From: a virus
Reading direction: 5' to 3' (one strand)
Length of the DNA stretch: 64,000 nt
Virus record (IMG/VR): IMGVR_UViG_3300025030_000041
Location: 64,001-128,000 of that record
A program made the position numbers and the translations under genes. Positions 1 through 64,000 of the stretch are shown piece after piece. The first letter of the stretch is position 1. The number at the start of each line of letters is the position of its first letter. The notes beneath the pieces are model-generated. The model was not told the origin of the DNA. It saw nothing but the letters and a program-made list of their open reading frames with translations, and searched no databases.

Positions 1-37
1 TATACAGTAGAAGGAGATTGATTAAATTGGACAGGGT
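1..37 (+). other. Left edge; tail of an upstream gene cut by the window
   Basis: No complete gene fits here. One frame stops at base 21 and another stops at a TGA that overlaps the next ATG (ATGA at 38-41), the usual tight coupling in phage operons. Which of the two is the real upstream gene cannot be decided from 37 bases. Confidence 0.3.
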
Positions 38-412
38 ATGAAAGATTTTATAAATTATATTAAAGAAAATAAAAAATATCCGTCTGGATTAAATATTTTT
101 ATTGATATTGATAAAACAATTGCAATTTTAGATATTGATAAATATGGATTAGATTATTCTAAGAGCGAGCCTATTATAGAAAATATAGAAATAGTAAATG
201 AGTTATATGATGCTGGAAATACTATAACATTTTATTCAGCTCGAGGCGCATCTTCTAAAATAGATTGGACTGTTGAAACTATAAAACAGTTTAATAGATG
301 GGGAGTTAAATATCATAAAATAGATTTAACAAAACCTAATTATGATATTTTCATAGACGATAAAGCAATTAATAATTTTAAAGAATTAGATTCCTATTTA
401 AAACAATTTTAA
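38..412 (+). CDS. Small HAD-superfamily hydrolase
   Basis: 124 aa, predicted cytoplasmic Mg-dependent phosphatase or nucleotidase of the haloacid dehalogenase fold. Residues 22-28 read IDIDKTI, which is the DxDxT motif I with Asp23 as nucleophile. YSARG (66-70) supplies the motif II Ser, and IFIDDKA (104-110) the acidic motif IV. There is almost no cap domain, as in the short phage HAD proteins of nucleotide or sugar-phosphate salvage. The substrate cannot be told. The ATG overlaps an upstream stop. It leads the replication-type genes that end with the 5'-3' exonuclease. Confidence 0.7.
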   Translation: MKDFINYIKENKKYPSGLNIFIDIDKTIAILDIDKYGLDYSKSEPIIENIEIVNELYDAGNTITFYSARGASSKIDWTVETIKQFNRWGVKYHKIDLTKPNYDIFIDDKAINNFKELDSYLKQF

Positions 413-488
413 CAGTTTTTAATAAAATTTTTGAGTAAATGTTAAATTAACCTTTGTTATTTTAGCTTAAAAATAACTTTAATTATAA

Positions 489-1145
489 ATGGTAAATCAA
501 TTCGATTATAATAGTAATAAAGAAACTGATGAATTAAATAACAGAAATGCTGAAACTGATCCATCCAACGATATTCATAATTTGCCCGAAACTGATATAG
601 ACTATTCTAGACATACCTCTATTGAAGAGGTATCTGATTTAAATTGGGAAATACATTTAGAAAAAGCAAAGCATAATAAAATTTATAATACGTCATATAA
701 TGACGGAAATAATTTAAAAGATCCATGTGAATATGAATACGGTAAGTCACTTCAAATTGACGCGTCTTACTCAAATTTATATATGGAAAATTATGAACCT
801 GCTAAATTTATTATTAATAACATCTCGCAAAAACATATAGAGTCATATATAGAAAATAATGAAGATATTAGAACCTTATTAAATTTAAATAAAACATTAG
901 AAAAAAGAAAATTTAATAAACAAGAAATCAATACTATTTTTTCAATGATTCTTGCTGAAGTTAAACCAATATGCAATGATTATACATTTATTAGTATATT
1001 TGATACAGTAAGTAAATATACTAATATCAATTATAAAAAATTATTTGATTTTTTAGATTATCAATATAAAGAACTAATAATTTTAGAATTAAACGAAGAA
1101 TATAATATTTTAAATAATTATAATAATTTTAACGATTTTTTTTAA
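489..1145 (+). CDS. Conserved phage protein of unknown function
   Basis: 218 aa, not recognised. The first 60 residues are polar and rich in Asn, Asp and Glu (probably disordered). The remainder is predicted helical, ending in an acidic Leu-rich tail. No signal peptide or membrane segment. It is followed after 3 nt by the next unknown gene and then by the exonuclease after 1 nt, so the three are very likely co-transcribed and translationally coupled. That suggests a replication or DNA-metabolism accessory role, but only by position. Confidence 0.55.
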   Translation: MVNQFDYNSNKETDELNNRNAETDPSNDIHNLPETDIDYSRHTSIEEVSDLNWEIHLEKAKHNKIYNTSYNDGNNLKDPCEYEYGKSLQIDASYSNLYMENYEPAKFIINNISQKHIESYIENNEDIRTLLNLNKTLEKRKFNKQEINTIFSMILAEVKPICNDYTFISIFDTVSKYTNINYKKLFDFLDYQYKELIILELNEEYNILNNYNNFNDFF

Positions 1146-1148
1146 ACA

Positions 1149-1505
1149 ATGTTTATAGAACATAAAAAAGAAGCAGAGCTAAAAGACAATATTTGGGTTA
1201 ATACTATCCAATTATTAAAGTCAAAACAAGAACAATCTTATCTTTTTAATAATAAATATGGTAAATTTAATATTAAAAAACTAGATGACTATAAAATCAT
1301 AATAGAATTTTTAAATACTACATTATCTAATCTAGATAATACAGGTTTTACAATTACATCACATGATTATGATAGCATTAGTATTAAATCAAATATAATA
1401 GGGTCATCTATAGAATCTATTCCTAATAGAGATACTTTAGAAATACTTTTTGAAATTATTTCCATAGAATTAAAAAAGGAAAAATTTAAAGCCTTAGAAT
1501 TTTAA
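1149..1505 (+). CDS. Hypothetical protein upstream of the 5'-3' exonuclease
   Basis: 118 aa, soluble, charged and helical; no motif recognised. It sits between the 218-aa unknown and the 5'-3' exonuclease with gaps of 3 and 1 nt, the packing of a single operon. Confidence 0.55.
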   Translation: MFIEHKKEAELKDNIWVNTIQLLKSKQEQSYLFNNKYGKFNIKKLDDYKIIIEFLNTTLSNLDNTGFTITSHDYDSISIKSNIIGSSIESIPNRDTLEILFEIISIELKKEKFKALEF

Positions 1506-1506
1506 A

Positions 1507-2337
1507 ATGAAATCTGCAGTATTTATTGATGCTTCAAATTTAATGCACCGGGCATTACGTATCCCTTTTGCATGGAATAGTGTTAAGAATGATCCTAATA
1601 GTAATGCCGCAGTATATTTATTTGTAAATATATTCCATAAATTATATAAAGATAATGAAGGCCGAGATTTATTTTTTGTATTAGATGGATCACCTATACA
1701 AAAAAAGTCTGAATATTCTCAATATAAAGGAAATAGACAGAAATTAGATAATATATATTATCAACAGATGAATAAAATGAAGTCTATTCTTACTAATTTT
1801 CCTATTAAAACTGCATATTGTAAAGATCGAGAAGCTGACGATATTATATACTACTTATGTAAAAATCTAAATTCAAAATACCATGAAATTTTTATTATAA
1901 GTAATGATAAAGATTTTATTCAATTAAAACAACAATTTAATAATATTAAAATATATGACCCGATTAATAATTGTTTTAGAGAACTTCCTGATAAATTAAC
2001 GGGTAAATTTACAGATTATAAGGCTTTAACAGGAGATCCTAGTGACAATATAATTAAAATATTAAGTGAGTCTAAAGCGTTTAAAGCAGCAAATGGCATA
2101 GATAAATGGAAAAGCCTAGCGAGTGACGCCCAACTAAAGCAATATATCCAAAATATTACACTAATTGATTTTACCTTATTAGATTTTTCAGGATTAGAAA
2201 TTGAGAATACTGAATATACTTTTAATAAAGAAAATATAAAAACTTTATTTGAAGAATATAAATTTAATTCAATACTTAAGAAATTTAATGAATGGTCTCA
2301 CGTATTTGAACCAAGTATTTTTAATTCATTATTTTAA
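1507..2337 (+). CDS. rnh: 5'-3' exonuclease / flap endonuclease (T4 RNase H type)
   Basis: 276 aa, FEN-1/T4 RNase H family nuclease that removes RNA primers and 5' flaps from lagging-strand DNA. Metal ligands visible in order: Asp8 in FIDASNLMHRA, Asp60 in VLDG, the acidic cluster DREADD (107-112), and Asp134/Asp136 in SNDKDF. YKALTGDPSDN (171-181) is the helix-hairpin/H3TH DNA-binding segment with its own catalytic Asp residues. YSQYKGNRQ (70-78) matches the basic helical arch. Length is close to the T4 enzyme (305 aa). Last gene of the leading operon; the cassette array begins beyond it. Confidence 0.88.
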   Translation: MKSAVFIDASNLMHRALRIPFAWNSVKNDPNSNAAVYLFVNIFHKLYKDNEGRDLFFVLDGSPIQKKSEYSQYKGNRQKLDNIYYQQMNKMKSILTNFPIKTAYCKDREADDIIYYLCKNLNSKYHEIFIISNDKDFIQLKQQFNNIKIYDPINNCFRELPDKLTGKFTDYKALTGDPSDNIIKILSESKAFKAANGIDKWKSLASDAQLKQYIQNITLIDFTLLDFSGLEIENTEYTFNKENIKTLFEEYKFNSILKKFNEWSHVFEPSIFNSLF

Positions 2338-2354
2338 AACTAGGGGTTATTCTG

Positions 2355-2580
2355 AAAATTGATACACCTAGCAAAGAATTAAGTGATGCTGACTTTGTAA
2401 AACTTAGTGAGTTTATACGTTCACATTATGGTATAAATATACTGTATCTAAAAAAGCATGTTACAGGTACGTTTGCAAACCAGATTAAGAAAAAACAACA
2501 TTCTTACTTTTAAAGAGTATTGTAATTTTGTTTTCTCCGGTAAAAATAATGATTCAGAAGTTGTACGCGTAATTAGTTGA
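2355..2580 (+). pseudogene. cheR: Decayed fragment of a host-type chemotaxis methyltransferase CheR (N-terminal domain)
   Basis: No ATG and two frames. 2355-2513 reads ELSDADFVKLSEFIRSHYGI and beyond. After a frame change near 2495-2500, 2500-2580 reads ILTFKEYCNFVFSGKNND followed by SEVVRVIS. Together these follow the CheR N-terminal helical domain in order (E. coli CheR has LSDAHFRRISQLIYQRAGI ... LTDFGHYLNLL). The methyltransferase domain is missing; the sequence runs straight into the array-heading repeat. CheR is a bacterial chemotaxis enzyme, so this looks like captured host DNA that has decayed. Confidence 0.65.
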
Positions 2581-2714
2581 AGATTATGACCGTTTATCGT
2601 TTAGTATATTAATTATCAATTAATTATATTTAATTGATATATTTAGTTCAAAAATAAAGTACCTAAAAAATTTAATATATCAAAAATATTTCTTATTTTT
2701 GTATTAAATATAAC
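2572..2714 (+). repeat. Array-heading promoter repeat, copy A
   Basis: About 140 bp, shared with copies B (11168) and C (12591) on this strand and D (46527), E (58269) and F (54981, partial) on the other. It contains a right hairpin arm (TCAATTAATTATATTTA), then two inverted 21-nt arms (GTTATATTTAGTTCAAAAATA and the mirror ending TATTTTTGTATTAAATATAAC; 19 of 21 pair). Each arm carries an outward TATTTTTG, a Bacteroidota -7 box (TAnnTTTG). The right-hand box is at 2694-2701. The repeat ends in TAAC, the first bases of the next hairpin site. It heads the first cassette array. Confidence 0.8.
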
Positions 2715-2834
2715 ATGGGCATAAAAGAAATGCCGAAATTAGAAGTACAAATTATCAATTTAAAACAAAAGTAAATATGAAAAACAAAACATCAATTTTA
2801 GTAGGAGCTCGGCATTTCTTTTATGCCTTATTAG
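2711..2834 (+). repeat. attC-like imperfect hairpin site 1
   Basis: Left arm 2711-2736 (TAAC, then GGCATAAAAGAAATGCCGA) and right arm 2809-2834. The 19-bp inner stem pairs perfectly. The outer TAACATG faces TTATTAG with unpaired bases between core and stem. The loop of about 70 nt holds the start codon of the next gene at 2777. Confidence 0.75.
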
Positions 2835-3043
2835 TAGCTGTTATTTTTTGCGGTTGTGGAAACGGTGAAAATTCAGTGAATGGAGAAATAGAATATAGAA
2901 CAATTGTTGTAGATAGCTGTGAGTATATTGTAAAGTATAATGGCTATCAAAGAGGGTATATGTTTTCTCACAAGGGAAATTGTAAATACTGCTACAAACG
3001 TACCCCCATTTTGGTTAGTTGCGTGAAAATATTACAAAATTAA
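2777..3043 (+). CDS. Cassette gene: small lipoprotein-like protein with a DSCEY motif
   Basis: 88 aa. Residues 10-26 are hydrophobic and end in FCGCG, a lipobox-like signal, so it is probably exported and lipid-anchored. The mature part has VVDSCEYIVKY and SHKGNCKYC, a Cys pattern I recognise from small Bacteroidota and phage proteins of unknown function. The start codon lies in the loop of hairpin site 1 and the right arm of the hairpin encodes the signal peptide. Promoter: TATTTTTG at 2694-2701 in repeat A. First member of array 1. Confidence 0.6.
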   Translation: MKNKTSILVGARHFFYALLVAVIFCGCGNGENSVNGEIEYRTIVVDSCEYIVKYNGYQRGYMFSHKGNCKYCYKRTPILVSCVKILQN

Positions 3044-3051
3044 ATTGAAAC

Positions 3052-3167
3052 ATGGATGATAAATTGGATTAAAAACTTATTTAAAAGCAGGGGAAAAACA
3101 ATTAACTAAACATGTTGTTATACACAGTATTTTGTTGGTGGGATTTGACAAATTAAAAATAAATTAG
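3052..3167 (+). pseudogene. Frameshifted cassette gene remnant
   Basis: The ATG at 3052 opens a frame that stops after six codons. A one-base shift gives KTYLKAGEKQLTKHVVIHS and continues to a stop at 3165. It resembles the cassette leader at 11345 (EKQYLKAKKLI ... LNKHVVISS), including the in-frame GTT GTT ATA of the hairpin core. I read it as a cassette whose start frame was lost. Confidence 0.4.
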
Positions 3168-3192
3168 CATATTTACAAAAAAAATAAAAATT

Positions 3193-3504
3193 ATGAAAGA
3201 ATTATTTGAAAAACAATTAAACGGAACACAACCATTAACAAAAGATGTTTTAGAAAAATTACAAGTTAAAACATATTTTAATGGTGAAGAAAAACAAATT
3301 GGTGAAGTTGTATTAATGGCGATGTTAATGGGTGAAGTAATTGAAAAGGAAGGTGAATATCCAAAAGTACCATTAAAATTAATAACATTAAACGAAAGCC
3401 ATTTTAATTTATTTGAATATGATGAAAGATTTAATAGAGGTAATAAATTACCAACAATTAAATTGAAACCTTTAGTTGTGGTGGGTAAAAAATATTGCGT
3501 ATAA
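3193..3504 (+). CDS. Cassette gene: hypothetical protein
   Basis: 103 aa, soluble, no recognised motif. Codon use is less AT-extreme than in neighbouring phage genes. Its stop codon almost abuts the left arm of hairpin site 2 (TAAC at 3502-3505), the position expected for a cassette gene next to its recombination site. Confidence 0.55.
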   Translation: MKELFEKQLNGTQPLTKDVLEKLQVKTYFNGEEKQIGEVVLMAMLMGEVIEKEGEYPKVPLKLITLNESHFNLFEYDERFNRGNKLPTIKLKPLVVVGKKYCV

Positions 3505-3628
3505 CGTCCACAGGTATATATAGTTGCGTAAATAACATATAAAATTAATTAAAAGCGATAAAGTATGAAAACAGATAAAAGTAAATTAGAAGAACAAAAG
3601 CAGCAATTGGATATACATGTTGTTAGCG
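3502..3628 (+). repeat. attC-like imperfect hairpin site 2
   Basis: Left arm 3502-3527 (TAACGTCCACAGGTATATAT, then AGTTGC) pairs with right arm 3603-3626 (GCAATTGGATATACATGTTG, then TTAGC). Unpaired GTCC-type bases occur on the left strand only. The right core is GTTAGCGGTAGT, a sequence seen again at site 9. The loop of about 75 nt carries the start codon of the next gene. Confidence 0.75.
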
Positions 3629-3798
3629 GTAGTTTAACTCATATTCCTTTGTTTCAATATAATGTTGCTGTTGAATCACACGGGAATACATTAGAACTAT
3701 TGCGAATTATACAAAACGATAAAAAGGAATTAAAAGAAGAGTTAGAAGCAACATATAAAGAAATTGATAGGTTAAAGGCTAAACTAAATTACTGCTAA
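3565..3798 (+). CDS. Cassette gene: hypothetical coiled-coil protein
   Basis: 77 aa. The ATG lies in the loop of site 2 and the right arm is translated as QLDIHVVSGS, with the core GTT in frame as Val. The C-terminal 30 residues (KKELKEELEATYKEIDRL) are a clear coiled coil. No function recognised. The next gene starts 3 nt downstream. Confidence 0.5.
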   Translation: MKTDKSKLEEQKQQLDIHVVSGSLTHIPLFQYNVAVESHGNTLELLRIIQNDKKELKEELEATYKEIDRLKAKLNYC

Positions 3799-3801
3799 TG
3801 G

Positions 3802-4065
3802 ATGAGTATAAATTTAGTAAAAATAATACAAATGAAGAATAAAGATAAACTTTGGAATTTTGTTTATGAACAAGAACCAAGACTAATGGGAGAACCATTT
3901 GGTAGATTTAACGTTAAAGTAGAAAAAGATTTTTTTATTATAGAATGTGAATTACTTACAAACTTGGAAAATCCATTTATAAATACAGAATTGAAAAAGT
4001 GTAAGGTTGATCAAAAATCTTTTACTAATTGGAAGAACAAACAAAATTCTATTATTTTTTATTGA
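3802..4065 (+). CDS. Cassette gene: hypothetical protein
   Basis: 87 aa, soluble, no recognised family. An internal ATG ten codons in (MKNKDKLWNF) is an equally plausible start, since no ribosome-binding site helps. It ends just before a short hairpin and then hairpin site 3. Confidence 0.5.
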   Translation: MSINLVKIIQMKNKDKLWNFVYEQEPRLMGEPFGRFNVKVEKDFFIIECELLTNLENPFINTELKKCKVDQKSFTNWKNKQNSIIFY

Positions 4066-4069
4066 ATTT

Positions 4070-4098
4070 ATACTTTGTTATGTTTAACGAAGTATAGT
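4070..4098 (+). terminator. Short hairpin after a cassette gene
   Basis: TATACTTTGTTA ... TAACGAAGTATA pairs 11 of 12 bases around a 5-nt loop. There is no T-run behind it, so it may be a degenerate small recombination-type hairpin rather than a terminator; its ends again read GTTA/TAAC. Confidence 0.35.
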
Positions 4099-4119
4099 TG
4101 TGAGAAGCGAACAATTAAA

Positions 4120-4247
4120 CATAACGGTTGGGTGTATATGTAATGTGAGATTTGAAACACTAAACTTGAATTAACCACAAATGATGATTAGAAGTAGGAT
4201 TGTTGAATATACCACTGAACCTCACATTACATATACACCTTGTTATG
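4120..4247 (+). repeat. attC-like imperfect hairpin site 3
   Basis: Left arm 4120-4149 and right arm 4221-4247. Outer CATAAC pairs with GTTATG, and the inner 19 bp (GGTGTATATGTAATGTGAG) pairs perfectly. Between them GGTTG faces AA, giving the one-sided bulge typical of attC folding. The loop is about 70 nt. Confidence 0.8.
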
Positions 4248-4252
4248 TGTAG
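4181..4252 (+). CDS. Possible 23-aa leader peptide inside hairpin site 3
   Basis: An ATG in the loop of site 3 opens a 23-codon frame (MMIRSRIVEYTTEPHITYTP ...) that runs through the right arm and stops at 4252. It sits where the other cassettes have their gene start, so it may be a start region that lost its gene body, or just chance. Confidence 0.3.
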   Translation: MMIRSRIVEYTTEPHITYTPCYV

Positions 4253-4281
4253 TACGGTGTTAAACTTAAATTTTAAAACTT

Positions 4282-4578
4282 ATGGATACAATAAAAATTA
4301 AATTAGAAAGTGGAAATGAATATAAATTACCAGACATTTCATCAGAAAAGTTTGATGAATATGTTTGGAAAAGTGGTAGTAATGACGTTGAATATGAGAA
4401 ATATAAACGTGAAAACGGAATGATGGAATTAACTGACTTTAATTCTCAAACGACTAGTGAAATCACATTAGTGGTAGAACAATCTTGGAGAGGTAGAGTT
4501 TTAAAATTTAAGTGTGTTTATGATTTTGATAACGATGAAAACTTTGATGAAAAGGAATATTTCGGAGAACATGAGTAG
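4282..4578 (+). CDS. Cassette gene: acidic hypothetical protein
   Basis: 98 aa, strongly acidic C-terminus (DFDNDENFDEKEYFGEHE), no recognised domain. Last gene of array 1; the array-closing repeat begins 13 nt after its stop. Confidence 0.5.
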   Translation: MDTIKIKLESGNEYKLPDISSEKFDEYVWKSGSNDVEYEKYKRENGMMELTDFNSQTTSEITLVVEQSWRGRVLKFKCVYDFDNDENFDEKEYFGEHE

Positions 4579-4590
4579 TATTACACATAA

Positions 4591-4687
4591 ATATTATATA
4601 TATATATATACATGTATGTTTAAACTATAATAAAATCAATAGTATGAACGAAAAAATTATAAAGATTTGTAAACAAAAACTTATATA
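4591..4687 (+). repeat. Array-closing repeat, copy 1
   Basis: An AT run (4591-4610) is followed by 70 bp (4618-4687, GTTTAAACTATAATAAAATC ...) that matches the reverse complement of 44901-44970 at 68 of 70 positions. Both copies lie directly beyond the last gene of a cassette array. A similar TATTATATATATA(TA)CAnGTA stretch follows array 3 at 13306. A tiny frame MNEKIIKICKQKLI is conserved in both copies and may be the truncated start of a gene. Confidence 0.75.
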
Positions 4688-4752
4688 TTTAACGTAATGT
4701 AAAAAACTATTTTGATACATTAAAAATAATTAGTTATAATAGAGTCTAGTAT

Positions 4753-5403
4753 ATGGAATTTAATAAATTTATTAATATACACACTGATAAAACTGCAATA
4801 ATCTGTGGGTGTGGTCAGTCTTTAAATCTTATTAAAGACCGAGTAGATATACTAAATAATGAGAATATAATTACAATAGGAGTAAATGATGTTGCTAAAT
4901 TATTTACTCCTACTTATACGGTGGTTGTAGATTCTCCTAATAGATTTACTAACAATAGAAACTTGCTTATTACAAAAAGTAGTAGCTATATTTTTACACA
5001 AATCGTTGATTGGAAAATTGAATCTGGAAAAAAAGTATTATTTAAACTTGGATTAAAATCTAAATTAGAAAATCTTTATGATAAAAATAATATTATAGAT
5101 TATAGTAATAACTCTCCATATATGGCATGTATTATTGCATATAAAATGGGGTGTCATACAATCGCATTAATTGGAGTAGATTTTACATTAAATCATTTTT
5201 ATGCAGAAGATGGTGAACATAATTTAATTAAAGCAAATAGACTGAATGAAATTAATAATGATTATATAAATTTATATAATGCTTTCAAAATAAAAAATGT
5301 AAATTTATATAATTTAAGTGAAAATAGTAAAGTATTAGGTATACCTAAGCTTAATATTAATGAAATATTAAAAATACATACTAATAATGAAAGTAATAAC
5401 TAA
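4753..5403 (+). CDS. DUF115/MptE-like protein, possible glycosyltransferase
   Basis: 216 aa. N-terminal TAIICGCGQSLNLI resembles the nucleotide-sugar-binding GxGxSL turn. IGVNDVAKLFTPTYTVVVDS and the late MGCHTIALIGVDFT match the pattern of the DUF115 / 6-hydroxymethylpterin diphosphokinase MptE-like family (also motility accessory factors and sialyltransferase-like enzymes). In phages such proteins may modify glycans or nucleotides; the substrate is unknown. It overlaps the next gene by 17 nt. Confidence 0.5.
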   Translation: MEFNKFINIHTDKTAIICGCGQSLNLIKDRVDILNNENIITIGVNDVAKLFTPTYTVVVDSPNRFTNNRNLLITKSSSYIFTQIVDWKIESGKKVLFKLGLKSKLENLYDKNNIIDYSNNSPYMACIIAYKMGCHTIALIGVDFTLNHFYAEDGEHNLIKANRLNEINNDYINLYNAFKIKNVNLYNLSENSKVLGIPKLNINEILKIHTNNESNN

Positions 5404-5623
5404 AGAATTAAAAGAAGTAGACGTACTTAAAGATATAGTGTGTGACTCATGTGGTAAAATGTGTAATACGGAGTATGGATTTGAATATCTAAAATTAAGT
5501 GCAAATTGGGGATTTGGAAGTTCTAAAGATTTGAAAGAATGGAACGCTCACCTTTGCGAAAACTGTACAGATAAAAAACTAGATTTTATTAAATTCAAAA
5601 TTACAAACTACCATCCATTATAA
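5387..5623 (+). CDS. Small zinc-ribbon protein
   Basis: 78 aa with two CxxC knuckles (CDSCGKMC and CENC), a likely structural zinc site. Function unknown. The start overlaps the end of the preceding gene by 17 nt in another frame. Confidence 0.55.
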   Translation: MKVITKELKEVDVLKDIVCDSCGKMCNTEYGFEYLKLSANWGFGSSKDLKEWNAHLCENCTDKKLDFIKFKITNYHPL

Positions 5624-5634
5624 ATAAATATATT

Positions 5635-5841
5635 ATGACTACTGAAACCTTAGAACACATAAAAAACTTATATTCTACTCAAGATGAATATAGAGCTAAA
5701 AGTAATGAATTTAAAATAAAGGGATTATTATCAGATGACCCTAATGAAAAAATAAGTCTTAAAAAACAGGAAAGCCTATATTTTGAAAAAATGTCGGATA
5801 TTAATTCTAAAATAACTAAAATACTAAATCAAGAACAATAA
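5635..5841 (+). CDS. Hypothetical small helical protein
   Basis: 68 aa, charged, predicted helical, unrecognised. It lies 11 nt after the zinc-ribbon gene in the same direction. Confidence 0.5.
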   Translation: MTTETLEHIKNLYSTQDEYRAKSNEFKIKGLLSDDPNEKISLKKQESLYFEKMSDINSKITKILNQEQ

Positions 5842-5879
5842 TTCTAAATAAACTATTATAAATTCTAATTTTTTAAAAT

Positions 5880-6197
5880 ATGTCAGGCGGACACTTTGAT
5901 TACCAGCAATATCATGTTAGTAATATTGCAGATTCTATTGAAAATGAACTTAATAAACAGGGTACTTTAAAACCAAAGGATGAGCTATATTATACCGATG
6001 AGTATTATAGTAAATATCCTGATGAAAAATATTATGCAGCTTATCCTATTGAAATTCAAGAAAAAATGAAAGATGCTATAAAAATACTAAGAACTGCTGC
6101 AATATACGCTCACCGAATTGATTGGTTATTATCTGGAGATGATGGAGAAGAGTCTTTTCTTGAAAGATTGAAAGAAGAACTTGATAAATTAGAATAA
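5880..6197 (+). CDS. Conserved phage protein of the MSGGHFDY family
   Basis: 105 aa. The opening MSGGHFDYQQYHVSNIADSI is a signature I recognise from many phage and Bacteroidota proteins of unknown function; the rest is helical and acidic. No catalytic motif. AATAAATA, a variant of the late box, lies between it and the next gene. Confidence 0.65.
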   Translation: MSGGHFDYQQYHVSNIADSIENELNKQGTLKPKDELYYTDEYYSKYPDEKYYAAYPIEIQEKMKDAIKILRTAAIYAHRIDWLLSGDDGEESFLERLKEELDKLE

Positions 6198-6236
6198 TTA
6201 AAATTCTATTAATTTAAAAATTGAATAAATAATAAC

Positions 6237-6827
6237 ATGGAATATGTTAAATTATTTGAAGCTTACCATAATATTATAAATGTTCCACTACCTCGAGTTT
6301 ATAGTAAAGACAAAAAATTTAGTTCTGCAGTTAATGGAAATAATAACACATTATCTCCTATTGGTTTTTATGAAATTAAAAATGCAATAGAAGAAAAAAT
6401 ACCGTTTACAATTATAACAGTTTGGAATAATAAAAATAAAGAAATTGATAACAAATTATTAATAGAAGAACTTTCTATAAATTTATTAAAACTTAATTTT
6501 AAATTTGCAGTACAAGAAGGAGTAACGCGAGCTGAAGATAATATAGGAGATAGACAAAAACTTAAATTTGAACAAAATATTTTTATATTGAAACCTAAAG
6601 AAATGTCAGATATTAATTTTTTAAGAATGATTAAATCTATAGTAGAATCAAATAAACAAACTAAATTTATATATGGGTTTACTAAAAAAAGAGATGGTAT
6701 TTTTCTATGGAGAAAAAATCAAAAATCTATAAAAATTGGTAAAGAACTGATAAATAGCACCGAGTACTTACCTGAAGACTTAGAGTGTTATTTTAATATT
6801 AATGGAATAAAATATATTTTTATTTAA
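6237..6827 (+). CDS. Hypothetical protein with a KLFE-type N-terminus
   Basis: 196 aa. It begins MEYVKLFEAYHN, like the leaders of the putative head proteins in this genome, but lacks the [I/L]xE cut site. The middle (FTIITVWNNKN ... FAVQEGVT) weakly recalls DUF3293-type proteins; not certain. Preceded by GAATAAATAATAACATGG, a late-box-like sequence. Confidence 0.45.
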   Translation: MEYVKLFEAYHNIINVPLPRVYSKDKKFSSAVNGNNNTLSPIGFYEIKNAIEEKIPFTIITVWNNKNKEIDNKLLIEELSINLLKLNFKFAVQEGVTRAEDNIGDRQKLKFEQNIFILKPKEMSDINFLRMIKSIVESNKQTKFIYGFTKKRDGIFLWRKNQKSIKIGKELINSTEYLPEDLECYFNINGIKYIFI

Positions 6828-6873
6828 TTTATTTTTATACTTTTACAAAAACTATTTACTAAATCGTTTTTTA

Positions 6874-7652
6874 ATGGATACTGATATTGAGACTAACTGT
6901 CTGCAAAAAAAGATGGTAATTTAATACATAATTTAATACCTAAATTTAAATACGAAAATAATTGGATAGCAGGAGGGTGTATTAGAGATATTTTAGATAA
7001 TACTAAATATAATGATATAGATATTTTTTCAAAAAATAGAGAAGACTCTATACGCTTTATAATAAACAATAATTTGCTAGATACTTATGAGATTTCTTTA
7101 GAACATTCTAAAAATAAAAAAGAAAGAAATCTTATTAAATATATTAAAGATGAAGTCTCTACTAAAAACCATAAACCTCTACTTAATTTACGTAATGATC
7201 CAAGAGTGTATAAATTAGATTTTATCAATAACGATAATCATATTCAAGTAATGATAGGCCAAAACTATCCCACTATAGAGTCTTGTATTTATGATTTTGA
7301 TTTTACCATATGCCAGTTTGGGTTTGATGGAAATGATATATATTACTTTGATAATTCAATTAATGATTTACAACAAAAAATAATTAAATTAGCAAAAATT
7401 AAAAATAATAGATTTATATACTTTGAAAGAATAATTAAGTTTTTGAATAGAGGATATAAATTAGATAAAGAATCTTATGAGTTTATTATTAAATCACAAC
7501 CTAGTCTTGAATATTTACAAGAAACTGGAAGAGCCTTAGACTGCGACTTTTTTAAATATATTAATAGTAAAAACTTAAGTGAGACGTTATTAAAAAATAA
7601 AATATCATTATTACATTTAGATGGAATGCTAAACACTACAAATTTAATTTAA
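6874..7652 (+). CDS. Nucleotidyltransferase-like protein read across a -1 frameshift
   Basis: The ATG at 6874 opens 13 codons ending in CAA AAA AAG, then that frame stops at once. A -1 shift on the A AAA AAG heptamer (6906-6912) joins the frame DGNLIHNLIPKF ... that runs to 7652, giving 259 aa. The joined region holds WIAGGCIRDIL and NDIDIF (about residues 30-55), the GG...R and DxD signature of polymerase-beta-type nucleotidyltransferases (poly(A)/CCA-adding superfamily). The alternative TTG start at 7074 would cut off this catalytic motif, so I reject it. Either programmed frameshifting or a missing A in the run explains it. Confidence 0.65.
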
Positions 7653-7668
7653 TCTTAAAAACCATTAT

Positions 7669-8274
7669 ATGAAACTACCTGTAAAAAAAAATGAATTAAT
7701 ACAAGAATTATCTATTGAATTTAAAAGAACAAAATCTAAATTAGTTTATAATAAACTATATAACTTAATATTACCGCAAGTTCAGTTATATATATATAAA
7801 ATAGTGAAAGACTATGACGACTCTAATGATATTTCATCAGAAGTTATGATTAAGCTTTGGCAAAAAATTGATATGTATAATGAAAATTGGAGATTTAGTA
7901 CATGGATATATAGTATAGCTAGGTATGACGCCTTACAATTTATAAATTATAAAAAAAATACAGTCACATTAACTATTTTTCATGATACCGGCTCTAAAAA
8001 AGAGTTTAATAGCTTTGAAATCTTTAATTCAGAAAAAGACTTCGAAACTTTATATAATACAGTAGTTTCAGAAATACTTAAATTAAATGGTAGAAAAAAG
8101 GAAGTTCTTATTGACAGGGAAATAAATAGAATGAAATATAAGGATATATCGGTTAAATATAATATAAATATTGATACTATTAAAACCTTAATTCGTCAAT
8201 CACGAATACAGGTTTTAGCTAAATTATCAGAGAAAAAACATATAGTAGAACTAGCAAATGAAATTTTAAAATAA
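7669..8274 (+). CDS. RNA polymerase sigma factor (ECF-like), likely phage late sigma
   Basis: 201 aa, sigma-70 family. NDISSEVMIKLWQKIDMYNE followed by FSTWIYSIARYDALQFI (about residues 44-92) is region 2, with the conserved W...I.RN-like helix. MKYKDISVKYNINIDTIKTL near 155-175 is the region 4 helix-turn-helix. It would redirect host RNA polymerase; by analogy with T4 gp55 it is the candidate reader of the TATAAATA boxes seen before virion genes. That pairing is inference. Confidence 0.78.
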   Translation: MKLPVKKNELIQELSIEFKRTKSKLVYNKLYNLILPQVQLYIYKIVKDYDDSNDISSEVMIKLWQKIDMYNENWRFSTWIYSIARYDALQFINYKKNTVTLTIFHDTGSKKEFNSFEIFNSEKDFETLYNTVVSEILKLNGRKKEVLIDREINRMKYKDISVKYNINIDTIKTLIRQSRIQVLAKLSEKKHIVELANEILK

Positions 8275-8282
8275 AATAAATT

Positions 8283-8750
8283 ATGAGACTTTCTATACCT
8301 AATTTTATAAATCCTAACTTTATAATTAACAAATTTTATAATATTGTTTTAGAAGTAAATATTTACTTAAAATATATATCTGCATTAAAACAGATGAAAA
8401 ATAATAAAATAATAGGGGATACCCTAGAACTTAGAAAAGACTATATTAATAGGCTATACTCTGTTATTAATTTACCTCCTGAATTTCTTATAGAAGAAGA
8501 AAATAAAGAAGAATTAAATAGATTAGAGGTAGAATACCTTAAACATGAATTTAAAAAATATAATGACGTTTTTTTAGAATACGGAATACTAGACCTAATT
8601 AAAATGAAAACGGAAAAAATATGTACTAAAGACCATTACGCATTTATAATAAAAATAAAATATAAATGGAATGAAACAAATATAATATGGGTATTATACA
8701 TAGTATTCTTAATTGGCCTATTAATAAAACTATACACTATCTTTTTGTAA
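8283..8750 (+). CDS. Hypothetical protein with a C-terminal membrane anchor
   Basis: 155 aa, charged helical body and a hydrophobic C-terminus (WVLYIVFLIGLLIKLYTIFL) typical of a tail-anchored protein. It starts 8 nt after the sigma factor gene. No family recognised. Confidence 0.5.
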   Translation: MRLSIPNFINPNFIINKFYNIVLEVNIYLKYISALKQMKNNKIIGDTLELRKDYINRLYSVINLPPEFLIEEENKEELNRLEVEYLKHEFKKYNDVFLEYGILDLIKMKTEKICTKDHYAFIIKIKYKWNETNIIWVLYIVFLIGLLIKLYTIFL

Positions 8751-8815
8751 ATTATCTTTTATAATATAGTAAACCTATTTTATTTTAGATACCTAATACC
8801 AAAAATTTAAGTCAT

Positions 8816-10519
8816 ATGGCAATAGATTTAAACTTACTTAAAGATCATAATACTAGACAAGATTATATTAATACTTTAACTAAAGACGAACTTAAAGCAT
8901 TAATTAATAAACTCAAACTGCAAGATAGTGCATTTAAGATTATATTAAATAGCTATTATGGTTCATCAGGTCAAAATTCCTTCGCATTTTTCAATTTAGA
9001 CATAGCGGCGTCAATAACTTTGCAAGGTCAAGATATTATTAAGTATACGGATAAGGTAATAGAACATTATTTTATTAATGAGTGGCATCTTGATAAAGAG
9101 CTTCATAAAAAATTAAGTATAGATCATTTAAAAATTAATCCTATAAAAATAACAAAAGGGCCACCTATAATATATGTTGACACGGATAGCGTCAACGAAA
9201 ATTCAATAATTTATGTAAAAAATATAGGAAAAATTAAAATTAAAGATTTTTTTAAATTATGTTATAAAATTAATAGTATTATTAAATTAAAAAATGGGAA
9301 TGAGATAATTGGTATTTCTAATTTTAGAATATTAAATTTTAATAATACCTTATATTATGCAAAACCTAAAAAACTGATTAGGCATAAAGTAAAAAAGAAA
9401 AAATGGTTATTGAGGTCTAAGTCTGGAAAATCAATAATATGCACAGAAGATCATTCACTAATTGTATTTCACGATGGAATACAATTAAAAATTAAGCCAT
9501 CTGAAATTAATACAAAAATTGATAAAATTTTAACAATTAACGAATTAGACTTAAATTTTAATTATCAATTTGAAGATATATCTGAATGTAAATGTATAGG
9601 TGAATTCGAAGATGAGTGGGTATATGATATTGAAATGGATGATGCAACTCATACGTTTATTGCTAATGATATTTTAGTTCACAATTCTGGTTATATTAAT
9701 TATGATTATATTATAAAGTCGATAGAGGGGTTTGATACATTAAAAATAAGTCCTATATTATTTGCAGCTGATATAATTAAATATAGGATGAATTCTTATT
9801 TAAATAATAAATTTGAAGAATACGCTAAGTCGTATAATGCAATAAACACCCATGATTTTAAATTAGAGCATATTAGTAATAGTGGTATTTTTATTGCAAA
9901 AAAAAATTATATATTAGATGTTGCATTTGAGGATAGACTATTACCTGAGTCGTATTTATTACCTAAGGGGTTTGATTTAGTAAAAGCGTCTTTACCAAAA
10001 TGGGCACGGGCTAAAGGTACAGAATTAATTAAGATTATTTTAAAGAATGGCGACTCTTTAAATATGGATGAGATATTAAATAAATTATTAGAATATAAAG
10101 AAGAATTTAAAGGGCTACACCCTGATGAGTTTAGTATGAATTTTAATCTACGAACATTTAAAAAATATGTCATTAAAGATGACGATCAATTAGTATTTGC
10201 AAAAGGCGCATCTATCTATCCAAGGTCCGCTGGTTATTATAACCATTTATTATATAAGCAAACTGATAATATACGCAAAAAATATAAAAAGGTAAGAACC
10301 GGAGATAAGGTTAGATTTTATAATTGTATGCCTGATGATACGTATAAGATAGATGCATTTAGTTATTTACCTGGAAAATTTCCAATTGAGTTTGCGCCTC
10401 ACGTAGATTATGATGAGCAATTTAATGTTATTATTTTAAATCCATTGAATAGGGCTCTAGAAGCTATGGATATGCCATTAATAGAAAAAAATGTAATGTA
10501 TTTTAATGATTTGTTTTAA
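8816..10519 (+). CDS. C-terminal part of a split family B DNA polymerase, containing a mini-intein
   Basis: 567 aa precursor. FKIILNSYYGSSG (40-52) is polymerase motif B (Kx3NSxYG). YVDTDS (120-125) is motif C with the two catalytic Asp residues. AKKNY downstream is the KKxY motif. The exonuclease domain and motif A (SLYP) are absent and must be on another gene outside this window, so the enzyme is split just before the fingers. Motif C is interrupted after DTD by a 166-aa intein; removing it leaves a 401-aa chain reading YVDTDSGY. The last 14 nt overlap the next gene. Confidence 0.88.
   Translation: MAIDLNLLKDHNTRQDYINTLTKDELKALINKLKLQDSAFKIILNSYYGSSGQNSFAFFNLDIAASITLQGQDIIKYTDKVIEHYFINEWHLDKELHKKLSIDHLKINPIKITKGPPIIYVDTDSVNENSIIYVKNIGKIKIKDFFKLCYKINSIIKLKNGNEIIGISNFRILNFNNTLYYAKPKKLIRHKVKKKKWLLRSKSGKSIICTEDHSLIVFHDGIQLKIKPSEINTKIDKILTINELDLNFNYQFEDISECKCIGEFEDEWVYDIEMDDATHTFIANDILVHNSGYINYDYIIKSIEGFDTLKISPILFAADIIKYRMNSYLNNKFEEYAKSYNAINTHDFKLEHISNSGIFIAKKNYILDVAFEDRLLPESYLLPKGFDLVKASLPKWARAKGTELIKIILKNGDSLNMDEILNKLLEYKEEFKGLHPDEFSMNFNLRTFKKYVIKDDDQLVFAKGASIYPRSAGYYNHLLYKQTDNIRKKYKKVRTGDKVRFYNCMPDDTYKIDAFSYLPGKFPIEFAPHVDYDEQFNVIILNPLNRALEAMDMPLIEKNVMYFNDLF
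9188..9685 (+). mobile_element. Mini-intein in DNA polymerase motif C
   Basis: Residues 125-290 of the polymerase precursor. Intein block A starts with Ser (SVNENSIIYV). TEDHS is block B (TxxH). Block F/G is EWVYDIEMDD ... FIANDILVHN, and Ser follows as the +1 extein residue. At 166 aa there is no room for a LAGLIDADG or HNH domain, so it can splice but cannot home by itself. Insertion inside DTD|S of motif C is a well-known polymerase B intein site. Confidence 0.88.
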
Positions 10520-10907
10520 ATATGAAGATATTAAAGATAAAGCCTTACTATCTAAATTAATAAAAGAAGAGGCTGATAGGATATTTAATTCTAGTATTGC
10601 AAGAAGGCATAGAAGTTATGACATAATATCCAATAATGTCAAATTAGGTAAAACGGCTGAAGTATGGTTATATGAAAATTTCAATTATAAATTTACAAAT
10701 GACATTTATACAGATTTACTAACAGATAGGGGCAATATAATAGAAGTAAAAGTAAAAAGAATTAAAAATCTTAATTGTTTAAATGACCAAATACAAAATG
10801 ACCTTGAAAAAATTAAAAGTTCAAATGTAAATAATTCAACAGTTTATATATGCTTCTCATATAATGACAATATATATAAATTAGAAAAAATAATAAAACT
10901 AACATGA
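10506..10907 (+). CDS. Putative PD-(D/E)xK nuclease-like protein
   Basis: 133 aa. AEVWLYENF, then DLLTDRGNIIEVKVKR, fits the E...D...ExK spacing of PD-(D/E)xK nucleases, so it may be a small phage endonuclease or resolvase-like enzyme. It starts within the last codons of the polymerase gene (14-nt overlap), suggesting translational coupling to DNA replication. The domain call is by motif only. Confidence 0.45.
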   Translation: MICFKYEDIKDKALLSKLIKEEADRIFNSSIARRHRSYDIISNNVKLGKTAEVWLYENFNYKFTNDIYTDLLTDRGNIIEVKVKRIKNLNCLNDQIQNDLEKIKSSNVNNSTVYICFSYNDNIYKLEKIIKLT

Positions 10908-11131
10908 TACAAGTTATTAAATATGCATGTTGTGATAAAATATTTGCAGCATGCCATGAACCTCACTGCTACACTGATACTGACTGGCTTAAAAACCTAA
11001 AACAATATGTTAGGCGAGGCGATAAAGTGGAAATGATACATGGTGGAAATGGACTCCAAATGGGTCAATGCGAGTGTAATGAATTAGTGAAAAGTAAAGA
11101 CCTAAACTTATTTAGTAAAGCAACACAATAA
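10904..11131 (+). CDS. Small Cys-rich conserved phage protein
   Basis: 75 aa with KYACCDKIFAACHEPHCY and QCEC, a probable zinc site; I recognise this N-terminus from Bacteroidota phage proteins of unknown role. ATG overlaps the previous stop (ATGA). It is the last gene before the second cassette array. Confidence 0.55.
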   Translation: MIQVIKYACCDKIFAACHEPHCYTDTDWLKNLKQYVRRGDKVEMIHGGNGLQMGQCECNELVKSKDLNLFSKATQ

Positions 11132-11167
11132 AACTATTCAGTTTAGCCTCACCCATATATAATACAC

Positions 11168-11301
11168 AAAGAGTATTATATTTATCATTTAGTAGATTGA
11201 TTATCAATTAATTATATTTACTTGTTATATTTAGTTCAAAAATAAAGTACTAAAAATGTTAATATATCAAAAACATTTCTTATTTTTGTATTAAATATAA
11301 C
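11168..11301 (+). repeat. Array-heading promoter repeat, copy B
   Basis: Same element as copy A: TCAATTAATTATATTTACTT arm, paired 21-nt inverted arms with outward TATTTTTG boxes (rightward one at 11281-11288), ending in ATATAAC. It heads array 2. Confidence 0.8.
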
Positions 11302-11428
11302 AGTTTGCAGGTTTATTTAGTTGCGACTTTAAAAACGAAAAATTATGATAACAGAAAAACAATACTTAAAAGCGAAAAAGTTAATTGCAGACTACGAAAG
11401 CCAGCAATTGAATAAACATGTTGTTATA
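11298..11428 (+). repeat. attC-like imperfect hairpin site 4
   Basis: Left arm 11298-11324 (TAACAGTTTGCAGGTTTATT, then TAGTTGC) pairs with right arm 11404-11428 (GCAATTGAATAAACATGTTG, then TTATA). TATAAC/GTTATA cores; the extra AGTTTG on the left is unpaired. The start codon of the next gene is in the loop. Confidence 0.8.
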
Positions 11429-11515
11429 AGCAGTAAGCCGACCTCAAAAAAGAAGAAGGTGATTATAGATGCAGATAAATTTTCAAAGATGTGTGATGTT
11501 ATTAAACGGATATAG
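11345..11515 (+). CDS. Cassette gene: small basic protein (56 aa)
   Basis: 56 aa. Its leader (MITEKQYLKAKKLIADYESQ) is a type I recognise from Bacteroidota hypothetical proteins; then QLNKHVVISSKP is translated from the right arm of site 4, with the core GTT in frame as Val. The rest is Lys-rich (KPTSKKKKV). Function unknown. Promoter: repeat B. Confidence 0.55.
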   Translation: MITEKQYLKAKKLIADYESQQLNKHVVISSKPTSKKKKVIIDADKFSKMCDVIKRI

Positions 11516-11527
11516 GCTTATTGCTGC

Positions 11528-11656
11528 TAACGTTCATCAGATATATTCAGTTCTGATTTTAATATATAACTAAAATAAATTAATAAGATGAAAGATAGAA
11601 AACATATAAAAACATTTGAAGATAAGACATCAGAATTGAATATATCTGATGTTATA
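11528..11656 (+). repeat. attC-like imperfect hairpin site 5
   Basis: Left arm 11528-11555 (TAACGTTCATCAGATATATT, then CAGTTCTG) pairs with right arm 11631-11656 (CAGAATTGAATATATCTGAT, then GTTATA). 19 of 20 inner bases pair; the unpaired bases are again on the left strand next to the core. Confidence 0.8.
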
Positions 11657-11845
11657 AGTAGTAAAACTAAGGAAGAAATTCTAAAATTGATAAAAAGTTT
11701 AGATGATAGAGGGTATTTTTATATTTTCAATAATAGAGAGGATTTTGTAGAGGGTAGAACAGATTGGGATGATTTAAAAGATACTTGTGAAAACTTTTAT
11801 TATGTTATTGAAAATATAAAAGAATTAATAGAAAGAAATGAGTAG
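11588..11845 (+). CDS. Cassette gene: hypothetical protein
   Basis: 85 aa. Starts in the loop of site 5; the right arm is read as SELNISDVISSK, core GTT in frame as Val. Acidic, soluble, C-terminal helix rich in Glu; no family recognised. Confidence 0.52.
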   Translation: MKDRKHIKTFEDKTSELNISDVISSKTKEEILKLIKSLDDRGYFYIFNNREDFVEGRTDWDDLKDTCENFYYVIENIKELIERNE

Positions 11846-11857
11846 TTTTATTACTTA

Positions 11858-11987
11858 TAACGTGCCGCAGCTTGACGCTGTTGGCGATTTGAAACACGAA
11901 TTTTAATTAAACAACAAAAGTAAATATGGAAACGAAAACTTCAATTAACAACGAAACCGCCAATAGCGTTCAAGGTACTGTTAGGCG
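11858..11987 (+). repeat. attC-like imperfect hairpin site 6
   Basis: Left arm 11858-11891 (TAACGTGCCGCAGCTTGACG ...) pairs with right arm 11952-11987 (ending AAGGTACTGTTAGGCG). It is visibly more GC-rich than the phage around it, and the right core GTTAGGC fits the integron consensus GTTRRRY exactly. Confidence 0.82.
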
Positions 11988-12270
11988 TAGGGCGGACATC
12001 AATCAGGAGATTGCCGAAAAATGGGAATTAATCGCTCAAATCAAAACAGAAATAGTTGCCTTGAAAAAAGAGGAACTTCTATTGTGTGATGACCACCAAA
12101 GATTTGAGGAAACGGAAGAAGAAATAACAATTTCAAGGCGACCAAAGAAAACCGAAAAGCGATTAATTGGGCGTATTCATTGGAAGGAAGAATTTAAGGA
12201 TGAAGATACAGAGCAATCTATTTGGATTGAGCGTTCACAGGTTGTTCGCGTCAATGGTGTGTGGCAGTAG
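11926..12270 (+). CDS. Cassette gene: coiled-coil hypothetical protein of foreign composition
   Basis: 114 aa. Starts in the loop of site 6; the right arm reads ANSVQGTVRRR with the core GTT in frame. Residues 25-60 form a coiled coil (EIAEKWELIAQIKTEIVALK), followed by an Arg/Lys-rich and an acidic-aromatic part. GC content and codon choice (GCC, GCG, CGC) clearly differ from neighbouring phage genes, a sign of recent acquisition. Function unknown. Confidence 0.55.
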   Translation: METKTSINNETANSVQGTVRRRADINQEIAEKWELIAQIKTEIVALKKEELLLCDDHQRFEETEEEITISRRPKKTEKRLIGRIHWKEEFKDEDTEQSIWIERSQVVRVNGVWQ

Positions 12271-12277
12271 CCTTACG

Positions 12278-12369
12278 CCTAACGTTTTGCGTATATGTGA
12301 AGTACGCATAGCAGAAACTTGAAATTAAATACAAACCTTAATGGCGTATTTCACATATACGCTGTTAGC
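12278..12369 (+). repeat. attC-like imperfect hairpin site 7
   Basis: Left arm 12278-12308 (CCTAACGTTTTGCGTATATG, then TGAAGTACGC) pairs with right arm 12343-12369 (GGCGTATTTCACATATACGC, then TGTTAGC). 18 of 19 inner bases pair; GTTTT faces a single A. Shortest loop of the set (about 35 nt). Confidence 0.85.
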
Positions 12370-12559
12370 AAATCGTAAAATTATGACTAAGAAAGATATT
12401 TTAAAATTAGTAGAAGAAACATTCAGCGAAGAAATTTCAACTTCTTGTGCTGAAACTGTATTAGGACTTGAAAGTTGGATTGATGGTAAAGAAGAATTTA
12501 TGGAAAAGTTAGCAGAGAAGTTGAAATTGTTATTTGATGATAACGACTTATCTAAATAA
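12341..12559 (+). CDS. Cassette gene: acidic hypothetical protein
   Basis: 72 aa if started at 12341; MTKKDILKLVEETF at 12383 is an equally likely start, since the first 14 residues are just the translated hairpin arm. Helical, acidic, unrecognised. Unlike most members, the core GTT is not in the codon frame here, favouring the later start. Confidence 0.5.
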   Translation: MAYFTYTLLANRKIMTKKDILKLVEETFSEEISTSCAETVLGLESWIDGKEEFMEKLAEKLKLLFDDNDLSK

Positions 12560-12570
12560 TTTTATGTTTG

Positions 12571-12660
12571 CTAACGTTCTGTAAATATGATTAGTTGAAG
12601 AGTACTGTCATTTATAATTTAGTAGATTGATTATCAATTAATTATATTTACTTATTATAT
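12571..12660 (+). repeat. attC-like imperfect hairpin site 8 (right arm inside promoter repeat C)
   Basis: Left arm 12571-12598 (CTAACGTTCTGTAAATATGA, then TTAGTTGA) pairs with the conserved segment TCAATTAATTATATTTACTT, then ATTATA (12635-12660), of repeat C. This shows that the array-heading repeats themselves carry a recombination-type right arm, so the promoter behaves like a gene-less cassette. Confidence 0.7.
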
Positions 12661-12731
12661 TTAGTTCAAAAATAAAGTACTAAACGTGTTAATATATCAA
12701 AAATATTTCTTATTTTTGTATTAAATATAAC
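12591..12731 (+). repeat. Array-heading promoter repeat, copy C
   Basis: Same element as copies A and B, here embedded between two cassettes. Rightward TATTTTTG box at 12711-12718; ends in ATATAAC at 12731, which begins site 9. Confidence 0.8.
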
Positions 12732-12853
12732 GGCTACAGATAAACTCAGTTTTTATTATGGAAAAGAAAATATATTACGAAAACAATTGGTTAAATCAGC
12801 ACTTAAATAAAGTTGGATTGCTCGATAAAAAATTGAGTTTATCTGATGTTATG
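12728..12853 (+). repeat. attC-like imperfect hairpin site 9
   Basis: Left arm 12728-12754 (TAACGGCTACAGATAAACTC, then AGTTTT) pairs with right arm 12828-12853 (AAAAATTGAGTTTATCTGAT, then GTTATG). 16 of 17 inner bases pair; GGCTAC faces ATC next to the core. Confidence 0.8.
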
Positions 12854-12979
12854 TGTTGTGTTTGTGGGTCGGAACTCACAATTCAAGAGAATGAAGAAAA
12901 TCTAACTTATGATGTTAGAGAACGAATATGTGATAAATGTAATAGTGAGTTGAGCGAGGAAAGAAAACATTGCATATAA
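12758..12979 (+). CDS. Cassette gene: small zinc-ribbon protein
   Basis: 73 aa with two CxxC pairs (CCVCGSE and CDKC), a likely zinc ribbon, possibly nucleic-acid or protein binding. It starts in the loop of site 9 and the right arm reads LSLSDVMCC, the core GTT in frame as Val. The 3' end runs into the next hairpin. Promoter: repeat C. Confidence 0.6.
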   Translation: MEKKIYYENNWLNQHLNKVGLLDKKLSLSDVMCCVCGSELTIQENEENLTYDVRERICDKCNSELSEERKHCI

Positions 12980-13104
12980 CGGCATCCGCTATGAGTAGTG
13001 GCGGATTTAGAACTACTCACTTTAAATTTAGCACAAATGACAATAGAAAGCACAGAACATCAAGAAAGCACTAACCCGCCATTACTTATATCGAGTGTTA
13101 GCGG
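12977..13104 (+). repeat. attC-like imperfect hairpin site 10
   Basis: Left arm 12977-13007 (TAACGGCATCCGCTATGAGT, then AGTGGCGGATT) pairs with right arm 13073-13104 (AACCCGCCATTACTTATATC, then GAGTGTTAGCGG). More GC-rich than the phage background. The right core GTTAGCGGTAGT matches that of site 2. Confidence 0.82.
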
Positions 13105-13291
13105 TAGTGTTTTTCGTCCGAAGAATGGACACGAATTACTGCAAGCATTGAAAGAAAATAAACAATGTGAGATAGTAGATACACACGCATTTTTAGCAAC
13201 AAAAGCACTTGAAGACAACCATTGCGGATTTTCATTTTCTTTCAAGCTGTCAAAGTGGAATAAAGGATGGTCAGGTTTCGAGTGGTCTTAA
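13037..13291 (+). CDS. Cassette gene: hypothetical protein
   Basis: 84 aa from the ATG at 13037, which I prefer to the in-frame GTG at 12998 because it lies in the loop of site 10 like other cassette starts. The right arm reads PPLLISSVSGS, core GTT in frame as Val. Codon use is richer in GC than in phage genes. No domain recognised. Confidence 0.52.
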   Translation: MTIESTEHQESTNPPLLISSVSGSVFRPKNGHELLQALKENKQCEIVDTHAFLATKALEDNHCGFSFSFKLSKWNKGWSGFEWS

Positions 13292-13304
13292 CATTACCGC
13301 TAAC

Positions 13305-13340
13305 TATTATATATATACAAGTACGCTTAATATATTGAAT
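13305..13340 (+). promoter_or_regulatory. Array 3 end, possible recombinase attachment site
   Basis: After the last cassette stop come CGCTAAC and TATTATATATATACAAGTAC immediately before the recombinase gene. The same AT run plus CA(A/T)GTA motif follows array 1 at 4594-4616. Its place between array and recombinase is where an integron carries attI, but no direct evidence fixes that role. Confidence 0.4.
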
Positions 13341-14156
13341 ATGAATACTAAATTTGATTGTATTATCAGAAAATTTGAAAAAACTCTGATAATAAAAAAT
13401 TATTCAACATGTACTATTAATAATTATAAAAGTTGTCTTTATAACTTTTTAATAGAAATAAACAATGATCCATACCATTTAAATTTAGAACAGTTAAACA
13501 ACTATTTATTTAATTTTAATTATTCGTCAGTATCACAGCAAAATCAAATACTTAATTCTTTAAAAATATTCTATTTATTAATTTTAAAAAAATCAATAAA
13601 ACATTTAATTAAAATTAAAAGACCACGAAGAGAAAAGAAATTACCACAAGTAATTTCGCATGATGAAATTGTGCAATCAATTTCCAAAATACAAAACTTA
13701 AAACATAAAGCTATCATATCGCTAGCATATAGTAGTGGATTAAGAGTTTCAGAAATATGTAATCTTAAATTAGAAGACATAGATTCAAAAAGAATGCTAA
13801 TTTTAGTTAAATCAGGAAAAGGAAGAAAAGATAGAGTTGTACCTCTTTCAAATCATATTTTAGGGCTTTTAAGAAAATACTATCTTAAATACAAACCTGA
13901 GTTTTATCTTTTTGAAAGCTATGCTCATGGAGTTAAATATTCTACTTCAAGTTGTAGGCAAATTTGGAATAATTTTAAAATTAATAAAAATTCAACTTTT
14001 CATACATTGAGGCATTCATGCTTTACAAATCTTTTAGAAAATGGAACGGACATACGAATAATTCAAAAAATAGCAGGGCATTCATCAATAAAAACTACAG
14101 AAATTTATACTCACATATCAACTAATATCTTAAATAAGATTAAATTACCAATTTAA
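13341..14156 (+). CDS. Tyrosine recombinase / integrase
   Basis: 271 aa from the ATG at 13341. A longer frame from 13209 would overlap the preceding cassette gene, so I reject it. N-terminal SAM-like DNA-binding domain (about 10-90), then the catalytic domain: Arg135 in SSGLRVSE, Lys159 in KSGKGRKDR, His221 and Arg224 in HTLRH, His247 in GHSS, Tyr256 in TTEIYTH, the full RKHRHY set. It is XerC/D- and IntI-like, but there is no obvious room for the extra alpha-I2 helix of classical integron integrases before HTLRH. It lies at the 3' end of the cassette arrays in the same orientation. I infer that it acts on the array hairpins. Confidence 0.9.
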   Translation: MNTKFDCIIRKFEKTLIIKNYSTCTINNYKSCLYNFLIEINNDPYHLNLEQLNNYLFNFNYSSVSQQNQILNSLKIFYLLILKKSIKHLIKIKRPRREKKLPQVISHDEIVQSISKIQNLKHKAIISLAYSSGLRVSEICNLKLEDIDSKRMLILVKSGKGRKDRVVPLSNHILGLLRKYYLKYKPEFYLFESYAHGVKYSTSSCRQIWNNFKINKNSTFHTLRHSCFTNLLENGTDIRIIQKIAGHSSIKTTEIYTHISTNILNKIKLPI

Positions 14157-14224
14157 AAAAAAAATATTAGTTTTAATACTAATTAAACTCCAATAATAGA
14201 AAAAACTTAAAAACAATTAAAAAT

Positions 14225-14965
14225 ATGCTTACACAAGATAATATTAAATCAGTATTACTTTTTGATTTAGAAACATGTGGTCAATCTAAGGAGTTATTTG
14301 GATTACCTCCTCTTTTACAAGATATATTTATACGTAGAACTTGGCAAAAAATTAAAGAAGAGTATAAAGATGAAAACGAAGGGTATTTAAAAAATGCCGG
14401 CTTATATGCTGAATATGGTAAAATAATATGTGCGTCGTTTGCCATGATTAAGTTTGATGAAAATATTAGTAGTATTAGTCTAATTAATATAGCAGATGAA
14501 AATGAAAAGATTCTTTTAGAAAAAGTGAGTAAATTATTAAATGACTTTTCATCTATTTTTAAAAATGGTAAATTATGTGGGTATAATATTAAAAATTTTG
14601 ATATACCATTTTTATCAAAACGATTTTTAATTAATAGATTAGATTTACCAAATTTATTAGATAACTATAACAAAAAGCCATGGGAAATATCATGTTATGA
14701 TTTATTTGAAATGTGGTCATTTGGCCAAAAAAAATTAATACCATTTGAATTAGTATTAGCGTCACTAAATATTGATACCCCTAAAGATGATATTCATGGC
14801 CATGAAGTCCATGAAACATATTATTCATCAGACAATAAAATAAATTCTCTTAATAAAATATCAAAGTATTGTGGAAAAGATGTTATAGCATCTTGCCAAT
14901 TATTATTACGTTTAAATAATATCGATGTAGTTAATAAAGATAATATTATTAGTAAAACAATTTAG
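14225..14965 (+). CDS. DnaQ-like / PolB-type 3'-5' exonuclease
   Basis: 246 aa. Exo I: LLFDLETCG (Asp15, Glu17). Exo II: LCGYNIKNFDIPFL (about 118-131). Exo III: YCGKDVIAS (about 218-226), giving the DEDD metal set with a Tyr (DEDDy). This fits the stand-alone exonucleases related to the polymerase B proofreading domain. It could provide proofreading to the split polymerase, whose own exonuclease part is not in this window; that pairing is inference. Confidence 0.75.
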   Translation: MLTQDNIKSVLLFDLETCGQSKELFGLPPLLQDIFIRRTWQKIKEEYKDENEGYLKNAGLYAEYGKIICASFAMIKFDENISSISLINIADENEKILLEKVSKLLNDFSSIFKNGKLCGYNIKNFDIPFLSKRFLINRLDLPNLLDNYNKKPWEISCYDLFEMWSFGQKKLIPFELVLASLNIDTPKDDIHGHEVHETYYSSDNKINSLNKISKYCGKDVIASCQLLLRLNNIDVVNKDNIISKTI

Positions 14966-15002
14966 TAGTGTATATGTTATTTAATTTAAATACTTTTTAA
15001 TC

Positions 15003-15596
15003 ATGGAAACAATTATAAGAAAATGCAAAAAGCATGGAGAAACTGAATTTTATTTTTATAGCTCTAAAGTTTTTATATGTAAAGAATGTGCAAAAGCTAG
15101 AAGAAGAGAAAAATATAAAAAATCTCCTAAATATGATAAAGACTATTTTAAAAAATGGAAAGAAAAAAATAAAGATAAATTATATAGTTTACATAAAAAA
15201 TGGGTAGCTAAAAAAAGATTAAAAAAGAATTTAGTGTTTGAACAATTTTATCTTAATCATAACGACTATTTTAAATCTATTAAACACATTTTCGATTTAT
15301 CTTTATCTAAAGCCCAAATAAAAACAATATTTAAATGTAAAGATTTATTGCTAAAGCTAACTAATGACGACATTTTTAACATGATAGCTGAACATAAACT
15401 AAAAAAATTAAAGCCATATATATTATGGAGTCAATCTCGTATGGCAAAATTTAGATTTAGAAAAGAGATTTCTAAATTTGGCGAATATAAAAACTGTAAT
15501 AAAACATTAAAATCGGCAATTAAAAAAATGGCAGTTGATGATACTATAAAAAAACTTAAAGATAAGGCCATTGAATTTAATACTAAAAAAATATAA
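15003..15596 (+). CDS. Basic zinc-finger protein, HNH-like N-terminus without the HNH core
   Basis: 197 aa, very Lys-rich. CKKHGETEFYFYSSKVFICKEC forms a CxxH...CxxC knuckle as at the start of many phage HNH nucleases, then KARRREKYKKSPKYDK. No His-Asn-His follows, so it is more likely a nucleic-acid-binding protein or a decayed HNH nuclease. Confidence 0.45.
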   Translation: METIIRKCKKHGETEFYFYSSKVFICKECAKARRREKYKKSPKYDKDYFKKWKEKNKDKLYSLHKKWVAKKRLKKNLVFEQFYLNHNDYFKSIKHIFDLSLSKAQIKTIFKCKDLLLKLTNDDIFNMIAEHKLKKLKPYILWSQSRMAKFRFRKEISKFGEYKNCNKTLKSAIKKMAVDDTIKKLKDKAIEFNTKKI

Positions 15597-15701
15597 TTTT
15601 AAATTAATAAAAGATAAAAATAAAGTATTGTGGAATTTATGATATATGATTGTCTGCAATATTGTTAATACTAAATTAATAAGTTATAAAAATAAAATAA
15701 C

Positions 15702-15908
15702 GTGAGGCTTGAATTAAATTTAAGTAATGAGGAAAAAGAAAAAATATTAGAATGGAAAAAGTCTCTTCCAAATAATAACCGTGTGTTTATTTATGCATTT
15801 ATTGAAAATGGTAAATACTCAGATCGCCATTATAAACTTCACAAATTTGTAATAAAAAGTGATGACGCTTTTATATTAGAAGTTGCAGATAATGTTGAAA
15901 TGTTATAG
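15702..15908 (+). CDS. Hypothetical protein (GTG start)
   Basis: 68 aa, GTG start, acidic and soluble with no family recognised. It precedes the YopX gene by 13 nt in the same direction. Confidence 0.45.
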   Translation: MRLELNLSNEEKEKILEWKKSLPNNNRVFIYAFIENGKYSDRHYKLHKFVIKSDDAFILEVADNVEML

Positions 15909-15921
15909 CTAAATTAAAAAA

Positions 15922-16296
15922 ATGAGAACAATAAAGTACAGAGCAAAAGATATGTCAAATGAGTGGGTTTATGGTAATTTTATCCATTCTAAAAGATTTA
16001 AAGGATGCTCAAACGAATTTAGAATACACAATCCAGAAACTGGATTAGAAAGCGATATTTTAATTGATACACTTTGCCAATTAGTTGCAATTAGAAATGG
16101 TATTGAGTTTTACGAGCATGACATTGTAGAAGACTTTTTATCTATTCGTTGGAATGACGATATCGCTTCATTTGAATTTTATTGTACTCATTCAGGAGAA
16201 AGCTGCAATGGAGACACTAACTGGTATGAGAACGATGACATATTAAATAGAGTTATTGGCAATATTTTTGATAATCCTGAAATAGTAGAAGGCTAA
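15922..16296 (+). CDS. YopX-family protein
   Basis: 124 aa. It follows the YopX layout: MRTIKYRAKDMSNEWVYGNF at the start, then DTLCQLVAIRNGIEFYEHDIV (the QfTGlkDknGkeIYEGDIV block), and RVIGNIFDNPEI at the end. YopX proteins are common in phages and mobile elements of Gram-positives and Bacteroidota; their function is unknown. Confidence 0.75.
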   Translation: MRTIKYRAKDMSNEWVYGNFIHSKRFKGCSNEFRIHNPETGLESDILIDTLCQLVAIRNGIEFYEHDIVEDFLSIRWNDDIASFEFYCTHSGESCNGDTNWYENDDILNRVIGNIFDNPEIVEG

Positions 16297-16380
16297 CTTA
16301 AATAGAATTAGGATAATTGCACATTAATAAAAATATTTTTATTTTTGAATAAATAATAAAATAAAACATTTTTAAAAACA

Positions 16381-16716
16381 ATGGAACAAAAATTATTATA
16401 TACATTAGTTGGAGTAAGTATATTTTTTTGTATGATGAGTGGGTGTTTTTCGTGTAGAACTTATACTAAAATTAATAATAATAACGAAACTACTATTAAA
16501 ATTCAAGATAGTTTAATAAATATTATTATAGATTTAAAAAAGTCGACTTATACTAAAAAACAATTAGACTTATTGTTTGAAAAACAGTCATATTATATGG
16601 AAAAAACTACACTATTTAATATGAATCAAATAGTTCTTACTAAAAATAGGCCAGACCAAAAGATTAACGAAATTGATCAAAGGATTAACGAAATTAATAA
16701 AAAAATTAATGAATAA
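16381..16716 (+). CDS. Membrane-anchored coiled-coil protein
   Basis: 111 aa. Residues 5-23 form one hydrophobic segment ending in SGCFSC, which could be a lipobox. The C-terminus has heptad-like NEIDQRINEINKKINE. It abuts the next membrane-protein gene. TATTTTTG lies upstream in the gap, a possible early-type promoter. Confidence 0.5.
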   Translation: MEQKLLYTLVGVSIFFCMMSGCFSCRTYTKINNNNETTIKIQDSLINIIIDLKKSTYTKKQLDLLFEKQSYYMEKTTLFNMNQIVLTKNRPDQKINEIDQRINEINKKINE

Positions 16717-17340
16717 ATGATAAAACATTTTTCTAGTAAAAATATTCTTTTTATTTTCTTTGCTGTACCCTTCATCTCTAGTATTCTTTCAACTATACAT
16801 TTAATATCATTCGCTGGGTTAGCTAATCCTTTCTTTCTATCTGTATTACTCGCTACTACGTTTGAACTAGGGTCTCTTGTGTCATTTATAGTTGGTAGCG
16901 GCAAAACTCTATTGAAAAAAATTAAAAAGAGTTATGTTATCTTAATGTTCTTAATTCTTTTTATTTTACAAGCCTTTGGTAATGTTTATGCGTCATATGA
17001 TTATATACGCCATAAATTAATGGAAGACCCAACTTGGCTAGATACATTCATGGATATGATGCTAGGTGCATTAGATTTACAAATGAGTAAGTTTATTGTA
17101 TCAATATTAATAGGATTGCCTATACCATTAATATCATTAATTTTATTGAAATCTGGAGTAGACTATATATCCGAAGAAGAGGATGACATATTACCTAAAC
17201 AGGAAAAAATAATAGAACCAGTTATAGTAGTAAAAACTGAAGATACTATACTACCTAATTTTGAAATAAATAAACCAGAAGAAACTATACAAACAATAGA
17301 TGGAAAAAATAATACTATAGGCGAACCCTATATGCAATAA
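16717..17340 (+). CDS. Polytopic membrane protein
   Basis: 207 aa with about four hydrophobic segments (roughly 9-27, 38-62, 73-90, 123-146) and a long acidic, disordered cytoplasmic tail. Possible host-envelope modifier or holin-like protein; the tail and size do not match a known holin. Zero-gap with its upstream neighbour. Confidence 0.5.
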   Translation: MIKHFSSKNILFIFFAVPFISSILSTIHLISFAGLANPFFLSVLLATTFELGSLVSFIVGSGKTLLKKIKKSYVILMFLILFILQAFGNVYASYDYIRHKLMEDPTWLDTFMDMMLGALDLQMSKFIVSILIGLPIPLISLILLKSGVDYISEEEDDILPKQEKIIEPVIVVKTEDTILPNFEINKPEETIQTIDGKNNTIGEPYMQ

Positions 17341-17341
17341 T

Positions 17342-17845
17342 ATGGCTCAGATAACTAGAATTTGTGCAGATAGTCAAGATACAATTAAAAAACTAATTAT
17401 TCAAAATAATAATTTTGATATTATTTTAAAAGATAAGGTGCTTTTTAGTTTTTTAATGGCTGGATTTGTATATCCAGTTGATTCTTATGAATATATTTCA
17501 GATACCCTTACATATAACCAATCTATAAATCTTTTTGATAATACCAATTTAACTAAACAAGTCAAAGGCATAATTATTAAAGTAAATTATCCTTTACAAG
17601 ATAATAAGCAATATATACCACTTGAAAAACAATACTTGCAAATGGATATATATGATGATAATTTACCCAGTAGTCCGTCTATGTATGTAAGACAAAAAAT
17701 ACATAATTTATATGTTAACTTAATGCCACCAACTACTGATACAATACTATTAAATATAGGCCTAATTAATAGTATCACATTAACTAATATACACCAAGAA
17801 AATTATAATATAGAAGTATCTATATTATTGATAAAACAAAAATAG
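17342..17845 (+). CDS. Hypothetical protein, possibly virion-associated
   Basis: 167 aa, beta-rich, no signal or membrane segment, family not recognised. It starts 1 nt after the membrane protein and is the last plus-strand gene before the convergent late region. Confidence 0.4.
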   Translation: MAQITRICADSQDTIKKLIIQNNNFDIILKDKVLFSFLMAGFVYPVDSYEYISDTLTYNQSINLFDNTNLTKQVKGIIIKVNYPLQDNKQYIPLEKQYLQMDIYDDNLPSSPSMYVRQKIHNLYVNLMPPTTDTILLNIGLINSITLTNIHQENYNIEVSILLIKQK

Positions 17846-17861
17846 GTGTTATATTTAAATG

Positions 17862-19613
17862 CTATCTTTTCCAAACAAAAATATAGTTACCACTATTATA
17901 ACATTCTTTATAATCCAATCCATGCATTATCTCAAACTCCGTTTTATCAATACTATAATTACTTAATTTATGCTTAACGTAAACTTGTCTATTATACCTC
18001 TTATAATTTTTAGTATAAAAATACCCAGGTCTAGACTCTCCTAAATAATCAAACCCCATATTAATATAAACATTTTCGTCAAATCTAAACGCCCAATCTC
18101 TATTAGAATACGTTAAAACCAAATTAATTTCACTATACTTATTAATAAAATAAGAAAATAACCTATTAGCTGCCCCAATAACATTAGTATTCAACTTATT
18201 ACAAAACCTATACAACTCTAAATCATATTTTTCCTTGTTTTTATTCCCATACCTAATCTTTCCAAATGTCATCAAACTAACTAACTCCTCTCCATAATAC
18301 AAACCTATATTATATTTACTCATACACTTGCCCTGCAAATGATTATCTTCTAAAAATTTATTAGACTCTTTAAACGATACTTCTCGTATCACACACTTCC
18401 TAGAATATATCCTATTAGGAGTTTTATTTAAAAGGTTAAGTATACGTGATTTAATAATATTTTTTCTATATAACCAATCATCTTCCCATATATGAACTAG
18501 ATGGACCTTTTGTTTTATACAATTAACGGTTTTATTTAAATGATAATTTTTATTTTTTAGTATTACATTATTATGTGCATAAAAACTATTATATTCAAAT
18601 GCTAAGTTTAATTCAGGTATATAAATATCTAATTCCTTTGGTGAAATAACAGTTCTATTATTTTGAATAACATTAAAGTCAGTATTATTTTTAATAAATT
18701 CATAAATTTCAGTTTGACAAATACTTGAGCTTAATGGATTACAATTTAAGCATGGAGTTTCTATTTTATATTTTTCTACTCTTTGCTGTAAAAGATTATT
18801 ATTAATAATATATTCAGTATTACATTTATCACATAGTATAGTTATATCTCTATCATAATCTACATTAATAATATTTAAGTTTGGATATTGCGCTAGTATT
18901 CGTTTTCTAGTTTTTTCTAGTTTTTTCTTTTTAATTTCTTCTCTATTTATCTTAAGAGATTCTATTCCAGCTAATCTAACTTCAGGAACTTGAAATGGAT
19001 GAAAATATTTTCCATTAGTTTTTTCTATAAATGTCTTTCTCTTTTTTTCTTTTAGTTTAATACTACTATCAGTTCCTTTTCCATAATTTTTTGAAAAAGT
19101 ATTTGATGCTTTTTCTTTAACCCAACTAATTTGTTTAATATTGTCTACACCATACTTATCTCTAATTGTATCTTTTCTTTTTAAATACGCAGTATTTCCT
19201 TTCGCTAATGGGTTATCCTCTCCTTTTAAATGCTTATGATTTCCAGAAATATGATTCTTAATATACTTTTCTTTCTTTTTAAGTTTAACGTCTAAATCAT
19301 TATTAATACATTTCATACTACAATATACTGAATATCCTAATGACAACCCTCTAAATTTAGGGAAATTAATCTTACAACACTTACATATAGGTACACAGTT
19401 CAATTCATAAATATAATGATAAATCTGTTGTGTAAATGATAGATCTATCAAATCATTTAATTTACTATTCTCTTCTATTAAATTAAATAAATCAGGATTA
19501 TTATTATTTAACTTTTTTCTGACACACTTCCACCCTGATTTATTATCAGTCATAAAATATTCTAATACTTCAGTTTTCATTTTTCCATTCAAATTTATAA
19601 TTTCCACAATCAT
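17862..19613 (-). CDS. Homing-endonuclease-like protein, copy 1
   Basis: 583 aa (ATG at 19580, MKTEVLEYF, is an alternative start). The N-terminal half has short repeats of the KYGVDNIKQISW type seen in phage homing nucleases (NUMOD / DUF7487-like). A Zn knuckle follows. The C-terminal half has ELDIYIPELNLAFEYN, a PD-(D/E)xK-like core, then HIWEDDW and NRIYSRKC as in Vsr/EDxHD-type homing enzymes such as I-Bth0305I. Paralogue of the adjacent gene, with 44-nt overlap. It lies downstream of the capsid gene, a frequent homing target zone. Confidence 0.65.
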   Translation of the reverse strand: MIVEIINLNGKMKTEVLEYFMTDNKSGWKCVRKKLNNNNPDLFNLIEENSKLNDLIDLSFTQQIYHYIYELNCVPICKCCKINFPKFRGLSLGYSVYCSMKCINNDLDVKLKKKEKYIKNHISGNHKHLKGEDNPLAKGNTAYLKRKDTIRDKYGVDNIKQISWVKEKASNTFSKNYGKGTDSSIKLKEKKRKTFIEKTNGKYFHPFQVPEVRLAGIESLKINREEIKKKKLEKTRKRILAQYPNLNIINVDYDRDITILCDKCNTEYIINNNLLQQRVEKYKIETPCLNCNPLSSSICQTEIYEFIKNNTDFNVIQNNRTVISPKELDIYIPELNLAFEYNSFYAHNNVILKNKNYHLNKTVNCIKQKVHLVHIWEDDWLYRKNIIKSRILNLLNKTPNRIYSRKCVIREVSFKESNKFLEDNHLQGKCMSKYNIGLYYGEELVSLMTFGKIRYGNKNKEKYDLELYRFCNKLNTNVIGAANRLFSYFINKYSEINLVLTYSNRDWAFRFDENVYINMGFDYLGESRPGYFYTKNYKRYNRQVYVKHKLSNYSIDKTEFEIMHGLDYKECYNSGNYIFVWKR

Positions 19614-21324
19614 ACACTCTATAAATATTCCGGCTTAGCATTATCTCATGCCCTGTCATATTCTTATCGTATCCTTCTCTTACTAATACATCCTTCCTAA
19701 AATTAAACCTATGCCTCCTTACTCCATCTATAACATACCAATAATTAGGTCCACTTGTACTAGCATACCTAAATCCTAACTTAATATATAAATTATCATC
19801 CTTATAATTTGTCCAACCCTGGTCGGCATAACTTATAATTTTATATGGATTATATGTTTCTATAAAATATTTAAATAGTTTAGAGGCCGCTCCTACTACA
19901 CTAGTATTTAACTTATTGCAAAACCTCAATAACTCATACTCGTCAATCTTATTTTTACTGCCTAATGACTTCCTCAATTTACCAAATGTCATCAAACTTA
20001 CTAACTCCTCCCTGTTATACAAACCTATATTGTATTTACTTACGCACTTTCCCTGCAAATGATTATCTTCTAAAAACTGATTAGACTCTTTAAACGACAC
20101 TTCTCTAACCCCGCACTTCCTAGAATATATCCGATTAGGAGTCTTATTTAAAAGGTTAAGAATTCGTGATTTAATAATATCTTGCTTAAATACCCAGTTA
20201 TCCTCAAATATGTGAATTAAGGTTATACCAGTTTTATTACACTCAAACGTTTTATTTAAATGATAATTATTGCCTTTAAATAACTCATTATGCCAATATA
20301 CTCCATTAAATTCAAATGCTAATTTATAATCAGGTAAATATGCATCTAATTCATTATATTTAAAATTTTTTAAAACTTTTTTATTCTCATATACATATTC
20401 ATTAGACTTAACATTATCTTTTATAAAATTTAATAACTCTTTTTCAGCAATAGAACATTTTTTAAAAATAGGAGGATTACCCTTGCGACATGGGGAAGTT
20501 TTAAATTTAATACATCTATTAAATGGTCCAACTAAAATATCAAAAATTGAATTACAACTATTACAACTTACAGTATAGGATTTCATATTATACTCTATGA
20601 TGATATTAATATTTAAAAAATCGTTAGATATTTTCTTTTTTATATTTAAAGCGTTTAAACTTTTAGTTTTACCACTCCTTTTACCTATATCTTTAAATTG
20701 TGATACATTTTTTACATTATATTTTTTTAAATTAGTTTGTTTAGTTTTTTCTTTAATAATACTACTAGCTAATCCTACTCCATTATATAATCTCATGTGC
20801 GTATCAAGAGCTTTCTGTTTTATTTCATTAGACTGTAAAGGAGATTCTACACCATATAAATTGAGCGTCGTATTCTTATATGTTTCTCTTACTTTAGGAT
20901 TAGACCAATTATGATAATACCCAGTTTTTTCAAAACACTTCTGCTTAAATTTATTTTTAGCATCATTATTTTTTAAAAAATGGTCTTCACCATATTTTTT
21001 TTTACACGTATTTTTAAAAGAATCATTCTTAGATTTTATCTTACATTCTTTATTTCCACATGTTTTATGATAATACCCTGTAAATAATAATGGATTATTA
21101 CAATAATTGCACCTTTTAATTTCTTTTATATCATATATTAAACTATGTATTCTTTGAGTTATTGAAGCGCTTATTAAATCTAAATAGGAAGTCTCAATAA
21201 CTATAATTTTATTAAAACTCTCACGATTCTTTGCTAAAAGAACTAATGAACTATACCTTATATTAGATGACTCCTTTATATGTTTAATTTCATTAAACAA
21301 AAATTCTCTATTGTATACTTTCAT
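19570..21324 (-). CDS. Homing-endonuclease-like protein, copy 2
   Basis: 584 aa, same architecture as copy 1. YGVESPLQSNEIKQKALDTH-type repeats lie at about residues 150-215, a CNSC knuckle near 253, then the nuclease core ELDAYLPDYKLAFEFNGVYW, HIFEDNW and NRIYSRKCGVREVSFKESNQ. The C-terminal 200 residues are much more alike between the copies than the N-terminal parts, suggesting duplication with divergence of the DNA-recognition half. Confidence 0.65.
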   Translation of the reverse strand: MKVYNREFLFNEIKHIKESSNIRYSSLVLLAKNRESFNKIIVIETSYLDLISASITQRIHSLIYDIKEIKRCNYCNNPLLFTGYYHKTCGNKECKIKSKNDSFKNTCKKKYGEDHFLKNNDAKNKFKQKCFEKTGYYHNWSNPKVRETYKNTTLNLYGVESPLQSNEIKQKALDTHMRLYNGVGLASSIIKEKTKQTNLKKYNVKNVSQFKDIGKRSGKTKSLNALNIKKKISNDFLNINIIIEYNMKSYTVSCNSCNSIFDILVGPFNRCIKFKTSPCRKGNPPIFKKCSIAEKELLNFIKDNVKSNEYVYENKKVLKNFKYNELDAYLPDYKLAFEFNGVYWHNELFKGNNYHLNKTFECNKTGITLIHIFEDNWVFKQDIIKSRILNLLNKTPNRIYSRKCGVREVSFKESNQFLEDNHLQGKCVSKYNIGLYNREELVSLMTFGKLRKSLGSKNKIDEYELLRFCNKLNTSVVGAASKLFKYFIETYNPYKIISYADQGWTNYKDDNLYIKLGFRYASTSGPNYWYVIDGVRRHRFNFRKDVLVREGYDKNMTGHEIMLSRNIYRVYDCGNYKFEWKNEN

Positions 21325-21397
21325 ATTAATCTTTATTTTATAGTATTCCTATTACTTATATTATTTATTTAGCAAAATGTTTTAGTCTATATAAAAT

Positions 21398-21429
21398 AAA
21401 AATGGCCCCTATTTCTAGGAGCCATTTTA
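21398..21429 (-). terminator. Rho-independent terminator after the capsid gene
   Basis: AAAATGGCCCCTA pairs with TAGGAGCCATTTT around a 4-nt loop (one G-T/C mismatch). It lies 20 nt past the capsid gene stop and ends in a T-run on the minus strand. It separates the late genes from the homing nucleases. Confidence 0.8.
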
Positions 21430-21448
21430 GAACTAATCTAATTTAGAA

Positions 21449-23068
21449 TTAGATAAGATTTCCGCCATCTACTACTTTAAATACAAAGTACTGATTTTGA
21501 GGATGGAATCCTGCATCAGTGATTGCATATCTACTCTTTATAGCAAGTTTTGGCCCAAATGTAGATTCGCTAATGGTCTGAAGAGATTCTGCCATAATGT
21601 ATGGAAGGAATTTCAATCCAGGTTCATCATCTTTTCCTTTTCTACCAACTAGAACTCTTTGGTCATTCCAGTTGAGGTTAGGGTCAACGTAGATAGAGAG
21701 GCCATAAACTTTTCCCATTGGGTAGAGTTGTCCAGCTCCTTTTGGCATGTCCATAGGAGCAGAGTTGAATGAATAACCTTGGTTATCCATCATAGCAGCT
21801 GCTATACGGCCATTTGTTACTACGTATTCACCGGCTCCGAAGCGACCTCTGTGGTAGATCAATTGAGATACTTGCATAACTCTTGAGATTAATCTTCTTT
21901 GGAAAGTTGATTGATTTTCAAAAGTTGAAGTAATTGCAGTAAGATCTAGAATTTTAAGGTCTGAACCTTCTGCTTTAACTAATTGATTTGCATGAGTTGT
22001 TCCAAGTTTGAAAAGTTCAGCAACAATTTTCTTAGAAATTGATTGAGAAATTTCGTTAACCCCAACATTTTCAAGCATAGAGATTACATCATAATTCCAT
22101 ACTCGGTTAAGGTCTTGGATTTGTTCAACTGTAGCAGAGATAGATACTTGGTCTCCTTTAGCTTCTATCCATTTAGTGAACATTTTAAGGTTCATTTGAC
22201 GGAAAGTTGAGTTTTCTGCAGTTTCACGGGTCATTCCACCAACTGTGTATGTAGACATATCAGAAGGTAAGAAGTTTCCATTCCAGTCTTGGTCATCATT
22301 ATCACCAGCTCCAGAGAAACCAGAAATATGATTTTCAAGAGCAGAAACTAAAGATGCAGCGTGGGTAGAACCCAAGTTGAAACTATAGGTATTAATTCCT
22401 ACAGTAAGATTCATCTCATTAGCAGATGTAACAACATCTGCAATTGAAAGAGCATCATCAACAGAAACTACTCTGAAGATAATAGCGCCATCAATACGAG
22501 ATTTACCAACAACTTTAAAAGTTGCTAGAACTGTAGCAGGAGATCCATCAGCTGTAACTGTAATAGTTTGACCAGCAGAAAGATCACCGAAAGTAGCAGC
22601 AGGTGAACCTGTTAATGTAGTATCAACGTCGATGTTAGATACTTTAATTAGGAAAGGTTCATTTACACTGTCTAATTTACCACCAGCATAAACATAGTCT
22701 AAGTAAGGAAGGAATCCTACTGGAGAATCCATTGGAATTACCGGAACTAGGTCGAATGCGATAGTTTTAGCTGCAACTTGCATAGCAACAGGAAGAAGTG
22801 TTGGAAATTTATCACCTGATCCTAAAGCTGTACGTGTTGGTGCTAAGGGTGCTCCCATACCATTAATTGAATTAGGGGTTTGGAAGTTTAAGCCTGGAGT
22901 TGATTCAAATAGAGCGCCAGAATTGTCAAACATAGCATGATAATGACAATATTCAGCAATCCATTGCTTTTTATATGTGTCAGTAATACCCTGTTTGTCA
23001 ATCATATGACTCCATGTCTCATTAATCTCTTGGCTGTTTAATTTGCGAAATACTCTTGAATTTGACAT
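21449..23068 (-). CDS. Major capsid protein (T4 gp23-like)
   Basis: 539 aa. FPTLLPVAMQVAAKTIAFDL and PMDSPVGFLPYLDYVYAGG match the conserved N-terminal stretch of T4-type capsid proteins; IYVDPNLNWNDQRVLVGRKG and the SRYAI... tail also fit. The early INE near residue 15 (NSQEINET) resembles a gp21-type cleavage motif, as in T4 gp23 maturation. Composition is less AT-rich than the rest, as usual for highly expressed genes. It follows the prohead protease gene by about 30 nt. Confidence 0.88.
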   Translation of the reverse strand: MSNSRVFRKLNSQEINETWSHMIDKQGITDTYKKQWIAEYCHYHAMFDNSGALFESTPGLNFQTPNSINGMGAPLAPTRTALGSGDKFPTLLPVAMQVAAKTIAFDLVPVIPMDSPVGFLPYLDYVYAGGKLDSVNEPFLIKVSNIDVDTTLTGSPAATFGDLSAGQTITVTADGSPATVLATFKVVGKSRIDGAIIFRVVSVDDALSIADVVTSANEMNLTVGINTYSFNLGSTHAASLVSALENHISGFSGAGDNDDQDWNGNFLPSDMSTYTVGGMTRETAENSTFRQMNLKMFTKWIEAKGDQVSISATVEQIQDLNRVWNYDVISMLENVGVNEISQSISKKIVAELFKLGTTHANQLVKAEGSDLKILDLTAITSTFENQSTFQRRLISRVMQVSQLIYHRGRFGAGEYVVTNGRIAAAMMDNQGYSFNSAPMDMPKGAGQLYPMGKVYGLSIYVDPNLNWNDQRVLVGRKGKDDEPGLKFLPYIMAESLQTISESTFGPKLAIKSRYAITDAGFHPQNQYFVFKVVDGGNLI

Positions 23069-23099
23069 TGTTTAATTAATTTGTTTTTTTTGGAGTTTT

Positions 23100-25145
23100 T
23101 TATAAATTTTTGTTAATCATTCCTTGGATTTTTTCCAAGTATTCTTTACTATAATTTCTAGTCGTAAATTTCGGCTCATTGGTCTTCTCTTCTTTACTTT
23201 GAGAAGTTTTATTTGATTCGTTTACTTTTTTAGTAGACGATTCTTCTTTAAATTTAGAAACTAAACCTTTAAGGTCTAATCGTGTATCCCAGAAGTTTTT
23301 AACTTGGTATGGGGTTTTTACTTCTCTAACTGAGGCTTGATTATAAATAACAGTTTTTTGTGCTTCATTTAAATTTTCCCATACTTGTTTATATTCTTCT
23401 GGCATATATTTAATAAAAGTAGGAGTATTATTTTCTATAGTCGTTACGGTTCCTTCTATAATTGACATTACATCTTTTTCATTGAAGTATACTCCTTTAT
23501 TTAAAGCTTCAACTATTTTTTCTTTTGTTTTATAATCATAAGAATAGAATTTATCTTTCTTGCTTTCTGATAATAGAGCTAAGAACGGATATTTTTTACT
23601 TTCGATAATTGCTTTAGGTTCATTTGAATTAATTTCAGCTAGAGTTTTTTCTATTTTCTCATTTAGTTTAGTATAGTAATCTAAGTTATTGTTTATATTT
23701 TTTACAGTTGAATTTGATTCTTGAACTTTTTCAACTAAAGTTTCCATTTTAGGAGTTACTTTAGGAGCTATTGCAAACATATTTGTATTTAAATTTTCTG
23801 CAATATGTTCAGTATATTTAATACCACAGTTTAATTGTTCAGCAAGATAATCGCTAAATTCTAAAGAATCATTAATAGAAGTCGACAAATAATTACTAAA
23901 GTTAATATTATTTTCAAGTAGTTTAGCAATATGTTCTGAATATGATATACCATTATTAATGGATTCCGCTAAATAATTTCCGTATTTAATTGCTTCATTA
24001 GTTTTTTGAGCAACATGTTCAGAGTATCCAATTGTATTATTAATATTTTCCGCTAAATAATTACTATGCTCAATTGATTTATTAAGATTTTCTGCAATAT
24101 AATTAGAGAAGTTAATATTATTATTAGTATTTTCTGCTACGTGCTGTGTATAATTGATATTATTATTAATGTGTTCAGCTAAATATTCATTATATTTAAT
24201 AATACCATTCATATTATCAGCTAAATGATCTATATATTCAACTATTTTATTAATTTCTGTTTTATCAGAATTAGCTGGTATATTAGACTCTTTATTTTCA
24301 GTAACAGGAACTAACTTAGATTTAACATCAGATAGCTGTGTTTTAAGAGTTTCAAATTCTTTTTTTACTATTTCAGAATAACCTTGCATTTGATTGCGCG
24401 TTACGTATTCATTTTCTTTAACTTCTGTCATATTAGTTGAAGTATTTTTTTCTTTATTTATTTGTTTATTTATATTAGAATTTTCGGTTGGAATCTCGAA
24501 TACCTCTACATCATCACCGAAGTTTAAACTTTCAGAAATATTTTTAAGTTTTGAAGTAATAGAATTTTTCTTAATAGTTTGTAAACTTTCAAAAATAAAA
24601 TTATAATTACTATTTAAGCTTTCATTAAGAGTTGGTTTTAATATAGCCTCACTAAATCCAGGTTCGCATACTAAATCATAAGTAAAAATTTTATGTAAAT
24701 TTACTTTACCTTCATTTGTCACTTGTCCAGCTGCTCTAGATGATACAGCAATTGGAATACCTGAATCAACTAAAGTTTTAGCGATTTTACCCATTGGAGT
24801 ATCTAATATTCTCAATTTAATAGATATTGTTCTACTATCTTGATTATAATTTAAATTTTCTATAATATGAGAAGCATTCTTATATGATACTTCAAATGCC
24901 TCAGGATGGTCAAGCTCTCCTAATAACATTCGCTTACTAATCTTTTCATTTAACGCATCCAAATGAGGTAAATAGTCTTTCTCTTCATATATTCTATTAT
25001 TATTATTTCTTTTACCAAATACTGCGCAAATACCTTCTAAAACATACGAATCATTTTCTTTCTTTAAAGAAAGAGGAGCCGACTTTTCTAAAATCAAAAC
25101 TTCATTAAATGAAGGAGTTTCAGACATGATTTTACCTACTGCCAT
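23100..25145 (-). CDS. Prohead protease fused to a repeat-rich scaffold
   Basis: 681 aa. Residues 17-172 are a gp21-type protease: LLGELDHPE (catalytic His80), VSSRAAG (Ser135/136) and YDLVCEPGFSEAI. In T4 the protease and the gp22 scaffold are separate; here one chain continues. Residues about 302-455 hold eleven 14-residue repeats of the type INFSNYLAENINNS, then a charged helical tail. This suggests a protease-scaffold fusion that is autodigested during head maturation. An exact TATAAATA lies 20 nt before the start. Confidence 0.82.
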   Translation of the reverse strand: MAVGKIMSETPSFNEVLILEKSAPLSLKKENDSYVLEGICAVFGKRNNNNRIYEEKDYLPHLDALNEKISKRMLLGELDHPEAFEVSYKNASHIIENLNYNQDSRTISIKLRILDTPMGKIAKTLVDSGIPIAVSSRAAGQVTNEGKVNLHKIFTYDLVCEPGFSEAILKPTLNESLNSNYNFIFESLQTIKKNSITSKLKNISESLNFGDDVEVFEIPTENSNINKQINKEKNTSTNMTEVKENEYVTRNQMQGYSEIVKKEFETLKTQLSDVKSKLVPVTENKESNIPANSDKTEINKIVEYIDHLADNMNGIIKYNEYLAEHINNNINYTQHVAENTNNNINFSNYIAENLNKSIEHSNYLAENINNTIGYSEHVAQKTNEAIKYGNYLAESINNGISYSEHIAKLLENNINFSNYLSTSINDSLEFSDYLAEQLNCGIKYTEHIAENLNTNMFAIAPKVTPKMETLVEKVQESNSTVKNINNNLDYYTKLNEKIEKTLAEINSNEPKAIIESKKYPFLALLSESKKDKFYSYDYKTKEKIVEALNKGVYFNEKDVMSIIEGTVTTIENNTPTFIKYMPEEYKQVWENLNEAQKTVIYNQASVREVKTPYQVKNFWDTRLDLKGLVSKFKEESSTKKVNESNKTSQSKEEKTNEPKFTTRNYSKEYLEKIQGMINKNL

Positions 25146-25164
25146 ATTAAATCTTTATTTTTAT

Positions 25165-25172
25165 TATTTATA
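25165..25172 (-). promoter_or_regulatory. T4-type late promoter box
   Basis: TATAAATA on the minus strand, 20 nt upstream of the protease-scaffold start. This is the exact T4 late -10 sequence. The same box at nearly the same distance occurs at 31983 and 49758. Confidence 0.6.
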
Positions 25173-25199
25173 TAAATTTTTTTATTATAAAACCTTTTT

Positions 25200-25721
25200 T
25201 TAAACATAAACTTTTCCTTTTACATCAATTACTTTTCTTACTTCTCTTACTGTAAATTTTTTAGTATTATTCTCAATATTAAAGTATTCTCCTACCGCTG
25301 TAGGAGCTCCTTCAAGACTAGTTAAATAATTATCAGAACAATCAAAATCACCACCTACTATTTTTGGACTTCCTTCTAAACTAGTTAAATTATTATTATA
25401 ATAACAACAACCAAAAAAACCAGTTACTTCTTCTAGGTTTAGCTCTTTCAAATTATTTATTTCTTTTAGTCTAACATTACCAATTATAACTTTAATATTC
25501 TTAAAGTCTTGTATATTATTTTTAGTTATAATAATCGTTTTATCGAAGGGTTTAGCTACGAATATTTGTTCTTTGGTATAACCTTTATTGAGGTAAGGAA
25601 GTAATAAATCATCCCACCGTTCTTTAAGTCGTCTAGGTATAAATATATCTTTAGCACTAAGCTTAGACTTATTAGATTCTTCTTCAGATATAAATTGTTC
25701 AAATAGCTTTATATGCTTCAT
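25200..25721 (-). CDS. Leucine-rich-repeat protein with capsid-targeting-like leader (LRR-1)
   Basis: 173 aa. Leader MKHIKLFEQFISEEE resembles the T4 capsid-targeting sequence MKTYQEFIxE and contains an ISE cut site for the gp21-type protease. A conserved domain follows (IFIPRRLKERWDDLLLPYLN ... GYTKEQIFVAKP), then about two 21-residue repeats (LTSLEGSPKIVGGDFDCSDN) and the family ending VIDVKGKVYV. Likely an internal head or virion protein; target unknown. One of five paralogues. Confidence 0.6.
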   Translation of the reverse strand: MKHIKLFEQFISEEESNKSKLSAKDIFIPRRLKERWDDLLLPYLNKGYTKEQIFVAKPFDKTIIITKNNIQDFKNIKVIIGNVRLKEINNLKELNLEEVTGFFGCCYYNNNLTSLEGSPKIVGGDFDCSDNYLTSLEGAPTAVGEYFNIENNTKKFTVREVRKVIDVKGKVYV

Positions 25722-25724
25722 TAT

Positions 25725-26348
25725 TTAAAATAGCATTTTATAAGTTTCTACAAAATTTATAGTAGAGCTAAATGATGGTTTGATTTTTTGAATTATATTA
25801 GAGTCTGGTTCTAAATCTTTGCCATTAATTCTAAAAGAAGTAGTAGTAGGTTTAGCGTTACTGATTATAGTAATATCTTCTTTTAGATCAGCTTCAAATA
25901 TAAAATCGTCATAATTATACTCAGTAACTATTTTAAGACGTAATTCTAAAGTTGGTAATACTCTTAATATATCACCAATTAATTCCATTTTTGAATATTT
26001 TTCCTTTGGTATGCCTAAGTCATCAAAAAATTCAGTTTCTTCAGTTTTTATTATAAAGTCAAGAGGAATTAACATTAAGTCATTATAATTAATAGTAGGT
26101 TCATTAATTGATAATAAACCTATTTTTGCTCCTTTTATTTCTTTATTAACTCCAGATTTTATATCAAATGTAGAATAATAATATTTCTCTTCAATATGAT
26201 TAATTTTACCTCCTAAAACCTTAAGCTTTTTAATACACGCCGTAGTAGTTGAAAAATTTATTTTAATATCTTCTTCAGAATGCTGCTTAATTTCATTAAT
26301 CTTATAATTATTCTTTATTTTATATTCACAGAAATTATCAAATATCAT
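25725..26348 (-). CDS. Hypothetical virion protein
   Basis: 207 aa, beta-rich, no recognised family. It is flanked by two LRR paralogues within the late operon (3-nt gap to LRR-1), so it is probably structural. Confidence 0.45.
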   Translation of the reverse strand: MIFDNFCEYKIKNNYKINEIKQHSEEDIKINFSTTTACIKKLKVLGGKINHIEEKYYYSTFDIKSGVNKEIKGAKIGLLSINEPTINYNDLMLIPLDFIIKTEETEFFDDLGIPKEKYSKMELIGDILRVLPTLELRLKIVTEYNYDDFIFEADLKEDITIISNAKPTTTSFRINGKDLEPDSNIIQKIKPSFSSTINFVETYKMLF

Positions 26349-26365
26349 TTTCGTGTATTTTATTT

Positions 26366-27001
26366 TTAAACATAAACTTTTCCCTTTACATCAACTACTT
26401 TTCTTACTTCTTCTTCTATAAATTTTTTAGTATTATTCTCAATATTAAAATATTCTCCTACCGTGGTAGGAGCTCCTTCAAGACTAGTTAAATTATTATT
26501 AGAACAACTAAAATAGCCGTTTACCGTGGTAGGAGCTCCTTCAAGACTAGTTAACTTATTATTATAACAATAAAAATTTCCACTTACTATAGTAGGAGCC
26601 CCTTTAAGACTAGTTAACTTATTATAAGAACAATCAAAAAATCCACTTACTATAGTAGGAGCCCCTTTAAGACTAGTTAACTTATTATAAGAACAATCAA
26701 AATATCCAACTACTTCTTCTATACCTAATACTCTCAAATCATTTATTCCACTTATTCCAACATTACCTATTATTACTTTAATATTCTTAAAATCTTCTAT
26801 ATTATCTATAGTTATAATAATCGTTTTATCAATTGGTTTAGCAATAAATATTTGTTCTTTGGTATAGCCTTTATTTAGGTAAGGAAGTAACAGGTCATCC
26901 CAACGTTCTTTAAGTCTTCTAGGTATAAATATATCTTTAGTGCTAAGCTTAGGAGTTTCTTCTTCAGATATAAATTGTTCAAACAGTTTTATATGTTTCA
27001 T
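26366..27001 (-). CDS. Leucine-rich-repeat protein with capsid-targeting-like leader (LRR-2)
   Basis: 211 aa. Leader MKHIKLFEQFISEEE (ISE site), the IFIPRRLKERW domain, then at least four 21-residue repeats such as GFFDCSYNKLTSLKGAPTIV, and the ending VVDVKGKVYV. Two adjacent repeats are almost identical in DNA, showing recent tandem expansion. Its ATG touches the stop of the next upstream gene. Confidence 0.6.
   Translation of the reverse strand: MKHIKLFEQFISEEETPKLSTKDIFIPRRLKERWDDLLLPYLNKGYTKEQIFIAKPIDKTIIITIDNIEDFKNIKVIIGNVGISGINDLRVLGIEEVVGYFDCSYNKLTSLKGAPTIVSGFFDCSYNKLTSLKGAPTIVSGNFYCYNNKLTSLEGAPTTVNGYFSCSNNNLTSLEGAPTTVGEYFNIENNTKKFIEEEVRKVVDVKGKVYV
26580..26705 (-). repeat. Tandem 63-bp duplication inside LRR-2
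   Basis: Two consecutive 63-bp units (each 21 codons, with GGAGCCCCTTTAAGACTAGT in the middle) are identical except near their ends. The near-lack of synonymous change marks a recent duplication of one leucine-rich repeat. Confidence 0.75.
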
Positions 27002-27363
27002 TATTCTTCAGTTTTAGGTTCAATTTCAGTAGAAGTTTCTTCTGGTTTAATGTCTTCGCTAGGGGTTTCTAATAATTTTTTTTCTAGGTATTCTTTTTGA
27101 GTTTCATAGAATTGTTTAATAGTCGGCCAAGTTAGTGTTACTTCTTTATATAATTCTTCCATTTTTGGTCTAATACTTTTAATATCTGAATTATCATTTA
27201 ATAATACATCTAGTAGAACTGTACGAAATTTAGTTAAACCATTATATGCAGTATCAAAATCTTTTTCATCTAATGTTAGAGATTCTGGATCTTTTTTAAT
27301 ATCAGTAGCCTCATTAAGAATTCCATTTTTAAATTCTTCGTAAAGTTTAAATTTTTTATTCAT
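27001..27363 (-). CDS. Acidic protein with capsid-targeting-like leader
   Basis: 120 aa. MNKKFKLYEEFKNGILNEA carries a KLYEEF leader and an LNE cut site; the body is helical and the last 25 residues are Glu/Pro/Thr-rich. Size and charge recall T4 internal or core proteins. Preceded by AATAAATA late-box variants. Confidence 0.5.
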   Translation of the reverse strand: MNKKFKLYEEFKNGILNEATDIKKDPESLTLDEKDFDTAYNGLTKFRTVLLDVLLNDNSDIKSIRPKMEELYKEVTLTWPTIKQFYETQKEYLEKKLLETPSEDIKPEETSTEIEPKTEE

Positions 27364-27392
27364 GATAAAGTATTTTATTTTTATTTATTTAT

Positions 27393-27944
27393 TTAATCTA
27401 TTGCAACTTTTAAATTAAAATCAAAATAATTAAATGTTGCATCAAATGTATTAAAAGTTGGAGTATTACTGCTATATGATAATTTTAGGCTTGACATTCC
27501 TTTTAATATAACTTTATTATATTCAATTTGGCTAATCGCTTTACCTTCACTATTTAACATTAATACTATAAATGGTGGAAAAACATCAAGCTCAGTATTA
27601 TTAAAATCTAAATAATTTAATGCATTTTCAAGCATAATGAAATAATTTAAAAAAGCGTCCGTTAATTTAAAAGTTAATGTAAATTCTCTAGTAAATAAGT
27701 CTTGAATAGGTTTACTATTTTTCATTTCACGAGTCTTTCCTAATAGTAAAGTTTGAGAAGATGTTGTCATTGACCATCCTGGAAAATCAATTTGTTGTAC
27801 TGTACTTGACATAAAATCAGATATTGTATCATAAGGTAATATTAAACTCTTATAATAATCTTTATATTTATTTTCAATTTCAGAATTAAAAAATTCTTTT
27901 GGAAATTGAAATACAAAACTACTTTGTCTATTATTTAATATCAT
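27393..27944 (-). CDS. Putative tail tube-type structural protein
   Basis: 183 aa. QQIDFPGWSM and FTREFTLTFKLTDAFLNYFI resemble the strand pattern of T4 gp19-like tail tube and related tube-fold proteins. It lies between other virion genes. Assignment rests on pattern and context only. Confidence 0.45.
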   Translation of the reverse strand: MILNNRQSSFVFQFPKEFFNSEIENKYKDYYKSLILPYDTISDFMSSTVQQIDFPGWSMTTSSQTLLLGKTREMKNSKPIQDLFTREFTLTFKLTDAFLNYFIMLENALNYLDFNNTELDVFPPFIVLMLNSEGKAISQIEYNKVILKGMSSLKLSYSSNTPTFNTFDATFNYFDFNLKVAID

Positions 27945-27947
27945 TTA

Positions 27948-28484
27948 TTAAAATGTTAAAATTGAAACTATATTATTTTTAATAGTTTGTGTTAAATACG
28001 ATTTATCAATAGACGAAATTGAATCTAATAATGGCTGTTTATATCCGTCTTTATATAATTCAATATACGATTTTACAGTATTTAATAAGTCGAATGCATT
28101 AGATTGTCCAACTGTATTTAATACATATATTTTTGCCTCATCAATAACATTCTCTCTACGAATAATACCTTCATTTATAGATTCTTGAGGAGAATAATAT
28201 TTTATATTAGTTTTAGTATATCCAATATTTCCATTTTCTAAATACCAATCTGAAACTAAAGTTCTATATAAAACTAATCCTAATGAATTTCTAGTATAAA
28301 TTCTAGTTTCTCTAACTATTAAATCTGAATAATCAATCCCATTATAATATTTATAATATTCAATGATAGATAATTCCCCTTTTATAATAGTCCGTTTTTT
28401 ATGAAACCCCATAATATCATAATCGAATAACTCCGGCGAATCATACTTACTATGTATTTTAAATTTAGAACTAATTACAGTCAT
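27948..28484 (-). CDS. Hypothetical virion protein
   Basis: 178 aa, no recognised domain; mixed beta then helical C-terminus. Co-directional within the baseplate cluster (3-nt gap to the tube-like gene), so probably a tail or baseplate component. Confidence 0.45.
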   Translation of the reverse strand: MTVISSKFKIHSKYDSPELFDYDIMGFHKKRTIIKGELSIIEYYKYYNGIDYSDLIVRETRIYTRNSLGLVLYRTLVSDWYLENGNIGYTKTNIKYYSPQESINEGIIRRENVIDEAKIYVLNTVGQSNAFDLLNTVKSYIELYKDGYKQPLLDSISSIDKSYLTQTIKNNIVSILTF

Positions 28485-28500
28485 TTACTTATATATTTTT

Positions 28501-29010
28501 TTAAATAATAACTTCATCTTTTACATCAACTATTTCTCTAACTTCTTCTTCTGTAAATTCTTTGTCATTACCACTAATCCAAAAATCATTTTTAACTATC
28601 ATAGGTGCTCCATTTAAATTAGTTAAATAATTATCAGAACAATCAAAATCACCACCTACTATTTTTGGGCTTCCTTCTAAACTAGTTAGCTTATTTAAAT
28701 AACATTTGAAATTTCCGAATACTTCTTCTATATTTAGCTCTCTTAAATCACTTATTCCTTTTATTCTAACATTACCTATTATAACTTTAATACTTTTAAA
28801 GTCTCCTATATTATCTTTAGTTATAAGCATATCTTTATTAAAAGGTTTAGCAATGAATATTTGTTCTTTAGTATAGCCTTTATTGAGGTAAGGAAGTAAT
28901 AAGTCATCCCACCTTTCTTTTAGTCTTCTAGGTATAAATATATCTTTAGCTCTAATTTTAGGTTTATCTTCCTCAGATATAAACTGTTCAAATAGTTTAA
29001 TAGGTTGCAT
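28501..29010 (-). CDS. Leucine-rich-repeat protein with capsid-targeting-like leader (LRR-3)
   Basis: 169 aa. Leader MQPIKLFEQFISEED (ISE site), IFIPRRLKERW domain, two short repeats (LTSLEGSPKIVGGDFDCSDN), ending EIVDVKDEVII. It lies 1 nt past the gp6-like baseplate gene. Confidence 0.6.
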   Translation of the reverse strand: MQPIKLFEQFISEEDKPKIRAKDIFIPRRLKERWDDLLLPYLNKGYTKEQIFIAKPFNKDMLITKDNIGDFKSIKVIIGNVRIKGISDLRELNIEEVFGNFKCYLNKLTSLEGSPKIVGGDFDCSDNYLTNLNGAPMIVKNDFWISGNDKEFTEEEVREIVDVKDEVII

Positions 29011-29011
29011 T

Positions 29012-30691
29012 TTATAAGTTTTTAGGTCTTGATATTATTTGTTTTATTTGTATATTTACAGAAGATAGATTATTGTCCGAAATTCCAGTATCAAATTCTA
29101 TATTATTTCTTGTAGAGAATCCTCCTCTAATTAGAGGTAATTCATTTTCTTCTATAATAATATCATTAAATTCGTCTAAACCTATATCAGTTATTGTACT
29201 TAATGTTAGATCTTTATTAATATATTGTAATTCATTCTTTTCACTTATAATATTTATATTAACACTATCTACATCATTAATATTTTCTATTAATTTAATT
29301 AGGTCAGACCGTGGAATCCGGTCTCTTCTCTTGCTATTAATAAAGTATTCTGCAATTTCCTTTAATATTTCATTTTTAATTTGCGGAGGCCCTCCTAATG
29401 CGTCATCATAAATAATAACTGATACATTTATTACATATCTGCTAACTATAGGATCAAGTATTTTAATATCACTTCCAATTAGTTTTGTACCAGATTTTTC
29501 TATATACTCTAATAATTTAGATTTTTGAAATTTGTTTAATGAAAAGCGTTCAACTGGGGTAGAGTAATAATCTTCACTTTTAGAAAATGTTTTTGTAATA
29601 TTGGGTATTACAAAAAGATTAATTAATCTATCATTTTCAGGATCTAAAAATACTCTTATAATAGAAAAGAAATTCATTTTTCTAAGTAATATTTCATAGT
29701 TATCTGCATTTACTAGAGCGAAATTTTTGCTAGCTTTAGGAGCAATTAACCTAGTTAATGCTATAGGTTCAGGGTTAGCCCCAAACGTAGGAGGAGTTTT
29801 AACATTAATTGAAAAAACTTCATTTAAGTCTATTTCATTTCCAAATTGGTCAAATCCAGTATCTATAAATGTAAAAAATAGTCCCTTTGGATTTTGGGTT
29901 ATATCAATATTTCCAGATCCACCCTCATTAACTAAATACTCAACCCTAATATCACTTCCTAGTGTAGGGATAGCCCCAAAATTTCCATTACCAAAAAATA
30001 GGTCTATTCCACTAGTCATACCTGTTTTAATTATATAAGTATTTGCATTTCTAGGCATATCATAAAAACTGTCATACTTATCCCATTTTTCGCCATTTAT
30101 ATAAACGTCTACATTAAATTGATCTACAAAAAAGTTCTTTGAATATTGGACAGCATAACTCTGTAATTGCTGTCCAGTTCCAGTAAATATTTGGGTTTCT
30201 ATAAATCCCTGCTTTATAGTCATACTTTTACCATTATCTAGACCTGTTGTAGATACTTTTATTTCGTCAGTTGGAAATTCAAGTATATATGTTAAATTAT
30301 TGTTTTGGCATTGCAATTTAGTATATTTAGGTATAATAACTATATTATTAGCAACTTGAGTTATAAAATCAGATTTAATATATAATGATATTTCGCCGCT
30401 CGCTGAAATAGACCTAGTAGGTGAATGCCCCGCTAAACTAGCTAATGAATAGATACTAGTTTCTCTAGACGCCTGAAAAATGTTTAATTCAGTAATACTA
30501 TCAGATATATAATATAAAGCCAGCTGCATTAAATTTTCTGATACAAATATAATTTGACCAAATGGAGAAGCCACTGTGAAAATATTGCGTGACTGATTAA
30601 ATTTATCTACTAAATAATCAACTGTGTCACGTAATAATTCAAATGTCTTTAACCGATGTAATCTAAATATCTTAAGTTCTGTAGTAGCCAT
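29012..30691 (-). CDS. Baseplate wedge protein (T4 gp6 / baseplate J-like)
   Basis: 559 aa. YINGEKWDKYDSFYDMPRNA, then LFFGNGNFGAIPTLGSDIRV and EYLVNEGGSGNI, is the signature of gp6/BppJ-type wedge proteins. FLDPENDRLINLFVIPNI and IPRSDLIKLIENINDVDSVN downstream continue the family order. It builds the inner baseplate ring of contractile tails. Confidence 0.78.
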   Translation of the reverse strand: MATTELKIFRLHRLKTFELLRDTVDYLVDKFNQSRNIFTVASPFGQIIFVSENLMQLALYYISDSITELNIFQASRETSIYSLASLAGHSPTRSISASGEISLYIKSDFITQVANNIVIIPKYTKLQCQNNNLTYILEFPTDEIKVSTTGLDNGKSMTIKQGFIETQIFTGTGQQLQSYAVQYSKNFFVDQFNVDVYINGEKWDKYDSFYDMPRNANTYIIKTGMTSGIDLFFGNGNFGAIPTLGSDIRVEYLVNEGGSGNIDITQNPKGLFFTFIDTGFDQFGNEIDLNEVFSINVKTPPTFGANPEPIALTRLIAPKASKNFALVNADNYEILLRKMNFFSIIRVFLDPENDRLINLFVIPNITKTFSKSEDYYSTPVERFSLNKFQKSKLLEYIEKSGTKLIGSDIKILDPIVSRYVINVSVIIYDDALGGPPQIKNEILKEIAEYFINSKRRDRIPRSDLIKLIENINDVDSVNINIISEKNELQYINKDLTLSTITDIGLDEFNDIIIEENELPLIRGGFSTRNNIEFDTGISDNNLSSVNIQIKQIISRPKNL

Positions 30692-30706
30692 TAATATTAT
30701 TTATTT

Positions 30707-31285
30707 TCAAACTGTAACTTCACCTTTTACATCAATCACTTCTCTTACTTTTTCTGTAAATTTCCTTGTATTATTATTAATATAAAAATTTCCATTAACT
30801 ATTTTAGGAGCTCCTTTAAGATTAGTTAGTTTATTATTATAACAATGAAAACTACCATTCACTATAGTAGGGCCTTCTTCTAGACTAGTTAGTTCATTAT
30901 TAGAACAAAAGAAATTACCATTCACTATAGCAGGACCTCCTTTAAGACTAGTTAGTCTATTATAAGAACACTTAAAATATCCATTTACTTCTTCTATACC
31001 TAACTCCCTCAAATCAGTTATTCCAATTATTCTAATTATTCTAACATTACCAATTATAACTTTAATATTCTTAAAATCTTCCATATTATCTTTAGTTATA
31101 AGTAGCTCACTATCAATTGGTTTAACTATAAATATTTGGTCTTTGGTATACCCTTTATTAAGGTAATGGATAAGTAAGTCATCCCATCTTTCTTTAAGCC
31201 TCCTAGGTATAAATATATCTTTAGCACTAAGTTTAGGAGTTTCTTCCTCAAATATAAATTCTTCAAATAATTTAATATGCTTCAT
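30707..31285 (-). CDS. Leucine-rich-repeat protein with capsid-targeting-like leader (LRR-4)
   Basis: 192 aa. Leader MKHIKLFEEFIFEEE (IFE site), IFIPRRLKERWDDLL domain, about four repeats (GNFFCSNNELTSLEEGPTIV), ending VIDVKGEVTV. Preceded by an AATAAATA late-box variant. Confidence 0.6.
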   Translation of the reverse strand: MKHIKLFEEFIFEEETPKLSAKDIFIPRRLKERWDDLLIHYLNKGYTKDQIFIVKPIDSELLITKDNMEDFKNIKVIIGNVRIIRIIGITDLRELGIEEVNGYFKCSYNRLTSLKGGPAIVNGNFFCSNNELTSLEEGPTIVNGSFHCYNNKLTNLKGAPKIVNGNFYINNNTRKFTEKVREVIDVKGEVTV

Positions 31286-31314
31286 TATTTTTATTTATTT
31301 TTATTTAAAATAAA

Positions 31315-31338
31315 AAAGGCTGATGTAAATCAGCCTTT
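31315..31338 (-). terminator. Rho-independent terminator after LRR-5
   Basis: AAAGGCTGAT pairs with ATCAGCCTTT around a 4-nt loop, with A/T runs on both sides, so it may work in both directions. It lies 24 nt past the stop of the gene that ends at 31362. Confidence 0.8.
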
Positions 31339-31361
31339 ATATAAACAAAAATAGTTTTTTG

Positions 31362-31961
31362 TTAAACGTAAACTTCTCCTTTTACATCAATCACTTCTCT
31401 TACTTCTTCTTCTGTAAATTGCTTTGCATTATTATCAATATAAAAGTTTCCTTTAACTATTTTAGGAGCTCCTTCGAGGCTAGTTAATTCATTATAAGAA
31501 CAATTAAAATATCCATTTATTTTAGTAGGACACCCCTTTAGACTAGTTAAATTATTTGAAAAACAATAGTAACCTCCAGTAACAACTGGACCATTTTCTA
31601 AACTAGTTAATCTATTATTAGAACAATCAAACTCTCCATTAACACGTTTTATATGACCATCAAAACTACTTATATTATTAGTATTACAAGAATAACCTCC
31701 TGTTATTTTTGGACTACCCTTTAAACTTGTTAAGTTATTATCAAAACAACTAAAAGTACCAATTATGCGTTCAATACCTAATTCTTCTAAATTAGATATA
31801 CCCTGTACTGCAACATGGGCAGTTATAACATCTGTATTTTTATACTTATTAATATTTTTTTTAGTAATAACGATATGTTCTTTTGTATCTGGTCTATACG
31901 AACTTGGATAACTTATAGAGTCATTAACAAAGTCTTCAAATAATTTTACATATTTTTCCAT
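31362..31961 (-). CDS. Leucine-rich-repeat protein with KLFE-type leader (LRR-5)
   Basis: 199 aa. Leader MEKYVKLFEDFVND is related but has VND in place of the usual [I/L]xE. It lacks the IFIPRRLKERW domain of the other four and instead has about six 21-residue repeats (GEFDCSNNRLTSLENGPVVT), ending VIDVKGEVYV. An exact TATAAATA box lies 22 nt upstream. Confidence 0.58.
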   Translation of the reverse strand: MEKYVKLFEDFVNDSISYPSSYRPDTKEHIVITKKNINKYKNTDVITAHVAVQGISNLEELGIERIIGTFSCFDNNLTSLKGSPKITGGYSCNTNNISSFDGHIKRVNGEFDCSNNRLTSLENGPVVTGGYYCFSNNLTSLKGCPTKINGYFNCSYNELTSLEGAPKIVKGNFYIDNNAKQFTEEEVREVIDVKGEVYV

Positions 31962-31982
31962 TTTCTTATTATATTTTTTAAT

Positions 31983-31990
31983 TATTTATA
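31983..31990 (-). promoter_or_regulatory. T4-type late promoter box
   Basis: TATAAATA on the minus strand, 22 nt before the LRR-5 start and downstream of the AT palindrome that ends the preceding operon. Confidence 0.55.
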
Positions 31991-32016
31991 TTGAAAAATT
32001 TCTAAAAATTTATAAA

Positions 32017-32060
<44 letters not shown>

Positions 32061-32095
32061 GATACTCAATTAAATAAAATTTAAAAATAATTTAA

Positions 32096-35000
32096 TTAAA
32101 TGAGTTTAATTTTAATAGATGGAGATATTTTAAATCCGTTATTAGATTCTTTTCTTAAAGTAAATTGAATAACTAAATTATCTAATTTTTGTATAGATAT
32201 GTCTTTTAATAATGAATATCCTTCACTATTTCTAGTCTCGTCATCTATGAAATTAAAGGTAATTTCGTTTGATTCTTTTGTTCTTTGAATATAGAATTCA
32301 GTTTTATCAATTGTATATAGCCTAAGTATATTAGTTTCTAAATATGATTGTATATATTGGTCTAAATTTAATTTATTTAAATATTGAGAGTCGTCTATTA
32401 AAAATTCTTTAAATTTAGTATCTGCTCCATCATCAATTAAATATTTAAGTAATACATTTTTAATATTTATTAAACCGCTTATATTATCGGCGGTTTCTTT
32501 TATAACTATTTGATAGTTGTCTATATTTATATCTTTTAATTCAGAATTTCCAATATTAAATAATTCATAGTTATTAAGTTCTATAGCAAATGGTACATTT
32601 AATACTTTATTCATAAATGAATTATCTTCAGATACTCTAAAACTTCCCGCAACTGGAGTAGATTCAATTTTAGATATATTTTTTTGATGAAATCCCCAGT
32701 CCCAGTTAGATGAAAATATTTGTAAATCTTTTTGAGATATAGATACTTCATCTATTAATGGATAAACCAAATTTCCTTGGTCTAATAGCATTATATTATT
32801 TTCAATAACTTTTAAATAATTAAAATTCTTTATTATTCCAAAATCAGAATGACTATTATTTAAAACCAAATTTGCAAAATTAATTTTAATATTAGGGTCA
32901 TCTTGCCATTTGAAGTCTAAATTATCTTTAAATTTCAAAATATCATTAAAAATAGGTTCATACCCACCATTATATCTAAATACTTCAACATTATTTTTAA
33001 TTGGAAATTGATGATACTCGAATCCAATTAAATCACTAGTTTTTACAGCATCAGGCTTATTATCATCAGCTGAATATCCTAATAAAGTTTCTTTTTTAAT
33101 TATACTTGAATTTAAAATTTCAATATAAAAATTATTTTTAGAACTATTTTTAGTAGGGTTACTCTCATCTATATTACTAGTGGAATTTACAGTATGATAT
33201 TCGATAATTGGTTGATACCTATTAATATAGTCTTTTATTTTTGCAAATGATAATTTTTTAAATAATGACTCATAATATTGTAATCCTCCATTTTTTTGTT
33301 TAAATATTACATTATCTTGAACATAATATAGTGGTAATAGTGACGGTAATATATGACTAATTTGTTCTAGTATTAATCGCTCATTACGACCTGATTCAAT
33401 GATAGTTTGCATTATAATTCCACTTGGAGAAACTCCAGATATTGGACTTATACTATATGTAGTTCCAGCCGGAAATCCTGTAGGGTTAGGATAAGAACTA
33501 GGAGCCCCCTCTATTGAATTAAATCTAATAATATCAAACTCAGTTGATGTAGTATTATTTCTAAATATTAAAGTACCATATGGCTCATACACGCTTGGGT
33601 ATGGACTACCATCATAGTTATCAGAATCAACTTGAAAAGTTTTTAAAAATGAATGTATTTCATCAACTGGATTAGAGTCGTATGTACTAATATTAGGATT
33701 AGCTATTTTAGTGTATTGTCTTAATGTTGTATTATTAATGGCACTTATATCAATAGTATTATTACTATCTAGCCCTACATAAAAAGATAATTTAATATTA
33801 GAATATCTATGATTAGAAACAGGAGAAGATATAGACGGGTATATACCATATCCATTAGATAAATCAGGCAAAATACTTTTCTTATGTTTTAAACTATATA
33901 ATAAGTTATATGAAAAATCACTTATATTATTAGTAAAATTAATTCTATAGTCACCGTCCGTATTATTATCGAAATACCCTACACTAACTTCAATTAAGAA
34001 TAGAATAAATTTATAGTCTTCGTGTTCAATAAATCTAAATCGTATAGGAGGTTGTTTGTTATCATTAATATCTTCTTTTATAGGTTTTAATAAAACTGAA
34101 AACTTATATCCATCATACTTTTTAGAACCAGTTTTATATATAGGTTTTTTATCTTCACCTACTATATCTTTATTTAAAACTTCTTTAAATATAAGTTTAG
34201 TTCCTTTGAAAAATGTTTCACATAGATTTTTATCGTTATTGTATTTTATAAATGAGTATCTAGATTGCAGATTATCTAATTCTTCCCCATCTAATTCATT
34301 TTTAAAATTAAAATAGTCAATGAAATAATCTGAATTAGTAAGGCATTCGTTTAAATCAAATTCAGTATTAAAATATGAATAATTCTTTTTTAGAATATCT
34401 TTGTCTTTTATAAAATCATAAGACGCTTCTAGATATGGCCATTCGTGTGTAAAATTTTCAGGATTTTGTGTAGTGTCATTATGATTTGAGCTAAAATTAT
34501 TAATACCAAATTGAACATTGGTGTTTAATCTATACTCATTATCTCTAATATCTTTGCCACCCTTATATCCCCATTTAGCTATATATGGTAATAATTTGCT
34601 AGTTAACGCAAAATCCTTTACGTAATTCTCTTTATAATAATCGTATTCAGTATTTATTGCTCCATTAATAAATCGATCACGCCTTTCCCATAACTCAGTT
34701 TCCTCACTAGGCTTAGCTAAAACTGGATCTTTTAATATAGAAAATCCAATGAATGCTTTTAATTCGTTATCCTCATCATCTGTCAAATCATCGTTATATA
34801 TGACAATAGGACTTCCAGTATTAATAGTATAACTATTAATACTAGATATTCCAGTAAATATATCATCTATTGCATAAATAACGCTATTATACGAGATTGT
34901 TCCAGTTCCTTTAACTTTATAAACTATTCCAGCTTCAATTAAATCTTTTTTCTCAGGAATAAAATAATATTTGTAATACTCCCATAAAGGCGACTTATTA

Positions 35001-37096
35001 TAATTGCTTGAATAAAAATCATAATTAAAATCCTTTATTGGAAATATTGATAATAATCCAAATTTTGAATTAAACCTATTTTTTATGATAAATTGATTTG
35101 TTTTAACACTTGGTTTTTCTTTATCTTTTAATGTTAAAACTATATTACTAAAATATTTAGAAAAATTTTCTACTCTTAATTCTTCAGTATCAGTATTAAC
35201 CTCATTTATTGTATCAATATAATATGATACCCCTTCAATATATGAATAACCATTCTGGGTTCTTACACAAATATCATTTATATTTTGTAATATTTTATCT
35301 TTATATTTAGAATCTAGTACTAATCTATTTTCGCTAAGTGTATTTCCGCCTTGTAATAAAATATCAGTATTTTGCAATTGCGTTCCAGAATATCCATTAA
35401 TTTCTATAGATGAATAATTAGTATTATAAGGAACATATTTAAATTGTATAGTATCATTAAAATTTCCTGCAGTTCTTAACTTTAAAATAATAGTATCGTT
35501 TTGAGAAAATACTTCAAAATTTCTATGGTTAACCCCTTTAAATAATTCATATATCGCTGCTGTAATAACAGAGAAATTATTTTGTGTAGTTTTAGCACTG
35601 AAATAATACACATCTTCTGTATCAGAATAATTAATATAGAAATCACCTGGTGAATTTATTGGAATAAAATTAGGAACAACTTCATTATTAATCGTATGGT
35701 CTAATGCAACAAACTCATCATATTTATTACCATCAATATCTAGTTTAGAACCAAATGCAGAGTATATAATTATTTTGTCTAAATGTTCAAATTCTCCTTT
35801 AATTTTAATATATGCATTAGAATATCCCTTTTCAGTTGGAACAGAACCAGAGTCTTTAATAAAATCATCCTTAGTACCAAAAAGATTTCCAAGATTAATT
35901 TTAGTATTGCTTAATGTAATTCTATTTTTAGTTTCATCAATCGCGTCAGTCGTATGAGGTAAATATAAATTTCCAAGTTTATCTTCTATATAATTAAAAT
36001 ATAATTTGTCTTTATCAAGTTCTTTATTAAAAAGTAAATTAGATTCGTTTTTATAAAAAATATTAACACCATTAGTGTTTCCTATATTTTCAACAACATC
36101 ATCTATTTCAGTCCATTTCTTTTTTAAATAAAAAGGAGTATTATTATACTCTCCATTTAATCTATATTGTGAGTCTATATCTAATGTAAATTTACCTAAA
36201 TCTATTTTATTAATATATAAACCAATATACCTATTCATATCGTATTTTTCAACTTCATCAGTTTCATCAAATAAAAATTCAAGGTTTAATATATTTGGAA
36301 ATATAATATTATTACGATGATACCCTGTTGTAATATAGTCTTCAACTTTTTTTAGGGGGTATTCTGTCTTGAAAAAGCTATTTAAAAATTCTCCTTTACT
36401 TGTAAACATGCCAGACTGAACGGATATACCATTCCATGTGGATAATAAATCTTCTTCGAAATTAATTGTTAATGGGCTAGACGGAAATAATGGGTCTGAT
36501 ATGTATTTTTTTATATATTTCCCAATTTTTGTATTTTCAGTTAAATCAAACGTTTTTATAATTGACGCATTTTTAAATAAGTCATAAATATAATCTTTTT
36601 GAATAAATGGAAATTTTTGTTTTGATTCATCTATTTTATAATTCATAGGGTCTTTAATCCTAAAAATAACAAAATATTCAGGTAATATATCTTTTAAATA
36701 TAATGGCGCGAAATATGAAAGTTTTTCGTCTCTAGTTTTAGAAGTTAAATAGTTAACTCCAGCATAATATAAAGAAAAATCATATTGGTCTTCATATTTT
36801 AAAGAAGGTTTTGTTGGATCGACTTCAGTTTTTAAATCAAAAACTATATTAGATGGAGTTTTTCCATTCTTAAAAAATTTTTTAATATTTATAGTATGCG
36901 CATAATTTATATCAATAGGAATACTTTTATATTCTTCCTTTGATAGTTCTTCGTTTGCATCAATAGAATTTAAAAATAAATTATTATCAGATGAGACTGT
37001 TAGCTTAACATTTCCGGTTAATAGAGGAGAGGTTCTTACAAGACTAAAACTAGTGTGCTCATCTAATAATTTTTTATAAGTTGGGTTAGATGCCAC
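32096..37096 (-). CDS. Very large virion protein, probable baseplate/tail component
   Basis: 1666 aa. Opening NPTYKKLLDEHTSFSLVRTSP followed by LTGNVKLTVSSDNNLFLNSI is a pattern I recognise from giant structural proteins of Bacteroidota phages. Beta-rich throughout, no membrane segment, no enzymatic motif. Position next to gp6-like and other tail genes suggests a baseplate wedge or peripheral role (gp7-like by size and place). It overlaps the next gene by 11 nt. Confidence 0.6.
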   Translation of the reverse strand: MASNPTYKKLLDEHTSFSLVRTSPLLTGNVKLTVSSDNNLFLNSIDANEELSKEEYKSIPIDINYAHTINIKKFFKNGKTPSNIVFDLKTEVDPTKPSLKYEDQYDFSLYYAGVNYLTSKTRDEKLSYFAPLYLKDILPEYFVIFRIKDPMNYKIDESKQKFPFIQKDYIYDLFKNASIIKTFDLTENTKIGKYIKKYISDPLFPSSPLTINFEEDLLSTWNGISVQSGMFTSKGEFLNSFFKTEYPLKKVEDYITTGYHRNNIIFPNILNLEFLFDETDEVEKYDMNRYIGLYINKIDLGKFTLDIDSQYRLNGEYNNTPFYLKKKWTEIDDVVENIGNTNGVNIFYKNESNLLFNKELDKDKLYFNYIEDKLGNLYLPHTTDAIDETKNRITLSNTKINLGNLFGTKDDFIKDSGSVPTEKGYSNAYIKIKGEFEHLDKIIIYSAFGSKLDIDGNKYDEFVALDHTINNEVVPNFIPINSPGDFYINYSDTEDVYYFSAKTTQNNFSVITAAIYELFKGVNHRNFEVFSQNDTIILKLRTAGNFNDTIQFKYVPYNTNYSSIEINGYSGTQLQNTDILLQGGNTLSENRLVLDSKYKDKILQNINDICVRTQNGYSYIEGVSYYIDTINEVNTDTEELRVENFSKYFSNIVLTLKDKEKPSVKTNQFIIKNRFNSKFGLLSIFPIKDFNYDFYSSNYNKSPLWEYYKYYFIPEKKDLIEAGIVYKVKGTGTISYNSVIYAIDDIFTGISSINSYTINTGSPIVIYNDDLTDDEDNELKAFIGFSILKDPVLAKPSEETELWERRDRFINGAINTEYDYYKENYVKDFALTSKLLPYIAKWGYKGGKDIRDNEYRLNTNVQFGINNFSSNHNDTTQNPENFTHEWPYLEASYDFIKDKDILKKNYSYFNTEFDLNECLTNSDYFIDYFNFKNELDGEELDNLQSRYSFIKYNNDKNLCETFFKGTKLIFKEVLNKDIVGEDKKPIYKTGSKKYDGYKFSVLLKPIKEDINDNKQPPIRFRFIEHEDYKFILFLIEVSVGYFDNNTDGDYRINFTNNISDFSYNLLYSLKHKKSILPDLSNGYGIYPSISSPVSNHRYSNIKLSFYVGLDSNNTIDISAINNTTLRQYTKIANPNISTYDSNPVDEIHSFLKTFQVDSDNYDGSPYPSVYEPYGTLIFRNNTTSTEFDIIRFNSIEGAPSSYPNPTGFPAGTTYSISPISGVSPSGIIMQTIIESGRNERLILEQISHILPSLLPLYYVQDNVIFKQKNGGLQYYESLFKKLSFAKIKDYINRYQPIIEYHTVNSTSNIDESNPTKNSSKNNFYIEILNSSIIKKETLLGYSADDNKPDAVKTSDLIGFEYHQFPIKNNVEVFRYNGGYEPIFNDILKFKDNLDFKWQDDPNIKINFANLVLNNSHSDFGIIKNFNYLKVIENNIMLLDQGNLVYPLIDEVSISQKDLQIFSSNWDWGFHQKNISKIESTPVAGSFRVSEDNSFMNKVLNVPFAIELNNYELFNIGNSELKDINIDNYQIVIKETADNISGLINIKNVLLKYLIDDGADTKFKEFLIDDSQYLNKLNLDQYIQSYLETNILRLYTIDKTEFYIQRTKESNEITFNFIDDETRNSEGYSLLKDISIQKLDNLVIQFTLRKESNNGFKISPSIKIKLI

Positions 37097-40000
37097 TAGT
37101 AAATGTTATTTTTCTAAGTAAAGTTCCTGTTGCTGGAATATCAATTGGAGTTAATATTGAAATATCTTTATTATATTTACATTTAATATCAATATCAAAA
37201 CTAAAAGTATTTTGGTCTTTTAAATAAATATCAAGGCCTATAGTTTTTCTATATTCAATATTTGTAATATTTCCAGATAGTCTATATCCTCCAACATATT
37301 CTAATTTATCAGAACACCTGAATTGATAAACAATTGGTATATTAATAGCATTATCTGTTCCAGATTCAACTACTCTTCTTGCAATAGACAAGTTATTTCC
37401 CTCTATTGATATATCTTCATACTTAGATGGCGCCATAAATAAATAAGAACCGCATGTGAATTTACCAACTAAATACTCGTCATTAGGAGAAAATCCTAAT
37501 TTAGCAGGATACATTGCAAAAGTAGTATTATTTGCCTCACTTGCATTATCTGGGCCAAGTGTGTCATAATACTCTAATTGTTGTTCAGAGCTACCCCCAA
37601 AATATCCAGACGAATCACTTATTGATGTATCAAAATTATACGCATGAGAAATCGGAATATATTTTTGAGTAGCATTTCCAGTAGTTGTATTATAATCAGT
37701 AAATACTGGTCTCATAAAATCATTCTTATCATCTGACCAATAAAAATTAGTATCTAAATTAGGCAAATCTGGATGGTCTTTATGTATAGAAAACTCTGTT
37801 AAATACCCTTGTCCAAGTGGGGTATTAACATTATTAATACCATTCCATATATTTGCATTAGTCATACTTCCAGTAAGAGGAAGGGCCGGGTTAAATGGTA
37901 AATAATGTACGCCGTCTAACGGTATTTTATGATTAGCATTAGCTGGATCAGACACCCCCTCATAGTTATATAGTGTATTGAATGGAGTTGAGGGTACAGT
38001 GTATAGATTATTATTTAATCCATAGCTTTTATATCTAGTATAAATAAATTGGCTCTTAGCGTGGTTAGACTGGTATGGCGCTTTAAACTTAAATCCATCC
38101 TTTGTAGTTCCATCAGATAGAGTTAGGACCGATAATGTAGTTAAATGATATTTACGTATACCAGTGTAATCTGGAGTAAGGTCATCACTAACTTGTTCGT
38201 CTATACCTCCAGTAACTCGGCTTATTAATTCTAATGGAGTACTTGAACTATTAGATATACTTATAATATATGTTTTAGTAATAATTTTACCGTGTTTATA
38301 GGTAGTAGTATTATCTATAGTTTGAGCAATTAAGTCCTTATAGAATCCTGCAAATAGACTAATAGTTTGTCCATTTTTAACTTCTATTATATTTCCAACT
38401 TCATCGGTTATTGTTACTTTAATAACTCCTTTATCTTTTTTAAGAGAAGTTTCTAATGCACTAATTCGGTCTTGCATTTCTTTAAGCTTATCATACAGAT
38501 TAATTACTATATTTTGATTAGTAGTAAATCCACTTGCTATATCTTCAGTCCTATGTGAATAATATTTATCTCCAGTTGTAAACGCGTTTAATACGTGAAT
38601 ATCTAAACTTCTCGCATTTAGTTCTTCTTGAAATTTAATTTGTATATCTTCAGCTTGAATATCTTTGCTAAGAACTGACGATTCTATTGTATTTTCTAAA
38701 TCATCAGGAAAAGGTATATTAACAGTATTAGACCAGTCAGATTCAATTGGATTAATTGGATAACCTGCTTCTGAAATAGACTTTATTCTTATTTCAACTG
38801 ATTCGCCTTTCGTAATTGGAATATCTAATTGGTTTATATTAACTGCCTGAGGGTCATCTACTTTTTCAGAAGACCATTCGTATTTACCAGTATTTTGATT
38901 AAATTCTTTTGCTCTTATTTTGGTAGTATATTCGTTCCAATTAGAAAAAAAACCAGTTCGTTCAGCCCCATCAGTATCAATAAACTTAAGTTGGTCAACG
39001 TTATTAGCTGTACCTTTTTTACTTATATATCTATATGATATTTTAAATTGTATAATTTCCTGTTTACCAACTTCAGTTTCTTTAGATCCTGGAATATTCC
39101 AAAACCCTCTAACTCTATATTTAGGGTCAGTCTGAAAGGTTGGAGCATTTTTAAGGTCTAATGTAATTTCTTTAACTAGAGTTGATACTTGTGTAAATAA
39201 ATTAGTTTTTTTAGTATTTAAATTAGTAATTGTATTTCTAATGTTTTGACGTTCCGACTCATTAGTTATTTCAGCAGTATTTAATTTAGCTTTATTAGTT
39301 TCAATTGTTTTATTTAATTCATTAATTTCGTTTTGTAATCTTTCTTTATTTGCGATTTTAGTTTTAAGTTGGTCATTATCTTTATTTTCTTTTAAATGGT
39401 TATTAATTTGTACAACTTTAAAATTATTCAAGTCTAATGCTGTAGAATCCGGAATTACCCCTAATATAGACGGAATATTTCTGTCTTTTGCAAAATTTAT
39501 AAACAATAATCCAAAGTCATCCACGAAATTATTATAATATGTATCTAACTTAGTAATACTGCCGTCGCTTAATGTAATAGATAAATCGTTAGAGTGAAAT
39601 GCTATACCTTTTGAATATTTATCAATTGTTAATTTTTGAGTTCTAGAAATTGGTTTAATAAAAATTATTTGTCTTTCGTTATACCCAATATTAATTTGTA
39701 ATTCTGGTATTCTTAAAATTACAGATTTAATAGTAAATACGTCTACTCCAATACTTGGAGTTTCTTTACCAAATACTCTAGTTAAAATAACAGTATTATC
39801 ATCCTTATTAATTGAATTAACTTTATATTCGGTCCCATTTGACGTAATTAATATATCGTCTACTTTTAAAGTTTTAGTATTTTCTTTCCCGTCTAATATA
39901 TCCGTGTAAGTTAACTTATCTAACTTATATTTAATACGAGTAACTGTACTAGTAGTTCCGTCAGCATTTGTTGTTATAATTTCTTCCTGAAATTTCTTTA

Positions 40001-40670
40001 ATACACTAAAATTACCACGTATTCTATTTATAGCAATTGATAAATCTACAGTCTCATCATCTGTAAAGAACTTTATATTTTGGCCATTTAAGTCATTTAA
40101 TAATTGGTTCAACTCAATATCAGTTTTACCTTTTAATTGAGTATCAAAATATTCTGAATCTGTTGTAGTATCTATTTTTACAATTATCCGTTTAACTGCA
40201 AAAGAATCAATTTCATTTATACTAGAACTTATATATTGGCTTATATCTAACGTAATAAATAATAGAGGATTTAAAAAAGATTCAAAAAACCAATTATTCT
40301 TAATTCTAAAATCAGTTGGTATACTGAAAGTTGAATCTTGTAATTTTTCTAAGTCTTTAATAACTTGATTTACTGAGTCGACTTTAAATTTTCTTACAGT
40401 TCCATCTTGAAACTGCAGTCCTATTGAGTTATCATTAATATTAATTAACTCTTCAATTTTATTATTTAAATTAGACACTTGATCTTTTAAATAACCAAAT
40501 GACGGTATATCTAAGGTTGCTGTAGTTCCATCATCTTTAGTATAATCAACTGACACAGTTTCATTGCTAGATATTAATGACGAATTTAATTTTTGAAAAA
40601 AACTAATAATATTTTTTTGTAATATTGCTAATTGTTTTAATGATTCTGATATTGAATTTTTTCCATCCAT
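37086..40670 (-). CDS. Large virion protein with coiled coil and fibronectin-like region
   Basis: 1194 aa. Coiled-coil at about 440-510 (KERLQNEINELNKTIETNKA). A beta-sandwich stretch around 525-670 (VGKQEIIQFKISYRYISKKG ... SWSN) resembles a fibronectin type III domain. A Gly/Asn/Thr-rich C-terminus fits a tail fibre or baseplate-fibre connector. Receptor role is inference. Confidence 0.55.
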   Translation of the reverse strand: MDGKNSISESLKQLAILQKNIISFFQKLNSSLISSNETVSVDYTKDDGTTATLDIPSFGYLKDQVSNLNNKIEELININDNSIGLQFQDGTVRKFKVDSVNQVIKDLEKLQDSTFSIPTDFRIKNNWFFESFLNPLLFITLDISQYISSSINEIDSFAVKRIIVKIDTTTDSEYFDTQLKGKTDIELNQLLNDLNGQNIKFFTDDETVDLSIAINRIRGNFSVLKKFQEEIITTNADGTTSTVTRIKYKLDKLTYTDILDGKENTKTLKVDDILITSNGTEYKVNSINKDDNTVILTRVFGKETPSIGVDVFTIKSVILRIPELQINIGYNERQIIFIKPISRTQKLTIDKYSKGIAFHSNDLSITLSDGSITKLDTYYNNFVDDFGLLFINFAKDRNIPSILGVIPDSTALDLNNFKVVQINNHLKENKDNDQLKTKIANKERLQNEINELNKTIETNKAKLNTAEITNESERQNIRNTITNLNTKKTNLFTQVSTLVKEITLDLKNAPTFQTDPKYRVRGFWNIPGSKETEVGKQEIIQFKISYRYISKKGTANNVDQLKFIDTDGAERTGFFSNWNEYTTKIRAKEFNQNTGKYEWSSEKVDDPQAVNINQLDIPITKGESVEIRIKSISEAGYPINPIESDWSNTVNIPFPDDLENTIESSVLSKDIQAEDIQIKFQEELNARSLDIHVLNAFTTGDKYYSHRTEDIASGFTTNQNIVINLYDKLKEMQDRISALETSLKKDKGVIKVTITDEVGNIIEVKNGQTISLFAGFYKDLIAQTIDNTTTYKHGKIITKTYIISISNSSSTPLELISRVTGGIDEQVSDDLTPDYTGIRKYHLTTLSVLTLSDGTTKDGFKFKAPYQSNHAKSQFIYTRYKSYGLNNNLYTVPSTPFNTLYNYEGVSDPANANHKIPLDGVHYLPFNPALPLTGSMTNANIWNGINNVNTPLGQGYLTEFSIHKDHPDLPNLDTNFYWSDDKNDFMRPVFTDYNTTTGNATQKYIPISHAYNFDTSISDSSGYFGGSSEQQLEYYDTLGPDNASEANNTTFAMYPAKLGFSPNDEYLVGKFTCGSYLFMAPSKYEDISIEGNNLSIARRVVESGTDNAINIPIVYQFRCSDKLEYVGGYRLSGNITNIEYRKTIGLDIYLKDQNTFSFDIDIKCKYNKDISILTPIDIPATGTLLRKITFTSGI

Positions 40671-40691
40671 TAAAAATTTTTAATTATTTTT

Positions 40692-40795
40692 TTAAACATA
40701 AACTTCTCATTTAACTATCTAAGTGTTCCTTCTAAACTTAGGAGTAAATGTTTCTTCTTCAGATATAAATTGTTCAAATAATTTATAAGTTGCAT
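40692..40795 (-). pseudogene. Internally deleted LRR paralogue (LRR-6 remnant)
   Basis: About 100 bp keep both ends of the LRR family. The start side encodes YKLFEQFISEEETFTPKF (one frame off the ATG at 40795), and the stop side encodes the family ending EVYV, with a trace of SLEG between. The IFIPRRLKERW domain and nearly all repeats are gone. It lies between two large virion genes, exactly where intact paralogues sit elsewhere. Confidence 0.75.
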
Positions 40796-40829
40796 ATTTA
40801 TTATTTATTATCGTCCTCTTAAATACTGA

Positions 40830-42788
40830 TTATCTAATATACCCAGGTATATCAATTAATAAGTTATTATTAGTAGTATTAGTCGGCGCAGTGTTTATAT
40901 TTGTTATATTATTGGTATTAGTTAATGATGTTATTTGGTCTTCTAATTCTATTATTTTAGTTTCTATAGTACTTTGTTTTTGAGTAAATTCATTTGAATT
41001 TTTAATATGGTCTTCAACTATACTAACGTTTGATACAGAATACCATCGTCCATGATAAATTATTGTTTCAGAATTGTCTTTTGAAATTGAAGTAATATAA
41101 AATGTATTATTAGAAGAATTTAAAATTTTTGTTGAATTATCACTTGTTATTTTAAATATAATTTCTCCTTGACTTAAATTTTCTTTAGTTGAATCATTAA
41201 TATTGGTAAATCTAAGTTTATTTTCAGTTGAATCAATAAATACTAAGTTTATAGTATTACCTAATGCTAAATTAGAAGGTATTTGTTTATTATTCTTTTT
41301 CTTATATATTTTAAATTTTATAACATTATCAAATGGATTTATAATCATCCATAGATTACCTTGTCCAAATGCAATTGTATTATTTTCATCTTTCTCCATT
41401 ATTAATAAATTCTCAGTAGCAACTGTAATATTATTATAATTAAAAAATAATGGCACAAATACATTTTGAGTTATAATTTCTGGAGCTGTTGAAGACCCTG
41501 TATTTTGTGTAGTTCTAATACTAGATTGTCCGTTAGTATTAAATGCAGTTTCAGTTTTACTAGGTTCTATAAATAATAAAGTTGACTCAAATTCTTTTTG
41601 AATAATTTTATTATATATTTTGTGACTTCTAGGAGCATCAGTTAATTCTATTTTTAGAATATTTCTACCCCATTTTTTAACGTCAAATGAACTATATGAC
41701 GCGCTTCGTATAATCTGTTCGCCATTCTTTTGGTTAACTAATCTTAATAAATAATCAATAGAGAAGCTTAGTGCGGTATTTCCGTATTTTAATATAGGCC
41801 TAAAAACTTGAGGTTCATCAAATTTATTTTCCTGAATAAACATCTGTTTAGCAGTATTAATAAATGCACTGCCAACTTGTTCAAATATTGATAGCTGATG
41901 TAGTACTATCCAGTTATTGCCAGAGGTTTCTTGATTTAATTTAGAAATAAAATCTTCTACGAATTGATCATTATATTCAGCAAAAAACTCTATATAATCA
42001 CCACCAGAAGAATCTTGTATAACAGCATTTAAATTATCAAATTGATCACTCTGTGTTATTTTAGTTTCTATATGGTCGTCTATTTTGAATATTTCATATA
42101 CAGTTTGGTCAGTTGTCTGTTCAATAATTTCTCCTATTATATCTAGAGTAATTATAATATTTGAATCTTTAATAAATCCTTTAAACCCAGATGTATTATT
42201 AGGAGTAATTTTAGCAGCAAAGGTTAAAGATTTAGTTAATGAGCTATAATAGTCATCATTAATTAGTTTAATAGCTGGTATTTTAATTTCTATATATTTG
42301 TCGAATATAACATCAGTTAAAAATATAGGTTTAGAATTAAAAATAATTAAATCATTAAATGTTTGTGGATATACTATAATGTTTGAAAATATATTAGGAG
42401 TTCCATCATTTTCAGTATTTCTTACGCCTAAAACTATTCCTTTATATGTATCTAAATTAAACCCACTCGCAAAATGATACCGTATTTTATCAACTGGAAC
42501 AGTATATCCATTGATTTCTGAATACTCTAAATTCGTATCATAGTCTAAATAATTTGGTACCTTTTCTAAATCTAAATAAGCTTGCTGATTATTTCCAAGA
42601 TGGACTGACGTAATATCTTGTATATTATTACTTGTAACAGAAGAGTCATTAAATATCTGATTAATTCCTAAATACTTATTCTTTAATACTATAAAACTAT
42701 CAGATATTTCATCTGGATTTAAATTTGATGTATATATATATTCTACTAACAAAAAGGGGGATAGCCTAACTAATCTAGATTTTGCCAT
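40830..42788 (-). CDS. Large virion protein, tail/baseplate-associated
   Basis: 652 aa, begins KSRLVRLSPFLLVEYIYTSN, beta-rich with a coiled-coil near the C-terminus (QSTIETKIIELEDQITSLTN). No recognised family. It shares the operon with the two large structural genes. Preceded by AATAAATA, a late-box variant. Confidence 0.55.
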   Translation of the reverse strand: MAKSRLVRLSPFLLVEYIYTSNLNPDEISDSFIVLKNKYLGINQIFNDSSVTSNNIQDITSVHLGNNQQAYLDLEKVPNYLDYDTNLEYSEINGYTVPVDKIRYHFASGFNLDTYKGIVLGVRNTENDGTPNIFSNIIVYPQTFNDLIIFNSKPIFLTDVIFDKYIEIKIPAIKLINDDYYSSLTKSLTFAAKITPNNTSGFKGFIKDSNIIITLDIIGEIIEQTTDQTVYEIFKIDDHIETKITQSDQFDNLNAVIQDSSGGDYIEFFAEYNDQFVEDFISKLNQETSGNNWIVLHQLSIFEQVGSAFINTAKQMFIQENKFDEPQVFRPILKYGNTALSFSIDYLLRLVNQKNGEQIIRSASYSSFDVKKWGRNILKIELTDAPRSHKIYNKIIQKEFESTLLFIEPSKTETAFNTNGQSSIRTTQNTGSSTAPEIITQNVFVPLFFNYNNITVATENLLIMEKDENNTIAFGQGNLWMIINPFDNVIKFKIYKKKNNKQIPSNLALGNTINLVFIDSTENKLRFTNINDSTKENLSQGEIIFKITSDNSTKILNSSNNTFYITSISKDNSETIIYHGRWYSVSNVSIVEDHIKNSNEFTQKQSTIETKIIELEDQITSLTNTNNITNINTAPTNTTNNNLLIDIPGYIR

Positions 42789-42813
42789 TAAATATTACTA
42801 TACTTTTTGTTAT

Positions 42814-43623
42814 TTATTTTATTTTTCTTAAAAATGTAAATCCTACCATTTGATTTGTTGAACCTTCGATTAATATTATATTTTTTTGGTTAAACCAAAG
42901 TCCTCCTGCTATACTAATTATATTGGATTTATCTAAATTAAGTACTTTCTTGTACCCCACCCCTAATAATATAGAAAATTTCTTATTATCCTCTTGGCTA
43001 AACCGTTTTTTAGGAATTGAATTAATTTTAATATCATCTACTTTTAAATATTCAGGCCCTTTTAAATAATATTTCCATATACCGTCATCTTGCTCTGTTA
43101 ATACAATATCTAAATTAAACTTATTAAATACCCATTTACCTATTACACTATCAATCTTTATATTTTTATCAGCCCCAATAAAAATATAAGTTTTTCCATG
43201 ATATTCTATAAACCAGTCATTATTAAATTCATTTGATGGATATTTTGACACAAAATCAATTACTGAGCTACTCGAATCACTCTTTATATTTACCTTAATA
43301 TTTTTATCAATTTCATTTTTAAATGTTACTGCCGCATTAGAAATCATTAATAGTTTTTCATCATTCTTTTTTATTATTTTATAGAGGTCTTCGTTTTGAT
43401 TTTTAAGTTTATTCTTTAAATCTTTTTCAGTATTATATGAATCAACTAATTTTCTATATGACCCATCTTGTTCTTTAACTAAAGTGTCAAGCGATAATAT
43501 TTTTTTTATTAAAATATCATTTTCATCTTTCATATTAGTATTGTCACATCCTTTTACTAAAAGAAAAAATGCTAATCCTAATATTATTATGATATAAAAA
43601 GTCTCTCTGTTAAATATTTTCAT
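42814..43623 (-). CDS. Membrane-anchored coiled-coil protein
   Basis: 269 aa. N-terminal membrane segment (IIIILGLAFFLLVKGC), coiled coil at about 35-95, then a beta-rich C-terminal domain. It has the layout of a periplasm-facing anchored protein and could be spanin-like or an envelope-modifying protein. It overlaps the next gene by 14 nt. Confidence 0.45.
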   Translation of the reverse strand: MKIFNRETFYIIIILGLAFFLLVKGCDNTNMKDENDILIKKILSLDTLVKEQDGSYRKLVDSYNTEKDLKNKLKNQNEDLYKIIKKNDEKLLMISNAAVTFKNEIDKNIKVNIKSDSSSSVIDFVSKYPSNEFNNDWFIEYHGKTYIFIGADKNIKIDSVIGKWVFNKFNLDIVLTEQDDGIWKYYLKGPEYLKVDDIKINSIPKKRFSQEDNKKFSILLGVGYKKVLNLDKSNIISIAGGLWFNQKNIILIEGSTNQMVGFTFLRKIK

Positions 43624-43882
43624 TTTTATTAATTTTTAGTTCAACTATTTTTTTGTATAACTCGTAAATATTTTCAACTGGAAATTTAGAATTTAAAGTA
43701 TTATCATTTTTAATAACCTCTAATAATTCTTTTTCTTTTGTTCTATTATAGTCTAAATCTTTTAGAATACTCTCTCGTTCATTTGATAAAAGTTGTAATC
43801 TGTTTTCAACATCGTTAATGTCGTCATATATTTTATTATATTCATTTATAATTTCAAGAATTTGCTCAACTATTTTTTCCAT
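43610..43882 (-). CDS. Small coiled-coil protein
   Basis: 90 aa, almost entirely helical with heptads (DVENRLQLLSNERESILKDL). Function unknown. It lies between the clamp loader and the membrane coiled-coil gene and overlaps the latter. Confidence 0.45.
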   Translation of the reverse strand: MEKIVEQILEIINEYNKIYDDINDVENRLQLLSNERESILKDLDYNRTKEKELLEVIKNDNTLNSKFPVENIYELYKKIVELKINKNENI

Positions 43883-43897
43883 TTAAATATTTTATTT

Positions 43898-44866
43898 TTA
43901 TTTATTTTCACCAAATAAATTACATAGTTCAAACACTAATGCAACTAAATTTACAGCTTTATCCATTACAAAACTTCTTTTATATTGGTATTCTGCAACT
44001 TTAATAAGTACTTTATTTATAAGAATACCTTTACTTGGATATTCTTTTATTATAAAATCTATAAATTGATTACCTAATTTTTCTAAGCATGCGTCACTAT
44101 TTTTTGAATATTTACTAATTATAAATTGATAATTTTTTATAGTATCATTATTACTAAAAAGTATTAACTTATATAATTCGACATATTGTTCGTCTATTTC
44201 ATTACTTGTTATTAATGATAATAAATCAGTGGAGCCACTATTTTTAAGTTCTTGTATTTTATTTAAAGTTCGTCTAAAGTCTGGAAAATTAGTTTCAATT
44301 AAATGATTTAGGGTAATACTATCATACTTTATATTAAATTTAGATAAAATTATTTTCAAAGTTGATACCCATTTATCTTTTAATTCATTTTTTTCATTAT
44401 TATCAATTGAATCAAAATTAATTGGGGTTAACCTACTTTTTATTTCAGCGGGTATTTTATTAATATTATTACATGTTGCGATGAACCGAGTATATTTACT
44501 ATATGTTTCAATAGTCGCTCTTAAACTTGCAAAAAAATTAGCACTTCCATACTCAGCTTCATCTAAAATAACAACTTTTATATCTGACTTTTGATCAATG
44601 CTTCTATTTTTACAAAAATCTATTATTTTTGTTCTTACTGTTTCAACAGACGACTCGTCTGAAATATTTAAATATAAATTATCATAATTAGACGCTAATA
44701 TTTTAGACACGCTAGATTTGCCTGTACCAGGACCGCCATATAATAATATATTTTGATTTAATTCTTGGTCTAAACTTGATATTATATTTTTAACCCTAGT
44801 TGGAAGTATTAATTGAGATATTTGTTTAGGCCTAAGTTTTTCTGTTAATAGTTCTTTTATTATCAT
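43898..44866 (-). CDS. Sliding-clamp loader ATPase (T4 gp44-like)
   Basis: 322 aa AAA+ protein. Walker A GGPGTGKSS (44-52), Walker B VVILDEAE (98-105), sensor 1 FIATCNN (128-134), arginine finger in IKSRL (142-146). N-terminal LRPKQISQLILP is typical of RFC-type loaders. It opens the sliding clamp for the phage polymerase. The small loader subunit and clamp are not in this window. Confidence 0.88.
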   Translation of the reverse strand: MIIKELLTEKLRPKQISQLILPTRVKNIISSLDQELNQNILLYGGPGTGKSSVSKILASNYDNLYLNISDESSVETVRTKIIDFCKNRSIDQKSDIKVVILDEAEYGSANFFASLRATIETYSKYTRFIATCNNINKIPAEIKSRLTPINFDSIDNNEKNELKDKWVSTLKIILSKFNIKYDSITLNHLIETNFPDFRRTLNKIQELKNSGSTDLLSLITSNEIDEQYVELYKLILFSNNDTIKNYQFIISKYSKNSDACLEKLGNQFIDFIIKEYPSKGILINKVLIKVAEYQYKRSFVMDKAVNLVALVFELCNLFGENK

Positions 44867-44900
44867 GTTTTTTTTAATTTGTGGGATTTCTCTAAGACAC

Positions 44901-44996
44901 TATATAAGTTTTTGTTTACAAATCTTTATAATTTTTTCATTCATAGTATTGATTTTATTATAGTTTAAACATATATATATATATATATATATATAA
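44901..44996 (-). repeat. Array-closing repeat, copy 2
   Basis: Reverse complement of 4591-4687: 68 of the 70 core positions agree, then an AT run of slightly different length. It follows the last gene of array 4 just as copy 1 follows array 1. The pair forms a 70-bp inverted repeat about 40 kb apart. Confidence 0.78.
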
Positions 44997-45039
44997 TAGT
45001 TATAAAACATTAAAACGATTTTATAACAACAAATATATG

Positions 45040-45198
45040 TTATTTAAGTATTTCATCTGTTGAATATCCTGTTAATAATAAGCTTTTTATTTCCAACCCA
45101 ATCATTCGTAAAAAAATTAAAAATGCTCTCATATTAGGCTTTCCTTGTTTTACAGTCTTCCAGTAATTGTTAAAAATGTATTTCAATGTAATAAACAT
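45040..45198 (-). CDS. Cassette gene: small helical protein (52 aa)
   Basis: 52 aa (MFITLKYIFNNYWKTVKQGK ... MIGLEIKSLLLTGYSTDEIL), basic and hydrophobic, no recognised family. It follows a solo hairpin-type core (CACCTAAC at 45240-45247, minus strand). Last gene of array 4. Confidence 0.45.
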   Translation of the reverse strand: MFITLKYIFNNYWKTVKQGKPNMRAFLIFLRMIGLEIKSLLLTGYSTDEILK

Positions 45199-45258
45199 AT
45201 TTTTAATTTTTTAGTTAAACACAAAGTTTATACCAAACTGTTAGGTGCATTTTTGTTT

Positions 45259-45741
45259 TCAATTTTTTTTGCCAACGCTCTTAAAAAGTTCGTTATACTT
45301 TGAAACCGTTACTTCTTCACAATCCTTTGGTATTTTAACATTCCATTTTTCATCAACGATAAAGCCGAAATATTCCTTATTGTTTTGAGCAAATCCAATC
45401 GTTTTAAATGGCGCACCATCAAATCCTATACATTGGTTTAATTCATCAATAGTAACTCTCATCGTAGCATCTAATTTGGCTTGTATTTCCTTCCCTGCTT
45501 TTGTATTCATTCTTGGTAGCCACTCGTTACCATTTACTTTTTTGAATACTTTCTCATCGGGTTTATCCTTAAATATTAAGGATGAAAAACCCCCCCACAC
45601 AAGCCAATAGCCACCTCGCCATTGATCAAAACCGATTTCTTTTGCAATGGCTTTATCTGCTTTTAATACTGCATCCGCTTTTTCGGATATTACTTGGAAT
45701 TTATTCCCTGTTTCTGATGTTTTTTTTGTTATAAAGTGCAT
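45259..45741 (-). CDS. Cassette gene: hypothetical protein
   Basis: 160 aa, soluble, with WRGGYWLVWGG and a C-terminal FIVDEKWNVKIPKDCEEVTV; no family recognised with confidence. Noticeably less AT-rich than phage core genes, like other array members. Confidence 0.5.
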   Translation of the reverse strand: MHFITKKTSETGNKFQVISEKADAVLKADKAIAKEIGFDQWRGGYWLVWGGFSSLIFKDKPDEKVFKKVNGNEWLPRMNTKAGKEIQAKLDATMRVTIDELNQCIGFDGAPFKTIGFAQNNKEYFGFIVDEKWNVKIPKDCEEVTVSKYNELFKSVGKKN

Positions 45742-45845
45742 ATCATTTATTTTAAATTGTTATATAGTCGTGTTCCAATCAAACATTCGTGGTAAATTGA
45801 ACGAGAGAAAAGAAAACAGTTTTGACACCCCGCTTAATGATTTAA

Positions 45846-46364
45846 TTATCCAAATCTAATTCTTCCATTAGGGTATTTAATCCAAAACTTTTTTATTTCT
45901 TCAATGACGGCATCTTTTCCTATTTCAGACAGTGAGTATACCAAAAATATGTCATTATTTCTTTTCTCAAAGAAATCCAATGTTTCTTCTAAAGATAACA
46001 ACTCATCATCTGGATATTTTCCTATTCTAAATATATCATGTATTCCATCAATGCCTTTGTAAAAACTATTATTTTTTTCACAATATTCTAACCTTAAAAC
46101 ATCTTGTGAATGATGTAGAGTAGCCAATTTACAAAGCCGTTTTTCAACTCTGCTATAAATTCTTTTTAATACAGATAAACAATATTTAGAATTTTCTATT
46201 GTTTTGTCATCAAATAAGAATTTCTCATCTTCTAATAATTTATTGTCAATGTGTCTTTCGTAATAACCCATTTTTTTACTTAAATGTATTAAATACTTTT
46301 CTCTTACTTCTTCATAAGAGGGTTGAATTTCTAATTTATTTGAAAACCAAGTATGACATCCCAT
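45846..46364 (-). CDS. Cassette gene: MGCHTWF-type hypothetical protein
   Basis: 172 aa. The opening MGCHTWFSNKLE is one I recognise from Bacteroidota hypothetical proteins. Helical, with Cys/His residues that could bind metal; function unknown. Part of array 4. Confidence 0.52.
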   Translation of the reverse strand: MGCHTWFSNKLEIQPSYEEVREKYLIHLSKKMGYYERHIDNKLLEDEKFLFDDKTIENSKYCLSVLKRIYSRVEKRLCKLATLHHSQDVLRLEYCEKNNSFYKGIDGIHDIFRIGKYPDDELLSLEETLDFFEKRNNDIFLVYSLSEIGKDAVIEEIKKFWIKYPNGRIRFG

Positions 46365-46403
46365 ATTTTTAATCGTTTAATTATTTCCTTTCCTAAAAAT
46401 GTT

Positions 46404-46517
46404 TTATTTTTTCTTCTGCTCCGAATGAATTGTAGTGGAAGCTCCTGCTGCTAACAAAGGATATAAGAAAGTAATTTTTTCTTGTCTATTTTTAATGGTA
46501 AAAAATTCCATTCTCAT
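46404..46517 (-). CDS. Cassette gene: 37-aa peptide read through hairpin site 11
   Basis: MRMEFFTIKNRQEKITFLYP then LLAAGASTTIHSEQKKK. The start lies in the left arm and the right arm encodes YPLLAAG. It is the first frame behind promoter repeat D, so it may be a real small protein or a leader for the array. Confidence 0.42.
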   Translation of the reverse strand: MRMEFFTIKNRQEKITFLYPLLAAGASTTIHSEQKKK

Positions 46518-46530
46518 ATCCTCATCGTTA
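46450..46530 (-). repeat. attC-like imperfect hairpin site 11 (minus strand)
   Basis: On the minus strand TAACGATGAGGATATGAGAA pairs with TTCTTATATCCTTTGTTAGC with two mismatches and GATG facing AA at the core. Same design as the plus-strand sites, so array 4 is an inverted array of the same kind. Confidence 0.7.
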
Positions 46531-46649
46531 TATTTAATACAAAAATAATAAAAAGTTTTGATATATTATAGAGCTTAGTACTTTATTTTTGTATTAAATA
46601 TAACGAGTAAATATAATTAATTGATAATCAATCTACTAAATTATTAAAT
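46527..46649 (-). repeat. Array-heading promoter repeat, copy D (inverted)
   Basis: Reverse-oriented copy of the A-C element: GATTATCAATTAATTATATT arm, paired inner arms, leftward TATTTTTG box at 46540-46547, ending in ATATAAC. It heads array 4 on the minus strand. Confidence 0.8.
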
Positions 46650-46688
46650 TTATTGAGTATATAGTTTTAAATAAATAAATAACATAAT

Positions 46689-47384
46689 ATGAAATATTTT
46701 TATTCTTATATTGAATTTATTAATGAAAGTTTAAGCAGTGATACTTTAAAATTTGAAAAAAAATATAGTATTAAACTTGATAAAACTATTGCATTAGAAT
46801 ATTTAGACGTTTTAAATAAAATATTTAATTTATTTGATTTAGCATATATTAATTCTATATTTTCTAAAATTACATTTTTAAATTTAGGAGCCATCCACGG
46901 CGAATACGACCCATATAGTAAAGCCTTAATTATTAATCCAAAAATTTTTAAATATAAAAAGCATTATGGTACTAAAGATAATAAATATCCGTCGTATATT
47001 CACACTATAATACATGAGATCGGCCACGCGATTGATAATTATAAATTGTCGTTATCACCAGATTGGCTAGCTATTTCAGATTGGAAAAAGCATTCAATAG
47101 AAAATCAAGTTCCAAATGAGTATTTAAGATACACTGAAAAACGAATTGGTAGAACAACTGATAACTTAAAATTAGATACGTCAGACTGGATTTATAAAAA
47201 AAATTCTAGCTTTGCTAGAGAATATAGCAAAAAAAGTCCAATGGAAGATTTTGCTGATTCGTTTAGTTTTGTAATACTCGGGTTTGATGATAAATTCAAA
47301 GGTGATACTGGCCAACTAAAATTAAAATATATAAAAAATATTTTAAAAGATAAAGTTAAAAAAGAAAATTTAAAGGAGCTTTAA
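46689..47384 (+). CDS. Zinc metalloprotease-like protein with capsid-targeting-like leader
   Basis: 231 aa. HTIIHEIGHAID (around residues 110-121) is an HExxH zincin motif, with a downstream EDFADSF (about 190-196) as possible third ligand, as in gluzincin/ADAM-like phage toxins. Leader MKYFYSYIEFINES resembles the T4 capsid-targeting sequence with an INE cut site, so the enzyme may be packaged and injected. An AATAAATA late-box variant lies just upstream. Confidence 0.62.
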   Translation: MKYFYSYIEFINESLSSDTLKFEKKYSIKLDKTIALEYLDVLNKIFNLFDLAYINSIFSKITFLNLGAIHGEYDPYSKALIINPKIFKYKKHYGTKDNKYPSYIHTIIHEIGHAIDNYKLSLSPDWLAISDWKKHSIENQVPNEYLRYTEKRIGRTTDNLKLDTSDWIYKKNSSFAREYSKKSPMEDFADSFSFVILGFDDKFKGDTGQLKLKYIKNILKDKVKKENLKEL

Positions 47385-47462
47385 TTCAAATAAATTAATA
47401 TTGAAATGTTTTTAGTATGATAAAGCTCGCAATTTTCTAATTTAATTAGTAAAGTTTCCATT

Positions 47463-47884
47463 ATTTTTATTTTTAGTTAAATTTATAAATTTAATTAAAA
47501 AAGAATGTAGGATTACTCCATTAATGCAGACGGCATACTGCGATTTTTATTTTATAACTCAACCAATATAGTTATTCGCGCCGTGTTTATTTTTATAATT
47601 AATTTCTTGTTAATTCAAAAATACATTCTTTTTATTTAAAAATTACGCCAGATACCCATATTAATATAAACTCTAACCACTATAATCTACTACGGTAGAG
47701 ATGTTTGCAAGTTGTCTCATATAGAACTGAACCTATCAGTTTTGATAAAGCTATTATTTAAGATAATAAACTTATTGCAATCATTATTAATGGGGTTTCA
47801 AATAACTACATGTTTAATAGTGTAAAAATAATAAATTCTAGCGATATAAAAAATAGTTTTTATAACTATTTGACAATTAGTAAA
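47463..47884. other. Gene-poor gap with decayed coding traces
   Basis: No intact gene over about 420 nt. It holds the structured element at 47498-47633 and, on the minus strand near 47690-47830, broken frames such as NKFIILNNSFIKTDR and GSVLYETTCKHLYRS interrupted by stops, which look like a degraded gene. A 26-codon frame (METLLIKLENCELYHTKN ...) at 47381-47461 minus may be another remnant. Confidence 0.4.
47498..47633. ncRNA. Possible structured RNA between metalloprotease and minus-strand genes
   Basis: AAAAAGAATGTA (47498) and TACATTCTTTTT (47622) are perfect 12-bp inverted arms closing about 112 nt. Inside are a GCAG/CTGC hairpin around ACGGCATA, and GCGCCGTG that could pair with the ACGGC loop. 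The right arm ends in a T-run like a terminator. No tRNA or known RNA family recognised. Confidence 0.35.
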
Positions 47885-48058
47885 TTAAAATTTAGAGGAT
47901 TGGCTTTCTTGGTATATTGTTATTAATAGTGTTATAACTTGGCATTTTTGAACATCGTCTAAATTAGAATTAATAATGAACAATTCAATATCATTTAGTT
48001 TATTTTCAGAAAAATTTGTATTTTTCTTGAAATTATTAAATAGTTTTTTCCATTCCAT
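47885..48058 (-). CDS. Small hypothetical protein (57 aa)
   Basis: MEWKKLFNNFKKNTNFSENK ... VITLLITIYQESQSSKF, helical with a hydrophobic C-terminal stretch. It follows the 368-aa leader-bearing gene by 14 nt in the same direction. Unrecognised. Confidence 0.45.
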   Translation of the reverse strand: MEWKKLFNNFKKNTNFSENKLNDIELFIINSNLDDVQKCQVITLLITIYQESQSSKF

Positions 48059-48072
48059 TGTATTACATAGTT

Positions 48073-49179
48073 TTATTGATTTCTAAGGTCTACTTCTATT
48101 TCTTTTCCTATTTTCTTTAATTTTTCAATTCCATTTTTATTATCAGTTGCTAAAATATCTTTCATTATAGAATTAAAGTCTTGCGCTTTTAGATGAGACA
48201 AATATGCTATTATATTATTTCTATATTTTTCATATCCTGAATCATAAATTGCAGTATTTAGTTTTTCCCAATAGGCTGGACCAATTCGTAATGCCATATT
48301 TTCTTGGCTTAACGAATCAGTTTTATCTATTACATATTTATTCTCTTCTGGAGATAGCTGGGTGTGCTGAGTTAACACTTCAACTACGCCTTTAACTAAT
48401 TCATGTACCAAAAAAGGAAATGATGTTGCCATTGATTCCACTTTAGGAGTATCTCCGGATAAATCTATTTTAACTTTACCTACTCCAGCTTTCTGGCCAG
48501 CTTGCTTTATAATTTCATCAGGAGTTATCCAATACCCATATTCAGTTAATATATTTAAAATAGTATACATATCAGTTAACCCAGGGTGTATCTTTTCGAG
48601 GTCATCTTGTATTAAATAATATGCATATTGTGTTTTTACGGCTGCTCCTTGAATTAACCCATTAATAAATTTACGTTTTTCAACTTCTAAATTTAATTCC
48701 TCTAAATTTTTTAATTTTTTAGGGTCTACTGGAATATCAGATATATCTATATTGCCACCGCCTTCGCTTAAATTTGCATTTAATATTAAGTCATCGTCAG
48801 ACAAATTAAATTCTTTTTTAACAAGGTCAACTGCCAATTTTTCTAATTTTTTAGAATTATTAGCTTCTATTTTTAATATAGTATTATATACATTAACTAA
48901 TATTGGATGTACGTCTCTAATATTAATAACTTCAGTTTTAATATTTAAATATTTTTTTAGTCTATCAATTACATCTTTAAATCTTTTAGATGCTATTAAT
49001 TGGTCAAATGTATCATTATTTTCAGGGTTAGGATATGCTGGATTTTTAGCAAGAGGGTGTTCGCCTTTATTAAAAGACTTCTCTATTCCAGATTCCATAC
49101 GATTTTGGTCATCGTATGATATTGGAGCTTCTGTAATAAATTCTTCAAATAATTTTGTATATTTATTTACACATTTCAT
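48073..49179 (-). CDS. Putative internal head protein with capsid-targeting-like leader
   Basis: 368 aa. YTKLFEEFITEAP (residues 7-19) is a capsid-targeting-type leader with an ITE cut site. The body is mostly helical without enzyme motifs I can name (FLVHELVKGVVEVL is not a full HExxH). It precedes a holin-like gene's stop by about 10 nt in the late minus-strand operon. Confidence 0.5.
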   Translation of the reverse strand: MKCVNKYTKLFEEFITEAPISYDDQNRMESGIEKSFNKGEHPLAKNPAYPNPENNDTFDQLIASKRFKDVIDRLKKYLNIKTEVINIRDVHPILVNVYNTILKIEANNSKKLEKLAVDLVKKEFNLSDDDLILNANLSEGGGNIDISDIPVDPKKLKNLEELNLEVEKRKFINGLIQGAAVKTQYAYYLIQDDLEKIHPGLTDMYTILNILTEYGYWITPDEIIKQAGQKAGVGKVKIDLSGDTPKVESMATSFPFLVHELVKGVVEVLTQHTQLSPEENKYVIDKTDSLSQENMALRIGPAYWEKLNTAIYDSGYEKYRNNIIAYLSHLKAQDFNSIMKDILATDNKNGIEKLKKIGKEIEVDLRNQ

Positions 49180-49188
49180 AGTGTAGTA

Positions 49189-49737
49189 TTATTTTATTTT
49201 TTTAGATTTAGTATTAGTTCCTTGACTATAAGATCCGCCTATAAGTTTTTGCTTAATTTGATCAATTAATACTGTATATTTTTTATTAGTAATAACTCCT
49301 AAATTTTCTATCACTGAAATTAAATATTCCATATTTATATATCCTAATATAAATGTATGAAGCCCACTATATATGCTATATATTATACTATTATTTTTTT
49401 CATACTGTAATTTTAAGCTCTGTACTACAAAGACCACACATATCCATACGAATACCTTTAATCCAAATCTAGAAAATTTCCTTGATTCAATTTTGTGTCC
49501 TTTAATCTTCGATGCTACAATTCCAGTTATTAATTCTAATATTAATAGGATAAAAAATGCAGCGAACGTTATTATATATAAACCTAAAAATTTTTCTGAA
49601 AAATATTGTAAACTCGTAACAATTATACTAAATGGTATAGTAAACCATAAAAACTTAGTATGAATTAAAGACTGGCTAAAGTCTATATAATCATTAAACC
49701 CAAAATTTATGACTAATGAATCAAATAACTTTCTCAT
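49189..49737 (-). CDS. Holin-like membrane protein (phage holin 4 family type)
   Basis: 182 aa with about four hydrophobic segments between residues 30 and 140. LELITGIVASKIKGHKIESR followed by KFSRFGLKVFVW matches the conserved E..TGi.as...g..i.S.k....K core of holin_4 proteins. It would permeabilise the inner membrane at lysis. An exact TATAAATA box lies 21 nt before the start, consistent with late timing. Confidence 0.7.
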   Translation of the reverse strand: MRKLFDSLVINFGFNDYIDFSQSLIHTKFLWFTIPFSIIVTSLQYFSEKFLGLYIITFAAFFILLILELITGIVASKIKGHKIESRKFSRFGLKVFVWICVVFVVQSLKLQYEKNNSIIYSIYSGLHTFILGYINMEYLISVIENLGVITNKKYTVLIDQIKQKLIGGSYSQGTNTKSKKIK

Positions 49738-49757
49738 AAAAAACTCACATTTTTATT

Positions 49758-49765
49758 TATTTATA
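49758..49765 (-). promoter_or_regulatory. T4-type late promoter box
   Basis: TATAAATA on the minus strand 21 nt upstream of the holin-like gene; third exact copy at this spacing. Confidence 0.58.
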
Positions 49766-49785
49766 TAAGTTTCTTGTGTATTAAT

Positions 49786-50841
49786 TCATAAGGACTCTAT
49801 GTAATTCTTAACTTCTTCAATTTGTTCCAGTTGTATATCAGGAAAAATAATATTTAAATTTAAAATATACGAGGTCAATACTCCTGAGATATTAATTCCT
49901 TTATATGGAATAGTAATAGATTTCTTTTCTAGCTTTGGTTTTATATTTAAATTATAAGTTGATCCTTCGATAGTTTCAATTTGTTTAATACATCCAAACC
50001 ATGCATCAGTTAATGTTAAATTAATAAGTTGGGTAATATTAAAATTATTATCAAATTCTATAGTATTTGGTATTTCACTTATTACATTAATAAATAAATT
50101 TCCGATATAATATTTATTATTTTCTAGGTATTCATTTCCTTGATTTTGTATTTTAATTTTAAAAGTTAAATATTTTTTGTCTTTATTTTTAAATATAGAA
50201 TAATTAAAAGGTTTATGACGTATATTTAAATTTATTTTAATTCGTTCTTTTATTGTATTATGACCATCATTACATGTATTACATTTACTTTTTATTTTTC
50301 CAGCTCCGTTGCAGTTAGAACATGGTTCAACATTTGCACCATATAAATAATACTCTGGATTTTTATCCATTTTATATCCTTTCCCACTACATTCCGTACA
50401 TATATTGTATGATTTAGTTTTACAATTTACACAAAGTTGTATTTGGTCATAATTTAAATAATAGTCTATACCATTTAATAAATCCTTAAAAATAACGGTA
50501 ATTTCCTTATTAATATCTAAATTTAATTTAGACTTAAATGACGATGTATAAAAACTAGTATTAAAACTGCCAAAATCTGAAAAATCAAATTTTTGATGGT
50601 GGTTCCAATTAAATCTATTATTGCTAGTATTAATATTTAATTTATAATCGTAATTACGTCTTTTTTGTATATCTGATAAAGTAGAGTACGCTTCATTTAT
50701 AGTTTTCATTTTTTCTTCAGACTCTTTATTATTTGGGTTTCTGTCTGGATGCAACTCCATTGCTAATTTTTTATACGCTCTTTTTATATCTTCTATTGAT
50801 GCATTTGTAGAAATACCAAGGGTATTATAAAAATTTTTCAT
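49786..50841 (-). CDS. dnaJ: DnaJ-type co-chaperone
   Basis: 351 aa. J domain at 1-70 with HPD at 31-33 ([15 protein letters not shown]) and the DIKRAYKKL helix. A Gly/Phe-poor linker follows, then a Cys-rich zinc region ([20 protein letters not shown] ... [17 protein letters not shown]) with four CxxC pairs, and a C-terminal substrate-binding domain. Host Hsp70 is the expected partner. It could aid virion assembly or replication. A full-length DnaJ is uncommon in phages. Confidence 0.85.
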
Positions 50842-50862
50842 TTTATTTTTTATTTTTAAAAT

Positions 50863-50896
50863 AAAAAGGCCTATTGATGAATCGATAGGCCTTTTT
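50863..50896. terminator. Bidirectional-type terminator between MoxR and dnaJ genes
   Basis: AAAAAGGCCTAT pairs perfectly with ATAGGCCTTTTT around a 10-nt loop. It lies 19 nt past the MoxR-like gene stop, upstream of dnaJ, so dnaJ needs its own promoter. Confidence 0.85.
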
Positions 50897-50914
50897 CAAA
50901 TTATTTAATGTGAT

Positions 50915-52075
50915 TTATAAAACATTGAATAATTTAGTAAAGTGATCTTTAAATGAATTTTTAAGTTTAGTATAATTATTAGAAGACTTAATAGTATTGC
51001 AGTCGGCCTTTTCAATAATCTTAAGTAAAACTGATGCAAATTCGTCATCACTTAATATTTTAAAAAACTTTATTAAGTTGTCAATCTGTGTATCAGTTAA
51101 GTTTTCAATTTTAATATCTTCTTTTATTTTAAATAAAAGTTCACTTATTTTATCCCTAGACGACCCCTTAATTTGTTTTTCTATAATATTATATTTATTT
51201 AAAATGTCATCTACTGTAAAATACTTAGAATTTTCGCAAAATTTAATAAATTTAGCAATAGAAGCACCAATATATGAACTCCCAATACTTTTTAAATCTA
51301 AAAGCCAGTTATCTGTATTATCTAAATTAATTCCATAATTTTTTATAATATAGTCTGACAGAAATGTCCAACTTCTAGGAGTGGCGTATGCTGCTTGATT
51401 TTCATTAGGTAATTTAAATAATTCTTCAGGATATGTCTTTATATAATCAATAATAATTGGATGAATGTTAGTATCGATAGTAGCAAAATCATCTAGCCAT
51501 TCTTGTGTTGTTAAATTATGCTTTTTATGTATTAATCTATTGTTTAAAGCAGAATCAAAAATTTCTACTTCTGTTCCGTCTTCTTCTCCTAAATTCCCGG
51601 AAGCAATCATTAAGACATTATCATTAAATTTAAAATTGGTTCCTATTCCCCTCTCTAATAAAATCTGTAATGCTGCATTACGAACAGATAACGACGCCCT
51701 ATTTAATTCTTCAAAATGAACTATTGTAGGATTAATATTAGACTCGACTGACCATTTTGGGATAGCATAATCTAAAACTGGTATTTCATTATTATTATAA
51801 TTAATCTTTGAAAGAACTGGGTATAATCCAATGTCAGTTTCATCAATTAGACTAAGACGAATATCCATATATTGGAATCCTAATTTTTTAGCAATTGCTC
51901 GAGGAGTTGCTGACTTAGCTACTCCAGGTGGTCCGGATATAAATAATACTCCACTTTTTGCGTTCATAATCTTAAAGTACTGTAATTGTACTTTAGTTAA
52001 AGTTGAAAGTTTTTTTTGAATATCTTTCATATCCTTTCCATTTTTCAAAATTGAAATTCCATTTTTTAAATTCAT
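50915..52075 (-). CDS. MoxR-family AAA+ ATPase
   Basis: 386 aa. Walker A GPPGVAKS (48-55), Walker B VHFEELNR (119-126), sensor 1 MIASGN near 163, and NNRLIHKKHN supplying the arginine finger region. MoxR ATPases act as chaperones that load or insert metals, typically with a von Willebrand A-domain partner; such a partner is encoded at 52378-53658. The ORF has a short N-terminal extension before the ATPase core. Confidence 0.82.
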   Translation of the reverse strand: MNLKNGISILKNGKDMKDIQKKLSTLTKVQLQYFKIMNAKSGVLFISGPPGVAKSATPRAIAKKLGFQYMDIRLSLIDETDIGLYPVLSKINYNNNEIPVLDYAIPKWSVESNINPTIVHFEELNRASLSVRNAALQILLERGIGTNFKFNDNVLMIASGNLGEEDGTEVEIFDSALNNRLIHKKHNLTTQEWLDDFATIDTNIHPIIIDYIKTYPEELFKLPNENQAAYATPRSWTFLSDYIIKNYGINLDNTDNWLLDLKSIGSSYIGASIAKFIKFCENSKYFTVDDILNKYNIIEKQIKGSSRDKISELLFKIKEDIKIENLTDTQIDNLIKFFKILSDDEFASVLLKIIEKADCNTIKSSNNYTKLKNSFKDHFTKLFNVL

Positions 52076-52100
52076 TTTTTTTTCGTTTTATTTAATTTAA

Positions 52101-52124
52101 AAAGCCAGTATTTAAACTGGCCTT
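52101..52124 (-). terminator. Terminator after the histone H1-like gene
   Basis: GCCAGT and ACTGGC pair around TTTAAA-type loop bases, flanked by A- and T-runs, 20 nt past the stop at 52144. Confidence 0.7.
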
Positions 52125-52143
52125 CTAAATTAGAATTTAATTT

Positions 52144-52326
52144 TTATGATTTTTTAGTTTTCTTATTTTCTTGAACATCAAGCCGAAGTTCTTGAAATAA
52201 TTTTTTTCCATCTTGCGCGGATTTTCTAAGTCTAGAACCTGCACTAGAGTTACCTTTTTCATAAAATTTATTAGCATCGTCTTCCATAGAAGCTACTAAT
52301 TCTTTAAGTTTGTTAAAAATTTCCAT
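52144..52326 (-). CDS. Histone H1-like DNA-binding protein
   Basis: 60 aa. MEIFNKLKELVASMEDDANK, FYEKGNSSAGSRLRKSAQ and a Lys-rich end (VQENKKTKKS) follow the histone H1-like (Hc1-type) proteins of Bacteroidota. Probably binds phage or host DNA; it may compact the packaged genome or modulate the nucleoid. The match to a host family supports a Bacteroidota host. Confidence 0.75.
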   Translation of the reverse strand: MEIFNKLKELVASMEDDANKFYEKGNSSAGSRLRKSAQDGKKLFQELRLDVQENKKTKKS

Positions 52327-52377
52327 GTTTTGTTTTTATTATTTTATTGTTTTATATATTAAGATATTGATTTTGTT

Positions 52378-53658
52378 TTAAAAATTTTCAGTTATTATTA
52401 TTTTTCTTACTTTCTTTTTTCCACATATAGGGGGCTCTCCTTTATATGCTGATATATATAATACTTTACCTTTTAATTTATCAAAATTTAAACTCTCATG
52501 CATAGTATCACTAAGAACTACTGTATTAAATTTATTTAGTTTAGTATCTTTTACAATATAATCAATTCCTGGCTGTAAGACTGTACCGCCTAATCCAGTT
52601 ATTTTTAAATTTTTAAAATCATTTAAGGTTTTAATTTTATCTATTTTATTAATTTGGGTATCACACTGTATTAAGTTTATAGTAATATCGCTTCTAAAAA
52701 TATATGATAAAACTTTTTCAAAATACCCATTCATTGATCCTGATGTATCTAATAAACAATTTATTTCAAATCCAGGTATTTTAAATTTTCCTTTTAAACC
52801 TAGTATTTTACGATTTGGTTTATGATACGACTTATCTTTAAGACTATTATTTTTAATTGTGCCTATTGCTTTTTTAATTTCTTTTAAATAATCCTTTTTT
52901 TGTCTTCTTAAATTTCCTAAAAGAATTTCAGTATTTCCATGAACTAATCCTCTGTTTTTTAATCCTTGAATCATATCTTTTACTAACTCTTTCTTCATTT
53001 CATCAGATATTTCATCTTCTAAATGCTGATCAAAAAATTGACCATCATTTTCTTCTCCATTTTTAAAAATAGTATCTAAATCATACATATCTTGATTATT
53101 TTTACCAAAATTTCCATAATTAGGGCTAGTTGGACCTGAATTATTAGATTTTTGTTTGTTTTTATACTCTTGATATTTATCATATAACCAATCATATAAA
53201 ATCTCAAAACTTTCATATCCAGTATAGTCGTTTGGTATAAATAATATAGCATTATTTCCATGTTCATCTTTAATAGGATTTGCCCAGCCTGTAAAATATC
53301 GTATAATATTTTGATTAATAATCATATCCTGGGCTTCATTTGCAAGTTTTTTAATATGAAATTTAGTAGTTCGGCTAGGATGGTCCCATAACAAATGACT
53401 TATTTCATGAACAACCAAAAAATTAATTTCTGTTGTATTTAATGAATCTATAAATTCAGAATTATAATAAAAATTCATTCCTTTACTTGTAACATTAACT
53501 CCTGCTGTTTGTATAGACTTAGTTTCAATAAAATTAGTTCTTAATGCAATTTCCGCATAAAATAAATAATCCTGCCTAGTTAACATTCCTATAATACAAT
53601 CTGAAATTTTTTGATGAACTTTATGCCTATCAAAAATATTTACTTCTATATTTTTCAT
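52378..53658 (-). CDS. Metallopeptidase-like / von Willebrand A-domain protein (DUF2201 type)
   Basis: 426 aa. VVHEISHLLWDH (82-93) is an HExxH zinc motif in the DUF2201-type N-terminal domain. A polar linker (about 165-200) leads to a VWA domain whose MIDAS motif is DTSGS (304-308), with TGLGGT later. This is the usual partner of a MoxR ATPase, present two genes downstream, so the two probably form a chaperone/insertion module of unknown target. Confidence 0.8.
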   Translation of the reverse strand: MKNIEVNIFDRHKVHQKISDCIIGMLTRQDYLFYAEIALRTNFIETKSIQTAGVNVTSKGMNFYYNSEFIDSLNTTEINFLVVHEISHLLWDHPSRTTKFHIKKLANEAQDMIINQNIIRYFTGWANPIKDEHGNNAILFIPNDYTGYESFEILYDWLYDKYQEYKNKQKSNNSGPTSPNYGNFGKNNQDMYDLDTIFKNGEENDGQFFDQHLEDEISDEMKKELVKDMIQGLKNRGLVHGNTEILLGNLRRQKKDYLKEIKKAIGTIKNNSLKDKSYHKPNRKILGLKGKFKIPGFEINCLLDTSGSMNGYFEKVLSYIFRSDITINLIQCDTQINKIDKIKTLNDFKNLKITGLGGTVLQPGIDYIVKDTKLNKFNTVVLSDTMHESLNFDKLKGKVLYISAYKGEPPICGKKKVRKIIITENF

Positions 53659-53672
53659 AAATTTTATTTTTG

Positions 53673-53882
53673 TTATTCATACTTAACATCAGATTTCTTA
53701 AGTTCTTCTACTTCATAGATAGCGTTTTGTTCAGCGTCTATTGCTGCTTTAAATATTTCAATCAACTCTTGTTTTGCCTCACTGAAGGTTTCATAAACAT
53801 TTCCTTCTCTTTTAGTAGTTGCAACAATTTCCCAACTATCACACCTATTATCTGTTATTCTATAGTAAATTTTGTCTTTCAT
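53673..53882 (-). CDS. Small accessory protein
   Basis: 69 aa, KIYYRITDNRCDSWEIVATT then helical acidic half. Unrecognised. It lies 14 nt before the metallopeptidase/VWA gene. Confidence 0.45.
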   Translation of the reverse strand: MKDKIYYRITDNRCDSWEIVATTKREGNVYETFSEAKQELIEIFKAAIDAEQNAIYEVEELKKSDVKYE

Positions 53883-53916
53883 TATAAAGTTTTAAGTAGA
53901 GTAAACCCCTGTTAAA

Positions 53917-54357
53917 TTAAGACACTGTAATTACCATAGTTTCAAAATCAATTTCTACATCTTGTGGAATGCACATTCCATCTTCTCCTATTTTAAATTC
54001 GCTTGCAATAGCCCATTTTTTACCATTCCATTCTTTATAACTATCAACTTCAAACCATCTACTTATGGTTCCATTTTGATATTCCTTTCCGCCTGCTATA
54101 ATTAGCGTATCTTTTTCTTCTTTGGTTAAATCCTCAGTATAAACTTCCCACTCAATAGTTGTAACAACTCGAGTTGCATAAACTGAAATTGATCTTATTC
54201 CCCAGCGTCTTGCCTCAGGCTCTAATACCCAATTTACGTAACACTTGGGTTTTCCTGTATCAATATCTACAGTAGGAACTCCAAAAAAATTATTCAGCCC
54301 ATAGACTGTACAGTCATTAACTAATGTTTGGTAATCACACTCTAATAAAGTTGACAT
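53917..54357 (-). CDS. Hypothetical protein, cassette-like composition
   Basis: 146 aa with no recognised domain; Trp-rich beta-type sequence (RRWGIRSISVYATRVVTTIE). GC content is higher than in neighbouring phage genes, like the array cassettes, so it may be a recent acquisition. Confidence 0.48.
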   Translation of the reverse strand: MSTLLECDYQTLVNDCTVYGLNNFFGVPTVDIDTGKPKCYVNWVLEPEARRWGIRSISVYATRVVTTIEWEVYTEDLTKEEKDTLIIAGGKEYQNGTISRWFEVDSYKEWNGKKWAIASEFKIGEDGMCIPQDVEIDFETMVITVS

Positions 54358-54431
54358 ATTTTTTGTTTTAATTATTTTTTATTTTATTTAATATAACGCC
54401 ATACATTTTCCGTAAATGCTATACGTAAAAA

Positions 54432-54706
54432 TTATGAGATGATGATAAAATTATAGCCACACTCACTGGTATTTGTTATAAATTCAACCGTCATACCAAT
54501 ATAAGGTTGGATAGATTGTCTCCTCCACTCTGATTTACCGCCAACTCTAGTAGCATCTATTAAAACTTCTGGAAATTCTTTATCATCCATTCCTCTAATT
54601 GGTAATAAAAACAATTTTCCATCAGCGGTTTCTACAAATCCATCTTTTTTAATAAAACCTGTTTTTTTTTTCCATTTGTATAATTTTTAGAAATAAAATC
54701 CATCAT
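54432..54706 (-). CDS. Hypothetical protein joined across an A10 run
   Basis: The ATG at 54706 reads MMDFISKNYTNGKKK and then leaves frame at ten consecutive A residues (54671-54662). A -1 shift there joins TGFIKKDGFVETADGKLFLL ... to the stop at 54432, giving 91 aa with one continuous sense. Without it only the C-terminal 60 residues (from MFLLPIRGMDD) would be made. Either slippage on the A-run or an undercounted A explains this. Function unknown. Confidence 0.5.
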
Positions 54707-54726
54707 GATACTAATATCGATAAAAA

Positions 54727-54966
54727 CTAAGGGTGTTCACGTTCTAACTTTTCATTAATAGCGTCAACAATAAACTGTCCTACTTTATCTTGAAATTCAG
54801 CAGCCATATCTACGTCTAATTTGAAAATATTTTGCAACTCACCCCATCCTCTTACATCTGCTACATGGTGTAAGTAATCCGCCTCCTTAGCCTTTTCTAC
54901 TGCCCATATTTGAGCGCCACTATTATCATATTGCACTCCATTTTTAAACCACTCTTTTATTGTCAT
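54727..54966 (-). CDS. Conserved small phage protein
   Basis: 79 aa; DVRGWGELQNIFKLDVDMAA then EFQDKVGQFIVDAINEKL is a pattern I recognise from Bacteroidota phage proteins of unknown role. It starts 15 nt after the promoter core of repeat F. Confidence 0.55.
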   Translation of the reverse strand: MTIKEWFKNGVQYDNSGAQIWAVEKAKEADYLHHVADVRGWGELQNIFKLDVDMAAEFQDKVGQFIVDAINEKLEREHP

Positions 54967-54980
54967 ACTTGTAATTTTTA

Positions 54981-55020
54981 AATTTAATACAAAAATAAGA
55001 AAAAGTTTTGATATATTAAA
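54981..55020 (-). repeat. Promoter repeat, copy F (partial)
   Basis: Only the promoter core of the array-heading repeat: TTAATATATCAAAA, then TATTTTTG at 54990-54997, directly before the 79-aa gene. The hairpin arms and TAAC end are absent, which shows the core can serve as an ordinary promoter. Confidence 0.7.
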
Positions 55021-55036
55021 ACTTTAAAATCCTATC

Positions 55037-55336
55037 TTAATAGCTTATACCAGGTAAAAGACCTGGAGTCTTTGATGGCGAAGCCATCATATTATATAGT
55101 ATAGCATCATCAGTAGAGTTATTACTCCTTTTTTTATAATTTTTATTAGGTTTATGCTCATAATTAATATCTCCATGATGCATATCGTAATATTCATCGC
55201 ACTCGCAATGAGAACTATATTCGTATTTTATTTTATTGTAGTCATTGCGGTGTTTTGTAGTAATGCCACTAAATATTCCAAGGGCAAGGCCTATACCAAT
55301 TGCACATATTAAAATAATTCTATTAAAAATTTTCAT
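55037..55336 (-). CDS. Exported or membrane-anchored small protein
   Basis: 99 aa. Residues 6-25 (IILICAIGIGLALGIFSGIT) form a membrane segment; the rest is polar, His/Asp/Tyr-rich (HCECDEYYDMHHGDINYEH), possibly metal binding. Unrecognised. Confidence 0.45.
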   Translation of the reverse strand: MKIFNRIILICAIGIGLALGIFSGITTKHRNDYNKIKYEYSSHCECDEYYDMHHGDINYEHKPNKNYKKRSNNSTDDAILYNMMASPSKTPGLLPGISY

Positions 55337-55443
55337 TATTTATAGTTTTTTAAGATATATGATTATTAAATATTTTTTTATTAAAATTAAATAGAGATTT
55401 AATCTAAACTCTTTAAAAATGTGTATTTTTACTAAAAACATTT

Positions 55444-56265
55444 TTAACTCGAGTCATCTATTTTAACTAGTATACTATTTAAAATTTCGTTTGAGTTTGA
55501 TACTATTATTTCTTCGAAAATATCATTTTTATTCTTTTGAGCTTTCATTTTACCAGTTTTAAGTATTTTAAATTTCCAATTATTTTCAATTATAGAACTA
55601 AATAATATGTTATTAAAAATATTAGATTTCTTTAAAAAATTTGTTAAAATGAAATTTTTATTAATTAAATAATTATAAAGAGTTTTTTCTTTATTTTCTG
55701 ACCAACTTGTATTATATCCAGCTGCAGATATTAGATATGGCGGATCTACAAAATATAAATACTCTGGATGATTTATAGTTTCATAAGATTCATTATAAAA
55801 AATGATATTTTTATGTTTTATTCTACTATGAAAATTTCGTAATTTATTTTCCATAGAGCTATTAAACTTTCGTTTACCCCATGTCTGATTAAATTTAAAG
55901 TTTGAGTTAAATCTAATCATATTATTTGTACAAGTTGAAAGTAAACACATAAATACTATTGGGCAATTTGTAGTATTAAAGGTTTCTCTTAAACTATTAT
56001 ATTGTTCTTTAGATTCTATCTTAGATGTTATTTTAAATAAATCATTTATTATTGAATTTAGTTCAGTATATGACGACTTGTATATTAATTCTTGAAATTG
56101 AATTAGTGGAGTAATTATGTCATTAACTATTATATCATTAGATTTAACATTAGACCGTATTCCGCCGCCACCTCCAAATAAGTCAACGAAAGGCACATTT
56201 ATTTCATGTAAATTAAAATAATTTGATTTACTTCCAGAAAAATTAAAAGGACATGTTTTTATCAT
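55444..56265 (-). CDS. DNA adenine methyltransferase (Dam/D12 class)
   Basis: 273 aa. FVDLFGGGGGIRSN (26-39) is the AdoMet-binding motif I, NDIITPLIQFQ follows, and YFVDPPYLIS (171-180) contains the catalytic DPPY. Order FxGxG before DPPY is the alpha (Dam-like) N6-adenine class. It would mark phage DNA against host nucleases or time packaging; the target sequence cannot be read here. Confidence 0.85.
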   Translation of the reverse strand: MIKTCPFNFSGSKSNYFNLHEINVPFVDLFGGGGGIRSNVKSNDIIVNDIITPLIQFQELIYKSSYTELNSIINDLFKITSKIESKEQYNSLRETFNTTNCPIVFMCLLSTCTNNMIRFNSNFKFNQTWGKRKFNSSMENKLRNFHSRIKHKNIIFYNESYETINHPEYLYFVDPPYLISAAGYNTSWSENKEKTLYNYLINKNFILTNFLKKSNIFNNILFSSIIENNWKFKILKTGKMKAQKNKNDIFEEIIVSNSNEILNSILVKIDDSS

Positions 56266-56290
56266 TTAAAATACCATTAGTATTAATCTT

Positions 56291-56494
56291 TTATTGTTTA
56301 TCATTTTTAAATAAAGATAATTGGTCTTCTTTTTTGTATTTGCTAGGATAAACAGTAGACTGTATTAGTAAATGCTTAGTTTTTTGTTTAGGAGTCCAAT
56401 ATAACTTTGCCTCTATTACTTTTAAATGTAGGTTTCTATTAATTCTAAAACCATTAATGTTTTCTACACATTTAATAATTTGCGAGTTTATCAT
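56291..56494 (-). CDS. Small basic hypothetical protein
   Basis: 67 aa, basic, unrecognised. It sits between the glucosaminidase and the methylase in the same direction with short gaps. Confidence 0.45.
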   Translation of the reverse strand: MINSQIIKCVENINGFRINRNLHLKVIEAKLYWTPKQKTKHLLIQSTVYPSKYKKEDQLSLFKNDKQ

Positions 56495-56500
56495 GTTTTT

Positions 56501-57061
56501 TTATTTTATAAATTTTTCTTTATATTTATCAGCTATTTTTTTTATTTTTAACGAGTACAGAGAATCTCCAGCATACGATTTTTGTAAGTACTCATAATAC
56601 TCCTTTTCATTTTTTATATTTGATAAATATCTAGCTTGATATAATGCATAGTCTAAAATACTTTCTTTCCATGAACAATAAAAAGAATACCCGCTGTATT
56701 CCATTGTAGAAGTTGTTACTCTAGACTTTGGATGTTTCATTCCAAATAAATTATTGTTTTCTATAAATAATTTACTTTTAAAATTATTACTTTCAAGTTT
56801 AGATTGAGCAAACACAATCCATGGAAATTTAATATTTAATTCTTTTAAATAATCTTTTAAATTATCTTCAGAAAAATACTCAGTTGAATCAACCTGAACA
56901 ACATTTTCATTTTTTGTAATATGGCTTCTATTCTTAACCTTTGTTAATGAATATGTAAATATACAAAAAATAAGTAATATTAAAAATAAAAATACGTATA
57001 TAAGTTTATGATTTATTTTTTTAAACTCTAAACTTTGCTTATCATAGTAAAATAAATTCAT
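56501..57061 (-). CDS. Membrane-anchored glucosaminidase (lysin)
   Basis: 186 aa. One membrane segment at about 19-40, then a FlgJ/Bax-type glucosaminidase domain: FPWIVFAQSKLESNNFKSKL (with Glu in SKLES as catalytic acid), ENNNLFGMKHP, YSFYCSWKESILDYALYQAR. It cleaves peptidoglycan glycan strands; with an N-terminal anchor it could be a signal-arrest-type endolysin. The holin-like gene at 49189 is a possible partner. Confidence 0.78.
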   Translation of the reverse strand: MNLFYYDKQSLEFKKINHKLIYVFLFLILLIFCIFTYSLTKVKNRSHITKNENVVQVDSTEYFSEDNLKDYLKELNIKFPWIVFAQSKLESNNFKSKLFIENNNLFGMKHPKSRVTTSTMEYSGYSFYCSWKESILDYALYQARYLSNIKNEKEYYEYLQKSYAGDSLYSLKIKKIADKYKEKFIK

Positions 57062-57121
57062 AGTTTAAATTATTTAATGGTTAGACTACACTTTAAATTT
57101 CAATATAGTTGGTACACAGCA

Positions 57122-57325
57122 TCATGTAAGCCATTTATCATGTAAAAAATAAAAGCGTTCCTGTAGTTTAGACACCTTTATTTTTATTCTATTGCATTTA
57201 TCAGTATTAAAATTACGTTTATCATTCATGTCACTGTGATGTAATAACATTTGATTAAACTTAGAAATTTCACCAGATAGTTTAATCATTTCAAGAATTT
57301 CGTATTTTAAATTGGATAAACCCAT
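57122..57325 (-). CDS. Small hypothetical protein
   Basis: 67 aa, helical, contains HHSDMNDKRNFNTDKCNRI. Unrecognised; 4 nt from the next gene. Confidence 0.42.
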   Translation of the reverse strand: MGLSNLKYEILEMIKLSGEISKFNQMLLHHSDMNDKRNFNTDKCNRIKIKVSKLQERFYFLHDKWLT

Positions 57326-57329
57326 ATTT

Positions 57330-57566
57330 TTAATTGTATTTTCTAATTAATTGAAAAATTTTACCAATATTACTACATGCTATGTTTTGACATTCTCTTA
57401 TAGGAAGAATACATACGACGAAACCATGTTCACTATTAAATTTTTCCTTTATAACTTTCCCATTAATTTTAATAATATAAACCCAAGGAAAATTACCCAT
57501 TAATTCTATATTAATGTTTATTTTTTTCATTCTATTTACAAAAATATCTAATCTGTTATTCGTCAT
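57330..57566 (-). CDS. Small hypothetical protein
   Basis: 78 aa, beta-rich start (INIELMGNFPWVYIIKINGK), C-terminal Cys residues; similar short sequences are common in Bacteroidota phages but unnamed. Confidence 0.45.
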   Translation of the reverse strand: MTNNRLDIFVNRMKKININIELMGNFPWVYIIKINGKVIKEKFNSEHGFVVCILPIRECQNIACSNIGKIFQLIRKYN

Positions 57567-57607
57567 ATTACTTTATAATAGGGTAACACTAAATACCCTT
57601 AATAAAA

Positions 57608-57952
57608 TTATTTACATTGGGCTTCTAATAATTCAAAAGCTTTCTCATAACATGCAAGTTCAGCCTTTTCTCGGGTTCTATATTTTAAATTTGATGAATA
57701 CATTAATCTACTTTTTGTTAGTATCCCGTAGTGCCAGTCTTTTCCATTTACTGTATAACAATAAGTATTAATATTTCTGCTATCAAAAAAGTCAAATAAA
57801 TGTCTTAATACCCACTTTGGTTCATTAATAAATATTCCCCAAATGTCTGGGTTGTCGATTTCTCCCCAAACATCAACTGTAGAGTGGTCTTTACATAATT
57901 CAGCAAACGCTTTTTGATACGTTGCACTAATTCGTTTCCAATATTTTTTCAT
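57608..57952 (-). CDS. Hypothetical protein of accessory region
   Basis: 114 aa, aromatic-rich, no membrane segment (VDVWGEIDNPDIWGIFINEP ... TREKAELACYEKAFELLEAQ). Unrecognised. A small AGGGTA/TACCCT hairpin lies just past its stop. Confidence 0.48.
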   Translation of the reverse strand: MKKYWKRISATYQKAFAELCKDHSTVDVWGEIDNPDIWGIFINEPKWVLRHLFDFFDSRNINTYCYTVNGKDWHYGILTKSRLMYSSNLKYRTREKAELACYEKAFELLEAQCK

Positions 57953-58010
57953 AGCTATTTTAAATTATCTTATTTAATTTGATTCACGTCAAGAAAAATT
58001 AAAAGGACAA

Positions 58011-58196
58011 CTAATTACAAAACTCACGGCATTTAGCACACTTCTGGCCGTCTGCTGTTTTTATAGCAGGAAGTCGTGATAAGGCTAATTCAAAACCTGC
58101 TATAAAAGCATCCCAGCTGGGCTTATTTCCCATTGGCGTGCCATACTTGTCTATACAGTATTTTTCCGCTAATTTTTCTATTTCCAATTTTGTCAT
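58011..58196 (-). CDS. Small Cys-containing protein
   Basis: 61 aa. KPSWDAFIAGFELALSRLP and the C-terminal CAKCREFC (a likely metal knuckle) resemble small phage proteins of unknown role. Nearest promoter candidate is repeat E, about 75 nt upstream. Confidence 0.5.
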   Translation of the reverse strand: MTKLEIEKLAEKYCIDKYGTPMGNKPSWDAFIAGFELALSRLPAIKTADGQKCAKCREFCN

Positions 58197-58268
58197 ATCA
58201 ATTCAAATTTATTGTTAATGTGTTATTGAAATTATTAAATTTAAGTTATGAAGCTAAACCTTTACGAA

Positions 58269-58390
58269 ATATTTAATATAAAAATAAGAAATAGTTTTGA
58301 TATATTAAAATATTTAGTACTTTATTTTTAAACTAAATATAACGAGTTAATATAATTAATTGATAATCAATCTATTAAATGATAAATACT
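58269..58390 (-). repeat. Promoter repeat, copy E (inverted, degenerate)
   Basis: Shares TATCAATTAATTATATT, the inner arm GTTATATTTAGTTTAAAAAT and TTAATATATCAAAA with copies A-D, but the leftward box reads TATTTTTA and the end reads ATATTTCG instead of ATATAAC. So it lacks the hairpin core, and no attC-like site follows. Confidence 0.75.
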
Positions 58391-58456
58391 TACTCATTTA
58401 AATAGTTCTTAAATTAGACTACTATAAACTTTATCATTTTTGTTTGTGCTTTATAA

Positions 58457-58726
58457 TTAATTAATTCGGTTTTCATTTTTATCAATCGCGTAATTTGCAA
58501 ATACTTTTATAGATTTAACACTATCAAATATAAAATACCAAATATCTTCTAATTTAATAAGTAATGCAGTCAAATACTTATTTTTATTAAACATTTGGCT
58601 AGACAACATTTTAGGTAAAATTTTACCCTTATAATCATACCCAGTATTCTTTATATTATCTTTACGATGCCTTAATATATAATATGGACTTTCAGTAGGA
58701 TTTATACTTATTTTTACCATTGACAC
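58457..58726 (-). CDS. Hypothetical protein
   Basis: 89 aa, beta then helical, start VKISINPTESPYYILRHRKD; unrecognised. It is divergent from the plus-strand UVR gene. Confidence 0.42.
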   Translation of the reverse strand: MSMVKISINPTESPYYILRHRKDNIKNTGYDYKGKILPKMLSSQMFNKNKYLTALLIKLEDIWYFIFDSVKSIKVFANYAIDKNENRIN

Positions 58727-58865
58727 TAATTTAAGATATTTATTTTATTTATTAAATAGTAAAGTAAATGTATTTTTGTCATAACATTTTTAAATAGGTG
58801 ACATATTGTCATTTTTAGTAAATTGGCATAGTATTTATGAGATAGATTAAAAAACTTTTAAAATT

Positions 58866-59198
58866 ATGTTAAGTAAATTTAATTTATTCGATTTATTTGG
58901 AGGATTAGAGTTATTTGAAACTCCAGGGTTTTCCTCTCCTGATGAATTATTTAAAGATGTTAAATACCAAAAAGTAGAAGAGTCAGGTGAAGACTCTAAT
59001 TTTTCATGGAGAAGCGAGTCATGGAAAAGTGATACTGGCGAAATCCAGTATTATAAAAAAGTTTATACTACTAAAGGGTTTAAAGAAAAAACACCAGATT
59101 TAAAAGATTTACAAAAAAAATTACAGAGTGCAATAGATACACAGAGATTTGAGGATGCTGCTAAAATAAGAGACCAAATTAAAAGTATAAAGCTTTAA
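58866..59198 (+). CDS. UVR-motif protein
   Basis: 110 aa. The C-terminal LQKKLQSAIDTQRFEDAAKI then RDQIKSI is a UVR (UvrB/UvrC interaction) motif; the middle KVYTTKGFKEKT is beta-rich. UVR motifs mediate pairing of repair or Clp-type (McsA) proteins; here the partner is unknown. Confidence 0.62.
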   Translation: MLSKFNLFDLFGGLELFETPGFSSPDELFKDVKYQKVEESGEDSNFSWRSESWKSDTGEIQYYKKVYTTKGFKEKTPDLKDLQKKLQSAIDTQRFEDAAKIRDQIKSIKL

Positions 59199-59205
59199 TT
59201 AATTT

Positions 59206-59230
59206 AAATAGGAGGTAAACCCTCCTATTT
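59206..59230 (+). terminator. Rho-independent terminator after the UVR gene
   Basis: AAATAGGAGG pairs perfectly with CCTCCTATTT around TAAAC, followed by TTATTTTAT; 7 nt past the stop. Confidence 0.85.
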
Positions 59231-59613
59231 TTATTTTATATGAAATAAATGATCTATAAAAAATGATATTACTTAATCATTTTTATTCATACACAAATTA
59301 CTATGTTCATTTATGTACATTTTATAAGACTTACTAAAGTAAGTTTTAATATGGGTTGACCATTCACCCTTAGCTATTTTCTTAGCAATATATGTTGCTC
59401 AATTTAAATTCTTAATAATTAATTTTAATTAACTTTTAAAAATTCTATTACTACACTTTTAAACTTTAACTTCTAAAAATGCTATAAATCTACTTATCAT
59501 AAGTTGATTTAATTATAAAGTTATTTATTTAAAATAAATAAATAAAAAAGATAAAGCATTAGCAATATTATCTTTTATAATCTTATAGTAAAAAATATCA
59601 TAGTTAAGATTAA
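59231..59613. other. Gene-free stretch with a decayed frame and a hairpin
   Basis: No intact gene in about 380 nt. On the minus strand 59278-59402 a frame without start reads YIAKKIAKGEWSTHIKTYFS, which has protein-like composition and may be a remnant. AAAAGATAA (59546) pairs with TTATCTTTT (59568) just before the next operon; AATAAATA late-box variants precede it. Confidence 0.4.
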
Positions 59614-60345
59614 ATGACATTAGAAGCTTTAATTCAGGATGTACAGAATGAATTAACATATAGTTGTTCTTTACCTAGTAGTCTTCCACCTACTGAAATA
59701 AAAAGAATAATTGATAGAACTGCAAATTGGTTCTATGATAATTATTCTAGGGCAGTTGAGAGACGTTATTTATATTTGCCATTAAGTATATTTAAAAATC
59801 CTGCATTTAAAGAATTTAGAGAAATTAAATTGCCTGATTGTATAAGATACCTCGGAGAATTAAGAGAAATTAGAGGTGGCAGTATTTTTGGAACTTATGA
59901 TAAGGATTTTAGTACTACAAAATTTATAGGGTCTGAGGTTTTTCTTAATATAGGAGCAGGAGAAGGACTAGTTAATCGTACTATAATGTTTAGTTTTTTA
60001 GATTTAGCAAAAAGCTATATTCTTGAAACAATTTCTTTTAATTATAATAAAAATACTCATAAATTATTTATAATGGGGCATACCCCAAAATTAGACGTAG
60101 TAGCCTTAGTATTTAAAGAAATAGAAAGAGAAGCACTATACTCAGACGACTATTTTCAAAGATGGGTAAGAGCTGACGCTAAAATTAGATTAGGCAATAT
60201 GCTTGGTACATACGAGTATTCTCTCGCGGGCGGGATAAAACTTAACGTGGATAGATTTATTGCAATAGGAGAAAAAGAATTACAAGAAGTAAAAGAAGCT
60301 ATAAAAACTGAAAATAGTCCATCTTTTATGTTTTTTAGTTATTAA
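59614..60345 (+). CDS. Probable virion protein (neck/tail-type)
   Basis: 243 aa, soluble, mixed fold (ANWFYDNYSRAVERRYLYLP ... ADAKIRLGNMLGTYEYSLAG). It begins a plus-strand late-type cluster with the gp25-like gene, so a head-tail connector or baseplate role is likely, but no specific family is recognised. Confidence 0.5.
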   Translation: MTLEALIQDVQNELTYSCSLPSSLPPTEIKRIIDRTANWFYDNYSRAVERRYLYLPLSIFKNPAFKEFREIKLPDCIRYLGELREIRGGSIFGTYDKDFSTTKFIGSEVFLNIGAGEGLVNRTIMFSFLDLAKSYILETISFNYNKNTHKLFIMGHTPKLDVVALVFKEIEREALYSDDYFQRWVRADAKIRLGNMLGTYEYSLAGGIKLNVDRFIAIGEKELQEVKEAIKTENSPSFMFFSY

Positions 60346-60346
60346 A

Positions 60347-60796
60347 ATGAAAATGAAATATTTTTTAGTCATACTTGTTTTTTTATTTTTAAATTTAGTA
60401 TCGTATTCTCAAATTAAACAATATAGTAATACATACCGAGCTTTATTTCCAAATAATTCGAGTGGGTATAACTGGCAGTTAATTGGAAATGTATGTCAAG
60501 GGTGTGGAGCAGGTTATATTGGTATTGAAAGGAGTCAATTTACAAATAGCTTTGGAAATTATCAATATATAGTATATTTGTACACTTCGTCGTTTAATAA
60601 TAATAACCAATTATCATATACTTATTTTAATAAAGTTAAAGTTTATGCATTATTTAATAATCAATGGATAGCCTTAGATAATAATTTACCGTTTGATATG
60701 ATAGTTGGAAGTCAACCAACTATAGCATATACATTATTTAGTCCGTCGTCTTTACAATATATTTTGGTTACAATTGAAACAATAACACCTTATTAA
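60347..60796 (+). CDS. Secreted or virion-surface protein with signal peptide
   Basis: 149 aa. MKMKYFLVILVFLFLNLVSY then SQ is a clear Sec signal peptide with cleavage after SYS. The mature part is beta-rich and Asn/Tyr/Ser-rich with one CxxC. Exported to periplasm or surface; role unknown. Confidence 0.55.
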   Translation: MKMKYFLVILVFLFLNLVSYSQIKQYSNTYRALFPNNSSGYNWQLIGNVCQGCGAGYIGIERSQFTNSFGNYQYIVYLYTSSFNNNNQLSYTYFNKVKVYALFNNQWIALDNNLPFDMIVGSQPTIAYTLFSPSSLQYILVTIETITPY

Positions 60797-61048
60797 ATGG
60801 CAAAGAAATTATCTGAAAATAGTACAATAGTAATTCATTTAAACATAAAGACTATGCTATATATATTAGGTGTATTAATTTCAGTATATAGTGTTGGATT
60901 TTATTTTTTAAATAATAAATTAATTGATGTAAATAAGTCAGTTGACCAACTTAAAAAGGAAGACATAGAAATTTTAAAAACTTCTATGAATAGAACAGAA
61001 GGCCAATTACAAATTTTAATTAAGTACGTAGATAAAAAAACAAAATAA
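60797..61048 (+). CDS. Small single-pass membrane protein
   Basis: 83 aa with one membrane segment (TMLYILGVLISVYSVGFYFL, 19-38) and a coiled-coil tail. The layout fits an accessory lysis or spanin-like protein, but nothing specific is conserved. It starts right after the previous stop. Confidence 0.5.
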   Translation: MAKKLSENSTIVIHLNIKTMLYILGVLISVYSVGFYFLNNKLIDVNKSVDQLKKEDIEILKTSMNRTEGQLQILIKYVDKKTK

Positions 61049-61060
61049 TATTTTATAAAA

Positions 61061-61783
61061 ATGGATAAAATAAAAGGCGGAAAATCTGATAATATGAATC
61101 AAGATGATATTGCAAAAATGCATAAAGTTGAGGTAAACCATATTTTAAATCAGCTTGAACTAGGTATTCAAGTTGAGTTTGAGCATACTAATGATTATTA
61201 TCTTGCAAAAGAAATAGCATTAGACCATCTTTATGAAAATCCAAACTATTATACTGAAAGTAGGCCAAACAAGTGGGCAGAACAAGAATTAAAAAAAGAA
61301 AAAGTTTATGAATATGTAAAAACTTTCTCCCAATTTGTTAAAGAAAATGAAAATTCTTATATAAATATTCCAAATAATTTTAAATCAAGATTAGATATTG
61401 AGAAGAAAAAGTCAGAAGGCTATTTAAAAAGTCCTATTGAATATAAATTAAAAATAAAAATACTATCTGATTTTAATTATGCTTATAATAGATTTTTAGA
61501 AACTTTAGAATATAAACAAATATATGATGAAAATTCTAATGAAGCTGAAACTATTTTTAATAGTGACTTTAAAAATATTATATTAGATAGTTTAAAATCT
61601 ACATATTATTATTTTAGTCAAGGTAAATTTACAGATTTAAATAAAATCACGTTTGACGAATTTATAAGCATTTTTAATAGCGAATTAGATAAATTTAAGT
61701 ATACGGATTTTATAGAAAATACTAAAAACAGAATTAAATTAGCTGAAGATGTATCTAATTTAGTAAGTAATAAATTAAAATAA
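61061..61783 (+). CDS. DUF5661-type protein
   Basis: 240 aa. VNHILNQLELGIQVEFEHTN followed by DYYLAKEIALDHLYENPNYY is the DUF5661 signature (Gi.vE.EHt.d...A..Ia.dHL.E.p.YY). The C-terminal half is helical and unrecognised. Found in phages and mobile elements; function unknown. Confidence 0.6.
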   Translation: MDKIKGGKSDNMNQDDIAKMHKVEVNHILNQLELGIQVEFEHTNDYYLAKEIALDHLYENPNYYTESRPNKWAEQELKKEKVYEYVKTFSQFVKENENSYINIPNNFKSRLDIEKKKSEGYLKSPIEYKLKIKILSDFNYAYNRFLETLEYKQIYDENSNEAETIFNSDFKNIILDSLKSTYYYFSQGKFTDLNKITFDEFISIFNSELDKFKYTDFIENTKNRIKLAEDVSNLVSNKLK

Positions 61784-61791
61784 ATAATTAC

Positions 61792-62154
61792 ATGTTAAGA
61801 GAACTCCCATTTAGAGATGAATTAGACCCCAATTATTTAGTAGATCATGTTGAAATAAATGACGACGTTGAAGCTCTTATATATCAACTGCAAAGCATTA
61901 TGCTAACTAGCAAAGGAGAAGTCTTAGGAGCGTCAGACTTTGGAGCAAACTTAGAAGACTTATTATTTACGTTTAATGCTAATGAATTTACAATTAATAC
62001 TACTCTAAATAGCCAAACTTATTTATTTTGCAATTTAGCAGATAAATATAAAGTTAAATTTAGTACTAAATTTATTAAAGAAGGATTCCACGATGTTGGA
62101 TTAATAGACGCTAGTATAGAAGATAAGACCGTATTTGGCGTATTATTCAAATAA
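61792..62154 (+). CDS. Baseplate wedge protein (T4 gp25-like)
   Basis: 120 aa. SIMLTSKGEVLGASDFGANL then EDLLFTF matches the gp25 core (…RGE.lgdp.fG..ledllfe). gp25 is part of the inner wedge ring in contractile tails. Start preceded by AATAAATAATTAC, a late-box-like sequence. Confidence 0.72.
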   Translation: MLRELPFRDELDPNYLVDHVEINDDVEALIYQLQSIMLTSKGEVLGASDFGANLEDLLFTFNANEFTINTTLNSQTYLFCNLADKYKVKFSTKFIKEGFHDVGLIDASIEDKTVFGVLFK

Positions 62155-62232
62155 ATGAAAATGTATTATTTTTGTAAAATGGATAAACTGTATAAGATAC
62201 TATATGTAGGTGATACCCCCTATTTAAATTAA
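62155..62232 (+). CDS. Possible 25-aa peptide
   Basis: ATG directly after the gp25 stop; 25 codons (MKMYYFCKMDKLYKILYVGD ...) ending on TAA that overlaps the next ATG by one base. Tight coupling is suggestive, but coding status is uncertain. Confidence 0.3.
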   Translation: MKMYYFCKMDKLYKILYVGDTPYLN

Positions 62233-62357
62233 TGAAAAATTTTACTGAATTTTTAACTGAAATTTTTAATTCTACTACACAGATCAAGTGGGATAATTCA
62301 AAATACCCAGATTTAACTGGATATTTTATAAGTAAGGTTTTATATAAAAAAATATAA
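62232..62357 (+). CDS. Short gene with capsid-targeting-like leader, perhaps truncated
   Basis: 41 aa. MKNFTEFLTEIFNS begins like the leaders of the putative head proteins and has an LTE cut site; then IKWDNSKYPDLTGYFISKVL and an early stop. Either a tiny packaged peptide or the start of a truncated gene. Confidence 0.4.
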   Translation: MKNFTEFLTEIFNSTTQIKWDNSKYPDLTGYFISKVLYKKI

Positions 62358-62433
62358 AAATATTTAAATAAAAAGAAAAAAATAATAGTTTTTTAGATTT
62401 TTTTTTAAATTTCTAAATAAAATAAATAATATT

Positions 62434-62502
62434 ATGAAGTCTTACTCAAATAGAAGAAAACTAAATAAAATAAAAAAAGACTTAGAAACTACTACCGTCT
62501 AA
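62434..62502 (+). CDS. Possible 22-aa basic peptide upstream of the TnpB-like gene
   Basis: MKSYSNRRKLNKIKKDLETT then TV; strongly basic, ending 8 nt before the TnpB-like start and preceded by AATAAATAATATTATG. Could be a leader peptide or part of the element's 5' sequence. Confidence 0.3.
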   Translation: MKSYSNRRKLNKIKKDLETTTV

Positions 62503-62510
62503 CCTAACTC

Positions 62511-63872
62511 ATGCAAACTATTAAACTACCATACTATACGTCCTCTAACTCTGATAAATCTACTATTTTGTCATACCTTAAACAATACTCAAACTGCCTA
62601 CACTTTATGTTCAACCGTACAAATGATAACCTTTCTGAAACTACTATCAAACACCTACCAATCAATAATATACAACTGTTAGACAGCTGGTTTAAACAGT
62701 CTTGTGTGAAAGAGGCTACTCAAATTGCTACTACAAATAAAAATACTAAAGTAATATTTGGTGGAAAAAAGAATTTTTTCAACAGACTAAATAACAAAAT
62801 AACAAAAGACGAATACAAAATACTAAAACTTAGCCCTCTCTACTCTATAGGAGAAAAATCTAACCCTAGTGTAAAAGCTAACCGTAAATTTCATATAGAG
62901 CAAGACCTACTAAACATAACTTTCAAACCAAACAAACTTACCAAAATACCACTCAAACTTCCAATACTAAAACAAAACTACCTTAAAATACTCAAAACAC
63001 TATACCTTAGACAAGAACAAAAAAATATTTCTATAACCTATAAAATAGACACTAAATACATATACATATCTTTCGACGAAAAAGAACTATCAGTAAATCC
63101 TAATAGACCCTATACTGAAAACAGAGTACTATCTATAGACTTAAATCCTAACTATATAGGTTGGTCAATAGTTGATTGGTTGTCTGAGAGTGAGTTTAGG
63201 GTAGTAAAGAGTGGGGTATATTCGTTAAAATATTTAAATGATATAGAGAGGAAATTAAAGTTAAGTTCTAGTGATAGTAAGAGGAAGTATATTAGTGATA
63301 AGAGGAAGTGCGAGGTATTGGAGATATGTAAGAATTTGGTAGGTAAAGGTTTGTATTATGGAGTAGAAATAATTGGTATAGAGGATTTGAGTATTAGGGG
63401 GTCTGATAAGGGAAAGGGTAGGATGTTTAATAGGTTATGTAATAATAATTGGTTGAGGAATGATATTGTTAATAATATTGGTAAGAGGTGTAATATTTAT
63501 GGTATAAGGATGCAGAAAGTTAGGGCTGAGTATAGTAGTTTTGTAGGAAATATGGTATTTAGGGGGCTGAAACTACCTGATATGGTATTGAGTGCAATAG
63601 AGATAGGTAGAAGAGCTTATGAATATGTGAATCAATATATTAAGAAAATAAAAGATAAAAAAAAGAATATAATAATACCAAATGATAAATTCTATAAAGA
63701 TTTAGTAGTCAAGTCATTGGAAGAATTTGATATTAAATTTGAGTTTAGTAATTTGGTAGAGTTATATTACTTAGTAAAAAAGTCTAAAATTAGATATAGA
63801 CTTTCTTTAGAGGAGTTAGGTTTAAAGTTTTTGAGGCAAAGACATAAAAAATATGAGGCTATTATAATATAG
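62511..63872 (+). CDS. TnpB/Cas12-like RuvC nuclease of phage type
   Basis: 453 aa. RuvC-I is VLSIDLNPNYIGWSI (Asp210), RuvC-II is IIGIEDLSI (Glu291), RuvC-III is LKLPDMVLSAIEIGRRAYEY (Asp357), so the catalytic triad is intact. The CxxC zinc finger normally between II and III is missing (residues 338-356 have no Cys). No tnpA lies nearby. It resembles the TnpB-like proteins of large phages rather than an active IS605 element. Coding-strand composition flips from C-rich to G-rich at about 63160. Confidence 0.72.
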   Translation: MQTIKLPYYTSSNSDKSTILSYLKQYSNCLHFMFNRTNDNLSETTIKHLPINNIQLLDSWFKQSCVKEATQIATTNKNTKVIFGGKKNFFNRLNNKITKDEYKILKLSPLYSIGEKSNPSVKANRKFHIEQDLLNITFKPNKLTKIPLKLPILKQNYLKILKTLYLRQEQKNISITYKIDTKYIYISFDEKELSVNPNRPYTENRVLSIDLNPNYIGWSIVDWLSESEFRVVKSGVYSLKYLNDIERKLKLSSSDSKRKYISDKRKCEVLEICKNLVGKGLYYGVEIIGIEDLSIRGSDKGKGRMFNRLCNNNWLRNDIVNNIGKRCNIYGIRMQKVRAEYSSFVGNMVFRGLKLPDMVLSAIEIGRRAYEYVNQYIKKIKDKKKNIIIPNDKFYKDLVVKSLEEFDIKFEFSNLVELYYLVKKSKIRYRLSLEELGLKFLRQRHKKYEAIII

Positions 63873-64000
63873 TATTATATTTTTTAATATTTTTGATATT
63901 TAAATAAATCTAATCCTGACATTTTATTTTATACAACACACGAAGAAAAAAGACAAAACCGTTATGAAAATTTAACAGATTTTCTTTTACAAACTTAGAT

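Follow-up and report, generated by a model that had tools for sequence, protein, structure and literature searches.

Genomic Setting and the Recombinase Gene

The window, i.e., the whole 64-kb stretch of DNA that was analyzed, is part of a 246-kb virus record and carries a tyrosine recombinase gene next to an array of small genes and hairpin-forming sites (Table 1). The record contains genes for a baseplate wedge, a prohead protease, a DNA polymerase and a clamp loader; judged from its sequence, the source is a large (jumbo) T4-like phage. A capsid family search of the record returned nothing. The host would be a member of the Bacteroidota because of the relatives of the recombinase (see below) and the promoters of the TAnnTTTG type.

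Translation of the recombinase ORF is stop-free over 271 amino acids, the length originally given. The protein (P0001) matches the Pfam family Phage_integrase (3.2e-38) and stays below the cut-off of two NCBIfam models: 194.6 bits for recomb_XerA_Arch (cut-off 220) and 170.7 bits for the integron integrase TIGR02249 (cut-off 265). R135, K160, H221, R224, H247 and Y256 are invariant in an alignment of 38 relatives. The catalytic set is complete, as had been claimed, except that its lysine is K160 and not K159.

The recombinase lacks the IntI-specific I2 insertion, in line with the original observation. Counted in the alignment as the residues between Arg165 and the histidine of the HxxR motif, the segment measures 57 residues in P0001, 54–57 in its phage relatives and 55–61 in its bacterial relatives, compared to 62–68 in most XerC/XerD proteins and 102–103 in six IntI proteins (including IntI1, IntI2 and Vibrio IntIA). 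Profile and pairwise alignments place the same gap at this insertion. In an AF2 model (pLDDT 89.4), where the I2 helix was looked for, only a four-residue turn is found at the insertion position. The nearest structures to this model retrieved by Foldseek are archaeal XerA and Vibrio IntI4 (2a3v).

A second intact recombinase, 52% identical to the first, is encoded at record positions 233723–234502, and a truncated copy lies near 161196. The latter region is a duplicate integron-like locus (record 159791–161215; 11791–13215 of contig L093), with an attI and the first recombinase codons, after which the gene is truncated.

Two other observations concern the surroundings. The B-family DNA polymerase gene at window positions 8816–10519 is split by an intein-like segment ending in ...HTFIANDILVHN|S (Pfam Intein_splicing 3.2e-07, below the cut-off). 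A separate 3'-5' exonuclease gene (14225–14965) lies on the other side of the array, and its separate position suggests a split polymerase. In the structural region, direct repeats with a 42-nt periodicity and longer repeats between neighboring genes (23796–24257 and 25197–28894) probably represent repeat proteins and duplicated genes.

Arrays of attC-Like Sites

Candidate sites were located with a scanner that requires RYYYAAC...GTTR boxes and complementary arms and that recovers Vibrio attC sites as a control. On the plus strand of window positions 1–18000, seven strong sites were detected, all within 2.7–12.9 kb, while ten dinucleotide shuffles of the scanned region gave zero or one match each at this level. 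Because the scanner demands complementary arms, it partly predetermines the site counts and stem statistics; the complementarity of the cassette ends, the attI and the three-copy cassette described below are independent of it. The arrays first noticed at this locus are thus real, but "arrays 2 and 3" are better taken as a single array (11170–13304) with an internal promoter cassette.

Table 1. Position of the recombinase, the attI-like sites, the cassettes and the attC-like sites in the window.
Feature	Position	Strand	Description and basis
Promoter cassette/head of array 1	2572..2714	+	Copy of repeated promoter element
attC-like site, array 1	2708..2846	+	Score 19.6; overlaps start of lipoprotein-like gene 2777-3043
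attC-like site, array 1	3499..3628	+	GTATAAC...GTTAGCG; R' by eye
attC-like site, array 1	4119..4248	+	ACATAAC...GTTATGT; score 21.2
attI-like end of array 1, without recombinase	4581..4616	-	TTACACATAAATATTATATATATATATACATGTATG; motif as at 13297-13330
Promoter cassette/array head, gene-less	11170..11301	+	GTTATATTTAG...TTATTTTTGTATTAAATATAAC; repeat family D5; ~15 full or partial copies in record
attC-like site a	11295..11429	+	ATATAAC...GTTATAA; MITEKQ... gene start in loop
Three-copy cassette	11302..11531	+	Hairpin, 56-aa gene 11345-11515 and R''
attC-like site b	11525..11657	+	TGCTAAC...GTTATAA; score 22.1
Cassette gene	11588..11845	+	MKDRKHIKTFEDKTSELNISD^VISS...; start within site b
attC-like site c	11855..11986	+	TTATAAC...GTTAGGC; scanner
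Cassette gene	11926..12270	+	METKTSINNE...; start within site c
attC-like site d, short class	12277..12370	+	GCCTAAC...GTTAGCA; scanner
Cassette gene	12383..12559	+	58 aa; start 3' of short site d
Second promoter cassette	12569..12733	+	Hairpin arms GTAAATATGATTAGTTGA / TTGATTATCAATTAATTATATTTAC (by eye), then promoter-like TTATTTTTGTATTAAATATAAC
attC-like site f	12725..12854	+	ATATAAC...GTTATGT; score 18.6
Cassette gene	12758..12979	+	Two CxxC motifs; start within site f
attC-like site g	12974..13103	+	ATATAAC GGCATCCGCTATGAGTAGTGGCGG...CCGCCATTACTTATATCGAGT GTTAGCG; by eye, below scanner threshold
Cassette gene, last before attI	13037..13291	+	MTIESTEHQE...; start within site g
attI-like site	13297..13330	-	Last cassette R'' (CCGCTAAC, 13297-13304), then constant TATTATATATATACAAGTACGC; minus strand TATATATAATA G|TTAGCGG
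Tyrosine recombinase, I2-less	13341..14156	+	Putative integrase of the system; translation, Pfam/NCBIfam, alignment, AF2 model, tree

The phage genome contains about 15 copies of a 120–165 nt element that bears a promoter of the Bacteroidota type (TTATTTTTGTATTAAATAT). Besides the three copies in Table 1, the window contains copies on the minus strand at 46527–46652, 54978–55025 and 58269–58388. Some copies are gene-less cassettes heading arrays, and others precede single genes; the second promoter cassette of the window has a 99.4% identical copy at record 159791–159952. The promoter-only cassettes probably drive the array.

Linkage of Recombinase, attI and Array

Related loci were gathered by the recombinase alone, arrays playing no part in the selection. 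Among 80 viral loci obtained in this way, about 40 have at least three attC-like sites; many phage loci have fewer than three, in some cases owing to a contig end. Across 29 phage loci, each 20 kb long, the plus-strand sites number 24, 23, 25 and 30 in the successive 1-kb bins of the 4 kb upstream of the recombinase, and almost none are located downstream. In 17 chromosomal loci the layout is mirrored: nearly all sites are downstream of the recombinase.

The bacterial relatives are 40–48% identical to the recombinase and belong mostly to Bacteroidota. In Flavobacterium, a genus sampled through locus L168, 32 of 61 genomes contain a relative at E ≤ 1e-40. By sequence similarity, the recombinase belongs to a large family of Bacteroidota phages and chromosomes. 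One contig of the Flavobacterium sp. ES-bin-45 MAG (L099) has a recombinase that falls inside the phage clade and is probably a phage contig within a bacterial bin. Among isolated phages, Polaribacter phage Leef_1 (MT732473, locus L181) seems to have both an array of this kind and an attI-like sequence in the region upstream of the integrase gene (700–3010), with site boxes GTTGGCA and TGCCAAC.

In 39 of 48 phage loci, the recombinase is directly preceded by the motif AAC|TATTATATATA or a near variant, for which the background is 0.02 per 180 nt; 31 different 7-mers precede the shared AAC. Compared across loci, the minus-strand reading TATATATAATA G|TTRRRY is an attI with a variable cassette joined to it in first position. 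In the chromosomes, the recombinase stop codon is immediately followed by an attI of the form ...TATATACAAG|TTR, and the next box is complementary to R'' of the first attC. An attI by the integrase with a G|TT joint to the first cassette, as required of an integron, is found here by comparison only.

Polarity and Predicted Fold of the Sites

Genes are on the plus strand in 148 of 151 cases in phage arrays and in 42 of 44 in chromosomal arrays. The more stable strand of the sites is the plus strand in 198 of 207 phage sites and the minus strand in 49 of 69 chromosomal sites. These strands share a common architecture: an R-box helix, a 5' bulge of 3–4 nt after AAC ((3,0) or (4,0)), about 4 bp and a 1x1 mismatch, beyond which the stem is long, with G.T pairs and only occasional small bulges. 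The loop differs too strongly between the short and the long site class for a covariance model. The arms of about 20 bp vary in sequence between sites while complementarity is kept, and G.T pairs occur 2.85 times per site on one strand vs. 0.30 on the other. Small bulges number 0.35 per phage site vs. 1.8 per Vibrio site (n = 5, with at least one bottom-strand fold that is no clean hairpin); the five Vibrio attC have single-base bulges in place of the one-sided bulge of 3–4 nt.

As the phage plus and chromosomal minus strands are alike, phages would use the chromosomal kind of site with the genes inverted relative to it, and because of this inversion the long phage sites (~130 nt) contain the gene start. 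Among 130 non-redundant phage sites, an ATG in the loop is read through R' in frames 0, 2 and 1 in 49, 18 and 10 cases, respectively (shuffle expectation 3.0, 1.8 and 1.4), and related leaders, e.g., MKDLKHIKRFNESEENLNISD, stand ahead of unrelated gene bodies. In integrons, the genes point away from attI and the site is found at the gene 3' end. The phage hairpin is instead located at the gene 5' end, and the chromosomal arrays look classical. The recombinase had been described as lying at the 3' end of the arrays. The linkage holds, yet this end is not the tail. Judged by site polarity, the recombinase occupies the attI end and points away from the array, which is the layout of classical integrons; the reversed elements are the cassette genes.

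Cassettes as Mobile Units

Cassette ends were no criterion in site finding. Even so, the 5' box (R') and the 3' box (R'') of one cassette agree at positions 5–10 with a frequency of 0.64 in phages and 0.69 in chromosomes, compared to 0.43 within one site and 0.35 and 0.32 between contigs. An array of attC sites with R''/R' boxes and complementary cassette ends, another defining trait of integrons, is present.

The MITEKQ cassette (MITEKQYLKAKK...) occurs in three 99% identical copies in the phage genome: the one in the window and two at record positions 158403–158639 and 234575–234808, the last of which adjoins the attI of the second recombinase. The copies have different left and right neighbors, and their identity stops exactly at AAC on both sides. 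This comparison shows that cassettes have moved as units within the phage genome. Between different phages, whole-cassette comparison provided a single pair, L012 and L035; these near-identical contigs have a stretch of 315 nt, bounded by R'' boxes, in common at 100%. The only second assembly of the phage (L004), in which an array change was sought, is identical except for two gap positions in 16,660 nt, and a search with the exonuclease gene for an empty-site comparison matched only this same assembly.

Where hairpins are at least 80% identical, nine phage pairs remain similar into the downstream gene and one into the upstream gene; the single informative chromosomal pair (0:1) is the classical way round. 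The site pairs behind this polarity are few. The hairpin travels with the downstream gene, and the leader is therefore read as the gene's own start. A modular role of the in-frame leaders, as start-codon donors fused to new genes upon shuffling, was considered and rejected as the main reading.

Phylogeny

In the phylogeny proposed as a check, the tree separates Xer from a group made up of the short recombinases and IntI (100/100). IntI groups with five short recombinases of Bacteroidota, Spirochaetota and Nitrospirota (support 99/96), two of which (L114 and L178) have arrays. The AU test does not reject a constraint that keeps all short recombinases together as a clade outside IntI (p-AU 0.37). 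A tentative scenario, which we consider possible rather than probable, is that the I2-less systems preserve the ancestral integron, or something near it. A recombinase of the Xer type, without I2 and spread by Bacteroidota phages and chromosomes, would already have captured cassettes at attI via folded single-stranded stems without extrahelical bases; classical IntI would later have gained the I2 helix and come to read extrahelical bases.

Discussion

The best explanation, to which we assign a probability of roughly 85%, is that the recombinase acts as the integrase in an integron-like cassette system common to many phages and present in Bacteroidota chromosomes in mirror arrangement. The linkage, the attI, the cassette unit, the position of the joints and the past movement have been shown by comparison. 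The system is called integron-like since I2, a defining feature of integron integrases, is absent. The array consists of units of a hairpin, a gene and an R'' box, with joints at AA|C on the plus strand, i.e., G|TT on the minus strand. The recombinase of the locus would itself do the recombining: from the strand bias, it is expected to bind attC folded as a single strand (plus in phages, minus in chromosomes), cut at the R box and join the folded attC to a double-stranded attI. Cassettes would thus be captured, excised or reordered beside the recombinase gene. The choice of strand may come from the G.T pairing and the bulge. The I2 helix would not be needed because the sites are predicted to form stems resembling dsDNA, interrupted by a one-sided bulge of 3–4 nt and a 1x1 mismatch in place of extrahelical bases.

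The same cassette system could also work by Xer-like recombination on double-stranded palindromic sites, the strand bias having another cause. Such a route would suit a recombinase without the helix that IntI uses for folded attC and with archaeal XerA among its nearest solved structures, and IntI itself still recombines double-stranded attI sites (PMC4792948). It is nonetheless unlikely, given arms that vary between sites yet stay complementary, G.T pairs kept on one strand only and a stable strand that flips between phages and chromosomes.

Even less probable is an ordinary integrase of a temperate phage with its own dsDNA attP, located by chance beside an integrase-less array (CALIN) borrowed from the host. 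The recombinase does match the Phage_integrase family, and its nearest relatives in isolated phages, namely Leef, Ingeline and Freya, which are described as potentially temperate, carry the annotation of integrase (PMC8776804). However, the association of recombinase, array and attI recurs with fixed geometry in dozens of contigs and chromosomes, and Leef_1 too seems to have an array upstream of its integrase. Furthermore, no tRNA gene is present within the 64-kb window, and several copies and a truncated copy occur in one genome, each by an attI-like sequence. Of the two alternatives originally offered, an unrelated integrase sitting here by chance is contradicted by the recurrent linkage, the conserved attI and the tree, and the other, a recombinase that handles attC-like hairpins by another route, is strongly supported. 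Hairpins acting as RNA (terminators, attenuators or translational control), with an incidental recombinase, are the most improbable: the stable strand in phages is the coding one and the hairpin loop holds many gene starts, but in chromosomes it is the non-coding strand although the genes are on plus, which contradicts this reading, the joints, attI and moved cassettes are left unexplained, and an Rfam search gave no family match; an additional RNA role of the hairpins is possible.

As an integron-like system, the locus would give phages their own device to swap small genes. Integron searches that require the IntI-specific domain, by which integrases have been detected (PMC9668308), would miss this I2-less family. 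In Bacteroidetes proper, only one complete integron had been reported, in Salinibacter (PMC9024848). No earlier report of an I2-less array-linked family was found in the literature covered, which leaves out preprints and many journals. According to PMC4792948, the I2 domain occurs only in integron integrases, where it accommodates extrahelical bases, and integrons may have originated in viruses; an I2-less family with attI and arrays makes both the specificity of I2 and the viral origin testable. Because the isolated phage Leef_1 seems to carry such a system, it is amenable to laboratory work.

Comparison with Known Systems

Like the classical integrons (IntI1, IntI2 and Vibrio IntIA), the system has an integrase by attI, GTTRRRY/RYYYAAC boxes, a G|TT joint, arrays of small genes of mostly unknown function, complementary cassette ends and hairpin sites of 90–135 nt; the phage loci also share the divergent intI-attI-array layout. 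It differs from them in the missing I2 insertion (54–61 vs. 102–103 residues) and apparently in stems with a one-sided 3–4 nt bulge and without regular extrahelical bases. In the phage loci, moreover, the genes are inverted relative to site polarity and start inside the site, while in the chromosomal loci the integrase gene is co-directional with the cassettes and upstream of attI.

Phages are known to carry attC sites, some of which are used by IntI1, including those of Polaribacter phage P12002L (Qi et al. 2023, PMC9892861). In that study, unlike here, the virulent phages had attC clusters without integrase, and the integrase-bearing phages contained pieces of classical integrons (Vibrio, E. 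coli P1 and Shewanella). The reversed-integrase integrons of Treponema and other Spirochaetota also have co-directional integrase and cassette genes (PMC3607928, PMC9668308). In the published account, however, their integrases count as IntI on the strength of the IntI-specific domain (PMC9668308).

The recombinase shares the lack of I2 with XerC, XerD and XerA. XerCD, without I2-like domains, integrates CTXphi through a folded single-stranded stem without extrahelical bases (PMC4792948), a remark that fits the proposal that dsDNA-like stems remove the need for I2. In contrast to XerC/D, the recombinase belongs to a separate clade, and it is a dedicated, phage-coded enzyme accompanied by an attI and cassette arrays.
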